From positions 1,656,001 to 1,720,000 of the forward strand of contig JACATO010000306.1 in assembly GCA_018389105.1 (NCBI GenBank): 64,000 nucleotides of DNA, written 5' to 3'. This document shows positions 1-64,000 of this stretch, one piece after another. The stretch is from Nautilus pompilius. Its lineage: Eukaryota; Mollusca; Cephalopoda; Nautilida; Nautilidae. The position numbers were made by a program, and so were the translations under genes. Within the stretch, counting starts at the first letter, position 1; the number at the start of each line of letters is the position of its first letter. Under the pieces are notes generated by a model. It did not search any database and was not told the origin of the DNA. It was given only the letters and a program-made list of their open reading frames with translations.

Positions 1-183
1 CTTATGAATCTTGTGAAAATTTAAATAATTAAAGTGGTTAAAAATACTAAGTCTGGACAAAATTGTTTAGCTATGATCAATAAAGGCACAAGGAGGCATA
101 ATTAGAAATTGACCACAGCATCTTTCCATTGACATGAGAGAATATTTTTTAGCAAGAATTAATAGAATAAAATAGTGTCAGTA

Positions 184-784
184 CAGGAATACCCCGATTT
201 ACGTAAATTCGACTTTACGTAAGAAATAAATTCCAAAAAGAAATTCGAGATACGGCAAAAATGTTACGTAGCGCTAAGTGTGGGTACCTGGGTATGAGCG
301 GGCACTACTTTGAGCCGTGGAGTGATGCGCGCTTGGGGGTTGAGTGTGTTGGTTGGCCAGCATCCCTCTCCCATGCTCTCAGTTGTGCACAAATCTTTTC
401 ATTTGTACATACATTTTCCCATTGCAAGTTATGGCGCCAAAGCGTATAATTGATGCTAGTTGTTCCACAAAGAAGCGTAAGGGGATTACGCCTGAGTAGG
501 TGAGCATAATAAAGAAATATGAAAACAAGCAAAATTTATCTTCCATTGCGCCTGGCTTGGCCATGGCCGTGTCGACGGTTAGAACGATAGTGAGAGACAA
601 AGACCGTATTACAGAACACATGAAAGGATCTGCCTCTGTGACATCTACGGTGATAACAAAACAAAGGATTGGTGTGATCGCCGAGATGGAGAAATTGTTG
701 ACGGCGTGGATGCGAGATAATAAGCAGAAACGTGCGAGTTCGACTTACGTATAACCGACTGGAACGTAAGTCGTGGTATTCCTG
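184..784 (+). mobile_element. Non-autonomous Tigger/pogo element (601 bp)
   Basis: Imperfect terminal inverted repeats start CAGGAATACC at both ends and contain TTACGTAA-type palindromes. TA flanks both ends (182-183 and 785-786). From 431 it encodes a Tigger-type N-terminus (MAPKRIIDASCSTKKRKG) and a CENP-B-like helix-turn-helix (SIIKKYENKQNLSSIAPG, then AVSTVRTIVRDKDRI), interrupted by TAG at 497. The catalytic DDE part is deleted. Confidence 0.8.
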
Positions 785-864
785 TATTCATATAATGCAA
801 TCTTTGTGTAAGACATGATGGATATACTAAACTAATGACATTTTTATAGCAACTGGAGCTTTAA

Positions 865-3800
865 TTACTTGATATGATTCACTTGTAGCATTCTGGTAGA
901 TAATTTAATATTTGGTTCCTCTTGAAGAAAATTTGAATCCAGCAAGGTCTGAGATCTTTTGCAATTTTTCAAACATCTTTCTGATGGAATATGTTTATTT
1001 TTCTCCTGAAACCATCTCAGCTTTACATCAGTATTTAAGCCATATGACCGAATCTGGTGAATCCTGTGAAAAATAAAATAAAAACTAAAATTTTTAATGG
1101 TTCATATTGATGACAAAATCTCTGCTTTATCTGTTAATCAGTGGTAATTCTCATACAAATGGCTTCCTGTTGCTAAAGGTAGTAAGCATTAAATTCACAA
1201 AGCTAATGTTAATTTTGAAAAATAGTTCTGTTTTTAATCTAAGTTTAAATATTTAATTTAATTTAATTTATTTTAAGACCATTGTACTGTGAATTAAGAA
1301 AATGAACTAAAAAGTAAATATTTGCAATTCTTTTGCTGCTTAAGATGTGTATAGATGAAAGTAGACACTTTCTCCAAGATACAAATTGGTACAGGCTGGT
1401 GGAAGCCTTAGTCTGTTGATAGCCTTGCAACAAACAGGAGGTCCTCTACAACTAAAAGGGTGCACAGTTGAACAGTGGGATGATTGTCCAGTTTAAGAGA
1501 AACCATAAGACAACCAGTCTTGTACAGGGGAGAGGAATGTGGAAGCCAAATCCTGACAGTCATCTGCAAATGTGACAACATGCAGGTGTCTATGAGAACT
1601 TTGACAGCATTTCAGAAGCATGAGAGCAAAAGAATAGAAAGAGAGAAACCACTCCTCACCCTACTCAATGCCATTTGTTGACTGCAATGGGCAGTACAGA
1701 TGCTTATGTCCTGCTGCCTTTAGAACAGCCATTTCTTGTGAATCCAAGTTTCCACAATTTTCAGACAGTGGTCATGTGGGGATTTGAGATGCAATTTGGG
1801 CCACTAGACAGTGAAAGAAGTAACTTCTGCAACATTATCCAAAAAGAATATGCCAATGGTCACCTTCCAAAGAGAGCAACATCTTTTTGGAAGATGTTCG
1901 TCAACTCACATTACTCTTGCAATGGAAAGGTGGAAGGAGAGTCAGAGAATCATTACTCTACCATGCCAATTAACAAACAAGCCACATGGAATACATGTAG
2001 GCATTCCATGATCAAGTTCTGTAGATCCCCTTGGGATTTCCTAATATAGAATCTTCACAAGGAATAGGCTGCAATCCCACAGACAAAGGCTTCTGATCTC
2101 ATCCACACAATGTCATTTTGTTGCTACCTCATAAAGCTAATGTTGTACAACTAACTATTAACTTCACTTACATTTTGCCAATGCTATGTATGGATTCTGA
2201 ATAAACAGGTGTTTACTTAGGTCAGTCAAGTCTCTCCCTATACTATATATATTTTTTATTAACATGAGAGTGACTTTGTATTATTTTTTTGGTGAATGCA
2301 TTAGCGAGATTTTAAAACTGATTTAATTTTTAATATTTTCCAAAAATATTTAAAAATCCATTCCTTTAGAGCTTCAACTGTCTTGAAATGCTGCATTATT
2401 TTTCATTTTTTAAAAACTTTCTTTTAATTTCAGGATCTATCTGATTTCTATCCAATTTAAAATTCTTTCGACAAAAAAAAAATTGTTGAGGGATTAGTTT
2501 GGATGATGGACAGTTTCAATTACAGTTTTCCAGAGGGATGTTTTAGAGATAGCATTACTGAAAATCGAGGTAGGGTAATTTCTGGCATTTCATTTGTATG
2601 AGTTATAATCAGAGAAGTAATATGTTTCAAAAAAGGAAAAAAAGTTGGAAAAATGTAAGAACAAAAAGACTTATGTATAATGTATCTATGTGCATATGCT
2701 GCTATTTTGAGACCAAGTGTACTTACCACCTGTGTGGAATGTAAATACAATCACCAGATGAGAGATAGGCATGTATATACTCCACATCAGCCAGACCTGG
2801 ATGCTGTAAGTAGTCAACCCTACAAAAACAATTTATTATAAATTCTGTAAATTCTATTTGCTTTTAACTAAGAATTAAATATTTGAATATTCATGAGGTA
2901 ATTAGTTTATCATTAAAAGATGAGTTTTGAATTTTCAGAAATGAAACAATTTTTTACCTTGAGATACTAGAGGTTTGTTATCGGGCTTTTCTAGTCACCT
3001 TTCTGTAGCGACTGAAGAATGTATGCTTAAATATCTTTTCCAGTTCCAATAGAGTTTGCCTAGTATTTTTAGACAAAGATGGCCAGTGTATATTAGTCAT
3101 TATAAGGTTTATTGTACCTAATTGACAATTTTCATTCTATATTCATAAAATGAACACAAAATTAAACCCAAGATTTTCCCCTCTGTGATATTTCACACCA
3201 CCAACTTAACAACCAGTCAGTTTTTTGTTTGTCTTTTTTTTTAATTAAGAAAACTGATTCATTCTCAGAAAAAGTTAAATGTTAATACTACTACATTTTT
3301 TTTTAAACTGATCTACGTTTTGTTGATGAATATTTTCTTGTTTTAAAAGGAACAAATAGATATTATTACATAAGACATATATAGTCTATGAAGTAGTTAA
3401 AATTATTGTTTAAAAATTCATTCATATTGATAAATCATAGAATATTACATGAATTTGATCTTTACTGCAATAAAGCTTTTTTAAATTGGTACATTGGAAT
3501 TAAGAAAACAACAAACTTATTTAAATATTAAGTATGTAAACATGTTATGCTAATATATTAGTGGGCCAATTGAGACATTCGATTTAGTTTCTGTTAAAAT
3601 CTAGATTACAAATGGATAAGCAACAAAAGTAAGATTTTGAAAAATCTCTCTTTTTTCCTCTCTTTTTTACCTGTCTACATCAACTTCATCCAAGGGGTCA
3701 TTGTGTATCTGTAAAATAAGAAAGAGGATTTATACTAGAAGCAAGAAGAGCAGCATCACAAGGCAGACATCTGTAAATGTAGACTTTCCAAGATTACCCT

Positions 3801-6800
3801 GACCTAGCATGACTGCTGCTTGTAAAAACTAAAACTATGCTGCACAAGAATATGTTGCCTTTCAAAATTAAGAAAACCTTTTTGTTAATTAGCTTTTTGG
3901 ATGATGATGATGTGTTAATATCATTATATGTATTTGCTATCAGTATTTCTTTAATGGCAGATAGAATGAATCCAGTTTTAAAATAAATTCAAAAAACCGA
4001 AAATTTAACTGTAGTTGTGTAAATAATAACCAGTTGAAATATTTTTGTGCATCAAGATTGGATAATATCACAGTTCTAAAAAAATCAGAAGAAACTTGTT
4101 TAGATGCCAGAAAAATTATTAAACATTTTGTAACTGACTACAGTAAAACACTGATTGTGACACAAAATTTTCTGGTGGTTGCCAAGAACCAGTCCAGTAT
4201 GGTCCACTTGGGAAACCAGAATGTGGACATGGGTATGGTAGATCTTTATTCTTGCTTGCAATCTTGTTTTAAGTCAGAGATGCCACACTTTTCTTTTGAT
4301 CAGTGACTAATAATAAAATAGCGAATATCAGAAGCAAGATTTAAATAACAGTAACACAACTAATGTTAACTTTACTACATGTATTTATAATGCAGTAGAT
4401 TGATGACTCTCTTGCCTGATGTATTATACGATTCTATAGTATTTGTGTAACTAACAATAAAAACTATATTTAATCAAATCATAATTTAAAGAAGAAAAGT
4501 TTTTTACAAAAGTAGATTTTCAGAGTAAATTTTCAACTATAATTGTTTTGTTGGTTGGTGGGGTTATCATCGTTTTTCTTTGTTCAGTTGGGTTATTTGG
4601 TTTTTGTTTTATCCATGTTCTCTGGTACTATGCACTTCTTTCTGATTTGACCTAGCAAGTAAAATTACACTTACCTTTTCTCCATATTTTACTGGATCAA
4701 CCATCACCAGTCTCTGCTCTCCCTGGTACACACAATGAATGCTCTCCATGTTATCTATGAGTATGCCTGATTTTCTTTCATTACCATACCACATTACCTA
4801 CAGTAAAACACTAATTAGTCTGTGGAATATTCCTCAGTTTGCCATGACCAAAGTCAGAACTGTCACTAACACCCACACACTTCAAATCCGTTTACTTCCA
4901 TTAGATTTCTTTATCAAATTCACTGAACAAACACTGACATCTTCAAAAAGGGTTTTGTTTTTTGTTTAATTTTTTTAGTCTATTCTCTAAATTCTGGCTC
5001 CAATGCAAGTTTCAAATTAAGTAGCCAGTGTTTCCTTGTCAAGCTAAGAACAGAAACAATATTACAAGATCAGTTCTTTGTCAAAGTTTCAGAAATAATT
5101 GGGACCTCGTACTGCTCCAGTTTGAACTGTTGTCATAAAGGGGAAAAAAACTTTTTTCCTAGGCGTGTTTGCAAAACATGAAAAAGAGGAGTCAGGTTCA
5201 CTTTTTAAGTAATAAAACAAAAAATTATCTTACCGAATCTGCCAAGTTGTTGCTGCTGGGAGGAAAGCACTGCAAAGGACAGGGGATTTTGATATCGTTC
5301 CTTAAAAAAAAAGTTATAGTGAAAGCTTTAGATTATATTTTAAAATAAAAATTGGCTAGACCACAGGGTACCAGGGACAGAGTCTAATGTAATGTATTTA
5401 TTTTTTTCTGTTTGTCTTGCTATTTATCATGATTCTGTTTTATTTGGTTTTATACTTCTTATTAGGTAAAATTTGCTTTTTAGTTATTAAAAACAACCAG
5501 ACATTAGAAATTAAAATGTGGTGATTTGGAATCACAGACATCTAAAAAAAAACAATCAGGAGAAATCTCAGGCATTTGAAGTCTATAATATTAACTGGAA
5601 TTGCCTGCATGACAATGTTTGAAAATTTATTTCTCTCCTCATTTCTTTTTTTTCACATTCTCCTAGCTTCACATAACCTTTACTGACAAACATTTGACAG
5701 AAATGGATCATTTTCATGCACCACCATTGGACAATTAATTTTTTCATCCATGGCCTCCATGCAGCAGGATAGCTTAGTAGATCTTGTTACTGATATTGGT
5801 TTAATATTGTTTTGCCTGCAGATCTGAGAGTTCATATGCTCAAACCATTTTTGGAAGCTTTCCTAACTTGAGATCCATTTCCCTAATTCCTTCTGATTGG
5901 GCTGTTATGCTAGATTTATTCTACATGAAAGCTGTAGTTTATTTTTAATTGCATCCAGATTTTTGTGGTAGTGTTATATGGTTGCACAAAATAAGCATTC
6001 TGATCTTATTTTGATATGGAACACCAATCTCCATCTTTTATTGTACTGTACATTCATTTTTTTTTGTCTATCATTGCAAAATGCATAACAATTCATTTTG
6101 CTTAACCTCTTTGCCAAATGCTGGATAATGCTGTGGGTTACAGTTATAGATGGCTGAGCTGTATGTTTGTCTTGGAGATTGACAATACTGATTCTTTTAT
6201 TGTCTTTTGACCATTCTACTGCACTCCACATGCTATAATTAACATTCATCATCATGCTACTGTCATTCAAATCCTGTTTCTGATATTTATCTTTTTATTA
6301 TTAGTCATTGATCAAAGATAAACAGTCTTTAAAAATGTTAATAAATTGTACAAAATAGTATTGCATGCTTTCCAAATGTTTAAAAAACAATCCATTTCTT
6401 TTAGCACCAATTAAAATTTATTAGATGTATTTTCTTCTTAATTTATTGAAAAATTATTGTCAAACAGTATTCATACAGTGATCTGCCATAATAATTTGGC
6501 CACATGTTTTTACAAGAAATGGCAAATATAGACAGGCAGTAAACTACTTTATGTTAGTAAAGCTACCTTTTGCAGCATGAAGAGCCTCTACCCTGGTTCC
6601 CTTGTATCTGTGTGAGCTTGCTTTAATCACACCATATTGGCAGGACCTGGCACATTCCTCTTATATAATGGCTCATGCTCAGTTGGATCTGTATTAGGCC
6701 TTTAGGGTACTTAGAGACCATGCTTTTGACTCCTTTTCCAGACTTTAGTCACATTAGATGTGTGACATGTAGCACCATCCCCTTGAAGAATATAGGTGGA

Positions 6801-9800
6801 GTCACGGTACAGTACCTTGTTGGTACATTGCCATTTTAGAGAGAATATTACCAATGTATCAGACATGATTGATACATATGACAAATGCCAATTCTCTTTC
6901 CACCATGCCAGATTGCAGACTATACCATGATACTGCAAACCCCCCCCCCAATACTCAGCCCCTTCTTTGTCTTCACACTGAGGTAAACATGCTGTCAGTG
7001 CTTTAGGCTTTTGCCAGATACAACTTTTAAAGCATTTTTTTCCATTGGACAGAAGGGGTTTGCTACATACTTTCTCTAGCCAAGAAAGTGGACAGTTCTT
7101 TGGCTCATTTCTTTTGTTTATTAATGTAACTCAAGACAATTTTGAAAGTGAGTGTGGATGTAATGAGTAATGGCACAATCTAGAGGTGGCATTGTTGAAA
7201 GCCTCCCAGGTTGCTTTGCTTCAGCAGTCCTCTTCACCTTGGTAAACTGATAATGTTGCTGGAGATAATGTTTCATATTGCATAGCAATTTATGGTTCTT
7301 TTTTTCTTTGCATAGCATAAACCTACAATGTTATTTTTCATAATGATGTTTCATTTGAGTTAATAAGATGTTTGTATTTAAGAAATCATAATCAGATGTT
7401 CATTGAAAGGATAAACATATGCATGTTGTTGCTAGTTTTGCCTTTTTAACATACTACATCTTCCTACACTAAAATTATAACTGTACATCTGTCTCTCCAG
7501 TCAAGAAACTTTGTCACATTTTTATATGAAAATTATTTATTAAAACAATGAAAAAAGTATATATACAATATTGGCAATAATTATGGGAAAAATGCAAATA
7601 ACGTGATAGAATTGCATCTCATGTAAAAATGAAATGCTTCACTGAACAGTCAGTCATGTGTTGATATAATACATTGTGATTAGTTCTTATGCAAGCCCAA
7701 TTTCTTGATTCAGAAACTGTATGCTAGACCCTGAGAAGGATAAGATTGATACTGTTGACGAGAGATGTGGTCAAGGAAGAAAAAAAGCTCTCAAAAGTGA
7801 TGTTAAGTATCTCATGGTATGTTCCTATGTGATAGATGATGATCCAGTAGAGATCTTTCAAATGACTTAGCTGCAAACATGGCTCCAAATGTTTCTTCAA
7901 GAATAACAACACAATTTGGTCTGACTGGATGTGCAGCATCCTAAAAACCTATGCTGACTAAAGGCAACTGAATGGTAAGGTTGAAATGGGCAGCAGAAAT
8001 GAAACAGGATGACCAACTTGGAAGGTGTTCTTTACAGGTAAGTCCAAATTTGAACTGTTTGGCAATAATCAGTGACTGTTTATTCAAAGGCAGAATTGAG
8101 AATGATATAATAGTCAGTGTAGAACTACAATGAAGCAATTGGATGGATCAATACAAGAGTGAGGCTGCATAGCAGCCAAGGCTATTGGAAATTTACATCA
8201 AATTGGAGTTAGAATGACTGGTGACAGGTACATGCAAGTTCTCATTCATTATGCCATTTTTTTAGAAAGTCATTTCATTTGGCATGGATTCATTTTGTAA
8301 CATGAGAATGACCCAAGTCATACAGCCAGTGTGATGAAAAACTATCCAGAATGTAAAGAGGCTGCTGGAACACACAATAAGATGACTTGGCCTGCATAAA
8401 GTTCTGATATGAACAGCATTGTGTCTATGAGCTTATATGCTACTCAGAAAATTAAACAGAAACCAAACACCTTGGATGAATTTTTGATAGGGCTACATGA
8501 TATTTACAATAATATTCCACAGTAGTACATTAATAACCTGTGTGGGAACATGAACAAGGTATCTGCTCTATATAAAGCTAAGGGCTCTCACATAAAATGC
8601 TAATGCACTGTACAATGTATTCATTTTGTTTTTGTATATTTTCTGTAATAATACATTGTGTATTTATTATGTACACCTCTCAGTTGGATTGTTCATCCAT
8701 ATCCTGTGTGTGTTTCCATAATTCCACTACTGTATATAAACAATATCAATTAACATAGCAGAAAAATGGAAAGCAGAACATGACAAACATAACAGGAGAT
8801 GTTACTACAAAACTGAAGGGAAAGAAGTTGTGAAGATTTGGTGTAAACTGTACATTACTTATGGAGATAAGATTAAATATTCTTGCATTTTCTCTAGGGC
8901 ACTGAACATAGCATGTTAATTAAGAATGTCTTGTCCTACTGATTGGCTGCTACAACTGTTGAACTTTACTCTCAGACATCATTAGGCTGCATTGCTGCTG
9001 TTCATTCCAATACAGAGGAAGAAACTAAAGTTGGTAAGCTAATAGAAATTTCTAAATGCTGGATAAGGAATTAAATTTAAGGATCTTTAATAAAAAGGTG
9101 TTGATATTTGTATATTACCATTATTTATAGGTCATATGACACAATTTTTTAAAAATGCTGCACAATTTTTTCCAATCACAAGCAATTACAGGTTGAGAAT
9201 CCCTTATCCGAAATCTTTGAGGCTGAATGTTTTGGATTTTAGAATATAGATATTCCGTCATAATTTGGTAGCTAACCCACTGGGGACTGGGCACAAGTTC
9301 ATTTACAACATTATAACTACATATAGCCTACAGGTAGTTTTATGCAATATTTTAAAATCATTTTGTGCATGAAACCATCAGAAAGGTGAGCTATCACTGC
9401 GGTAGGCCTACCAGTAACGTGTAAGGGTATTTGCAGGCATTTTCAAAGTATATTCACACCAATAACAAAGCACAGAAATTACAGTGCATAGTGCGCGTAT
9501 GTCAAGCAAGTCAGGACCCACGCATCGCCCAGGAACCACCTGGAATTTTCCACTGAAGGTGCTCCAAAAATATTTCAGTTTTCAGAATTTCGGATAAGGG
9601 ATTCCCGACCTGTATTGCTACACAAAATTTATGCAATGAATATCTTTTGTGTTGACCACGAATATGAGATATATTGCAGGAAATGCCTGTTTTCAGTATT
9701 GCGATAGTGCACACTTGTTATCTGACCACCTAGATTTCCAATATATACATAATTACACTTGAATATGGAAATTTTGGTCAGATTCATTCATTTATGGGGT

Positions 9801-12361
9801 AGTTAAATAGATATGACAGGACACTGTAATTTGGTTTCTCACTACATATTTTATTTAGCATCAGTCAGCTGAGTGCAACCCTTCTCATCAATATACAAAG
9901 TAATTAACATTTTATTATTATCATTAATATTTATTCATCTCATAAATATTTATTTGATTTGGCATGTTGCAAATTAATTCTCATTTTTATTCCTGCATAC
10001 ATTCAGTTTTGGTTTCCAAACTAAATTACAATTTAAGTAAAAAAATGTTCTTAGGATTTTACTGGATTGCTACCGATGAGTGACAGTAGTACTGGATACT
10101 GACCACACCACCACAGTACTTGTGTTGTTAGGCAGGAAAGATGTTGCAAGAAAAGGTTGTTGTTCTTTTTGGTTTTGATGGAGGAAACCCACAACCATTT
10201 GGTGAAGAAGAATGAGAAGAAACCTTACTAGAGAGATAAACCAAACCAGGTTTACTCCAGCTTGGATCTGAACTCAAGCCCTCAACCTTGGCTATTTAGC
10301 AGTCACCATTCTAGAATTTTAAACATGCCTATTTAGGAATGACTGATCTTTATTTAACAAAGTTTCAATACTATTTTGAAATGCTACAATATTATATATT
10401 TTATGTATATACGAGGTCTGTCGAAAAAGAAACCAAACTCGGTGACCTTGACCTTCAGTCTAATACTAGCCAAATCAAGCCACATCTGTTAGTCATCAAT
10501 CTACACGCGCTAGAGTGAACGTATGTTTAGTGCACTTGGCGATTTGTCACAAGTTGAACAATGAAGGATCTCGAAGAGCAACGTGTTTGTGCGAAATTCT
10601 GTTTCAAATTAAAAACTTTTACGGAGACTTTTCTAATGTTGTAACAGGCCTATGGGGAGGATTGTTTGAGCCGTACGCAATGTCATGAGTGGTACCAGCA
10701 TTTCAAATCGGGAAGAACATCCACTGAAGACAATCCCAAATCTGGACAACCTTCCGATCACATTGAGAAAGTGCGTGCTCTGATCTGTGGAAATCGTCGC
10801 CTGACTTTCCGTGAAGTTTCCGAAGAAGTAGGCATCTTCTGTAAATGTTCGTGCCACATGATTTTAAAAGAAAAATTGAATATATACATCATGTAGCTGC
10901 AAAATGTGTGTTCCCAAAGTTGAAACCCACCCTGAAAGGTCAATGATTTCAGACAATAGAAGAGATCAAAGAAAAATTTGCTACGAGAACTGTGCACTAT
11001 CCCTGAAAACACGTTCCAAAACTGGAAAAAACGTTGGGAGCAGTGTATCGACAGTGGAGGGAACTATTTTGAAGGAGAAAAGTCTGATTAAATTGTAATT
11101 AAAACAACAAATTTGTTTTTTAAAAAGTTTGGTTTCTTTTTGGACAAACCTCATACGTGTTTGATTGGCAGTATTGTTGTTTTCTTTAATCTACAGTCAG
11201 AAAAGTGCAAAATACTAAGAACATCCTTGGTTCAGGCACCATTAGGCAAAGCTATTCTGGCTGGAGCATCCCTAGTACAAATAGAAACTGCTTCAATAAC
11301 CATGATGTTCTTTTGATCATAAGAACATGGAGGAAATTCTAGTTTACAGCAGCAGAATCACTGGATGATAGTAGTTATCTCCCACTAAGATAAGATAAGA
11401 TAAGATCTGCATGACAATCAAATTTTATAACAATTCAACCAATAAAATACTGAATATGGGTAAAATGTGAGACTACCAATGTTTTTTCATTTTTTTTTTT
11501 AAATAGATCAGATGGTGAGCTAAGGTTGAGGGCTCAAGTTTGAATCCTGTTTGTGAACTGATATTGTGTCTATATACAGTAGTGAAAATAATTATGGGAA
11601 AAAACAGGATATTGACAAATAATGAATAATTACAACTGAGAGATGTGCATAATAAATACACAATGCATTACAGAAAAATATACAAAATTCCTGGTTTCTT
11701 CTTTTACAGCTAGCCATGTGGGTTTCTTCTCACATTTAAAATCCTTTGTTGTCTACTATTTCTCATTACAGTAGCCAGTCCCTTGCCCAATTAGCATAGG
11801 AAGGGTTGAACATTTGGTCTCATAAATAAAGCAACTGGTTGCTGAATCAGAACCAGACTGGGTTTCTGCTTTATGTGCCACTTCTGGTATAGAGAGACAA
11901 ACAAAATTGTAGTTTGCAATAAGTAAATAAGATGAAACTTACTGGAGAAATTTGGGAATTTTGTCATACATAGAAACCTCAGAATTCTTATAGGCTTTCA
12001 CAAGGCTCTTGAACTTCATAGACTTTTTGGCTTTTGCATTATTTCCTGCTAGATGGACATATTCAGAGGAATCCTGTGGTATATAAACTGAGAGAAAATA
12101 CTCATCATTCCAATGATGAAACGCAGGTGATATCTTTGCTGCTCCTGACATTAGGATTGGCTTTAATGGAGTGAGATGGTCATTTAGGAAAGTTTTTACA
12201 TCAGGAAATCCTTCCACTTTTTCTAAAACTTGAATGAATTGCCCAAAACCAAAGGACTTCAGATGCCCCGGTAGTTGAGATAACTTGTGTGATCTGGTAT
12301 TGATAGCTGTGATTGCTGACAGCCCTTCAAGGAAGCAGAGCATCAAATAATGAAGCTTCAT
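865..12361 (-). CDS. JmjC/cupin_8 paralogue A, probable pseudoenzyme (six exons)
   Basis: Spliced gene on the minus strand. Exons, in coding order: 12361-11943, 5300-5234, 4797-4675, 3708-3671, 2819-2727 and 1063-865. All joins are GT-AG and the frame stays open for 939 nt (312 aa plus TAA). The start was chosen at MKLHYLML because a signal-peptide-like hydrophobic stretch follows; an in-frame ATG lies 7 codons upstream. The N-terminal part (LPGHLKSFG, SGAAKISPAFHHWNDEYF) and the core (GDCIYIPHRWIHQIRSYG) match copy B and cupin_8/JmjC enzymes. The first iron-site His of HxD is Leu175 (LID) and the lysine expected to bind 2-oxoglutarate is Gln190 (GEQRL); the distal His249 remains. So catalysis is unlikely although the frame is intact. 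The last exon reads past the point where copy B splices and ends VNHIK-stop, with no EF-hand or RDEL. That 3' end is the least certain part: further exons could lie left of the window. Confidence 0.75.
1484..2049 (+). other. Unrecognised open frames, possibly a decayed transposon
   Basis: Two open frames overlap here (1484-1681 and 1675-2049), in the intron between exons 6 and 5 of JmjC copy A. The region is less AT-rich than its surroundings and contains no plausible splice context. I recognise no domain; it resembles transposon debris by composition only. Confidence 0.25.
6476..7483 (-). mobile_element. Degenerate Tc1-like transposon
   Basis: Minus-strand fragments carry Tc1 transposase signatures: an N-terminal stretch KQPGRLSTMPPLD near 7220 and the DDE-region text ILQGDGATCHTS near 6760, in broken frames. 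The left end is CAGTGATCTGCCATAATAAT after a TA; the right end (CTG before TA at 7484) is weak. It lies in intron 1 of JmjC copy A. Confidence 0.65.
7566..8732 (+). mobile_element. Degenerate Tc1-like transposon, near full length (1167 bp)
   Basis: TA-flanked ends CAATATTGGCAATAATTATG (left) and a matching right end whose reverse complement starts CAGTAGTGGAATTATGG. The plus strand holds broken Tc1 transposase pieces: FTDESKFELFGNNQ-like coding near 8040, ENDPSHTASVMKNYPE near 8310 and TLDEFLIGLHDIYNNIPQ near 8475. Frameshifts and stops show it is dead. Confidence 0.75.
9189..9612. mobile_element. MITE related to Tigger/pogo (424 bp)
   Basis: Long inverted ends begin CAGGTTGAGAATCCCTTATC and CAGGTCGGGAATCCCTTATC, followed by CGAAATTC-type text, each flanked by TA (9187-9188 and 9613-9614). 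The end sequence strongly resembles the mammalian Tigger7/MER44 terminus as I remember it. The interior is non-coding and includes a CpG patch near 9490-9530. Confidence 0.75.
10190..10315 (-). repeat. tRNA-type SINE copy
   Basis: The minus strand reads a tRNA-like box (GAGTTCAGATCC) and then the family core CTGGTTTGGTTTATCTCTCT...GGTTTCTTCTCATTC...CTTCACC. The same core recurs near 27170, 54600, 55540 and 62140. Confidence 0.5.
10412..11153 (+). mobile_element. Internally deleted mariner element (742 bp)
   Basis: Ends CGAGGTCTGTCGAAAAAGAA and TGAGGTTTGTCCAAAAAGAA (reverse complement), flanked by TA at 10410-10411 and 11154-11155. It encodes the mariner N-terminal helix-turn-helix (SRTQCHEWYQHFKSGRTS, then KVRALICGNRRLTFREVSEE) and the C-terminal tail (FQNWKKRWEQCIDSGGNYFE). 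The catalytic D,D centre between them is missing. Confidence 0.85.
11389..11408. repeat. (TAAGA)n microsatellite
   Basis: About four tandem copies of TAAGA in intron 1 of JmjC copy A. Confidence 0.7.
11500..11576 (+). repeat. SINE head cut by a Tc1 fragment
   Basis: Reads GGTGAGCTAAGGTTGAGGGC followed by CAAGTTTGAATCC, a tRNA B-box-like motif shared with the SINE copies. It is interrupted at 11577 by a Tc1 end; SINE-like text (GGGTTTCTTCTCAC) resumes near 11710. Confidence 0.4.
11577..11690 (-). mobile_element. Fragment of the 7.6-8.7 kb Tc1 family
   Basis: Starts CAGTAGTGAAAATAATTATG after TA and matches the reverse complement of the right 110 bp of the element ending at 8732, including the ACTGAGAGRTGTRCATAATA segment. 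It is truncated after about 114 bp. Confidence 0.7.
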
Positions 12362-13690
12362 GGCCAAAGAAAAACCAAACAAAAGCAGCAGAGAAGAGAG
12401 AACAGATCACAAATGTCAGATTGCTTACGAGGAACCTAAAGTGACAAATTATTCCACTTGCTGCTTTCATGCATATAGAATAATTTTTGTTTATTCAAAA
12501 CATGTTCATAATAGCAATTTGCTGTATATCTCCAATGCAACACACGATGAGCTGATTCAGCACAGTATATACAGCTAGGGTATAAACGTGTGGCCAGATG
12601 CTGCTTCAACTTTCTAAATGATGTATTTCTATAAGCAGGCTTACAATTTTCCTATAAAACTTAGTTCTCTCCTATTAATTTCTGCAACTTAATCAGCACA
12701 ATTCAAATTCATCACAAGGCTGCATACATTTAAAATGTATTTGAATTAATGTGTATCACTTTTTTCAGGTTTTCATTATCGCTTTTATTTTGTTAATTAT
12801 TGAGAACTGGAAAAAAATGGAATTAAAAATAGAAAATTATATTTAATTTTTATTTATTGTGTCATTAAAACTATATTAATATTCAAGTTTGTTCTGTCTG
12901 TATAATATTAATGAGCAGAGGTATTTAGAAATAAGCAAATGCAACAATTATCTAGATGTCAGATATTGTTTAACTGAACCAACAAAAGAAACCAGTTCTC
13001 AACTGTTAAAGATTCTTTATTCCTTCTCTGATAGATGGATGCAGGCTGTCTGTCTGTCTCTGTCATGTAATTTTGCTTTAGGTATTTCCAAAATGTTTGT
13101 CATCTTTTTTTGGAGGGGATTATAAAAAGACTGTGTTCCATGACCAATATTTTTTTTAATGAATAATAGAAAGTGAGGGTTAATTTAAGCTTTTCTCATT
13201 ACCTTATTAGTAATAACTGAACTAATTAACATTTCAGCAATTTTTCCTGTCATCATCATCAAAAATTTATTCTAGTTAAGTTGAAGTAGCTAAGCTGGTT
13301 GCTATGTTTAAATTATTTTATTTGATCATTGGGATTTAGTACTTTACAGAACTAAACCCTGAAGATGACAACAGGTAAAGATTGGCTCATTAGTTTCTCT
13401 GAGCTTATCCCATCACCATATTAACAGTGAAAGAACTGACTGACTTTTTGAGTAAATGTAATAAATCATCAGTGACTTTTCAGTTTTATTTGAGTAATTA
13501 TTGCTTTTTTGTTTTAAGACTTTAAATAATTCCATAAATATGCTATATTTATTAGCTTGTTTTTATTTCAGGATAATTATCATAATAAAAAATGATTTAG
13601 AATTAAAAGGCTAATTTATTAATAGGAAATATAGTTTTTCTTTCAGCTAAAACTGATAATTGTGATGAAGTGACCATCAGTAATTTTCCA
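12362..13690. other. Spacer between JmjC copies A and B, left part
   Basis: Holds the candidate TATA of copy A; otherwise AT-rich with no domain, repeat or splice-bounded exon that I can support. Confidence 0.4.
12564..12571 (-). promoter_or_regulatory. Possible TATA box upstream of JmjC copy A
   Basis: The minus strand reads TATATACT about 205 bases upstream of the copy A start codon, with no CpG enrichment around it. This contrasts with copy B, whose first exon lies in a CpG-rich patch. In AT-rich DNA a TATA match is weak evidence. Confidence 0.22.
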
Positions 13691-13790
13691 GGAGAGACGT
13701 CAGTGGAAAGAGTACAGTAGACCATATGGCAGAGAACAGCCCAAAACTATGAGGTTTGGACCTTATGATACAGGCAGAAATACCGGTGGT
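13691..13790 (+). other. Orphan exon-like segment (about 33 codons)
   Basis: A clean acceptor (attttccag) and donor (gtaagttt) bracket an open phase-0 frame beginning ERRQWKEYSRPYGREQPK and continuing into MRFGPYDTGRNTG, with a phase-1 donor. The composition (Arg, Gly, Tyr) recalls RNA-binding protein tails. No partner exons could be found on the plus strand nearby. It could be a duplicated or captured exon, an exon of an unseen overlapping gene, or chance. Confidence 0.35.
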
Positions 13791-15210
13791 AAGTTTCTAA
13801 ATCTCAAAAAGAACACAATTAGGAATATAAAAACATGCAGTCTACATTAGTTTTTCATATTTCTGTTCAGGTTAATTAGCAGCATGATATAATGCTGTTA
13901 AAAGTTTAATTTAACTTTAAAAAGTAGCTTTTTATTGAATGAAACTTCTGGAAATGGATTTTAGAATTAATGGCCAATAATAATGAGGGTTTGTCTCTTT
14001 CAATGATGTAATTTGACTACCATTTGGCTTTATTAGTCTTATCCAGTTACCAGATCAGGATAGTAAATCAGATATCTAAAAAAATTGGCACTAGTACTAC
14101 AGATTTTTGATGTGATGAAGCATTGTTTTATTATTTTGTGGACAGTGTTGGTGCTAGACAAAGACAGCAAGTTCTTTCAAATGGAGAAATGATTCACTTT
14201 AGTGTCTGCCATAAAAAGGTCATCTTTAATGACATTAAATATGATATAAAGTAAAATCCATGTAAAGGCAGTCTTTATTAAACTAGGGAAGATTATATTT
14301 TGCCCAGTGGTATCACGAGACTCAGGCAATGCTGGATCCACTGGGAGCCGCCATGAGGATCCAGTTGCTGATTTAGCAGTTTACTGAAGAAATCTTTTTT
14401 TTTTTTTTCTTTCATTGGGAAGAGCCTGCCTAACTCAGCTTGATCAACTGATGAAGCAAGTTTACATCCTTCAGCTGGTTGATGAGATGAGATAAAGGTA
14501 AAGTTCATGGGGGTTGTAGTTCAGGGGAAAGGAATCATCTCTCATGATAAACATTTGAATATCTGTTGGTTAATCCGTGCCAACTGCTTTGTAGTAACAA
14601 AATGACAGATGGGTGTGTGTAAAGTATCCCAATACTGATTCTAGAACATGTAGAGTAGTGGTGAATAGTCACTGAAAACAGAGACAATTTATATCTTTTT
14701 TTCTGTGCACTAATGCTTAAAAGGTAATCCTGATGATGAAGTGTAGTGCCAGTTGTCCACCAGGAAGCATCACTAATCCTACTTGTGATCAATTCATTCT
14801 CCTCTAAGAAAAGAACAGAGAATGTGCACTAAAAATTTGTACAAAACCCCTTTGGGTAAATGGACTTGGTGAAGTTTTCTCAATTGTCGATAATTTATTA
14901 CTGCAGTGGTATAAAGATTCTTTCTCCCATGAGCTAGTTTAGTTTGTTCAAGATTCTGATGATACTAAGTGGCACTTTCCAATATTGATGCTGGGGCGGT
15001 TGGATCAGTAGCCTAGTTGTTTAGTTTAGGAATGAGGACTGTGTTTTAATACTTTCTGCCCCTCAAATTATCTTGACATCTGATAAGGATAAGAAAAAAT
15101 ACAATGTTATCAAGACTCTGCCAGAGGAAATCGTGTATTGCTGACAGCAAAGTACAATGCATGGAGAAAAAAAAGCAAGCAGACAAACATTTCATTTTGT
15201 TTCAAGAATA
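13791..15210. other. Spacer between JmjC copies A and B, right part
   Basis: AT-rich with short chance frames only; nothing recognised. Confidence 0.4.
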
Positions 15211-15212
15211 AT

Positions 15213-15218
15213 TTTAAT
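15213..15218 (-). terminator. Candidate polyadenylation signal of JmjC copy B
   Basis: The minus strand carries ATTAAA, the common variant poly(A) signal, about 44 nt after the TAA that follows RDEL. No AATAAA lies closer. Short motif in AT-rich DNA, so tentative. Confidence 0.3.
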
Positions 15219-15261
15219 GTTCAAATAGGCAGAAAACTTGAATAATATATGAAAGTAGTGT

Positions 15262-18200
15262 TTAAAGTTCATCCCTCTGCATTTTTGCATCATTACTATC
15301 TTCCTCCGGTAAAAATTGCTTGCCACTTTTCATTGCTGAGAGATTTTCCAAAATGCTGGTTATTTCTGATGTCATGTCTGCCAATTTTTCCCAACCCTTG
15401 AAGAAAACAGTTAAGAGGTTGTAGTAGATTTAGCCACCTCATCTACTCTGAATTCAAAGAAATGAGTTTTGTATGAACTTTTCTTTCTTTTATGTGGTGC
15501 TTGCGTGTGCATGTTTATCTCCGAGGAGAAGGGTGTGGAAGTGGCCAAAGCCAGGTTTTGAGCAAGTTCCCACAAGGGCCTAAAAGGCCGTGTTGAGGCG
15601 CCAAAGCTCCTCGTTTAACTGGCTACCGAGGCACAAGCACCCCATGTTAGAGTGATCGCTTCCCCAGCCAAAAAACCAATCTTGGGGAAAAGGCCTCAGC
15701 ACGTCAAGTCTGAAAATCGGTCTCAACCCCCTTAACCTTCCCAGCCAGATAGGCAGGCCAAAGGCAAAAAGTGCCCCTGGCTTCCACTCTTTTCAGGTAG
15801 AGGACTTTCCGTCTACAAAAGCTACTAAGCAGATTATCTCCAATGAAGTTAGTTTATGAGAAATAATTTCAATGACCACATGTTTGTCACAGGCTTAATA
15901 AAAGAAGTCTAAATTGAAACAATAGAGGTTGATAGAATCAATACAGGCATACCTCTGGCAACGAAGTGGCTATGTTTGCGAAATCCACTTCATTCTCAGA
16001 AACTTCAGTGTCAGAGGTAGTTTTGACATGAGGCAAATAAAAACAGATTCCAGTCCTTTGTTGCACACTGTACAGGTCCAATAAATAAAGCATTATCGTA
16101 GATATACCTTCAATAAAATAGAAACACTTACTAGTGAATTACTGGAGCTTGCATCACTATGTTTACCACCATTGTCAATAAAAAGAAGGGAAATGTTGAG
16201 ATATATGCAGGTTGTTAGGTTTGAAATGATGACTTTTTTTTGATGGACTGGCAATGCATTCTCATTGGATTCTATTAGTTTATCTTTTTTTTGGGGCCTA
16301 AAATTTAAAAAAGACAAACTTCATAATAAAGCAGCTTCGTTGCCAAAGGTAAACTTGTACTTTTCACAACATTGTTTCCATGGAACATTAATACATACTG
16401 ATCTAAACTCTCCATAGAAAGAAGTTTTTGGCACAAAAGGCTTTAATAATAATGTGGGACTGCAACCTGAACAGGCCAATGACAGTGATGGCAATCATCC
16501 CTTAGAGTTCCTGAACTGACTGACACTGTGTGTGGCCAGATTAAAGAGGAAATAGTAATGGGTTTTGAACAAAGAAGTGGGAGTATGAGTTTCCAAGGTT
16601 GCTTAGTTCTAGAGAAAATAACTAATACTACATTCATTATGTACAGTGGCATGTAGAGGTTCTTTCCTCAATATGAACACACCACACAAGGACTGCATTT
16701 TTTTTGTGGAGTATATTTTAAAAAAAAGATCATAAAAACCTTCACCTCTTTTTTCATATTTAATACTTCTTCTTCAGAGATGATATTATTGTTATTCACA
16801 TCAAATGTTGAAAACATCTAAAAAATAAAATAAAACATTAAATAAATAAATTATACTTGTACATTACAACACAGCTAGTTTGGTTGAAAAAACTTAAAGA
16901 AATCCATGTGGTAGATGAAATCAATCTAATTTCCCAAAGTGTGTGTTTGTGATAATATTTAAGAATGTAGGTTTTTACATGTAACAGACAATAGTATTAA
17001 TACCTGTTTGAAAAATTTGACGAAGTCATCTTCTGAATTGATTAAGACAAATTCTTCAGGCTGAAAATTTAAGGAAAATATATTCTTGGGAGAAAAAGCA
17101 TGAAACAATTTTCAATACAGTGGAGAAAAAATAAGTTTCACTTTATTCTTAAGTAAAATATTTCACACTGATTTTGCAAGTTTCTGTGTGAACATGTCCA
17201 AATATAAAGGGCCTCTACTAATTTCTTGAGAAGATGCTATAGAACAATTCTACAAGATAAATAATAAACAAAAAAAAATTTCAGGTGTTTAAATAATTTT
17301 GGCAACCAGTGCATGCATATTATGATTCAGAAAATTCCCCAGCTGCAGAAGTGCAAAGAGAGGGAAACAGAGATGTCCAGTAAGACTTTAATAGTGGGAA
17401 TGGAATGTGTTGTTGAAAGAACAGTAGTGACTGTAAAAGATTATCTTAAGTCTAATGATACTTTCATGTGCTTATGGAGCTTTTACCTGAGCCAGTCTGT
17501 TAGCTTAATGACACCTTTCCTGACACAATGGATTTTTCAAACCCACACAAGACAATGTTAAAATTAGATTAGGGGACATTTGTTACAGATGTAAATTAGT
17601 TAAATTACCCTCTTCCAAAAATGCCATAATGGTTAATTAATAACTGTTAAGCTGGAATTTTAACAAAAGCCACTACTTAAATTTACATGGACCAAATAAC
17701 TAAAGAAAGGGCAACTTGTCATCTGTATACTTGAAATAAATTGTGCATTCCACCACATCACTATAATGACAGCAAATTTTAGATGATATTCTGAATTAAT
17801 GCAAGACATTACTGGTTGGATTAGCTGGAATAAGAGGTTAATTAGTACTTTCATTTAAAAAGATCCAACCTGGGCAACCAGTAGCAGCATATCAAGTACT
17901 AGCTGTAATTACCCTGTTTTACTGCTGTATTATCTCTAAGCATTCTCACTGATAAAATACAAATAACTAGTGTGTGCCTGCTTTTCATCCCAGCAGCATT
18001 AGTCACATATGGTTGGTGCTTCCAGGTCAACTCAGCCTGTGTAAGAGATGAGTACTGGTACAGACAAGACCTACACCACCTCATCTTGTCCCAGCCTAAA
18101 AATAAAAGAGACTCTTTGTCAGTTACTTCATGAAACCTTTCATAAGAGTGCAGGAAAGTTAGCTAGTGAAACATGGAGCTGATCCTTTCATTATAAGACT

Positions 18201-21200
18201 ATCTTCAGAATAAATAAAGCAAATAAAATAAGCACTAATTACTTTAGGCAAGTATACTGGCTATTCAGCAAATGCTACAGTATAGATGATGACCTTTCAC
18301 ACTAACTGCTGGCTGGTTGTAATCCCAGTCCAGAATAACAAAATGCACCTCCTTACTTACCGTCAAAACACTTTCCATAAAAGTAGGGAAGTCCAATGGT
18401 TTTCTATTATCTAACAAATCAAAGATCAGGTCTCTGAAATTATTTCAAATCAAAAAAAGTTTTAAAGTTAAGTAACAAATTTATCAATTTACTGGCATCA
18501 TGTGTTTGTAAACTAAGATGGAAAAAGTATCATGACAAAAGGGTCAGCATTCAATGGACTCTCATTTCTCCCATGGTTTCAGATATACTGTGTTACCTCT
18601 AATTCTTTCCACCATTAGGCTACATTTGAAACTCTCCTAGAGAATTTGACAATAGGTAAGTGTTGGAGACATTGCTTACACAGGATGTGCAAGATACCTT
18701 CAAACTCCAGAGTAAATCAAAAGCATACATCTGTAATTTAACAATGTGCACTGTGGTAGTAGAGAGTTTGTCCCTTGACTAGGTAAGATTCTGTGAATTT
18801 TGTAGATACAAGAAAATCTTGTACTTGAGGAGAAAAAAATTGATTTATCCACCAACTAAGCAGAAATTTAATGGTTGACTGCCCAAATATAAATCCTAAT
18901 CAGTGCCTGGCATTGTTTCAAAATTTCTTTCCATGTCTAGAAATGAAGTAGGATTTTCTGTCTGTGCATGTAGTAGAGGTTCTGCAGCTTGCACTTGACC
19001 ACTGCTCAAAAGCCTCAGCAGTACCTCAATAACTACTTGCTTGGTCATCAAGGCTGAGACCACACAACCTCACTCCAAGCTGTGACATGTCCTTAGATCT
19101 AGGTAGTTTGCAAAGACAGACCATTGACTTAGCCATTTAAACTGTGCTGTCACAGAAAAATCTAAACTTGCCAATAATATCTAAGTATTTCATTGCAAAA
19201 AGAATCTTTTTGTGACTGGGGAAGCATTTCTGAATTTTAATTTTAAATACAAATAAGAACAAATATTTTATGGGGGGGAGCAGATAGAGGCATACCGCTT
19301 CATTCAAGTTTCCAGTATAAGGGAGATAATTTGCATAAGCTTTAAACTTTAATTCATAAAGGAGCTTGCAAATAAAATTTGTAATATTTATGTAGAAAAA
19401 AAAAAAAAAACTTTAAATTTTAAAATAAAACTCCATGACAAACTTAGTTTCACCTAACACTCTTATTCCAGGAAAGACGTTCCTACAATCTTTGCAGAGC
19501 AACTGAAACGGGTGTTCTCTCAAAAGGTAATAAACAATAAAAATGAAGAAGAAATATTCAAACATCAAGGCTCCATCTATTAAAAGTTTACTTTAGGATA
19601 AAAAATAACTGCTATAATTTATGAATAGATCTGGGGAAGATCAAGAATGACATGAAAAATATTAATGTTTCACTTCTATTTGAAAGATTTGATATACCTG
19701 ACAGAATCTGTATCAGCATTCTCCGTCTCTTCCTGAAACATGTCCTGTGACAGACTGAGACTTTCATTACAAATATTGTCACATTTATCTGGTTCAAGTA
19801 TTTTACTTCCTGCACGCATCCACCACAAGTTCACCGCAATATTACTGCCATAAGATCGAACTTGATGAATCCTGATGAAAACAAACGTGTGAATTTAAAT
19901 ATTTTTATAAATGGTTTTACTATAAATAAAATATACAACTGTTAAAAGAAAATATTTTGTAGGAAAAACTTGCACACTGTCAAAAGGCTTCAATTATATT
20001 TTCAAATTATTTGAAAATCCATCAACTTTTCAGACTCAGACTTATTTTTTAAACAAATATTTTGTGTTGTATCACAGATTCTAGCTGCAACCTATTGTTA
20101 AGATTACACCTATAAACATCACTAGCTGATCTCTGCATTCCATCTTGTGTACACAAAGCAAAATGCAAAGAACGTTTGAGTACAGAGGGACATCCAGCAA
20201 ATGTTTTTGCACTGTTAGAATAACCAAGACAGTTCAGGTCTCAGTGCCATTTTAAGCCATGAGAGAGAAGCTATAACCAGTAATGGTGCACTACTATTCA
20301 GAGACATTCTGCAACTGGCAGACAAAAGAAAAATCATCCCTAACATCAGCATTTAAGCAGAAAAGCAAAGTTAACAAGCTCAGGATGGCACTTGGACATT
20401 AATTGCAATATTCTCAGCTAAAACCATATCTGGGCATTTAAAACACCAATCAGTTTCATATCAAACATGTGGAACAAGCATTTTACTGCAGCAGTAACTG
20501 TTTCTAAGAGTAATCCTTTATCTTTCTTTTGAGATAGAGTTGCATTGAAGTGGCTGTTGACTGGTCTCGTACAGGTAAAATAAGTAGTTTTAATGAAAGT
20601 AAACTGTAATAATTCAGACAAAAGATGGACGGGCACAGGAGAAACAATGGTAATGATGGCAAAAGAGAAAAGTAACTTAACCATTGCAGGTTATTTTTAA
20701 AGTCCATTATATTGATGCATATTATGAATAACTTTTTTCCCTCCTTTAAATACAGCATCCATGAGTAGTTTCCAGTTTTCAAGATTTCTCCCCTCACAAA
20801 ACCCTACTATGCACAGGTTTACTTAAAATCAAGTGTAGTAGGACCAGTTACTATTATGAATGTTTCTATTTTTAGCTGGATGAGCCTCAGGAAAAGAGAA
20901 ACACTCTTAAGCTTGCACACCTAGTTCTGGGAAATTTAGTCCACAAGAAATACACCAGATCTTTTATGCATTTCTACAGTGTGTGGTAGGTAATATATTA
21001 ATGTTCACAACCTCATTTGTAAATTTTTTTTAAAGCAGCCAATTTCACTGTAAAACATTCTACTCAAAAGATTTTCTCTAGATCTGTTATCTCTACGGAT
21101 CACAGGATGCTTATTTTTATCTGCTACAAGTTGATACTAACCATTTATGTGGAATGTAGAGGCAGTCACCCGCTGTGAGATTAACCTGAATGTATTCTAC

Positions 21201-24200
21201 ATCAGCCAGACCAGGATACTTTGTATAATCCACCCTGAAAATCAACAATTCTTTTTTTTAATTTTGAACAAAGAACGAATTGTAGTAAACAGCTTCCATA
21301 GTAGTCATTATGCTGTTGGAGATATTTAAAACATAATTAGTCAGAAATAAAGGAGCTCCCCAACATGGAAATCCAATCTGCAGGTGAGCTCAATTCTGGT
21401 TAATATAAGCAACAAAGCAAGTTTCCCTAAAATAGATTTCTGAACAATGCAGATTCCTTTTATCTTGCCCTTTTCTATCAAAAGGAAGTAGTCTTAAAAC
21501 AACAAAGATGAGAAAACAAAGCATTCAGATAAAATACTAAAGGAAAAAGAAAAAAATTCAGAAAAATGCTAATTAAAGGGCATAACAGGTAAAGGTACAC
21601 TAACTAAATGTTGAATTTAAAGTTCTTGGACAATGTAACAAAACACAATTAGAAAAAGCAAAGTTCATAAGAATCAGAGGTTCACATCTAAAGAAATTGG
21701 AATTATTTAATTTTATAGGAAGTAAAGTGCTTTCATGTCCAACTACTGTGTTAGACCATATAGCTAATAATCAACAGGTTTGAGGAAGTTGTGCTGTTTT
21801 CTGTCATGACATTTATGAAGAATCCTTTGAACATGGGCTTAGATTCACAGTGCAACATTTGGTAAGTCACACAATTGATGGTATTTATGCAGTCTCAAAA
21901 AACCGATCATGATGATACAGTGCACAACAGCTCAAGATCTTTAACAATCTGATGATTAGATGAATGGGAAAGTATAAATTTTTGGCATTCTTATCATGCA
22001 GAATAAACAAAGTTGGCAGGTTACACATACTGTGTTTAGGGATACTCTACCTTAGCAGTTGTGGGGATCTCTATCACATAAACCACAAAACCTCTTACAT
22101 AATAACAAAAATATTTTCAATTTGTAGCCTTAAAAACAATTTTTAAAAAAATTAGATTTGAAAATAAATGAATTAAGCAAGTTCAGCTCCACCAGCTGTC
22201 ACGATGTTGCCAAATTTAATGTTGATGGAATTAACTAAACCAATATCCAGGAGCCAATCAGGTAACAAATTTCATGCAATCTGAACACTACATTTTTTAA
22301 ATAGTTTCAGAAACTCAAACACTCAGCTTTCCTTTCCTTTTTTTTTTTTTTTTGGAAAAGGAAAAAAAAAAGTTAATAAATTTCACATATAGCGTTTAGA
22401 GTTTCTCTCATTTCAGGCAAAACAAAATAATAAAAAATTAATGTATAAATTATCTATTTTATTGTTTTTTTACCTTTCTACATCAACTGCTGAGAATGCA
22501 CCATACGGTCTGTCGATATCCACCTGTAATTAACGAGAGGAACAGATGTTACACTGAACAATGGCAAGCGTGCGTGATATACTTTTTTTCCTGTTTTATT
22601 TCATTTTCAAAATTTAAACATATCTGAAAATTTCAACCACACTCCAAAGAACTTCCTAAAATTTAACATCTAACAATAAAACTCTACTATGAACCAATAA
22701 TTAATAGTATTTGTTAATATTAACTATTTCCAAACAGTTTATTTAGTAATTTTTTTAAAATAATTCATTATAATCAGACAACTTTCTACAATTTTTTTTA
22801 GAAATAAGTTGCATTAAATAAAAATATTTTTATTTCTATCTAAATTCATTAAGTAATGAAATTTGTGTAAAGCATTCTTGAAAACCTACTTTTTTTCTAA
22901 TTGATTTGCATAAGATTCAGAGGCTGATTCTAGTAGATAAACTCCATATCTGACTTAACTGATTCCACAAATGTACACCTAGTCAGAGAAAGCACACCTG
23001 TATGTGTGTGTGCATGATCTCTCCAGGTGAGAAAGAGGATGGGATGGTAGTTTTCCACTTTTTTTTTTTAAATGCCTACTTAATGGCAGGAAAGCAGCTG
23101 AGGGAAAATAAATCCTACAAACCCTCCAGGTGATTAGAGTATAGATGGAACATGGCATGCTGGAGGAAAAACCAGGTGTTGCTAAAGTTCCCTACACAAT
23201 AAACCAGTGAGCAATGATGGCAAAGTGAAATTTCATTAAAAAAGTAAGTAGCCTTAAATAATGTCTGCAACATCACACAGACAAAAAAGCAAGCACCATT
23301 TTTACCATTAATATATATATATATAGCACACATACATGTGTTGATCCCATGACAGATCAACTTTTAAACAATTAAGGATAATAAAATCAGTCATTTTTAA
23401 ATAAGAAAAAGGAGAAAGATCCTATAGAAGGAACAAAAATATGTATCAGAATGGAAAATGTCAATAAATAGAAATAAGGTAAAATGATATATATCTCTGC
23501 CATGCTACACTGCATCCAATTCCTAATCTTTTGTATTTTGAAAGGTAGCTTTCTTCATGACCACTGGAGTCTGTTAATACTAGAAATGTTCATTTAAAAT
23601 CTGACTATAATAGCATCGCAGTATTGGTATCTGGCCAAATTTTATTTGAATTGGGATTGTTGTTCCAAAGGAGTAAAATATCCATTTCTCAAAATGATCA
23701 AGAAAACTAATGATCCCAATTCCCCAGACCAAATCATTCTAAGGATGCTAATGATTCTATATCTATTATAGCACTCGTGCATTTATTCTTCAGGTTGTGT
23801 ATGGTTTGGGGAGAGCTTATTTTCTTAAATTCGAAGTCCAGCAAAAGTTAACAGGAGATCTCTGCTTAATGACTGTAATTAATAGCACCATGAAAAGTTA
23901 ACTACACCTTTAATTGGTATTTTAAAAAGTGACATCTCTTACATCACTTGTTTTCTACACAGATTCAAAGGCCTCACCTTATCTTTATACTTTGATGGGT
24001 CAACAAAAATCAGCTCCTTCTCTCCACGAAAAAGGCAGTTCATATTCTCATAGGAATCAGTGTGCACAACAGACTGTGTCCCTCCGCTGCTGTACCACAT
24101 TATCTATTACGAAAATAAATCATCATCATCATACACTTCCCAGTTACGGGGTTTGAAGATCTCCATCTCGGTTACATCAGGAATTGTGTGCTAATGTACC

Positions 24201-27200
24201 AAGTAGAATGCATGATAACCACTTCTTAGCATAGGCGGCCATGAGCGAAAAAGGTTTAACATTAAATCAAAAGTAGTCTTTTGTCAGACAGTAGATCGTC
24301 ACAGTCAGCTGCACAAATGACTCAGCTATCTTTGAAATACACAAATGAGAGAGATTTCATTTTGCTTTGGTGTCACATCAATCAAATCATTAGCATTAAA
24401 TTTGTAAGAAATGGTGAGCCCTGTAAAAAATACCTGATAAATGCAGTGCTGTGTAAGCTGAATGTTACTATGACAACACAACTTTGGTACCAGCTGGGAA
24501 GGGAAAGGCAAGAAAACTGCTATCATGATTTCTGAAAGCCAAGTATCTGTAGTTTCTGAATTTAGCAGTTTTCTGTAAAATTATGAATCATTTTTGTATG
24601 CACCCTCATATACAAGAATCCTCTTTTTGGTCTTAAAATTGCCATATTATATGATGCCTACTGTGTACTTAGGAAAACTCATAAATAATATTTTAGAACT
24701 CCCTCTATCCCCAACAGCTACCAAGGGGTGGGTCTGGCTGATAGATTATACTGTAAATCGTAATATATATTTTGCAAAGTAAATCAATGAATGAATTTGT
24801 TTTATTATTTTAAAAGAGTATAAGTGATTGGAAGAACTGTTCCAAAATAACACAATGATTCACAATCATATGGTTTAGCAATCATCTTTATCAATGTTAT
24901 CTTCTTCAAGATGATCCTAGTTGGTTGGCTTTAAATTGGTTCTTATAAACTTAAAGAGTGAGCAGGTTTTACTTTCCACATCATCATATGAAGCATCATT
25001 GGTCAATCCAGTATTTTTCTTTTAGATTCTTCATAACAGGATCAGCAACAGTGTACTCCAGCTACCACAATGGCAAGATATGGTATTGCACAAATGTGAA
25101 CAGAATGAAAAAAACATTAGTTTTTAGTAAACAGGATATATTTTAAAGACTGGAACAAACTTTAGTATTTGATATGACCACCTTCAGCTTTAATGCTGCC
25201 TTGTACATGCTTGGACATGGAATGCAGCAGTTTTTCACAGATATTCTTTATTTCTTCATCATGAAACCAAACTTGGATGACAGCAGACCTGATTATTTCT
25301 TTAGTAATCCAGTTTTGAAGTAGTACAGCCCATAGATTTTCAATTGGGTTTATATCTGGCAAGTTTTATGGCCAATCTAAACAGTTGATATTGTACGTCT
25401 GAAGTATTTCTTAACATGGAGCCAGATCCTGTTGGAAAACGTGTTTGGGAATATCTTCAGCAGTCCTGGTTTTGACAGTGTTCTAGAACCTCAATATATT
25501 TCTTACTATTCATCCTGCCTTGCAAAGGGACTAATAAGCCAGTTCTTTGTGCAGGAAAACCACCCAAACAATCTCTTTTCTGGATACCTCACAGTTTGAT
25601 TATAGTGAGAACTGCTTGTAGGTTCACGGTGTACAAATCAGCATTGTTGAGCTTAAGCAAGTAAATGACTCATTTGAAAATAACACGTTGCTCGGGCCCA
25701 TGCATAACATTTTGTCTTATTTTTGTTAGTAATTGTTTTTTCATAATGTTTCTTGGTTTGGTGCCCCACCTCAATCAATCAACACCTTACAGTTGATGAT
25801 AATACTTGAACACCTGTTGCTGTGAATTCCTGGTTAAGCATGTCACTAGTTTTTCTGGAATCCTGCTCGGTCATATTAATTTTGCATTATCTCTGAGTGG
25901 TGTGTTGTTTTCTTCCAAAATTTGCCTTTCTTTGATAGGGATATTGAGCCTGTGATTTGTTTCTTCTTAAGGATCTTATTGACTGCTCCCCTACTAACTT
26001 TGAGTTCATTGGCAATTTTCTTTGTATGAGAGGTGTGTGTTCATTCAAGGTGATTATTTAAGTTCTTTTCCTTGGGTCATGTCCATCTCTTAAAGACAAA
26101 GAGAACAGATATCATATGTTTGACTCTGGTAACTGACAGATTATAACTCAGGCAGAAACTGAATGACAAGCCCAATATTAAAAGATGGCACAGTAGTCTT
26201 GGAAGATGATGCAATCATTTCAAAAGATGACAAAACAATGCATTATATACCATAAATAAATGCTTCTTAATAAAAAAAATACAATATTTAAAAAGCTTTC
26301 ATTGTTTTTTCATTAAACAGTCTGAATACTTGATGCTAGTTCTGCAGTAGTTGAAAGTGGGTTTGTTGTTAGAATGTCTAGAAAAATGTAAACAGATTTT
26401 GGTTGAGCAAACTGTCAGATTTGGAGCAGACAGGACTAGGATCAACTTTGGCAGAAGAAATTCAATCACGACCAGAATTCAGCAACTTATGTAGTTGACC
26501 TGTCATCTGTCCATGTCTCTCTCTGGACATCAAAAGCACTAACCAACCAGCATTTCTGGTGTTGATGATGTGAAAGAAATATGCATTTGACATGTGCTAC
26601 TACTTTCAAAAAAGCACAAAAAAAAGAGAGATTCAATGTTACTGGAGTTCTCCAGGTAAAGTATAGGAGGGGAGGAAGCAAGTCAATACCAGATGATTGA
26701 GATTAGAAATGTATTTGACTTTAAATTTATTACGTCTATGTAACAGGGAACTTTTATACCAGTTCGAAACAGTAGCTGGAGATAAGAGAGATGTTCAAAA
26801 GGCCAAAACTAAATCACCTTATCTCCATTGTTTATTTCAAATTTTTGTCCTACATTAAAGAGATAATCTTGAATACTGTAGTTGTTTAAGAACCATTAAT
26901 TCTTATGGTAACATGTATGTACAAACGATATCTATATGTAGGCCCCCCTTTCTCCTCGCTCAAATTAATCATTTTCAAGAGCTCGGTAAAATGCCTTTAC
27001 TGAGGAGTCTGGCAGAAATAACTTAGCTCACCAGTCATAACAAGCACAGTGCCGTGGTTGTCCATTAGAGCTCACTATTCTCTAGTACTAGGGACCAGCA
27101 CTGCCAACTTAGGCAGGAAAATCCTCAATAAAATCCACATAACCCAGCTGGTGAAGAAGGGCAAGAAGGAACCCCACCAAGGAAGTACACCAAACCAAGC

Positions 27201-30200
27201 CGTAAGTCCAGCAGGGGAATCAAACTCCAGCCTCCCAGTCCAGTAAGCTAGCCACTGCCAACCCGCACTGTTCAGTAGCCCTAACTCTGACTAAACTTCA
27301 ATAAATTTAAATCCTTCATCCTCATCATCAAGAGTCAAGGGCCCATGGTGCTTAGTAAACCATAAATCTCAGTCACTGGCTTCTGCAGAATAGAAATTTA
27401 TTATGTACTTATATATTTTTTTTTAAAAAAAGATAAAATTTAAATATTATTTTATTTAAAAATTGCTCTTGGTCTGGTCTGGTCTGGTCTGGTCTGGTCT
27501 GGTGTGTTTGGGGTCGCTATGCTAAAAATTATTTGAAAAACTTGATGCTATGACACGCCATAGGAATAGTCAAGTTTTTATACTTTCAAGTATACTCACC
27601 ATTTCCAAAAAGGGAATCTTCAATAATAGCATGCACTGCAAAGGGCACGGGACTACAACATCTTGTCTGCATTTTAAAAAAAGTAAAAAATAGTAACTTG
27701 AGTAAAAGTAGACTACATCAATGATCTAACAGGGGTATTATGTTTTGGTTAGCACAGCCATTTTTGAAAAAATAAAAATAACATAACTAAAATGTATCTG
27801 ACCATTACAATTAAACTGGAGAAGTTTTCTTTTATTTCTAGTGTTTTTATAAATCTAACTTGAATGATGCTTCTTCTTCTTCTTCTTCAACAGCCAGTCA
27901 TGCAGGTTTCTTCTCATGTATAAAGGATGAAAAGTTCAAGTCAAGACTTTCTACAGTAAGCATATGGCTAACCTCAGCACCTCATTCTCCTCCTCGCTGA
28001 AACCAGAGGGGTTTCGTGTGGTGGATGCCTTGTGTGCCCACAATGAGTTTGAAGTAATGTATGCCAGATTCTAACAAAGAATACACAATGTTCACTATCA
28101 ATTTTATCACACATAAAAGTTTCAAAACACTTTTCCTAAACAAGCAGGTAACTAAGCTATAACTTGATTCATATTACCTAGGGGAACACTATTAAGACAG
28201 TAGCACCCCTGGTGACAATAAAATTATAGTAAGGCCCATAATCTTTTTGTGCTTATATTTCCAATGATCTGTGATGCAGGCTGCTGAACCTTTTGTTTGA
28301 GCTGCAAGTTACTCTTGTGACACAACGTTCATGTAGAAGTACAAGCTATACAGTACACTTATCTCCAAAGATAATAATTAAAATGGTCTTTTAAAACAGT
28401 CAGAGATAACTTTAGCCATACCACATTGAATTCCCGATATCATAGTGCCGTGTCTAAACAATTTGAGGCATTTCTTTTGTTCAAAAGACCATGAACTGAG
28501 ATCAGTATTTTAACAAACTGCTGTGAACAGTGATACCAAAATTACATCACTAAAGCTGCCACTGCAGGTACCAGTAAAACAAAACTGGTCCAAGCTCTGC
28601 ACCTCGCCCAAGATTTTAAAAGTATCTGGTTCAGTTTATAGCAAACTTAGCATGGCCATTTCAGGAAATTAGGTCACCAAGCATTAGCCTGAAGTGTCAG
28701 TGCCTCAAATCCACCTGGCCACTGTATCATATAGAGAAAACTCTATCCTCTTGGCCAAAGCATCTTTGCAGAGATAGACTGTACAGGATGGTCCAAAAGT
28801 CTGGGTACCCCCCCCCACACACACACACACACACGGTTTTTCTTCGTAGTGTTTAGATATCATTAATAAGTGTGGGCAGTAATAGGTCGCATTTACACAA
28901 ATTGACAAGTTATGCTGCACAAAATATCCCACAGGATCTGGTGCTGGATCATTGTGTCACGAAAATGATGGTTGTCATACTGACTCTCTGGATCCTTAAA
29001 GAGGACACCCTCTCTGATTGTTATGTACTAAAGCACTTGTATATACATCTTGTCCCTTTTAAACATGCATTACAGCTTGTACCACCCTATATCCATGTTA
29101 CAGTCCTGTGTGGCAGGGAAAGGGGGGACAAGACTTCTGGACCACCCTGTACGATGTGGGTCAGTTATGAAATAAATCTCACTGAAGTCAAAATTAGTAC
29201 CTACATTTAAAATTGAGTGTTCTCCGTTATCTAAACATTTAGATCTCGCACCAAATGACAGTATTAGTTGAGCAGTAAATTTGCAATTTTATACTGCAGT
29301 GATCATGATGTAAAGAAAACAGGCAGGCCTACAATATCATGAAACAGGTAAGGCTGAATACCTAGATACAACAAGGCATATCAGCTGTTATCTGTTCGCA
29401 CAGTCAAGTTTTTTTTTAAAATACTAATTGATGAAATTCCTATAAATCATAATACCTTGGCCAAACTGTGAAAATCAATTATTTTCTATCTTTTTAATGA
29501 AACAGTCTTATTTTGAAGTTCTATAATCTCTCTTTTCAGCCAGCTTACAGCACACCTTTTGTCTCAAAGAGTGTTTATTACATCTTAATAAAACTCTACA
29601 TCTATGGAAAAATAAGAAGCTGAATTTAAAATATAACTAACATGATTATTTAAGATTTGGGAATTCTGTACCTACTAGCACAAACGCAAGTATTTTCATA
29701 TACTACAAACTATTTGTTTCTCCTCTTCCACTGGTCATTTTGTCATGTCTAATTAACCTAGATAAGTCATCTGGAAAGTATGTACCAAACAAAGACACAC
29801 CTGCTCCTATCTTATCTACACAAACAAAAATCATTATTGTACTTAAGATACAAAAGGATTTAAAATGAGGAAAATAGAGCATGTAACATATCAATGTGCG
29901 CTAATGAATTATCTGCAGAAATATTCAAAAGTGTGAAAACATGAGAGAGAGAAAGTGCTGCAGCCGACAGTCACTCAAATTATATATGTATTAAAAGATA
30001 AAGAACAAATATTCCAAGGTGTGTGAAGTGTATGTAGACTGGCAATCAGAAATTCACCACTAATACTACTACATGATTTCAATCCCCCCCCCTCTTTTGC
30101 AAAATTTAAAAAAAACAATGTTAGCATTAATCTTTTTCATGTCAGGTTTTGTTTACTTTTCTTCTGGCTGACATCTAAATATTTTCCAGAATGCAGGAAA

Positions 30201-33200
30201 AAGCTACATGCTAGGCCCTGTAATAGTATTCAACAGACAACAATGTAATTAATCATTAAAAACTACACAGTTTGTTAATTAACCTTCAGCATGTAAACAG
30301 ATTTTAAAATAACAATTTTACACCTACCATTATTTCTAAACTGAGTGGCCATATTTAAATGCAAAACAGGAAACCAAATCAATTTCTGACTGTAAATTTA
30401 TTTCAACGACAATAGAAATATATTTAATAACAGCATAGCCCATTAAAAAACTTTTATTTCTAGAAATCAAAATATTTTTATTCTGTGAATATCAGCCTTT
30501 CATCTGTTTTGTTTTTGTGATTGGTATAGTGGGAAGTAAAGGCTAAAGAAACTATCTTTTTCCTTGCTGCTAGGGGGCTCTAGTTAAATCCCACGGTGCA
30601 ATCAGGTGTGATGCTTGCTCACAGTAGTACATACCTTTGCTTTTCTTTGTTGAAAAACTCAGTTGAAAGTTAACTTTCTTATTCTTTGTTGAAAGAATTC
30701 TCCCAAACTCTGACAGTTGTGTTCTTGAAGCCTAACAGTCACAAAGGCCAATTCTTGCCTATGCCAAATAGTAAAGAGAGCAGTCAGTGCTAGTACTGCC
30801 AAAGCACTGCTTGCATAGATGGAGAAAATATAGCTTCTCTCATGTTTCTGCATTTCTCAGCATCTCTGATCTTTAAAAAGAACCTGTGGTATTCTACTGA
30901 ATCTGATTAGAGAACTAAAGTAAATGGATTACTACCAATCTGTAAAAGAGAACCTACTACTGAAAAAGAAAAAGATAAGATGTTGTTTTAACACAGTCTC
31001 CACTTCCTTGTCGTCCTGTGAAAATATTCTTACAGCAGCAGGCAGGGTGTCAGAAAGTGACTTATATAAATAGTCCTAGCTAAGAAACTCCATTGGCCGT
31101 TGACCTAAATAAAAACATCTGGTTTACAGTTATTAGAATTTCAGGAAAACTATGCAATAATTAACATCCTAGTTACAAGTAAACAGGTGAGTGTAAATGA
31201 GGTTGGGTAAAAAAAACATGTAGTTAAGGGGAAAGATCCTAAGCTCATTTGTTATTGTATAGAATGGGAAACCAAAACTTGATGCATCTGAAATGAAATT
31301 AGCTGTTAAGAATAAATTTATTCACCATTACTTAACCTTCTGTATACCAAATGTCCCAAATCAACTCTTACTTAAATACTATAAAATGCAAAAAGTTAAA
31401 ATGGAGCAACTAAACATACTATAAATCAGTTCTAAAATAAGAGTGGACGGTTATTTCAAAATTATATCATGTAGATACACTGGCTTACAACTTTATTAAG
31501 ACCTATATCTTGAGTCGGGCCACTTTTTTTCTCAAACAACAGCCATGACACAAGATGGCATGGGATCCACAGGGTGTTAAAAAGTATTTAGTATATTTCC
31601 CTATTTGGTTATTTGTATGTAATATATGGAAGGAGGTAGACAAAGAATAGTGATGGTGAATGTGTCTTTCAATTTCATCTCATAAATGTTCAATTGTATT
31701 GATGTCTGAGAATTGTGCTAGCCATTAAAGATGCCTGAAATCTCTGTAATGTTCCTAAAATCAAGAAAACAATCAATGTGGCTATAGTGGATGGGAGCAT
31801 TGTCATCTTGAAAATAGCCATCTTCATCAAAGCATCACTCAATGCACTTGAATGGAAATGATGCTAAGCTTTGGCATTCATTTTGCCTTCTAAAGAGACC
31901 AAGGGGTTCAGGGCATGCTAGTAAAACATGCCTAAACCAAGATTCCAACACCAGAGACTTGGATATCTAGGACCTCAAAAAATGGGTTGAGTAATTCGTG
32001 GCTTTCTCCAAACCCATCTTTCCCCATTTGTACAAAAAGGGTGAAAAACAACTCGTCAGACTATATCACTTCTCACCAGTCCTCTTTAGTCCAACGTCTG
32101 CACTCCTTACACCACACAAGGTATCTTTTCAAGCTGGTAACCAATCAGTTGTTTATGCAATGGTCTCCTACTGCCATAGTCCAGTCATTCATTCATTACA
32201 TCGTTCTTCACAAGATATAGCTGGATATGGATGTTTCTGTCAGTTGATCTATCCTATCGTGTCTAACTACCTTTCTCCTTTGTCACTACGTTTGTGGCCA
32301 CAATTTCCCCCTTCACAACAATTTTTTTCACCTTTATGACATAGCTGACAAACTCGCATGACCAATGTCTTGGACCAGCCTACCAACAAAAATGTCTTCA
32401 TCACTGTGGCACCTGCTAGATGTACACCCATTTGTGCCTCTTTTGAACACTGTAATGTCCTTGTTTTTTCCCCCCCAACATCTAGACTGACTACAAATAT
32501 GCCTTTCCACATCATAGAGATCATCTATTACATCATGTCGTCAACCTAATTTGCAAATGCAGCTCAAATCAGGCCCCAAGTCCAAAAAGGTACATAGGTG
32601 CTAATAAGTGGCTAGCTTGTGTATATATTGCTGACAAATTAAAAATAAACTGATACAATTGGAATTTTCATTTAAAAAACTACTTTTTTTGCAATATAAA
32701 GATGTTCTTCCAGTTTTAGAGCTGCTTTTGTAAAGAGTGATGGAAAGTTTATTTAGCCTCAATGGTTTACAACGTTTTAAAACGAATTAACGTGTTCAGG
32801 CTGTTGAAGGTTTCATTTCTGAATAAAGACAAGTGAAGTCAGATTTTTCAATTATATTATGTATTAGGAACCAAAATAGAGAGCAATGTGCGTCATCAGA
32901 TTGATTTTATTTCTGTACTTATAATTCCATAGCATCCACCTGTGTGCAGTAATCTCTGCTGCTACAGTTGTTTATTTTCAATTAATATTCTATCAGTCTA
33001 ATTATGTAAAAAAAAAAATAATTCTGTCGAAAGCAAACTGGAGGTAGGGTTAATATTTTACCAGAAGTAGGAACAAACAAATGATACAGATCCTTTATTA
33101 AGCAAATATCTGTTATATCCTGCTACAGTAACCAAGGTCGGAACCACTCTAATACTTATCAATAGACTGCATTAGAAAGGCCGAGGCCTTCTCTCTCTTT

Positions 33201-33708
33201 CTAATGGAGTATACGTCAAATTGAAGTGTAGCCAGTTTACATCCAAGACAGAGAGAGATAGAGAGATAGAGATAGAGAGATAGAGAGATGATACTCACTG
33301 GAGAAACACAGGCAAATTTTGAACCATATAAATGTCCGAATTATTGTAGGTTCTCACGAAGTCTTTAAAGTCCATAAGTACGGTTGGTTCGCTTCTGTTC
33401 TCCTTCTTCTTCATCTCCACCACGACCTCCTGGGATATGTTGGACGGGATGTCCATCGACAGAAAATACTCGTCAGTCCAACGATGGAAAGCCGGAGACA
33501 TTTTCGCGGCCCCTTTCATTTTCACCGGCTTCAGGGGTAAAACGTAATTCTGAAAAAAGCTTCGGGGGTCAGGAAACCCGTCGATTTCGTCCAGGATTTG
33601 GATGGGTCGGCCGCTGCCGAACGGCTTCAGGTGCCCAGGCTCCTGGGTCAAGTCCCTGTCGCCAACAGACCATCTAAAAAGAGACAGCAGCAAGCAGAAC
33701 TTCTTCAT
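15262..33708 (-). CDS. ER-lumen JmjC (cupin_8) oxygenase with EF-hand, copy B (ten exons)
   Basis: Minus-strand exons in coding order: 33708-33299, 27666-27600, 24103-23978, 22523-22474, 21234-21142, 19871-19698, 18433-18361, 17060-17004, 16817-16746 and 15396-15262. All are GT-AG and total 1257 nt (418 aa plus TAA). Residues 1-12 (MKKFCLLLSLFR) resemble a signal peptide. Residues about 25-265 form a JmjC/cupin_8 fold: iron ligands H173 and D175 (VVHTDSYEN) and H251 (LYIPHKWIHQVRSYG), with K188 (RGEKELIFVDP) placed like the 2OG lysine of FIH-type enzymes. Residues 356-367 (DVNNNNIISEEE) are an EF-hand loop with D, N, N, S and E at the calcium positions. The protein ends QRDEL, a KDEL-type ER-retention signal. 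Sequons lie at N90, N104, N122 and N284. Inferred role: 2-oxoglutarate/Fe(II) hydroxylase of the ER lumen, possibly calcium-tuned; the substrate is unknown. It sits head-to-tail upstream of copy A. I do not recognise a named orthologue. Confidence 0.85.
15478..15835 (-). repeat. A-tailed retroposon, 5'-truncated copy
   Basis: The minus strand matches the copy at 63075-63560 over about 350 bp, including GGAAGGTTAAG, TGCTGAGGCCTTTT, GGCGCCTCAAC, CCCTTCTCCTCGGAGATA and a CACCACATAAAAGAAAGAAA tail. It inserts an extra segment near 15675. It lies between the last two exons of JmjC copy B. Confidence 0.65.
15944..16357. mobile_element. Tigger-like MITE (414 bp)
   Basis: Ends CAGGCATACCTCTGGCAACG and, reverse complemented, CAAGTTTACCTTTGGCAACG, flanked by TA. 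CAGGCATACCTC is the classic Tigger-type end. The interior is non-coding. It lies in the last intron of JmjC copy B. Confidence 0.65.
17119..17310. mobile_element. Possible short Tc1-type remnant
   Basis: The right end, reverse complemented, reads CACTGGTTGCCAAAATTATT, the standard Tc1-type terminus; the left end CAGTGGAGAAAAAATAAG follows TA. The two ends match only partly. Confidence 0.35.
25140..26320 (-). mobile_element. Degenerate Tc1-like transposon
   Basis: The minus strand encodes the Tc1 C-terminal signature MPDINPIENLWAVLLQNWI and ends HVQGSIKAEGGHIKY, as in Tc1 transposases. Further broken coding extends to about 26100. It is inserted in intron 2 of JmjC copy B; the element ends are not clear. 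Confidence 0.75.
27000..27295 (-). repeat. tRNA-type SINE copy
   Basis: Minus strand: tRNA-like head GGCAGTGGCTAGCTTACTGG with a B box-like GAGTTTGATTCC, then core GGCTTGGTTTGGTGTACTTC and TTCTTCACCAGCTGGGTT. This is the longest copy of the family in the window. Confidence 0.6.
27472..27503. repeat. (GGTCT)n microsatellite
   Basis: Six to seven pentamers, about 95 bp from exon 2 of JmjC copy B, in intron 2. Confidence 0.8.
28784..29149. mobile_element. Mariner-type MITE (366 bp)
   Basis: TA-flanked inverted ends: CAGGATGGTCCAAAAGTCTG and CAGGGTGGTCCAGAAGTCTT. It contains a C-run plus (CA)n at 28808-28834 and no transposase. The end sequence fits the mariner-like CAGGGTGGTCC type. Confidence 0.75.
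29150..31477. other. Intron 1 of JmjC copy B, unannotated part
   Basis: AT-rich intronic DNA with short chance frames; I see no exon, RNA gene or repeat that I can name. Confidence 0.4.
31478..32621 (-). mobile_element. Degenerate Tc1-like transposon with CACTTTATTA-type ends (1144 bp)
   Basis: TA-flanked ends CACTGGCTTACAACTTTATT and, reverse complemented, CACAAGCTAGCCACTTATTA. The minus strand carries broken transposase text (GRSKTLVMRVCQLCHKGEK near 32400). It is closely related to the plus-strand copy at 58531. It lies in intron 1 of JmjC copy B. Confidence 0.7.
33249..33290. repeat. (GAGATA)n microsatellite abutting the exon 1 donor of JmjC copy B
   Basis: A GAGA/GATA-rich run ends at most 1 bp from the intron side of the splice donor at 33298; on the coding strand it is a CTCTAT-rich tract starting near intron position +9. 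Confidence 0.8.
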
Positions 33709-33850
33709 AACTTAAAAATAAGCCGACCGAGCAGGGGACCAGGGCTGGCTGCCGGTTAGGTTATGGGGAGAGCACTCCAGCCAGCCAGCCAGCCAGCAGT
33801 TAGATTCGTATCTTTACACCGGTCCTCCGGGAAACAGTCCCTCCAGAAAT
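33400..33850 (-). promoter_or_regulatory. CpG-enriched patch over exon 1 and 5' flank of JmjC copy B
   Basis: CpG dinucleotides are frequent from about 33400 to 33840 (TTTCGCGGCC, TCGTCC, GGTCGGCCGCTGCCGAACGG, ACCGGTCCTCCGG), unlike the surrounding intron. The patch also holds a short (CAGC)n run at 33775-33798, just upstream of the start codon. This is the likely promoter of copy B. Confidence 0.4.
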
Positions 33851-33999
33851 GTATTCCGCTAGACTTTCATAAATTAGTTTCAGCTTTCTCTTTTTTTTCT
33901 AACCACGAAAAGGGAGCCAAAATTTGTTAACCACAGAACTCTCTCTCACCATACAAGAATTACAACTGTCACAACAGAACTAAAAAAAAAAATGTAACT

Positions 34000-35436
34000 T
34001 ATTTCTCTCTCTAAAAAACGTAAATGTTTGCTAAGTTTTATATTTACCTACATGCAAATAGATTACTTATCTTTCTTAATAGAACCTCAAGATGCACATC
34101 ACTAAAATATATAATCATACCTGCCAGCCATCCAAATTTAGGCGATACCATACAACCTTTTGAACTGTTGTCCATGTCCAGAGAAGTTTTAGAAATATCC
34201 TGCTTTTGCAAAAATCTCATATGCAAAAAATATTTACTAATACAAAGAAAATATTTAATAATATAGAAAAAAAATGACATGGGGTTTTAAAGCACCAATG
34301 CCGACAAAATTATTTCATCTGCTGCTCAAATGAGCTTCGATGAAGTTAATTATCACCACATGCACTGGCTATGCCTGCTCAGCAACCCACATATCTTTCC
34401 ATATGCAAGGATGCATAGAACAATCTGAACTAAAGCTCTGACTGCTGGCTATGTTTGTTCTTCAAACTAATTCAGTTTCAGTTTTTTATTTCTGTCAAAA
34501 TAAGTTCTGCATCAGGGTTTCCATTAAGTTAGATTTTAGTAAATACATCTTAAAACAGATAAAAAAAAAAAAGAGGATATTATAAAATATGAATACTCAA
34601 TTACATTCTGTACTTATACCAAAATGAGATAGGATTTCAGGCATCCCATGTCACTTTCCTGGTCCCTAACAAACTGAAGACAAATATCTAAAGTTAACCA
34701 CCTGTCACTGATAAATAATTTTCATATTCAGTCTAATAGAATAAATTTCTGCATCAGATGCAATATATAAAAAATTGTCACTAGAATATGAAATTTGAAA
34801 TTCCATAATGTCCAGTATTTAATTAAAACCTTAAAGTTTGTGCATGGGATACTAATATGTAAAAAAAAAAACATGCAGTCATCACCAGTGCCACCGATAC
34901 CTCATTAAATAGACTCTCGAGTTGTTTAAAACTAGGTTTATAATTTCTGAATTATTCATTTAAGAATAGACACTTTCAAAAAACAACCAAAAAGGTTTTT
35001 AATTGAATAGAATTACCTCAGATAAACTTTAGAAAATGCACCAACATGAAAAGATGTGGTCCATATGTAAAAAAAAAATAAATAAAATGTGATGATAAAA
35101 GCATTATGACCAGTAAATGGCAGATAAATAATTGCAGTATTTTTATAAGTACTTTTTTGTGGTGTTGCAATGCATCCATTAGTTGGATTAAACCAATGCA
35201 ACAAAGAATTCAATCTACCTACATGTGTTAATGTTCTACAGCTTTTGTACATGATTAGTAAGGCATAAGATTAGAAGAATTACTCCCCTTATTCTACTTT
35301 CTTAATTCAGATATTTATCACTTTAAACTACAGTATGTAAAAGAGAATACATTTTAAACTATAAAAATTTTGCTACAATTAAACAACTTTTAAATTTATT
35401 TTTAAAATTTTCCTGACAACAAAAATAATAATAATA

Positions 35437-35483
<47 letters not shown>

Positions 35484-35890
35484 CCTTAAAACTGAAGTTA
35501 TTTCAGAAAGATTGCCCTAACTGGGCTAACTACAAAAAATGTCCACTGAACTATAAATGCTGTTTCAAAAACTATGTTACTTATTTGATCACCACAAAAT
35601 CCTCAAATCATTTGGGTAATTTCCTAACATGCCATCAACATGGTGCTATTCTTCTTGTAGCAAGCACCCTCAGATTTGTCAATACTACTATTTCCATGTT
35701 TTTCCACAGACTTAAATGGTGTTGCCTGGAATTGAATACTGAGTTTATCATGTTGTTTATTTTATCAGAATTTTCTCTTTCTCATTTCACTTTTCCTTAC
35801 TCCTTGTTTCTTTTTAATGTACTACCTATTCTTGTTTCATGAACATATTTTCTCTCTTGTTTCTTCATCCAGATTTTTAGTCTGTAATTA
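34000..35890. other. Intergenic, 5' of JmjC copy B
   Basis: AT-rich with a long (AAT)n at 35425-35484; otherwise nothing recognised. Confidence 0.4.
35425..35484. repeat. (AAT)n microsatellite
   Basis: About 20 ATA/AAT triplets with a single G interruption. Confidence 0.9.
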
Positions 35891-35899
35891 TTTTATCTG

Positions 35900-37960
35900 A
35901 AGTTTTTGACCAAACATTAATACAGCAGGTAAAACACCAGTGATGCTGTGACGTGGTTCTATAGGCTAATCAGTAAATCCACACACCTTTCTTCGTCATG
36001 TAATTTTGCATGGGAAATTTTGATACACTTAAGCAGAAATGTTTTGATGTTTGACTTCTGTTTGCTACTGAATGCAATGATGTAACCCATTTATGTTTCA
36101 CACCAATCTTGCACGAATAATTCTCAAACATGTCAGATCTAAACAGGTCTGTTGTCAGGGGTAATTGAAAAAGACAATCTATGACAAGAAAACACATTCT
36201 TTAAGGCATCACTCAGTTTTTCACTGGAAGTGTTCTTGGTAATTTCTTTCTCATATTATCAACTATAATAGTTGATGACAACAAACACTATCTTCAAGAC
36301 AGTGATCATAAAAGATCAACTGCCAAAATTTTCCACAATCTTATTGGCATAGGTTTTGGTGTAAGTTGTTGAAGGTGTAATTTTGTACTAACAATTTGAT
36401 AACCATGACATGATGTAACATATTTTTCTACATCCTTGTGCATACTTTCATTGTCAGTTGCTGTTTTGTTTCTATTTCAAAATGTATCTGGTATGCTAAC
36501 TCTATACATTTTATTCTACGTTTCTATGGAATCACCAAACTTGTCAATGTCCAATTTGTTTTAGTTTGTCTTTGATTGCATAATAATTCACACCTAGTTT
36601 TTCCCCACCTAGCTCCACCCATGCATTTCCTAAACTCCAGTATATTTGTCAAATTCTGATATTTCCTCAACTTTACATACTGATACAGCTTTAGAGTTGC
36701 CTCCCTTGTGACAAACCTCACAAACTCAATTTATTTTGCAATTTGTATGATTGATCATTTTCACTAATGTTTACCATACATGACAATGAATCCTCAATGT
36801 TCTGTTGTCCAAATGCATACCTTATTTTGAATGTGCATGGTATTAACTTTAATTCTAGTATTTGGTCTAGACTTTGGCCTATACAACACTTCTAATGTTT
36901 CATGATCTGCAAAAAGTTCAAATTCAACACTATACAAGTAGTTATGAAATTTTCCGTGTCCAAACAGCTAAATTTTCTTTTTCTGTTGCCAAATAACTCC
37001 TTTCCACATCTAAAAATTGTCTAATGGCATAACTAATCACTTTTGATCTGTCAATCATATTCTTGGAGATGTGTTTCAGGATCCACGTTACTAGCATCCA
37101 TTATTAATTGAGTTTAAATTGCATCACATTGGTAATAACCAAGTGTTTCAGCTTCAGCTAAACATCCTCTCAATTTCTCAATCTGTTGTTTTCCAGTATG
37201 TTTTTCCTGATCAGTTTTCTCAGAAACTCTGACAATGTTACTAGATTGGATAAGTATTTGACACTAAAATTCACAAGTCCTAGAGAACCCTTCACTTCAA
37301 ATAGATTTTGTGGTTGACTCGTTCCAATGTCAGTCCTATTCCATTTCTTAGTCCAGGTTTTCTTCTTTATTCTGCAAAATGGTCTTGTTTCCACATTTAT
37401 TAATTTCTTAACCTTTTTGCTATACAATGGAAATCCTTGGCAAAATATCTTCTTTCACATCTGTAGCATTTCCATTATCTGTTGTTTTAGCTGAAGTAAC
37501 TAGAATCACTGCGCTCTGAGAAGACAGATTCTATTTGTTTGGCCTGTGACTACCATTTCCATGGTTGCAGCTATAAAGGCATAGTATTTTTTTTTAAGGC
37601 ACCTTGTACAATTTAGACTTTTCATTGATTTGCTGCTCAGGTTTATCAAACTTACACAACATTGCCTGTTGTCTAAGCCTACTTATAAATAAAATCGCTT
37701 CACAGAAAGAGGTCCTTTCATAGGAGTATTAACCATACTTTGAAAATGTATTTGCTACTTTTGCATACCCATCATCTCTGTTTTCCTGCTCTAAGGTGAA
37801 GTAAATATCTTCCCCACCTCAAATGAAATTATAATGCTTTTTTTCTGACCTTTATCTTGGAATCCCTTGAGACAAAAAGTTAAAAACTGTGAAGCTGCCA
37901 CTTTCATTGCTGGGTTCACCAAGCGCCTCAAATTTACCAATGATACTTACCTTTAATTTC
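35900..37960 (-). mobile_element. Decayed Ty3/gypsy retrotransposon (gag, RT end, RNase H, integrase)
   Basis: Broken minus-strand reading frames show, in coding order: gag-like text (FISRLRQQAMLCKFDKPEQQ, near 37650); the end of reverse transcriptase (GSLGLVNFSVKYLSNL, near 37240); RNase H (MDASNV near 37100, and RSYLATEKENLA near 36985); and integrase/downstream text (RFVTREATLKLYQ near 36690, then GVKHKWVTSLHSVAN near 36080). Protease and most of RT appear deleted between gag and the RT tail. Many stops and frameshifts; no LTRs were recognised. Confidence 0.75.
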
Positions 37961-38125
37961 CAACATTTCTACATCTGTTACATCTGAATCAGTTCCTCCC
38001 GTGCCATTTTCTCTCATCATCGCCAATCGCAACAAAACCAGGAGGGTCATTTTTGAATATCCCACTCGAACCGTGACCCTGCCCCTAAATGGCCCCATAA
38101 ATCCCACCACAATATAATGTGACCC

Positions 38126-39440
38126 GCAGTATTGTTATAACCACTTGAACCTGGTTACATACACTGTCACACGGTGAGGCCCACAGGGGCTACTAATTTT
38201 ATTATAATGCGGGGCGGCAGTCACAGTATTGTTATAACCACTTGAACCTGGTTACACTGTCACACGGTGAGGCCCACAGGGGCTACTAATTGTATTATAA
38301 TGCGGGGCGGCTGCCACAGTATTGTTATAACCACTTGAACCTGGTTACATACACTGTCACACGGTGAGGCCCACAGGGCTACTAATTTTATTATAATGTG
38401 GGGCGGCAGCCACAGTATTGTTATAACCACTTGAATCTGGTTACACTGTCACACGGTGAGGCCCACAGGGGCTACTAATTTTATTATAATGCGGGGCGGC
38501 AGTCACAGTATTGTTATAACCACTTGAACCTGGTTACACTGTCACACGGTGAGGCCCACAGGAGCTACTAATTTTATTATAATGCGGGGCGGCGCAGCCA
38601 CAGTATTGTTATAACCACTTGAACCTGGTTACACTGTCACACGGTGAGGCCCACAGGAGCTACTAATTTTATTATAATCCGGGGCGGCAGCCACAGTATT
38701 GTTATAACCACTTGAATCTGGTTACACTGTCACACGGTGAGGCCCACAGGGGCTACTAATTTTATTATAATGCGGGGCGGCAGCCACAGTATTGTTATAA
38801 CCACTTGAATCTGGTTACACTGTCACACGGTGAGGCCCACAGGGGCTACTAATTGTATTATAATGCGGGGCGGCAGTCACAGTATTGTTATAACCACTTG
38901 AACCTGGTTACATACACTGTCACACGGTGAGGCCCACAGGGCTACTAATTTTATTATAATGCGGGGCGGCAGTCACAGTATTGTTATAACCACTTGAACC
39001 TGGTTACACTGTCACACGGTGAGGCCCACAGGGCTACTAATTGTATTATAATGCGGGGCGGCAGTCACAGTATTGTTATAACCACTTGAACCTGGTTACA
39101 CTGTCACACGGTGAGGCCCACAGGGCTACTAATTTTATTATAATGTGGGGCGGCAGCCACAGTATTGTTATAACCACTTGAATCTGGTTACACTGTCACA
39201 CGGTGAGGCCCACAGGGGCTACTAATTGTATTATAATGCGGGGCGGCAGTCACAGTATTGTTATAACCACTTGAACCTGGTTACACTGTCACACGGTGAG
39301 GCCCACAGGGCTACTAATTTTATTATAATGCGGGGCGGCTGCCACAGTATTGTTATAACCACTTGAATCTGGTTACACTGTCACACGGTGAGGCCCACAG
39401 GAGCTACTAATTTTATTATAATGCGGGGCGGCTGCCACGC
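38126..39440. repeat. Minisatellite, 14 units of about 93 bp
   Basis: Units start CAGTATTGTTATAACCACTT and include GTCACACGGTGAGGCCCACA and TATAATGCGGGGCGGC. Unit starts fall at about 38126, 38222, 38315, 38411, 38504, 38599, 38692, 38785, 38878, 38974, 39066, 39158, 39251 and 39342. Variants: an extra TACA in three units, GGG/GG/GAG before CTACTAAT, and TTT/TGT after it. A degenerate partial unit precedes the first. Confidence 0.97.
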
Positions 39441-39529
39441 CGCAATTTTATTCTCTATTTCTTAAATGATAATGTTGGAATAAACAGGTTTTTTTTAAAT
39501 AGTGGCTACCTTATTTATGTTCAGCCCGT

Positions 39530-40790
39530 AATTTCCGGTGGATGACTCTCGAGCAGCCAGCATCAAGGAAAATAAAGCAAAAGCTTTTTTGACAAATGGA
39601 ATACGCTCAGAATTAAAATGGCGCCTAGAAACTCATTGGAGCCCGTATCGTTGCTTGAAGTTTCTTCAAAACTTTTTTTTTTTTTTTGCTTCAAAAATAA
39701 ATTAAATATAAAATAAATAAACTTGGTATAAACCTAAATTTAAAAAATAATTTCGTGGAGTTAGAAAAATTATGATGGGTTGAGGTTATTTACTCCGTGC
39801 GCTAGTACGGTGCAGCCCGTAGTGGGAAGAAAGCGCATGTCTTTCCGCCATAACATTGGGAAGACGTCGAAGGTTGTATTATCGCCTATTTATTCCTTTT
39901 GGTCGAAATCGAGCTAATATTATTCAGCAGAAGGTAAATACGGCTGACTTTGTGACTTCTGATTGCGCGAGAAATCAGTAATTTGGGTGAACTGTGTAGC
40001 TGAGCCACACAGGACGCCTGCAATAAACAAACGAAATGTACACAGGCTATTGCGCGCGGTCCGTGCCTCTCTAAATGCAATCTGGTTCTAAGTCAGGTAA
40101 ACAGATGGAGATTTTTTTTGCTGCGCCGATCGACTGGTTCAGGATCCCTTTCTATCTGACAAGGGCGGATTTTGTGAGCCACCAGGTGCCCTCGATCGTC
40201 AGAAGATAACGGCACTGAGATGAGCATGTTTCGGGGTTAGAGTAACCATGCCAATCATCATCATCATCATCGATCGATTCATATTTCCTGTTTCTCTTCT
40301 CTTCTTTCCTTTTTTTTTTTTTTTCCCCCCCATTCGCACCTTGTCAGTGAAGATTGGCGGCGGGCGGAATTTCTACTGAGGTCTTTATCAGTTCCAACTC
40401 GGCCCGACGACTCTCGATCCGTCGGCCATCTTGCTGCGTCTGCTGACCTCGTGGCTCTGTCTGTCGGCCATCGCGCAGCCACGGAAGTAGATTTCGTCTT
40501 TTGTTGCCCGTCCCTTAAAAGCTCCCAACTCCTTGGGAAATTTCCGCGCGTTGCTGTTTTGTTATCCGACTGCAGTCCTGAAAGAATAAAAGCTAGACGC
40601 CCACTTCTCCCCCTGCGTTTTTATGCCCAACTTAGACGCAGCCACACGATAAATGATGAGTGAAGAATGGCTTTTGGTCCTCTCGCTCGCTCCAGTAGGT
40701 TTAGGATCTGGAGTTCACCGAAGCTCCTTTGCAGGTTTTGTTTTGTTTTCTTAAGAAACGGAAGACAGAGAAAGGGGGGGTGGGGGGATT
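39530..40790 (+). promoter_or_regulatory. CpG-rich promoter-like region, probable 5' end of the hnRNP Q/R gene
   Basis: Against an AT-rich background this stretch is dense in CpG (for example GCGCGCGGTCC near 40050, CCGCGCG near 40545 and CGGCCCGACGACT near 40400). It carries YY1-like core sites: AAAATGGCGCC at 39615-39625 and GCCATCTTG at 40425-40433 (minus-strand CAAGATGGC). YY1 sites often sit at the start of housekeeping genes. It lies 2.5-3.7 kb upstream of a coding exon that must be preceded by an untranslated exon. The first-exon donor cannot be fixed by eye; CCA/GTAGGT near 40695 is one candidate. It could also be bidirectional. Confidence 0.5.
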
Positions 40791-40842
40791 TTTGTTTAAA
40801 TTAGAAATTATTCTGCTACCGAAAAGTCGTAAATATGCAGGT

Positions 40843-42715
40843 CTTCACAGACCTTACTGTGGCATAACACCTGATTGTGTACTATAGTGCTACAGCTTGT
40901 CAATAGTTCTGTAATAGGAAGACCTCAGACCTTACTGTGGCATAACACCTGATTGTGTACTCTAGTGCTACAGCTTGTCAATAGTTCTATAATAGGGAGA
41001 CCTCAGACCTTACTGTGGCATAACACCTGATTGTGTACTATAGTGCTACAGCTTGTCAATAGTTCTATAATAGGGAGACCTCAGACCTTACTGTGGCATA
41101 ACACCTGATTGTGTACTCTAGTGCTACAGCTTGTCAATAGTTCTATAATAGGGAGACCTCAGACCTTACTGTGGCATAACACCTGATTGTGTGCTATAGT
41201 GCTACAGCTTGTCAATAGTTCTATAATAGGGAGACCTCAGACCTTACTGTGGCATAACACCTGATTGTGTGCTATAGTGCTACAGCTTGTCAATAGTTCT
41301 ATAATAGGGAGACCTCAGACCTTACTGTGGCATAACACCTGATTGTGTACTATAGTGCTACAGCTTGTCAATAGTTCTATAATAGGAGACCTCAGACCTT
41401 ACTGTGGCATAACACCTGATTGTGTACTATAGTGCTACAGCTTGTCAATAGTTCTGTAATAGGGAGACCTCAGACCTTACTGTGGCATAACACCTGATTG
41501 TGTACTATAGTGCTACAGCTTGTCAATAGTTCTATAATAGGGAGACCTCAGACCTTACTGTGGCATAACACCTGATTGTGTACTCTAGTGCTACAGCTTG
41601 TCAATAGTTCTATAATAGGGAGACCTCAGACCTTACTGTGGCATAACACCTGATTGTGTGCTATAGTGCTACAGCTTGTCAATAGTTCTATAATAGGGAG
41701 ACCTCAGACCTTACTGTGGCATAACACCTGATTGTGTGCTATAGTGCTACAGCTTGTCAATAGTTCTATAATAGGGAGACCTCAGACCTTACTGTGGCAT
41801 AACACCTGATTGTGTACTATAGTGCTACAGCTTGTCAATAGTTCTATAATAGGGAGACCTCAGACCTTACTGTGGCATAACACCTGATTGTGTGCTATAG
41901 TGCTACAGCTTGTCAATAGTTCTGTAATAGGAAGACCTCAGACCTTACTGTGGCATAACACCTGATTGTGTACTCTAGTGCTACAGCTTGTCAATAGTTC
42001 TATAATAGGAAGACCTCAGACCTTACTGTGGCATAACACCTGATTGTGTACTATAGTGCTACAGCTTGTCAATAGTTCTAAAATAGGGAGACCTCAGACC
42101 TTACTGTGGCATAACACCTGATTGTGTACTATAGTGCTACAGCTTGTCAATAGTTCTATAATAGGGAGACCTCAGACCTTACTGTGGCATAACACCTGAT
42201 TGTGTACTCTAGTGCTACAGCTTGTCAATAGTTCTATAATAGGGAGACCTCAGACCTTACTGTGGCATAACACCTGATTGTGTACTATAGTGCTACAGCT
42301 TGTCAATAGTTCTATAATAGGGAGACCTCAGACCTTACTGTGGCATAACACCTGATTGTGTGCTATAGTGCTACAGCTTGTCAATAGTTCTGTAATAGGA
42401 AGACCTCAGACCTTACTGTGGCATAACACCTGATTGTGTACTCTAGTGCTACAGCTTGTCAATAGTTCTATAATAGGAAGACCTCAGACCTTACTGTGGC
42501 ATAACACCTGATTGTGTACTATAGTGCTACAGCTTGTCAATAGTTCTATAATAGGGAGACCTCAGACCTTACTGTGGTATAACCTGATGGTGTACTATAG
42601 TGCTACAGCTTGTCAATAGTTCTATAATAGGGAGACCTCAGACCTTACTGTGGTATAACCTGATGGTGTACTATAGTGCTACAGCTTGTCAATAGTTCTA
42701 TAATAGGGAGACCTC
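40843..42715. repeat. Minisatellite, 24 units of 78 bp with higher-order structure
   Basis: Units read GACCTCAGACCTTACTGTGG, then ATAACACCTGATTGTG, CTACAGCTTGTCAATAGTTC and TATAATAGGGA. Three unit types occur at one site: TACTATAG, TACTCTAG and TGCTATAG. Their order repeats with a period of six units. The last two units share a 3-bp deletion plus substitution (GGTATAACCTGATGG). It ends about 560 bp before the hnRNP Q/R start codon. Confidence 0.97.
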
Positions 42716-43271
42716 TTTAAAGGAGACTTTTCACATTTAAAAGCTTTGGTTGGGGGGACAACCCGCCTCTGGGCATTGACATTGACCATATATGAGGGTC
42801 TATGACCACTTTCTGGTGTAGAAAAGTCCCTAAAACTCATAATAAACAAAGAAAAATAAAACAATTTGCTTTGCTTGTGTGTGTGTGTGTTTACTTATTG
42901 GTACATCACCGTAGAAATGTTCCGATTCTAGTTTGAAAATCTGACTAAACAGTTTATAACCATATTATAAAAATTACATCATTTGGCTAACAGTCCCACC
43001 TGCTTAAGGTAATATATTTTGGGGCAATTTCTATTCCAGCTTTGCTTAGTACTGACTGTGTGAATAAATACTGTGTAATTTGATAAATGTTTTGTTGTTA
43101 TGGTAAAACAGTGTAAGACTTATCAAACAAAGACAGTGAAGTCCCAGGGGAGTTATCATTATATACTGTTACTTTTTGCGGCTATATTATTATAAAATAA
43201 ACGTGTGCAAGTTTGAATTGCAGTTTTGTTATGAAATATTAGTTGTTAAATATGTATTTTTTGTTGTTTAG
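42716..43271 (+). other. 3' end of the intron before the hnRNP Q/R start exon
   Basis: AT-rich with a (GT)n at about 42877-42890, ending in the acceptor TTGTTGTTTAG right before ATG. No other feature seen. Confidence 0.5.
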
Positions 43272-46200
43272 ATGGCTGAAAACGGGCAAGAACCAATAGA
43301 CCAACAAATGGAAGACCAGTTATTAGCGGATGATGAAAGTGAACAAGATAAACTCACAGATGTGGATGCAACAGAAAATGGTCACACGGAGGATTACCAA
43401 AAATTAATAGATCATGGAATTGACAAGAAAGTAGCTGACACATTAGATAGAATTTATAAAACTGGTAAGTTTTTCAGTAGAAGCACAGAATGGAGCATTA
43501 CATTTGTATCTTGCTACATGATAAATATAGTCTGATTTTATGACATATGGTGGGTAATTTCTATACTGTTAATTTAAATAAACAACTTTAGTCGTTGCTA
43601 CATATCAAATGTAAATAATGATCAGTTATTCCTAATGCAGAAAAGTTCTATAATCCGGCATGCTTTGGATTGGTGGGTGCCGAACTATCGGATATACCAG
43701 ATCATTGGATGTTATTCCTAGTCACAACCTTGAAACACTATTTTCACATTTTTATGTGATATACTGTAGTATAGTATCGAAGCTATCGCTGTACTTGTTT
43801 GTAGCATCGTGATTGGCCAACTTCTCGTTTGAAACATCCAGCTGCTGAACACCATGATGCAACTTGAAATTCTGCAAGAATCCATCAGAAAAGTTACATT
43901 CTTCAAAATCAGCAGGGTCCTGAAACTGGTTTTCCTTTAGACCTCCTCGAGATAAACCACTTGTAGAGAACGTGCTATCCAGCTCAGCCATCTTAGCCTT
44001 CAAAGTTTTCCAATTTTTGATTCTCCTCCTCCTCCTCAGAATCAGTCACAAATGCCATCAGCTTATCCTTCTGCTTGATGCTGTATATCACAGAGGAGCT
44101 GCAGCTGTATTCAGCCTTTATAGAGTTTTTGTTCTCACCTCTCTCAAGCTTGCTGATTACGGCCAATTTCTAATTTAAGGTGAGAGTAACATGCTTCCTC
44201 TTTGTGCTTCTCAAAGTCGTGATAAAAAAATGATGGATGGCCAAGAAATAAGGGCGGTAACTCTTGATGAAGTTCACTGCACTGAGAAGTGTATGGAATG
44301 CAAACAAGAAAAATGGTATGGGCAGACTTCCCCGAATTGTCTCACTTCTTTTTTGTGCCAGATTAAAGGACTTTTACTGTATGTTGCTTTTAATTGGTTC
44401 CAAGAAGATTGTACAACTAGAAGTTAAGAGACATTTTAAAATTACAAAAAAATGTCTATGCTTGATTGGTAAAGACCAAGTCCTAAAGATCAGTTTATAC
44501 ATTATAGAATATAGGTAACATGGTATCAGGTGCTCGAAGTTTCTTGACAGATAGTTGTAAGCTTGGTGAAATGAAGATTTTCTTGTGAATTCTTTGGCAG
44601 ATTTGGAAGACAAAAGTTTATGTATACCTTTGCATTCTGGTCCTTTTGAATTGGATGTCTCGTAGTGACGTTAGCATAACAGCATTTCCTTGGCGACTGA
44701 CAGTTCTGGCAGGTATAGTTTAGTGGTTGAAGAGGGCTGGTAGCTGCAACTTATACGATAGGGGAGTGGCCATCATTCTGAATCTTAAACTGATTAATAC
44801 TGTTACTGTTAACCGCACTTGTCAATAGTTTATTCCATTTGTTAATAGTTATATTACTAAAAAATATTTTCTAATAATGTCAAGAATCTTAGCTAGTTTT
44901 TAGTTATTACCTCTAGTATTAGTAGTAGTGGACTGCTGAAAAAATTTGTCTCCATCTTTGCTGAACTACCTAATTAGGTAGGTGACTCATTTGTAGCGGA
45001 GCAGGTGAATTCTGTGCTTTTCAATGCTAAACGAAACCTCCAGCCAAATTCCATATGCAGGATTAAATGTTGGTTTATTTGTTGTTTTCCTCATTCTCAA
45101 TAGAGAAATCAGATAAACAAATTTTTTCATATTATTTTTACACAACATATGTCACTGGTGAAATATAAAAAAGTTAGGTTAAGTTTATAATATAATTAGT
45201 TAAAAGCAATAAAATTACCCCAGTTTCTAAACACTGAACATGAGGCAGCTAATGTAACCTGGTTGAAGCAACAACTAAAGATGTAAGTAAGTATCACGCT
45301 TATTTACTGAATAAACCTAAAACTATAAAATTACATTGTCAGTGGTAAAGTCCTGAACAGGTTTCTCTTGCAGTACTTAATTATCTGGGAGTCAGCCAAT
45401 GGTATAAGACAATGCTTTCTTGAGATCAAATATTAGCTGGAAGATAACAGTTCACTGTGACTGACACTCACCACTTTGCAAATGTCTGCTGGCTGATGGC
45501 ATAGCTGTTCCTGATGTCACATCTTCAAACAAGTTCAGCTGTGGTGTTTTGTGTATATCATCAGTTTTGGCTGATTTGGTGAACAGCCCTTTTTTTCTCA
45601 GGAAAACTCAATCAGGTAACAACTCGGCCTGATTCTTCTACTCCTTCCAAAACCTTACACAGTTGCACCTGTAGTTCTGTCAGCTTAAAGATAACACACA
45701 TTGTTAGATAGATAAGAGAATTTCAGGTCAAAATTGTGTTATTTGTGTCTACAGATTCACTTATAATCCCAAAACAAACCAGATCTATTATGTAAGCTGC
45801 AAACATTTTCAAAGGTTACAAATTATTAGTGTTGTGCACCTATATCTACAAGAGTGACAGTCTTGGTAGGGAGTAAAGTGGTCCAGCTCTCTGCTTAAAA
45901 AATACTGCTTTTTTCTGTGCCACTTGGTGCCTGAAACTTCTGATTTTGGCAGGTATAATTTATGTAAAATCAAAGTTACAAGTTATTTTTGTTTTAAAAA
46001 AATAGTTGTATAAACACCATTTTTGGCTTTGGGTTATTTATTCAGTTGATAATACTTTTGTAATAATAGAAATTGTTTTATTTTGGCAATACATTTTTGA
46101 AATTTAGCTTAATTTCAGTTTTTTCGCACCAAGCCAAAAGCACACGAGAATTACCTATTTGGAGACACACACTATATATTCTGAGCTTAATAGTACGAAA

Positions 46201-49200
46201 TGGTTATTTGTTTTAAAGTGGAAATTAAAATAAAACTATATCTCTTAAGTAGTAGTGATAAAAATGAGTTAGTTATGTTAATATATTTTCCAAATGAAAA
46301 TGGTTTGCAAGTCATAGTTTCTTGTCTCCTAATAACTGTTCTTTGAATTTACATGCTACCATCAGGAATAAGCATCTGCCAGAGGAAACCCCCTGTTTTC
46401 AGTTTCCTAAACCAAGTGGAGGCAAACAATAGGGGGGGTAGTTTTGTGTGTATACTAGAATTCTTCAATTTTTAGATGTGGTGGATAAAGAAAGTCCAGA
46501 GGAAAATCCATAGGCTTAGTTCCATAGAGTATTCTTGTCAGCTTAAGATGTTTGCTTGCTTTTGTTGATTAGCTAGAAATACTAGAATGTTTCCATGATA
46601 CTGGGTACAGTGTTTAAAAAATGCTAGGCTGAAATTGGTTAATTTCCACTTGGTAGAAAGTAATTAATTCAAAACTAGTGCTAAGAAAAATGTATTTAAT
46701 AGTTTAACACTAAAGGTCGAGAGCTGAATCAAAATTGTTTTACAAATTTTAATTTATTATATACATAAATATGTAGAGAATTAGCAGCCTTAAAAGTTGG
46801 ATATATTGTATTTCTAATGAGATTAAAATGAAACCCAGATATCATTATGATAATGCTATTTCAGCTGGGTTTCATCTGAATGTCTTTAGTAATTGCTGCT
46901 CATGTTCCAGTAAACACCTGTACCCTACTTCAGTCTCTAAAGAGCTGTCAAATGATACCAATTTGTCTGCATTCATAAATAGCATTAATGCCCACCACTT
47001 TCTTTGGGATATTTTTACATGCCATGATTATCTATTGAAGAATTTTGTGGATGTGGTGATCTTTGGTTATTGCATTTACAGATGCTAAATGAGAATCCAG
47101 TTCAAATCATTTGTTGCCTTTTTTTTTTACCAATGGAGTATCTGTACCAGCAATAAACAGATTGTTTTTTTTTTTGTGTGTTGTTTGCTCCTTATTTGTC
47201 ATCACAGCATATCACCTTGTTTGGTAATACTTTGGAAAGCATTCCCTTATGACTATTCCATTGCTGATCACATGATACTCTTTTTTAGCGATGTGTGTAT
47301 ATTGATTGTATCAGGTTATTGTGTTTTTAACTATGTGAGGTCTTTCTACTACAACAGTTCTTTTTCACATATCACTCAATCATTTGAAACTCTCTTGAGA
47401 ACATTGTGGGACAGACATGCTTGTAGAAGAGTTAGCATGCCAAAGACAGCAAGATACATGACCAGATTCAAGCTAAATGCTACAAACTATGAAAATCTGC
47501 AATTATTAGTGAGATGGCAAGAAAAATTGGTACAGACAGAAAAGGCATTTATGATTGGATACAGCAAGCTTATGAGAGAAAGCTAATTATGAACCTGCTC
47601 AAAATAAGACATTGGGATGGTCAAGAATCAAGAGCAGAAATAGATCTACAGCTTATCAACTGATCTGAAAGTTTTGATCGTGATATGCAAATAGTAAAAC
47701 AAATGAAACTTGTGCAGTGAATTTTTATCTCCATTGACCACAGATTTCTTTGTAAGTGCTGGATGGCATTGCAAATGAATAAAGCACATGCCATCATTGA
47801 GGCAGAAGAAACTGCTCTGTAAACTGAATGCCAGAAGGAAACTAGAAACATTCCAGTGATAATTGCTAGAATGTGACAACTTTGCAAGTACAGTGCTACC
47901 TTATCTGACTTGAATGGAATCAACCCTCTGTTGGATGAAATGTCAATTTGGATAGTAGCCAATTGTGTTTCCCTCTCTTCCCTAACAAAAGACAAACAAA
48001 AATTCATTATGAGCAGTCTTTGTCTGGAATCATGCTGTCTGTGCAGTAAAGTTCAAAATACGGTAAAATTATCCAATCTCTCCAGGGCTCCCAATTTATC
48101 TCTGAAGGATGCAGCCACCATCTTCCTCTTTGTGGTGGTACTCTTGGGCCCCATGTTGAAAAAGCTCTGTAAAAAAGAGTTAAGGTGCTGGGATGGGGTC
48201 TAGCTGAAAACAGAAATGGAATTGCATCTTCTGTGGGTTAATTGTTGTAGAATTCTCATGCATACATGACTGAAGGGAGCTAGTCAACTCAACTCTAAAC
48301 CTCTCTGGGAAGAAAATCCTCAAAAAAAAAAACTGCTTAACAATTCTGATGAGTGAATTTGAAAGGGAAACAAGAACTTCAATGGTTGTTTGGTTGAAAT
48401 AAAGTCATACATTGTTCCTTACTGACTGCAAAAGGTGTAGTATTGTCATGCTCTTTGAAAACATTGTTTTTGAACATGCAAAGCTAAGGTAGTCATTGAG
48501 GCAGTGAGCAAGTATACACTTGGCTGCATTAGCTTAGGCTGATGTATCCTGGAATCTGACATTCAAACAAAATGTCCAAAGGGAATTGGGGTGATTGGAT
48601 GGCAAATGGAAACTGCGGACTCATGATAAAGGCAAAGCCATTCTACCACCTTTGGTGAGTTTGTGCAGTTCATTGTCTCTGGATATCATCAGGAATAGAT
48701 TCAAGAAGATTGGCTATATATAGTCCTCTAGATGACACAAGATGATGGGAAACATGACTGATTCAGATGACAACAAATGGGAGTTTCTAGGACTCATCAC
48801 AATTGTGAAGTATCAGGCAGCATGAGAAGCAACTAGGTGTAATGTTGAGGATGAAGAACTAGAAATGCCACAACAGTCTGCATTGATACCAAAAAGTGAT
48901 TCAGTGAAGTTAGATCCAGTGGTTAAAACTCTGAAAACAAATTCCATGTTTTCTGGACTGCTTTTTAGATCACACACGTGTGATATTTTTCTTCTCATTT
49001 GTCACTGACAAAGTAACAGAGTAAAATTTCTTTAATGGTCTTTTTTTAATATCATTCTTTCAACACCCATGCATCTGTGCCATCTGTTACGCGTGTTCAT
49101 TGTTTCTCAGCTCGTATTGGCATTTGGAGACATTGACTATTTCCAATCATAGGAATGTTTTGGGTTCATTTTTCAGATTTCAGCAGATTTTCACTTTTTA

Positions 49201-52200
49201 AGCCACAATAAAAGCTATGGGCAGCCATAGTAGTGGTGCTATTAACTGGGGTTGAAGAATTAGATAGATAACTGTACCTTATATTTAGAATATTCACTTG
49301 ATATCCCCATGATAAGGATTAAGGATACTTTGGCAACCACATTAGTCAGAGTTCCAGCTAGCCCTTTTTAGCATGGCGCCACGCCATGCCTCTGGTCTAC
49401 AGCGCCATGCCTCTCTGTACAATGACATGCCCCAAATGGTGCAAAACACAAAGCCCGATTTTCCTTTTTGTACAGGTATACAACCGCCGCATGCAGAACT
49501 TTTTGAGCGTCCCCTGGCGGGAATTTTCCAGCCGCTCTGCGGAGTTGTAACTTGTGCGCGTGCGCATTATACGCCATTTAGTTTACGCTTCAAAGCATAG
49601 CACGAGTACACAAAAGACCTAACAAAAGAGCGGCAGTCTTAAGAGTATTTTTCTTCAACGTTTTAACATACAATCTAGCCTAATTCAAGGTCGTCAATTA
49701 AAGCTATTGCATTTCATTATATTATGAGAACTTGTAAATGTATATATACATGCATTGACTTTGTTGCAAATAAATGTGAACTTGTAGGTTTGTATGATTG
49801 CATAAGTTAGTAATACTTCACTTAACACCTACATCATACTAGTATTAAACTGTTATTTATCAAATTTGTCTTGTCATTAATGCAAATAAATGTGCCCACA
49901 ATACCATGCTTCCGCACCGTGACTGCACGCGATGTGCCCTGTTTTATAATATTTACCATGCCCGTTTGAAAACCTAGCTGTAACACTGTCATATTTATAA
50001 AATATGGCTTCAATTGATAACAGAATTACACAACAACCTGGTAGCTGTTAATCTTAAATATGAAAAGCAATGCAATTTAACTACAAACAAAGTAGATAGA
50101 AAGTCAGGAGTAACTGGAGTTTAAAACAGTGCAGAAGTTTTAGTTCTGTTGTACACATCCTTGGTTTATCAGCATCAAGAATACACGCTGCGGGTGTGGA
50201 GTTCTTAACTGAGAAGTGATCATAACCAGAAGTGACTGGAGAAAATCACGTCAGTTATAATCCGTGCTAAAAGAGACTGCAGAACATTGAAACCAACAGA
50301 AATATGTTTGCAAATCTGCTAAAATTTATTTGAAACTAAATGAATAAAGCTGTTGGAGCAAATGGTAAGCAATTAAAATTATATTGAGGTTTGTTTGACT
50401 ATAATTAAAGCAACTTTTTGGAACACCTCTTACCAGGTTAGAGTTTTGAGCGTATAGACAGGATAACGTTTTTTCAGTATGGGGTCATAATTGCCCATTA
50501 CCTAAGATTCCAGCATGGTCAGATATAAGAAAATATTTTTTTGTAATAATAGAATTGTTAATAGGTGAGTAATAGTATTAATCAATATAAGGAGTATAGT
50601 TACAGCCATTTCTCTTATCTTGAGTATTTTGTATAAGTTCCAGCATGGGCTGTGGTTCTGATTCTTTCTCTTTTTTTGGTTGTTATAGGAAAACTTTCCC
50701 ATTCAGATTTAGATGATAGAGCAATGGATGCGCTAAAAGAGTTTCCGGCAGAGGATGCTGTAGCGGTTTTAAAGCAGTTCTGTGACAGTAGTCTCGAACA
50801 TGTTGCCAACAAAAGTGCATATTTGTGTGGACAGATGAAAATGTACCGTCAGCGGACGAAAACGCAGGGTTCATCAAATAACAGTGCAGCGAAGGGTCCA
50901 GATGAAGAAAAATTAAAGGTTGGTTGGCTTTTATAACTTAAATCTTGAACACCATTAATTCGACGCATTTAAAACCTGTTTGCATTGTTGTTGTTTGTTT
51001 TTTTTTTTGGATGATTGCTTTACTGGGCATTGCAAGCTACTTGTCGGTGCACTTACCTCCTTGTGATGTGACGGTTTCCAGTTCTGAAAAGATTGCTGGA
51101 TGTGAGTTAGCCTATTCTGTTAAAATGTCAGTAGACTAAAATAAATTACTTGAATGTTAGATCTCATTGTTCTGGATAAAATGTTTGTTTTTGCTGAAAC
51201 TCTCAGATGATCAAAAACATTGATTAGTGTCATCCAACATAGGGAGCAAGTACATTTTTTGAGGGACCCCTCTCAAAATAATAAAGGGGGAAGCCATAGA
51301 AGCATTTACTTAGTCAACACATAAAATTATCCAAAGATCTGTATGAGTTCTGTTTAATAATAGCACCCCTAGACTTTACTCTTGAATTTCATGAAACAGA
51401 ATAATTTATAAATATCAAAGTCGATGGTATAGCTAGAATAAATACTTTAAATCATTATAAATTCTAAGATTTTTGTGGCTGTCTTTTTAAAATAAAACAA
51501 AAAATGGCTTACTAAAATCAAACTTTTCCATTAAAGGGTTAGTTTATGGATGTCTTTTTAAGACAATTATTTAAAAAAATTGTTAAATAAAAGCATTGAA
51601 ACTAATGTTTTCAGTATTCTATTTTGGTTTTTAAAATCTTTCATATTTCCTATTCTACAGCTTGATAGATATAACTGGATTATACTTTTGATACTTGCTT
51701 ATTTCCTTACAGTTTATCTGTATACATGGTTTGGCCTCCCACATAAATGACTATCTGGCCTACATTTACATGTTCTAGATGTGATTATGAAAATATCAAG
51801 AGTCTGGGTGGGCAGATAACCATTCATTGCCATGCTGGAATCAGGCAGATCCTATGGTATTTCTTAATGTATCCAAGGCTGTGTTGGCTGTTCTGAGTGT
51901 AGCTAGAGTCAGTGAAAGGTTGCCAGAGAGACCTTTCTCGTGGAAGTGTGGCAAAGCTACTTAAAAGCCTTAAGTAATGGCAACACAAATGAGCCAACTG
52001 GCTTCAGTGTGTGTGTGTGTGTGTGTGGCGCACAAAAAACCTGTTTAGGGCACATGTCTGGCAAGATCTTTAGGTATTGGCAGCATTGAATATGGTGTGA
52101 GCTACAGTCTGGCTTGGTGGAAAGACAATTGGACAGCTCTACCATGAAATCAATGAGACGTACTGATATTTGCTGCCCCTATTTTTCTTGAGGGTGGCAT

Positions 52201-55200
52201 TACATGCTATGGCTCGTATGACTATAGTCTGGAAGAAGAATCAGAGTATTGAACTTTTCTGAGTATCATAAAGCCTGGCATGAATCAAAGGAGCATTATG
52301 TCCATTATACTGATTCATTACTGACCAGGGTAGTGACAGTTGCTTGTATTTGTACTATATAGAAAAATTAGCAGAAATATACTTAAATTTTAAAGAGAAT
52401 AAAAATAACATAAGCAGTATAAAATTAAACAGAATATTTTTAACTGTGTCTTAGTTCATCTTCAACTAAATAAAACCCAAACTTGGTCAGAAAAATACTG
52501 CAAAAGCATGAAAATGGTGTCTTGTATATACAGAAATTGTTGAAAAAATGTGTATAAGGTTTACCCCAAAGTCATGAAAATAGTGGTCCAAGGGAACTAG
52601 GTTGCAAATAGAATCAGAAAATATTTATGGTTATATAGAGTTGGTTGGTTCGTTGTTGTGCTGCATGTGGGTGTACTAGAGTGCAGCTTTCATTTTAAAA
52701 ATGTATGTTGTCGAAGCTTGCATTGAAAATATAATTTTTAATATTTGTAGGGAAGCATTTATGGACAGATAAGTGTCAACAGGAAAGGCCATGTAGAGAA
52801 ATTGGTGGTGAAATGGCAAGAAACAGGTTCTGTGTTGAATAAGGTGCCAACTTGTGATAGAACTGTGCAGAGTGGAGAAACTATAGCTGGTATCCATAGA
52901 TGTATTGTAGACATCCCACATAAATTAACGTGACAGTTGTTGCAACAGTCTAGTTCTAGGATGTCATGCCGCAAGTTCTTATTGATGCAGGTTTTTTCCC
53001 TCATTTTCTAACGATGGTAGGTCTGCCCAAGACAAGAAAGTGATGAAATAGATCAACACCTTTTTGACTTATTGTCCAAAGGATGTAATTGTGGCATACA
53101 AATCAAAGGGACACTCAGAGACCACAGATTTCTGTACAAGTGCTGGATGGCTTTGCAGATGAATAAAGCACCATGCCTCTCTATAAGAGAAAGCAATTGC
53201 TGTGAAAAAATTGGCTCAAGACAAAGAGGAAAAGATGCAACCATTATAATGATGAATCGTGAGGATGTGAGGATTTCACAGGTACTTCACTGCTGATATC
53301 TGAAACTTGGATTACGTAGCTGTCTATTTCAAGATGTCAGACAACACGACTCTGCAACAATCCAGGTGGAGAATAGCATCTTAATCAAAATAACCACTCA
53401 GCACAATGAGTGAGAATTCTACTTTGATTCCCTCAAAAGTTTGTTTCATTGAGCTCAAATAGTTGGTTGAATGAAGATGTGCATTTTCTGCTGGCTGTGA
53501 AATGTGTAAGGTCATCAAATGCAATGAGAAATTCTTCATTTTAGAGCACACATGAATGAGATATTAAAAGAGACGGTGGACAAGCATACACAGGGTGATT
53601 GCACTAGTTTGGGCTGGTATATCTTGGAATCAACCGTTTGAGCAATATCCAAGAGAAATGGAGACCACATGAAAGGCAGGCTAACTCCTGATGTCATCAC
53701 GAAAACGTGTTGTGGAACATGGTTTTCTGTTCAGATAACAATAACTTGGATTTACATCAAGAAAGAAAAGCTACAACAATATTAGGTTAATTAAAGAAAC
53801 CTCTCTAGTTTCATTTTGAATAATGGATGGCAAGGCTAGCATACTTCATAAAAGAGTGTGTTGTAGTCAACAGTTTAGATTGGCCTCTGATTCCTCTTAA
53901 TAATTAGTGTATTAGAAACTTCTCCGTTTTACTGATGCTTTGATAAGTTCAGCTTCGGTTTATTTGTCTGACTTAAATGAAAAAAATTGTGAGGCTTTAT
54001 GCTGGCAGAAATCTTGACTTTTTGTTTTTGTTCATGTGTATGAAATGGTTGTGAAGTAGTCGTGTCTTGCACGCTAAATGGCCCACATTGCAAGTTGTTC
54101 CAAACCACTCATTTTGCCGGTGTCGACTCCTCTTAACATTCATATGCTCATATATTTGATGTGTGTCCTCTTTGATTGAAAGAATTACAAAATATAATTG
54201 GGGGGGCTTCATTTTGTGAAATTGTTCACACTTTGAAAATAACACTATACATAACTCTTAATTTTACAGGAAATTCTAGACAGAACGGGCTACTCTCTGG
54301 ATGTTACAACGGGACAGCGCAAATACGGAGGGCCGCCCCCAGGCTATGACAGCTCTCCCCCAGGTGCTGGACATGAGGTAGTGGAAATTGATATTTAACA
54401 ATTAAGAATGTTTATTTTGGGTTAGGACATAAATTGGAAGAAATTAAATTTTTAAGTATAATATATTTTTTAAAAACATTAATGGTTGGCTTATTTAGTT
54501 TGTCTGCTTTGTATGAACTACGCAAAAGCGACTAATCTTTTATTTTAAAAATATGTGGTAAATATAATAAGTTTGTGTGCAGGATCTGGTGATCACACCG
54601 ACTTGGTTTGGCACACCTCTCGGGCATGGCTTCTTCACCTGGGAGCCCACCTTACGAGTGCCCTTTCTCCCTATTATCATGGATGATGATCCGTCTGTTT
54701 ATATTCTGACTGGGAAAAAAAAACAACTGAAGGATTTTTTATTCACCACTGCACTAGCGAGTCATCGACAATTTCTTCCTTTTTAACCACATAGAGATGT
54801 GGCCAGTGTGCATTGCCATCTGGGAGTCCAAGGCCTTTCTGTTTGGGTCTCCTCCTGATTCCAGTATACTGTGGCTTTAGAGACATGGAAACTAACAAGT
54901 TTGTACCTGACTGCAAAGAACAGGTTAATTTAGGTTTTTTTTGTTTGTTTTTTTTTTAAATAATTTGTAATTTAGTTTTTAAAATTAAAAAAACATGGTT
55001 ATAGCATGCCTTTATACCATATATATATATATATTTTTTATAGGTGTTTTGTGGGAAAATTCCCAAGGATATATTTGAAGATGAACTAATTCCACTGTTT
55101 GAGAAGTGCGGGAAGATTTGGGACTTACGGCTCATGGTGGACTCCATGACTGGTTTCAACAGAGGCTATTGTTTTGTTACATACTGTGACAAAGAAGGGG

Positions 55201-58200
55201 CCACTGAAGCTGTGAAGATAGTAAGTACAGTGGTTTTGCTGTTTATGGCTTCTTTTTTAATTCACCCACCCCCCTCATTTTTCACTGATTAGGAATATCA
55301 CTGAACTTTCAGAGATTGTTTCACTTGGGTCTGACATTGAGGAGGAAGTTCATGGTTATGATTATGCTTGCTTTGTCTTTGTTTTTCTTTATGAAATCTG
55401 TCCATTTTCTGTTGGTAGGTAACCCTATTCTCTAACTTTCTGTTGTCTTGCATATAATCTGTTTATGAAACAAGCTTATTCAAATGGCGTAGGCCAGACC
55501 AGGAAGAGGTCTGTGTTCATTTCTTGGTTGGGATTGACTTGGTTTGGTATACCTCTCTGGCGTAGTTTCTTCATCCGCTGCCATCTGAAACGAAGAGTTC
55601 TAGCAGGAAGTCAAAAGTGCCAGCCTCTTGTGGTGCAGAGTACGCAGTAGTTTCTAGTGGATGACCTCAGTACTATGCTCTGCCACCAAGGTTGCCTCCA
55701 GCATGGGGATTGGTGTATGACAACTACGTTCATGTAAACTCTTTCTAAATTTTGTGCAGGTCTGTACAGTGACCATGGCCAGTATAATTCTGAGTACAGT
55801 TGAAAGATCAACAGATTTTACATCCCTATCTTTGCTGCAGATATATTTACTCACGTAACGATAAAGTCTATATGATGGTGTGACAGACAAAACCTGTGGT
55901 ACTGTAAGCATTTGTTTATAATAACTACCCCAGGGTGTAAACAAACTAAAATAATAGGAATGTTCAGATGAAACATGGCTAAAATTCCATCACTGTAATG
56001 GTTTCTGGCTGGGTTTCGTTTGAATGTCTCTGTTATCAATGTCAGATTGACAACATAGCTTAGAAAGTACTATTTTAATCTTCATGTCATTAATTTTAAT
56101 TCAGGCTTTTAAAATTTATATTTCATGTTTAATTATGTAGTTTTGAACATTCCTGATATAATGTAGGTAGTTTATTAACCTCACATTGGACTTTCTCATT
56201 TGGCCACATTAAATTTATACAAAACCTAGCAATGGGTTTTTTGTTGCTGTTTTTTACTCATTAATGTGCCTTTTCTATTATTACTAGGTTAATTAACTTT
56301 GTTGTAGATTCCCAGTGTTGTAACTAGCCACATCTCAATAACACCTGGCTCAATTCAACTGTTGTCCAAGAGAGACATGGCAAATATGCAGTTAAAATCA
56401 TTTTTTAAAAATACTATTTTGAACTTTATTTAACAAGTTGAAACTTTTAAGAAAATACTTTTATTATTAAATTTGAAATCATTGCATCGACCTTTAGAAA
56501 TAGAATTGTGTGTTTTAAGTTGTGCTCATCTGTGTTGTTGTTTTTATTTTTCAGCTTGATAACCATGAAATCAGAAAGGGAAAACGTTTGAAAGTAAATA
56601 TTTCTATAGCAAATGTTCGTCTCTATATTGGTAGTATTCCAAAAAGTAAATCGAAAGAAGATATTAAGGAGGAGTTTTCCAAGTATACAGGTAAGTGTGC
56701 TGTTTAACTTTAAATATTCACATTTGTGTATTAGGACCGCTCACATGAAACTTGGCTGAAGCAGAATTGTCACAATGGTATTCAGCCAGGGTTCATTTGA
56801 ATGTCCCCAGTAAATAGGTGTCGAGCAGCAATTCTCTGAAAAATGGTATTTCATCATTAGAAATCTAAACTATTAAAAAACAACCGTTTCTTTCTCTTTA
56901 GATGTTTAGTTTTTAGAACAATTCACATCTAATCTTAGCAGTAACTATCAAAAATGGTTGTTTGATTATAAGAAATTAGTGTTTTGAAACTTTGAGCAGG
57001 GTGTGGAGATCCACACGTTGCTTGCCAGATAGCTGCTGCATTTTAAAGGCAATAAATCAAATGAACCCAACAGTAGGGCGATGGAAATTGTGTGTAATGT
57101 GGTGGCAGGTGGCCTTAGCTTACCAAGTGGAACCACATTTTTCTCTTTGCAGAAGGGTTGCTTGATGTAATAGTATATGGATCTGCTGACAATCCGAAAT
57201 GGAAAAACAGGGGGTTTGCATTTTTAGAATATGATTCACACAAGTCTGCATCAGCAGCCAAGAAAAAACTATTATCTGGAAGAATAAAGGCTTGGGGCAA
57301 TGAGTTTGTGGTAGACTGGGCTGATCCGTTGGAAGAACCGGATTCTCAGACAATGATGAAGGTTTGTTTTTCCACAGATATCTCTCATTTTTCTTCATGC
57401 TATGTTCTCTTAGCTGCTTTATGCCATTACATTGATATATAATTTTCTTTTTTATCTCTAACTTGAAATGGAAAGTAACTATATTAATGTTTTTTAATTA
57501 GCAGACTAGAGATGTATTAAACTGACGTTATAGACAACTCATTTTGGTATTTGAGTGAACAGGTATTAAATTATATGTAACTTCAACCATGGTTTAATAT
57601 GCAGAAGGTTGTCATTTGAATAATTGGACTGTCAGCATTGTGTGACTGCACGTGGAACTGATCACATGTAGGCACTGTTGTTGCACATTCAAATATGGTC
57701 TTAATGGTTGCTCCATATCTGAACAGGCCCTTCCCAAGCATTGCTAATTTGGTGATGAAATGTATCCCAAAAAATGCTCAATGGGGTTTAGGTCCAGTCC
57801 TGCTCGGATATTCTCATAATACCTTTACACAAAAAAGTTTGGTTCTGCAATTTCCACCAATGGATACCACTCCATAACATATGCTTCCCTCATTAAACAC
57901 AAGGTATTCTAGTGTGTAGTTCTTAGTGTACACCTCCCCACAAGTTCTGTAAACCGTGCAACAGGAATGTGGGCTCATCAGGGAACACCACATGATGCCA
58001 ATGTTGTTGGATGCAAACATGGTGTTGATTGATCCACCGTGCAAGCAGGCTTGGCAGCAGCATTTGTTCTTGTAACAAGGTTTGACATACTGCTTTTGTG
58101 TGGATGAAACTTTGTGTCCAGGACATATATTTAATGGTATCAGCACTGATGGCAATGCAGCAGCATTTGTCATCTGAAAGGATGCTGGACGACTTGTGTG

Positions 58201-61200
58201 CTACTACAACTTTAACACCATTATTGGCGTTGTGTGGAATGACCTTTACATTTCTCAATGAATTGGTGAGCAACTGCAGAGGTCCATTTACTTGTTACAA
58301 GGTGTCTTATGACCTCAATTAATTTGTTTCTATCAGTTCTGGTGTGGTAACTTTGAAAGAATCATTGCATGTTTTTTTCTCTCCATCCCAATTAGCACTT
58401 GGGAAATGTGTGCAATCGTCACAGTATGCACAGGCTATTTGCATTTTTCAGTCTGCACCTTTCTGGCTATCAGCCAAACACCAATGCCACAATTTGTGGT
58501 TGTGATTGGCCAAATGCATATGTAAATATACACTGGATGACCACTTTATTAGGATTAATACACCTCTCAGGCTTGGTCCTTAACCTGAGCTGCAGGTGCA
58601 AATTACTTTGAGCACATGGGTGATCTCTACGCAACACTGGTCAAGACAGTTTCATTGGTAGGCTGGTCCAAGACATTGGTCATGTGAGTTTGTCAATTAT
58701 GTCACAAAGTTGAAGAAAATGTGTTTTGGGCAGTGGAAATTGTGGCAGAAAATGTGTAATAACAAAGGAGAAAGTTGGTTGGACAGGATAGGGAAGTATA
58801 ACAATTATTAAACAATAGATCAACTGACAGAAACATTTAACACAGAGCAATCCACATTTGTATCCAGCTGTATCTTGTGAAGAACGTTACAATGAATGAA
58901 CTGGCAGTAGGTGACCATTGCATAAACCACTAATCAGTTACCAACAGATGCTTTGTGTGATGTAAGGAATGCAGTCATTGAACTAAAAAGGACTGGTGAG
59001 AAGTGATGAGGGCTGACAAGTCGCACTTTACCCTTTTATGCCCAGGTGGGAAAAGACAGGTTTGGAGAAAGCTACATGAATTACTCTACAATCTCTGGAT
59101 CTCAATACAATTGAGCATCTGTGGAATGAACTGGAAAAACGTATTTGCCATCATGATCTTTTGCCTACCTTGCTCTGCATTATATACAGAATTAATGACA
59201 ATGGGAAAATAATTCTCAGAACACTGTCAAACATCTTGCCCCTGGAGGTCTTTGATGAGAGCTAATTACATGCCATTTATAATATTTCACTGGCAAATAT
59301 TTTTTTTGGTAGAACTTTTTGCATCAAAGTATTTTTTTTTTTTAGGATTGCAAGTAAAACCTGAGTGAAGGGAAGTTTGTTGTTTTTTTTCTATTTTTGG
59401 AATTTTAATTAAGTTAGTACCATTTTTTATCTTGGTGAATGCATTGGGACATCTTTTTTAAAGTATTTATATTCACTTTTGTGATAATGATAATACATAA
59501 ACATACATTAGTAGGTTACCCTGGCAAAGAATTGGTTGTAGTGCAGTGATAAACGTTCAACTATTTTTCTCACTCTTTGACAGGAGAGTAAACCTGACTT
59601 TCATTTGTAGGTGAAAGTGTTGTATGTAAGAAATCTTACCTCAGATGTCACAGAAGAACTACTAAAGGAAAAATTTGGATCATTTGGAAAACTGGAACGA
59701 GCAAAAAAAATAAAGGATTATGGATTCATTCATTTTGAGGAAAGAGATGATGCCATCCGGGCTATGGAATCACTAAATCAACAGGTGTGCAATAAGTTCT
59801 TTTACATATGGGGTTCTGTGGAGGGGGCATGTGGTGGTTAAGGTGGATTCCTTTGTTGTTTTTAGAATGTGGTTTTTAAGTAGTTTATGGATAATAAGTA
59901 GGGCTCTAGGACATTCTTTTAGCTTGATGAATGGAGTAGAGCATGGTTGAAGTGAACTTCTGGAGGCCAGGGGATGGGGCTAAGCTATATGTCTTGGCTT
60001 TGTGGGACCTAGGTTAGTAAAATGCTGAATGGTTATTTTTTCTGATGATAATTTTTGGAAGGTAATTCATTCTTAATTTATATAGGAGGCGTGATCATTT
60101 GAATGTAGGGAGATAAGAAGGGGAAGACGTAGCTTTAGATTAGGCTGCCACCACCTCAAAGAGGAAATGAATGCCCAACCTGAATTAATAATGTAAAGAT
60201 GATAATAACAGAGGGTAGAAGAAATAGCTTTAAAGTATGTGCTGCAAGGTGAATAGTAATTCGTGCTCTTTCACTATTTGAGTGGGGGGTGGGGGAGAAG
60301 CATTAGTTACTAGATTTTGTTATATATTTAGAAGAAAAAAAACAAATAGTTTGCACTCATTTGTTAATTCATCATACAGGAGCTGCCATTTTTCTATCCT
60401 AAGTCTCATTAAGCTTGAACACAACAAAAGAACCCTTAGATGCAAAGTGTTTTCTTGATTTGTAGAGGGGCTTGCTTTTATTCCCCTTACTTCCAGGTAA
60501 CTCTTTTCTGCTTAACATTTAGATTATTTTCTTTATCATTTGAGGCAGAAATGTTCAAAAAGCCATAAATAAAAGCACACTCTGCTTTTGACCAAGCTTC
60601 AATTTTCCATAATAACTAACTGCGTACAGTGCTTGTCAAAATTATTGTGTCACTTTGAAAAGGATAAATAGTAGGAAATTGGTGTTTGACAGATTTAAGT
60701 TAATATAGATTAGGTTGTGCTGAAAATTACAACACAATGATAGCTGTGCTGCTTAAAACATGAAATTGAAATGACCTGTTTAGTTTAAAACTGAAATTAC
60801 AAAGAATTGGACTGCGTTTTTTTAAAAATTGTTTCAAAATATGCAAGTTTGAAAAACCTCAATTCCATTTGTTTACTCGTATTTGACAACATGTTCTACT
60901 ATGTAGCAGATTTTGGGGTTGGGTTGTTTCAACAGGAGTGGAGAAATGGGAAATTTTTATAGAGGACTGGCTGAGTATTATTTACTTAGACAATGATGGG
61001 AGGTCAGAAATCTGAGGAAGGCGTAGGCAGGAAAATATTAAGGTGAGCCAGAGATTTATATATTTACATCATCAAGAAGTTACGGATAACTGCTGGCATA
61101 GTGAGAAATTGACATGGTCAGGGTTAGAGAACTCTTGCCTGATCATCACCAGACAGTCAGGGCTCAAATGAGTCCAGAGAACATGCTATTTGAAAACCTC

Positions 61201-62806
61201 TTCTGAAACCATGTGTAGCTGGAAGGAGCACAGGAATTGGACCATTGAGCAGGTCTTCTAGATGTCCAAGTTTTAACTGTTTGACAACAAGAGGATGCAA
61301 AACAAGCTGAACTAAAATGGTGCTGTCTCTACTAGTGGATTTTTGTGTGAATAGGGGCAAGAGAGAAACTAGACCAAAACTGCTGTTTCTTGTGTCAGAA
61401 TGGATGGGAAAAGATCATTGTCTTGGTCTTGCATCTTTTGTGATGGGACTGGAAAGTTAAGGATAAACAGAATAGTGGGGTTCACCCTACTTTCCCCATA
61501 ATACTGATTGAAAAGGTCTGTACACACTAAGAGGACAATAACCAAAAGCGCACTTTAAATTTTTGTAAAATTTACGTGAAGAATGACCACCTTTCTTTTA
61601 CATTGTTCAAATAATTTTGACAAGCATTATAATTCTAATGAAAATTTACAGAACTGTAGCATTAGACGGAGCTATACTTCAGGCTGTGGTACTTCCATAT
61701 TCTATATAATGTGCATTACAAAGCATAATTGTTTTTGCTTGTTTTGTAGAAAATTGGTGGCATGGAGATAGAAGTATCCCTTGCTAAGCCACCAACAGAA
61801 AACAAAAAGAAAGAACAAAGAAAGAGAGATCAGGATAGGAGGACACCTACATCAGGTCGATATCCTGGGTATGTTCTTTAAATAATGTACAAGAAAAACT
61901 CATCTCATTTCAAAGTTACTCTCTTTGTACTTTATAACTGTAGTGTGAATTGGTGTCTGTTTTTGTTTGCTTTGTATGCAAACTCTGTTGAGGTTTCCTA
62001 TTGTCACAAATGAGATTCTCTTTGAGCACACAAGTCATCTGCATTTAAACAATTCTAGATGATTTAGCATTGGTAGATTACTGGACTTCTATTGAGAGCC
62101 TGAGTTTGGAATCTCATCGGGATCAGCAGCTCGGTCTGGCTTATCTCTCTGCCATGGTTTCTTCTCACTTTTCACCAGCCGGATTCATAGGTTCCTTCTG
62201 GGCACTCCACTGAAGAGTTCTTGTAGGCCTTTTGATGCAGGAAGTAATGGTAAGCTACTGCAGCATCAGCAGCTAATCATCAACCCCATGATGAATGCCA
62301 AATAGAGACAAATTATATGTCTGGGGTTTTATCGCTGTTTTTCCTGCAAGCAAAAGCGAAGAGTAACTATGAATGGTTAAGTGGCAAAGTTTAAGTTGCC
62401 TGCTGTCAAGATTTTTCAACCTCACTCATTTTTCTTTTATAAATAAAGACTTATCAGCTTTAAAAATGTTCTTAAAAGAACAACTTTTCTATTTGTTTTG
62501 CATGTCTGCTGATGATGACGATAAGCAGTCTATGTATTTTTTTTTGTGGCTTTATGGCTGGAAACCTTACTGTGTTAAAAACATGCAATTTATAGAAGCT
62601 AACCTGTGAAAATGGATATAAACATTCTACATGGAGACTGGTAAATTTTTGGTATTTGTCTGAGATACTGGGAAGCCATATGACATGTTACAGGTACGAT
62701 GAATACTGGAATATGCCACCAAACAGGATGCTGCCCCCACCACCACAAGGTCGAGGGATGCGGCGACCTCCTCCTCCTCCTCTGCCACCTGGTAGGGGTG
62801 GTTATG
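43272..62806 (+). CDS. SYNCRIP: hnRNP Q/R (SYNCRIP-like) RNA-binding protein, 3' end outside window
   Basis: Nine plus-strand coding exons: 43272-43464, 50689-50918, 54270-54377, 55044-55220, 56555-56690, 57153-57361, 59611-59784, 61750-61868 and 62694-62806. All are GT-AG and give 486 codons plus one base. Order: acidic N-terminus (MAENGQEPIDQQ), then the hnRNP Q/R acidic domain (about residues 40-140, DLDDRAMDALKEFP), then RRM1 (about 178-255; VFCGKI, RGYCFVTY), RRM2 (258-340; LYIGSI, RGFAFLEY) and RRM3 (354-420; LYVRNL, DYGFIHF). A basic linker (KKKEQRKRDQDRR) and a Pro/Arg/Gly tail (PPPPPLPPGRGGYG) follow. Family role: nuclear and cytoplasmic mRNA binding in splicing, mRNA stability, transport and translation control. 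The ATG directly follows a splice acceptor, so a 5' non-coding exon is expected upstream. The last donor leaves phase 1; the rest of the RGG/Tyr-rich tail lies beyond the window. SYNCRIP and HNRNPR are vertebrate duplicates, so either name fits an invertebrate single copy. Confidence 0.95.
43640..44230 (-). mobile_element. Pogo/Tigger fragment with CENP-B-type DNA-binding domain
   Basis: The minus strand encodes, with interruptions, a helix-turn-helix N-terminus (KHVTLTLN, VISKLERGENKNSIKAEYS, SVIYSIKQKDKLMAFV) and the following region FLQNFKLHHGVQQLDVSNEK, as in Tigger-family transposases. The left end near 43640 contains an AATCCGGC/CGGATA terminus-like stretch. No matching right end was found, so it is truncated. 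It lies in intron 1 (after the first coding exon) of hnRNP Q/R. Confidence 0.65.
44730..46810 (+). other. hnRNP Q/R intron, unannotated part
   Basis: Mixed AT-rich sequence; I see no supported exon or nameable repeat. Confidence 0.4.
46819..46884. repeat. Fold-back repeat, copy 1
   Basis: Inverted arms 46819-46838 and 46865-46884 share a perfect TGAAACCCAG core and pair over about 20 bp with few mismatches. Same family as 55958-56030 and 56734-56807. Confidence 0.65.
47400..48790 (+). repeat. Unclassified dispersed repeat, copy 1
   Basis: Shares several blocks in the same order and orientation with 52740-53800: ACCACAGATTTCT, AAGTGCTGGATGGC, TGAATAAAGCA, then a TATWCTTGGAATCTGA-like block near 48545. 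The spacing suggests a decayed transposon of over 1 kb. No domain could be assigned with confidence. Confidence 0.5.
49347..49988. mobile_element. Possible hAT-type MITE, CpG-rich interior (642 bp)
   Basis: Inverted ends CAGAGTTCCAGCTAG and, reverse complemented, CAGTGTTACAGCTAG resemble hAT termini. No clear 8-bp target duplication was seen. The interior contains a CpG-rich stretch including TGCGCGTGCGCA (49555-49566), whose reverse complement fits the NRF1 consensus. Confidence 0.45.
49989..50688 (+). other. hnRNP Q/R intron end before exon 2
   Basis: AT-rich intron ending in a pyrimidine tract and TTGTTATAG acceptor; nothing else recognised. Confidence 0.4.
50919..52739 (+). other. hnRNP Q/R intron 2, left part
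   Basis: Contains a (GT)n at about 52006-52027 and no other recognised feature. Confidence 0.4.
52740..53800 (+). repeat. Unclassified dispersed repeat, copy 2
   Basis: Block-wise match to 47400-48790. The upstream part encodes VEKLVVKWQETGSVLNKV, which has the look of a transposase helix-turn-helix region (...ETGSV...), before stops break the frame. Probably a dead DNA transposon; family not assigned. Confidence 0.5.
54575..54700 (+). repeat. SINE copy (core only)
   Basis: Contains GACTTGGTTTGGCACACCTC and GGCTTCTTCACC, matching the family core at 55535; the tRNA-like head is not evident. Confidence 0.5.
55455..55650 (+). repeat. SINE copy
   Basis: Core GACTTGGTTTGGTATACCTC, then TCTGGCGTAGTTTCTTCATC and GAAGAGTTCTAGCAGGAAG; the downstream part is shared with 62205-62250. 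Confidence 0.55.
55958..56030. repeat. Fold-back repeat, copy 2
   Basis: Arms GAATGTTCAGATGAAACATG and, in inverse, GGCTGGGTTTCGTTTGAATG; the centre is not conserved. In hnRNP Q/R intron 4. Confidence 0.65.
56734..56807. repeat. Fold-back repeat, copy 3
   Basis: Arms GACCGCTCACATGAAACTTG and, in inverse, CAGGGTTCATTTGAATGTCC, extended inward by TTGGCTGAA and TTCAGCCAG. In hnRNP Q/R intron 5. Confidence 0.65.
57560..58330 (-). mobile_element. Tc1-like transposon fragment
   Basis: Minus-strand text includes LARWINQHHVCIQQHWHHVV followed by FPDEPTFLLHG (the W...V.FSDE.TF signature), then LNPIEHFLG-like coding near 57780 in another frame. Frames are broken. In hnRNP Q/R intron 6. Confidence 0.65.
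58531..59260 (+). mobile_element. Tc1-like transposon, relative of 31478-32621
   Basis: The left end CACTGGATGACCACTTTATT follows TA. The body shares long blocks with the inverse of 31478-32621 (GGTAGGCTGGTCCAAGACAT, GATCAACTGACAGAAACAT). The plus strand encodes LDLNTIEHLWNELEKRI, the Tc1 D-terminal region. The right end is not clear. Confidence 0.7.
59860..60626 (+). other. hnRNP Q/R intron 7, left part
   Basis: G-rich tracts (GTGGGGGGTGGGGG near 60282) and AT-rich text; nothing recognised. Confidence 0.4.
60627..61629 (+). mobile_element. Degenerate Tc1-like transposon (1003 bp)
   Basis: TA-flanked ends CAGTGCTTGTCAAAATTATT and, reverse complemented, TAATGCTTGTCAAAATTATT. The plus strand carries a broken NWTIEQ...SKF-like Tc1 segment near 61235-61275 (coding for LDH-stop and FDNKRM-type text). 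It lies in hnRNP Q/R intron 7 and ends about 120 bp before exon 8. Confidence 0.75.
62090..62330 (+). repeat. SINE copy
   Basis: Head GAGTTTGGAATCTC, core CTGGCTTATCTCTCTGCCAT and GGTTTCTTCTCACTTTTCAC, then GAAGAGTTCTTGTAGG and GATGCAGGAAGTAATGG, shared with the copies at 27000 and 55455. Confidence 0.6.
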
Positions 62807-63074
62807 GTAAGTATGCCTCTTTTTTGTCTGGGCAAGATGATGATATCTTCACATAATTCATTCAACCCTCGCTTGCTACTACTACCTTTATGGTAAACAG
62901 GTGTTAGCATTTTCACTGACTCTCCCTCCAACTCTTGGTTTCCCAGAATTCTCTGAATGCACTCTGCAGCAGTGTGGATGAGTTTTCTGTGCTTGTTGAA
63001 CTTGCAAGTTGCCATCTGCTGGGTGAACTTTTGTTGTTGTTGTCATTTATTGCCTATCACTTGGCTGTTGTAGA

Positions 63075-63560
63075 TGTTAGGCGAGGCTACGGTGGATCGT
63101 GCTTTCAACCTACCGCTTGGGTTGGAGACCAAGGGCCACCCACGCCCTGGGTCAGCCTTATGGGGGTGGGGAGGCGAGTACTCTGTTTAGTGGCTTTTGT
63201 AGACAGTAAGTCCTCTGCCCGAAAAGAGTGGAGGCGAGGGGCGCTTTTTGCCTTTGGCCTGTCTATCTGGCTGGGAAGGTTAGGTGCGTCAATACCGGTT
63301 TCGGACCTGATGTGCTGAGGCCTTTTGGCTGGGGAAGCAGTCACTCTAACGTGGAACGTTCGCTTCCCTAACTCTGGCTGCCTCGGCGGCCAGATACACG
63401 AGGTGCTTCGGCGCCTCAACCCGGCCTTTTAGGCCTTAACAGGAGCTTGCTCCACACCAGGTTTCGACCACTACCCTCCACTCCCTTCTCCTCGGAGATA
63501 CACACGCATACACAAACTTTCACACGCACCACAAAAAGATAAAAAAAAGATAGGAAATTC
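63075..63560 (+). repeat. A-tailed retroposon, longer copy
   Basis: GC-rich block of about 480 bp ending CACCACAAAAAGAT plus AAAAAAAAGAT. It is homologous, in inverse orientation, to 15478-15835. One frame contains TLTWNVR, which recalls the TWNVR start of LINE endonucleases, but no further match follows. It could be a SINE or a LINE end fragment. It lies just downstream of hnRNP Q/R exon 9. Confidence 0.6.
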
Positions 63561-63986
63561 TCAAAAATGGCAACAAAGCTTCACACTGACTAAAGGTGGC
63601 ATAATGTTTCTCTGATTAATTTGTCAAGTTATTTTTATAAACAAATCTTGAAAAAATAAACATTTTAATTTGCACTTGTCCGTTTTTTTATCACTGCAGT
63701 CTAGAAAACGGAAAATAGAAATAGATTTATGCTGATTTAATCATATGCAACAAAATGAACATTGAAGTTTGCTAAATTAGCCATCCTTTTACACATTCTA
63801 GAAAGAATCAAAATACCAGTTGCTCATAATGTGCATTGTTGTGTCACAGTCATTTTGTTTATAAGCATCATCATTAACATTCAAAATGCACAACACTGCT
63901 TTTCAATATAATTCACAACTGAAAAAAAGAGAAAAATTGTATTTGTTAATTTTTGTATATATGTACTGTAACTTAAACTTATTTTA
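63561..63986 (+). other. Last partial hnRNP Q/R intron
   Basis: AT-rich intronic sequence; nothing recognised before the possible acceptor at the window end. Confidence 0.4.
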
Positions 63987-64000
63987 GCCAGTCTCCCAAT
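63987..64000 (+). CDS. Possible start of next hnRNP Q/R exon
   Basis: The window ends with a pyrimidine-rich acceptor-like stretch (ttattttag) followed by 14 bases. Splicing exon 9 (phase 1) to this would keep an open frame, but the stretch is far too short to recognise as the C-terminal tail, so this is only a possibility. Confidence 0.2.

Follow-up and report, generated by a model that had tools for sequence, protein, structure and literature searches.

Gene A of Nautilus pompilius probably encodes (we put this reading at a probability of roughly 0.6) an ER-luminal JmjC hydroxylase with a calcium-binding tail, and is one member of a family of four genes in one genome (A, B, C and D), with predicted inactive partners. 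It lies on the minus strand of the window, that is, the whole 64,000-nucleotide stretch analysed here, in which ten exons (33708..15262) give a spliced product of 418 aa with the terminus MQRDEL. The four proteins (410-428 aa) have a common plan of N-terminal leader, JmjC domain and EF-hand-like tail, which supports the combination of JmjC domain and EF-hand proposed in the original prediction.

Gene models and paralogues

All nine introns of gene A are GT..AG and the exon phases agree across the joins. Together with the spliced translation, this bears out the ten-exon, in-phase protein of 418 aa and its RDEL terminus as first described, and the observation as a whole (ten exons, JmjC core, EF loop, RDEL) is confirmed. 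It should be noted that an AG directly precedes the start codon, so that, judged from the DNA alone, a different 5' exon is possible. The exons are as follows.

Exon 1, 33299..33708, minus strand: start codon, leader MKKFCLLLSLFRWSVG and start of Cupin_8 (frame alone, E 2.8e-05; its 24.6 bits fall short of the 27.4 cut-off)
Exon 2, 27600..27666, minus strand: contains CPLQC; homologous exon present in gene B
Exon 3, 23978..24103, minus strand: HxD (H173, D175), S170, N179 and K188; Cupin_8 E 6.6e-08 for the enclosing frame
Exon 4, 22474..22523, minus strand: from the spliced model
Exon 5, 21142..21234, minus strand: contains GDCLYIPHK; Cupin_8 E 2.4e-05, 24.8 bits for the enclosing frame (below the cut-off)
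Exon 6, 19698..19871, minus strand: distal iron ligand H251
Exon 7, 18361..18433, minus strand: degenerate first EF-hand-like helix-loop-helix LLDNRKPLDFPTFMESVL, read by eye and from the alignment with B, C and D
Exon 8, 17004..17060, minus strand: second EF-hand, entering helix; gene B has a candidate counterpart
Exon 9, 16746..16817, minus strand: EF-hand loop DVNNNNIISEEE; EF-hand_1 20.5 bits against a cut-off of 25.4
Exon 10, 15262..15396, minus strand: RDEL C-terminus and stop

The original prediction is supported on architecture and ER location, but overlooked a tandem paralogue within the window. Gene B lies head-to-tail with gene A on the minus strand, starts at position 12361 of the window and is identical to A at 154 of 409 aligned positions.

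Exon 1, 11943..12361, minus strand: leader and start of Cupin_8 (tblastn E 6e-31, 47%)
Exon 2, 5234..5300, minus strand: tblastn match and spliced model
Exon 3, 4675..4797, minus strand: HxD lost
Exon 4, 3671..3708, minus strand: spliced model
Exon 5, 2727..2819, minus strand: tblastn match and spliced model
Exon 6, 869..1063, minus strand: H249 kept
Exons 7-10, C297:1654656-1648334, outside the window: include the EF-hand

Nine introns of gene B fall at the alignment columns of those of A and in the same phases, although partly by construction. Five of them (exons 1-6) came from tblastn matches inside the window. For the remaining four, the phases of A were a condition in finding the exon-6 donor (chosen by phase among three listed donors), exon 8 (the top score among 15 listed candidates) and exon 10 (picked from 103 phase-0 candidates for its likeness to exon 10 of A and a good acceptor, with one of the 103 outscoring it), and these four are therefore weaker evidence. 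The modelled C-terminus of gene B, which has no xxEL or other ER tail, is the least certain part of the gene models. Even so, a paralogue with matching intron columns and phases indicates that gene A is more than a chance arrangement.

Two simpler views of gene B were rejected. A pseudogene was rejected because, over 305 codons aligned with A, synonymous substitutions have reached saturation (pS 0.76, against pN 0.35) and the frame is free of stops and frameshifts; this count used the first model, which ran to the exon-6 stop (a few of its codons were later dropped), and covered the part before exons 7-10. A protein ending at the exon-6 stop with no EF-hand was rejected once a splice donor had been located, together with exons 7-10 and their EF loop.

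Genes C (contig C308) and D (contig C2019) are further paralogues, with E values of 1e-46 for A-C and 3e-32 for A-D; overall identity among A, B and C is 27-38%. A possible further exon between the last two of gene C was omitted because the phases join without it. The first exon of gene D was one of four candidates passing a filter that included hydropathy, and is backed by phase and a GHLRPLG motif. The broken-site members B and D described below emerged from genome comparison, beyond the data on which the original prediction was made.

Active site, EF-hand-like tail and candidate ER signals

Profile search of the spliced protein identified the Cupin_8/JmjC core of A at E 4.4e-34 and 119 bits, well over the cut-off of 27.4, as had been expected of a JmjC protein; B, C and D scored 74.4, 127.4 and 83.5 bits, respectively. 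A search of NCBIfam profiles with A assigned no family. The nearest solved structures for A were those of JMJD5/KDM8 (E 2.5e-15), followed by the JMJD7 group (E 3e-13), and JMJD5/KDM8 was also closest to an A-B-C profile (E 2.2e-25). We took as reference the JMJD5 site residues H321, D323, H400, S318, N327, K336 and W310, as given in PMC5862942. In the alignment, H321, D323 and H400 correspond to H173, D175 and H251 of A, which upholds the HxD...H triad named at the outset, and S318, N327, K336 and W310 correspond to S170, N179, K188 and W162. Gene C keeps equivalents of all seven. The 2OG-binding Lys, Asn and Tyr of A are K188, N179 and Y127, the last matched to JMJD5 Y272 by HMMER only, since MAFFT places a gap there.

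The iron triad and 2OG residues are thus intact in A and C, whereas iron ligands are broken in B (His to Leu) and D (Asp to His). In exon 3 of gene B the HxD is gone (L175, D177), with Asn replaced by S181 and Lys by Q190, while H249 is retained in exon 6. A and C are identical at just 110 of 379 aligned positions, yet neither has lost an iron ligand or any of the 2OG residues (Ser, Asn, Lys), which suggests selection for catalysis. The alignment to the listed JMJD5 residues supports the active Fe/2OG site predicted for A and extends it to C; both are probably catalytically active.

The EF loop of A lies at residues 356-367 (DVNNNNIISEEE), exactly as originally placed, but the EF-hand_1 score falls under the Pfam cut-off. 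Best EF-hand scores for A, B and C were 20.5, 19.4 and 13.4 bits, all below that cut-off, and the gene D protein gave no EF-hand profile match. A canonical 12-residue EF loop has D at position 1, D/N/S at 3 and 5, a hydrophobic residue at 8 and E at 12. The loops of A, B (DKDKNDILTKQE) and C (DRNANEVLTWQE) align and satisfy this rule, with N in A at position 6, where G is usual; the loop of D is degenerate. In addition, an A-B-C tail profile matches calmodulin (E 7.1e-5). The predicted EF tail may bind calcium; that calcium regulates the enzyme, as the original prediction suggested, is a guess.

A ends in RDEL, C in KTEL, D in RVEL and B in DTAAE. An xxEL tail thus occurs in three of the four members; across 174 kb, 14 of 5748 ORFs end this way (the 14 include these three), and the only [KRH]DEL among the 5748 is that of A. 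Listed ER tails include RDEL (ERp44), KTEL (AGR2) and KVEL (ERp27) (PMC12781119). Leaders were scored with a crude hydropathy measure. On this measure the short leader of A is by itself unremarkable, since 8.1% of 479 30-mers that begin with Met in the window equal its best 8-mer (2.81); that of B is equalled by 40% of the same 479, and that of C is clearer than that of A. The leader of D is not independent evidence, as hydropathy entered into the choice of its first exon. Four Cys are aligned across A-D, of which three lie within the JMJD5 fragment and are not Cys in JMJD5, which fits an oxidising lumen. N-glycosylation sequons number six in A, none in B, two in C and one in D. The plan common to the four paralogues and the three xxEL tails support the ER location originally proposed for A, which is likely to be an ER resident.

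Predicted function and alternative explanations

We suggest that A is a soluble Fe(II)/2-oxoglutarate-dependent JmjC hydroxylase resident in the ER. Its N-terminal leader would take it into the ER and RDEL would return it via KDEL receptors. There, it might hydroxylate a side chain on secretory or ER proteins. Its EF-hand pair (one degenerate, one canonical) would bind calcium at the high concentrations of ER stores, and bound calcium would most likely stabilise or gate the catalytic domain. B and D, having lost iron/2OG ligands, could be non-catalytic partners or binders. Both the substrate class and the role of the dead members are guesses. A bolder scenario, which we consider doubtful, is that this lineage evolved ER calcium-store-sensing hydroxylation independently of P4H-TM, with luminal calcium setting the activity of A and C and dead B and D competing for or presenting substrate.

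Gene A was modelled from DNA alone, has exons down to 50 bases and lies in a window of 35.8% GC with many open frames, all of which would suit unrelated frames wrongly joined. However, such an artefact is largely contradicted already by the introns common to A and B, five of them found without conditioning on the phases of A, and by the alignment of the spliced A-D proteins over their length; its chance appears negligible. JMJD5 and JMJD7, the best solved relatives of A, are cytosolic or nuclear enzymes, and this, with the short leader, could favour a JMJD5-like hydroxylase of those compartments in which leader and RDEL are coincidental. Yet the genome has a separate JMJD5-type gene, A-D are nearer one another than they are to it, a leader is clear in C and there is a candidate in D, and xxEL ends three of four tails, which makes this view very unlikely.

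Other alternatives accept the ER but question activity or calcium. The family might consist mainly of non-catalytic binding or folding factors, the triad of A being a relic or of low activity: two of four members have lost iron ligands with the reading frame preserved, and JMJD8 is a proposed precedent, whose Asp-to-His change gene D carries. Against this, A and C retain three iron ligands and the 2OG residues at their low identity, and we think it improbable. A stronger competitor, albeit still on the unlikely side, is an ER JmjC hydroxylase with a purely structural EF-hand whose site is always filled. P4H-TM binds calcium with a Kd of 23 uM, against 100-800 uM in stores, and would be physiologically saturated; its authors deem the EF role incompletely understood (PMC7948501), and the D loop is degenerate though other features of the plan are retained. 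On the other hand, the first and last calcium ligands and N5 are identical in A, B and C, proteins that share 27-38% identity overall, and store release could shift P4H-TM saturation (PMC7948501). We still favour the ER-luminal hydroxylase with a calcium-binding tail.

Comparison with known systems

JMJD5/KDM8, a JmjC arginyl hydroxylase, resembles A in its JmjC/Cupin_8 core, HxD..H and the equivalents of Ser318, Asn327, Lys336 and Trp310, and JMJD7 in being a JmjC hydroxylase. JMJD5 is not known to carry a leader, an EF-hand or an ER tail, nor JMJD7 an ER tail or an EF-hand. A was rejected as a JMJD5/KDM8 orthologue, since its match to the separate JMJD5-type gene (contig C638; E 6.6e-17) is weaker than those to C and D. 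Profile scans found no relative in viral contigs (A and an A/C/D alignment) or prokaryote genome contigs (A/B and A/C/D alignments), collections that are uninformative on animal orthologues.

JMJD8 was described in 2017 as the first JmjC protein located in the ER lumen, which it enters by a signal peptide, and clusters with JMJD5, JMJD7 and others; its metal site has His for Asp, and the authors doubted a hydroxylase or demethylase role and linked it to protein folding (PMC5684140). It was later reported as a demethylase (PMC9820096). JMJD8 is JmjC-only, as described in PMC5684140, in whose text the terms EF-hand and KDEL do not occur, whereas A has an EF-hand tail and RDEL; at the iron Asp, A has D175 and gene D resembles JMJD8. 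These three features exclude A as JMJD8.

A literature search for an ER JmjC protein with an EF-hand found no report; the closest published cases are JMJD8, an ER JmjC protein that lacks an EF-hand, and P4H-TM, an ER protein that has EF-hands but is not of the JmjC type. P4H-TM is, like A, an ER 2OG oxygenase, its EF-hand pair binds calcium, and in 2020 its EF-hand motifs were stated to be absent from every other characterised 2OG oxygenase (PMC7948501). Unlike A, it is a membrane-anchored prolyl 4-hydroxylase. If our reading is correct, comparison of the active and dead members within a single genome would make ER-calcium control of protein hydroxylation testable, and the family would be a second, independent example, beside P4H-TM, of an ER hydroxylase with calcium binding as part of its structure.

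Gene models and size of the family

The original prediction for gene A, a JmjC gene joined from ten in-phase exons into 418 aa with H173, D175, H251, an EF loop at 356-367 and a terminal RDEL, was reproduced from DNA; the gene occupies the minus strand, and its nine introns are GT..AG with matching phases. The JmjC assignment was confirmed by Pfam, which placed Cupin_8 at residues 48-268 (E 4.4e-34). The EF-hand stood in position (EF-hand_1 at 348-371) but not in score (20.5 bits versus a cut-off of 25.4). Among four single pre-splicing frames, three matched Cupin_8 (one above the cut-off) and the fourth matched EF-hand below the cut-off.

A tblastn search of the window with protein A revealed a second copy on the same strand, a weaker match chain at 12283-910. 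The window itself corresponds to C297:1656001-1720000 in an assembly of 728 Mb. This tandem paralogue, gene B, starts at 12361, ∼2.9 kb past the stop codon of gene A, and runs into the flank (examined for 30 kb beyond the window edge), where its last four exons (7-10) and the EF-hand loop DKDKNDILTKQE were found. Two of these, exons 7 and 9, were located by weak tblastn hits (E 0.064 and 0.037). The final model, in which exons 8 and 10 were searched for conditional on the phases of A, has nine introns with alignment columns and phases equal to those of A, and its 428-aa product ends in DTAAE. Exons of gene C were found by genome search with protein A, and those of gene D by genome search with protein C. 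Exons matching those of gene D on contig C2314, with equal scores and spacing, are perhaps the other haplotype.

Gene A and its paralogues
Window 33708 down to 15262, minus: gene A, ten exons, rebuilt from DNA
Window 12361-869, on to C297:1648334, minus: gene B, spliced tblastn chain plus exons 7-10 in the flank
C308:3406609-3416915 (L033-L034), plus: gene C, 7 exons, 410 aa
C2019:1725783-1737550 (L053-L054), plus: gene D, 8 exons, 419 aa

Gene C has a clear leader MARKERVLLSVFLLVAGLWPTS, an intact triad (H178-x-D180...H257), the EF loop DRNANEVLTWQE and the tail KTEL. In gene D the candidate leader is MSVSERLHVYCFCVVCSLVGAVG, the HxD motif reads HSH, the EF-like stretch is degenerate and the tail is RVEL. 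Its exon 1, chosen with a hydropathy filter among four remaining candidates, is phase compatible and carries the family motif after the leader (GHL.(P/S)(F/L)G in A, B and D; GRMTPLG in C). Identities among A-D are 24-38% of aligned positions, and each is nearer to the other three than to the separate JMJD5-type gene on C638. The family has at least four members, because the genome search lists the best candidates only.

Several other features were observed. The window contains exons of an hnRNP Q/R (SYNCRIP)-type gene at 43272-62853 (+; hnRNP_Q acidic domain E 2e-20, RRM E 1e-13), whose outer limits are a reading of open frames. A transposase remnant (10645-10893, +; Mos1-type HTH_48, E 1.2e-5) lies between gene A and exon 2 of gene B, and another, perhaps of Tc1 type, in a gene A intron (25879-26040, -; paired-like helix-turn-helix, PAX 20.1 bits, below the cut-off). 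Contig C656 (796316-793384, minus, L037) carries a further JmjC gene, possibly another secretory-pathway JmjC type. Its product has the hydrophobic leader MKACCCRWLVWLGLFCLSGSDL and a long N-terminal part that matched nothing in Pfam, and its large exon matched Cupin_8 (E 4.8e-27).

Active-site residues

According to PMC5862942, JMJD5 binds iron through H321, D323 and H400 and 2OG through Y272, S318, N327 and K336, and activity is lost on replacement of H321 or W310 by Ala. At H321/D323/H400/S318/N327/K336/W310, the alignment gives H, D, H, S, N, K and W in both A and C, and L, D, H, S, S, Q and W in B. The 2OG tyrosine pairs with Y127 of A in HMMER, whereas MAFFT puts a gap there; inspection by eye gives Tyr for C and Ser for B at this place. 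In gene D, also read by eye from the alignment, the three iron ligands align with H, H and H, the asparagine is replaced by Ile and the lysine by Arg. Because these iron and 2OG residues are kept in A and C and partly replaced in B and D, the former two are predicted to be active and the latter two inactive.

Over the 305 codons of A and B first aligned, synonymous change was saturated (pS 0.76) and non-synonymous change was not (pN 0.35), which argues that B has long been maintained as a gene. With frame, introns and EF-hand conserved and iron and 2OG residues lost, gene B is probably a pseudo-oxygenase.

EF-hand tail and proposed ER residence

None of A-D reached the EF-hand cut-offs of Pfam. 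The EF-hand assignment is based on two observations: A, B and C have canonical loops that occupy the same alignment position, and a profile built from their three tails matched calmodulin in PDB (E 7.1e-5). In our own reading, exon 7 of gene A encodes a first, degenerate EF-hand-like unit.

C-terminal tails were surveyed in 5748 open frames (at least 20 residues before the stop, six frames, 174 kb comprising the window, flank and C and D regions). Tails of the form xxEL occurred in 14 and [KRH]DEL in one; the pattern [KRHQSA][DENQTV]EL, composed after the tails had been seen, matched three, namely A, C and D. Known ER proteins end in RDEL (ERp44), KTEL (AGR2) and KVEL (ERp27) according to PMC12781119, whereas a table in PMC12384036 gives KTEL for ERp27; the latter source also reports that KTEL keeps AGR2 from secretion. 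RVEL itself was not found among the listed ER tails. Four cysteines align across A-D, and the three that fall within the aligned JMJD5 fragment are replaced there. Against ER residence, the leader of A is short (best 8-mer equalled by 8.1% of 479 window 30-mers), that of B is weak (40%) and B has no ER tail; the sequons (six in A, none in B, two in C, one in D) were also counted against it.

Proposed mechanism and known relatives

Most likely, the leader would direct ER entry, KDEL receptors would retrieve the protein to the ER, the oxygenase core would hydroxylate a protein side chain in an Fe(II)/2OG-dependent reaction and the C-terminal tail would bind calcium. We have filed gene A among the JmjC hydroxylases, and unnamed orthologues likely exist in other animals. 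No relevant paper on an ER JmjC protein with an EF-hand was found in the literature searched, most subscription journals lying outside it. The precedent for calcium binding by the tail is P4H-TM, for which PMC7948501 gives a calcium Kd of 23 uM and a near-UV CD shift, describes the role as not settled and states that its EF motifs are absent from other characterised 2OG oxygenases. JMJD8, the first reported ER-lumen JmjC protein, is JmjC-only and has His in place of the iron Asp, as described in PMC5684140, and the HSH metal site of gene D agrees with this description.
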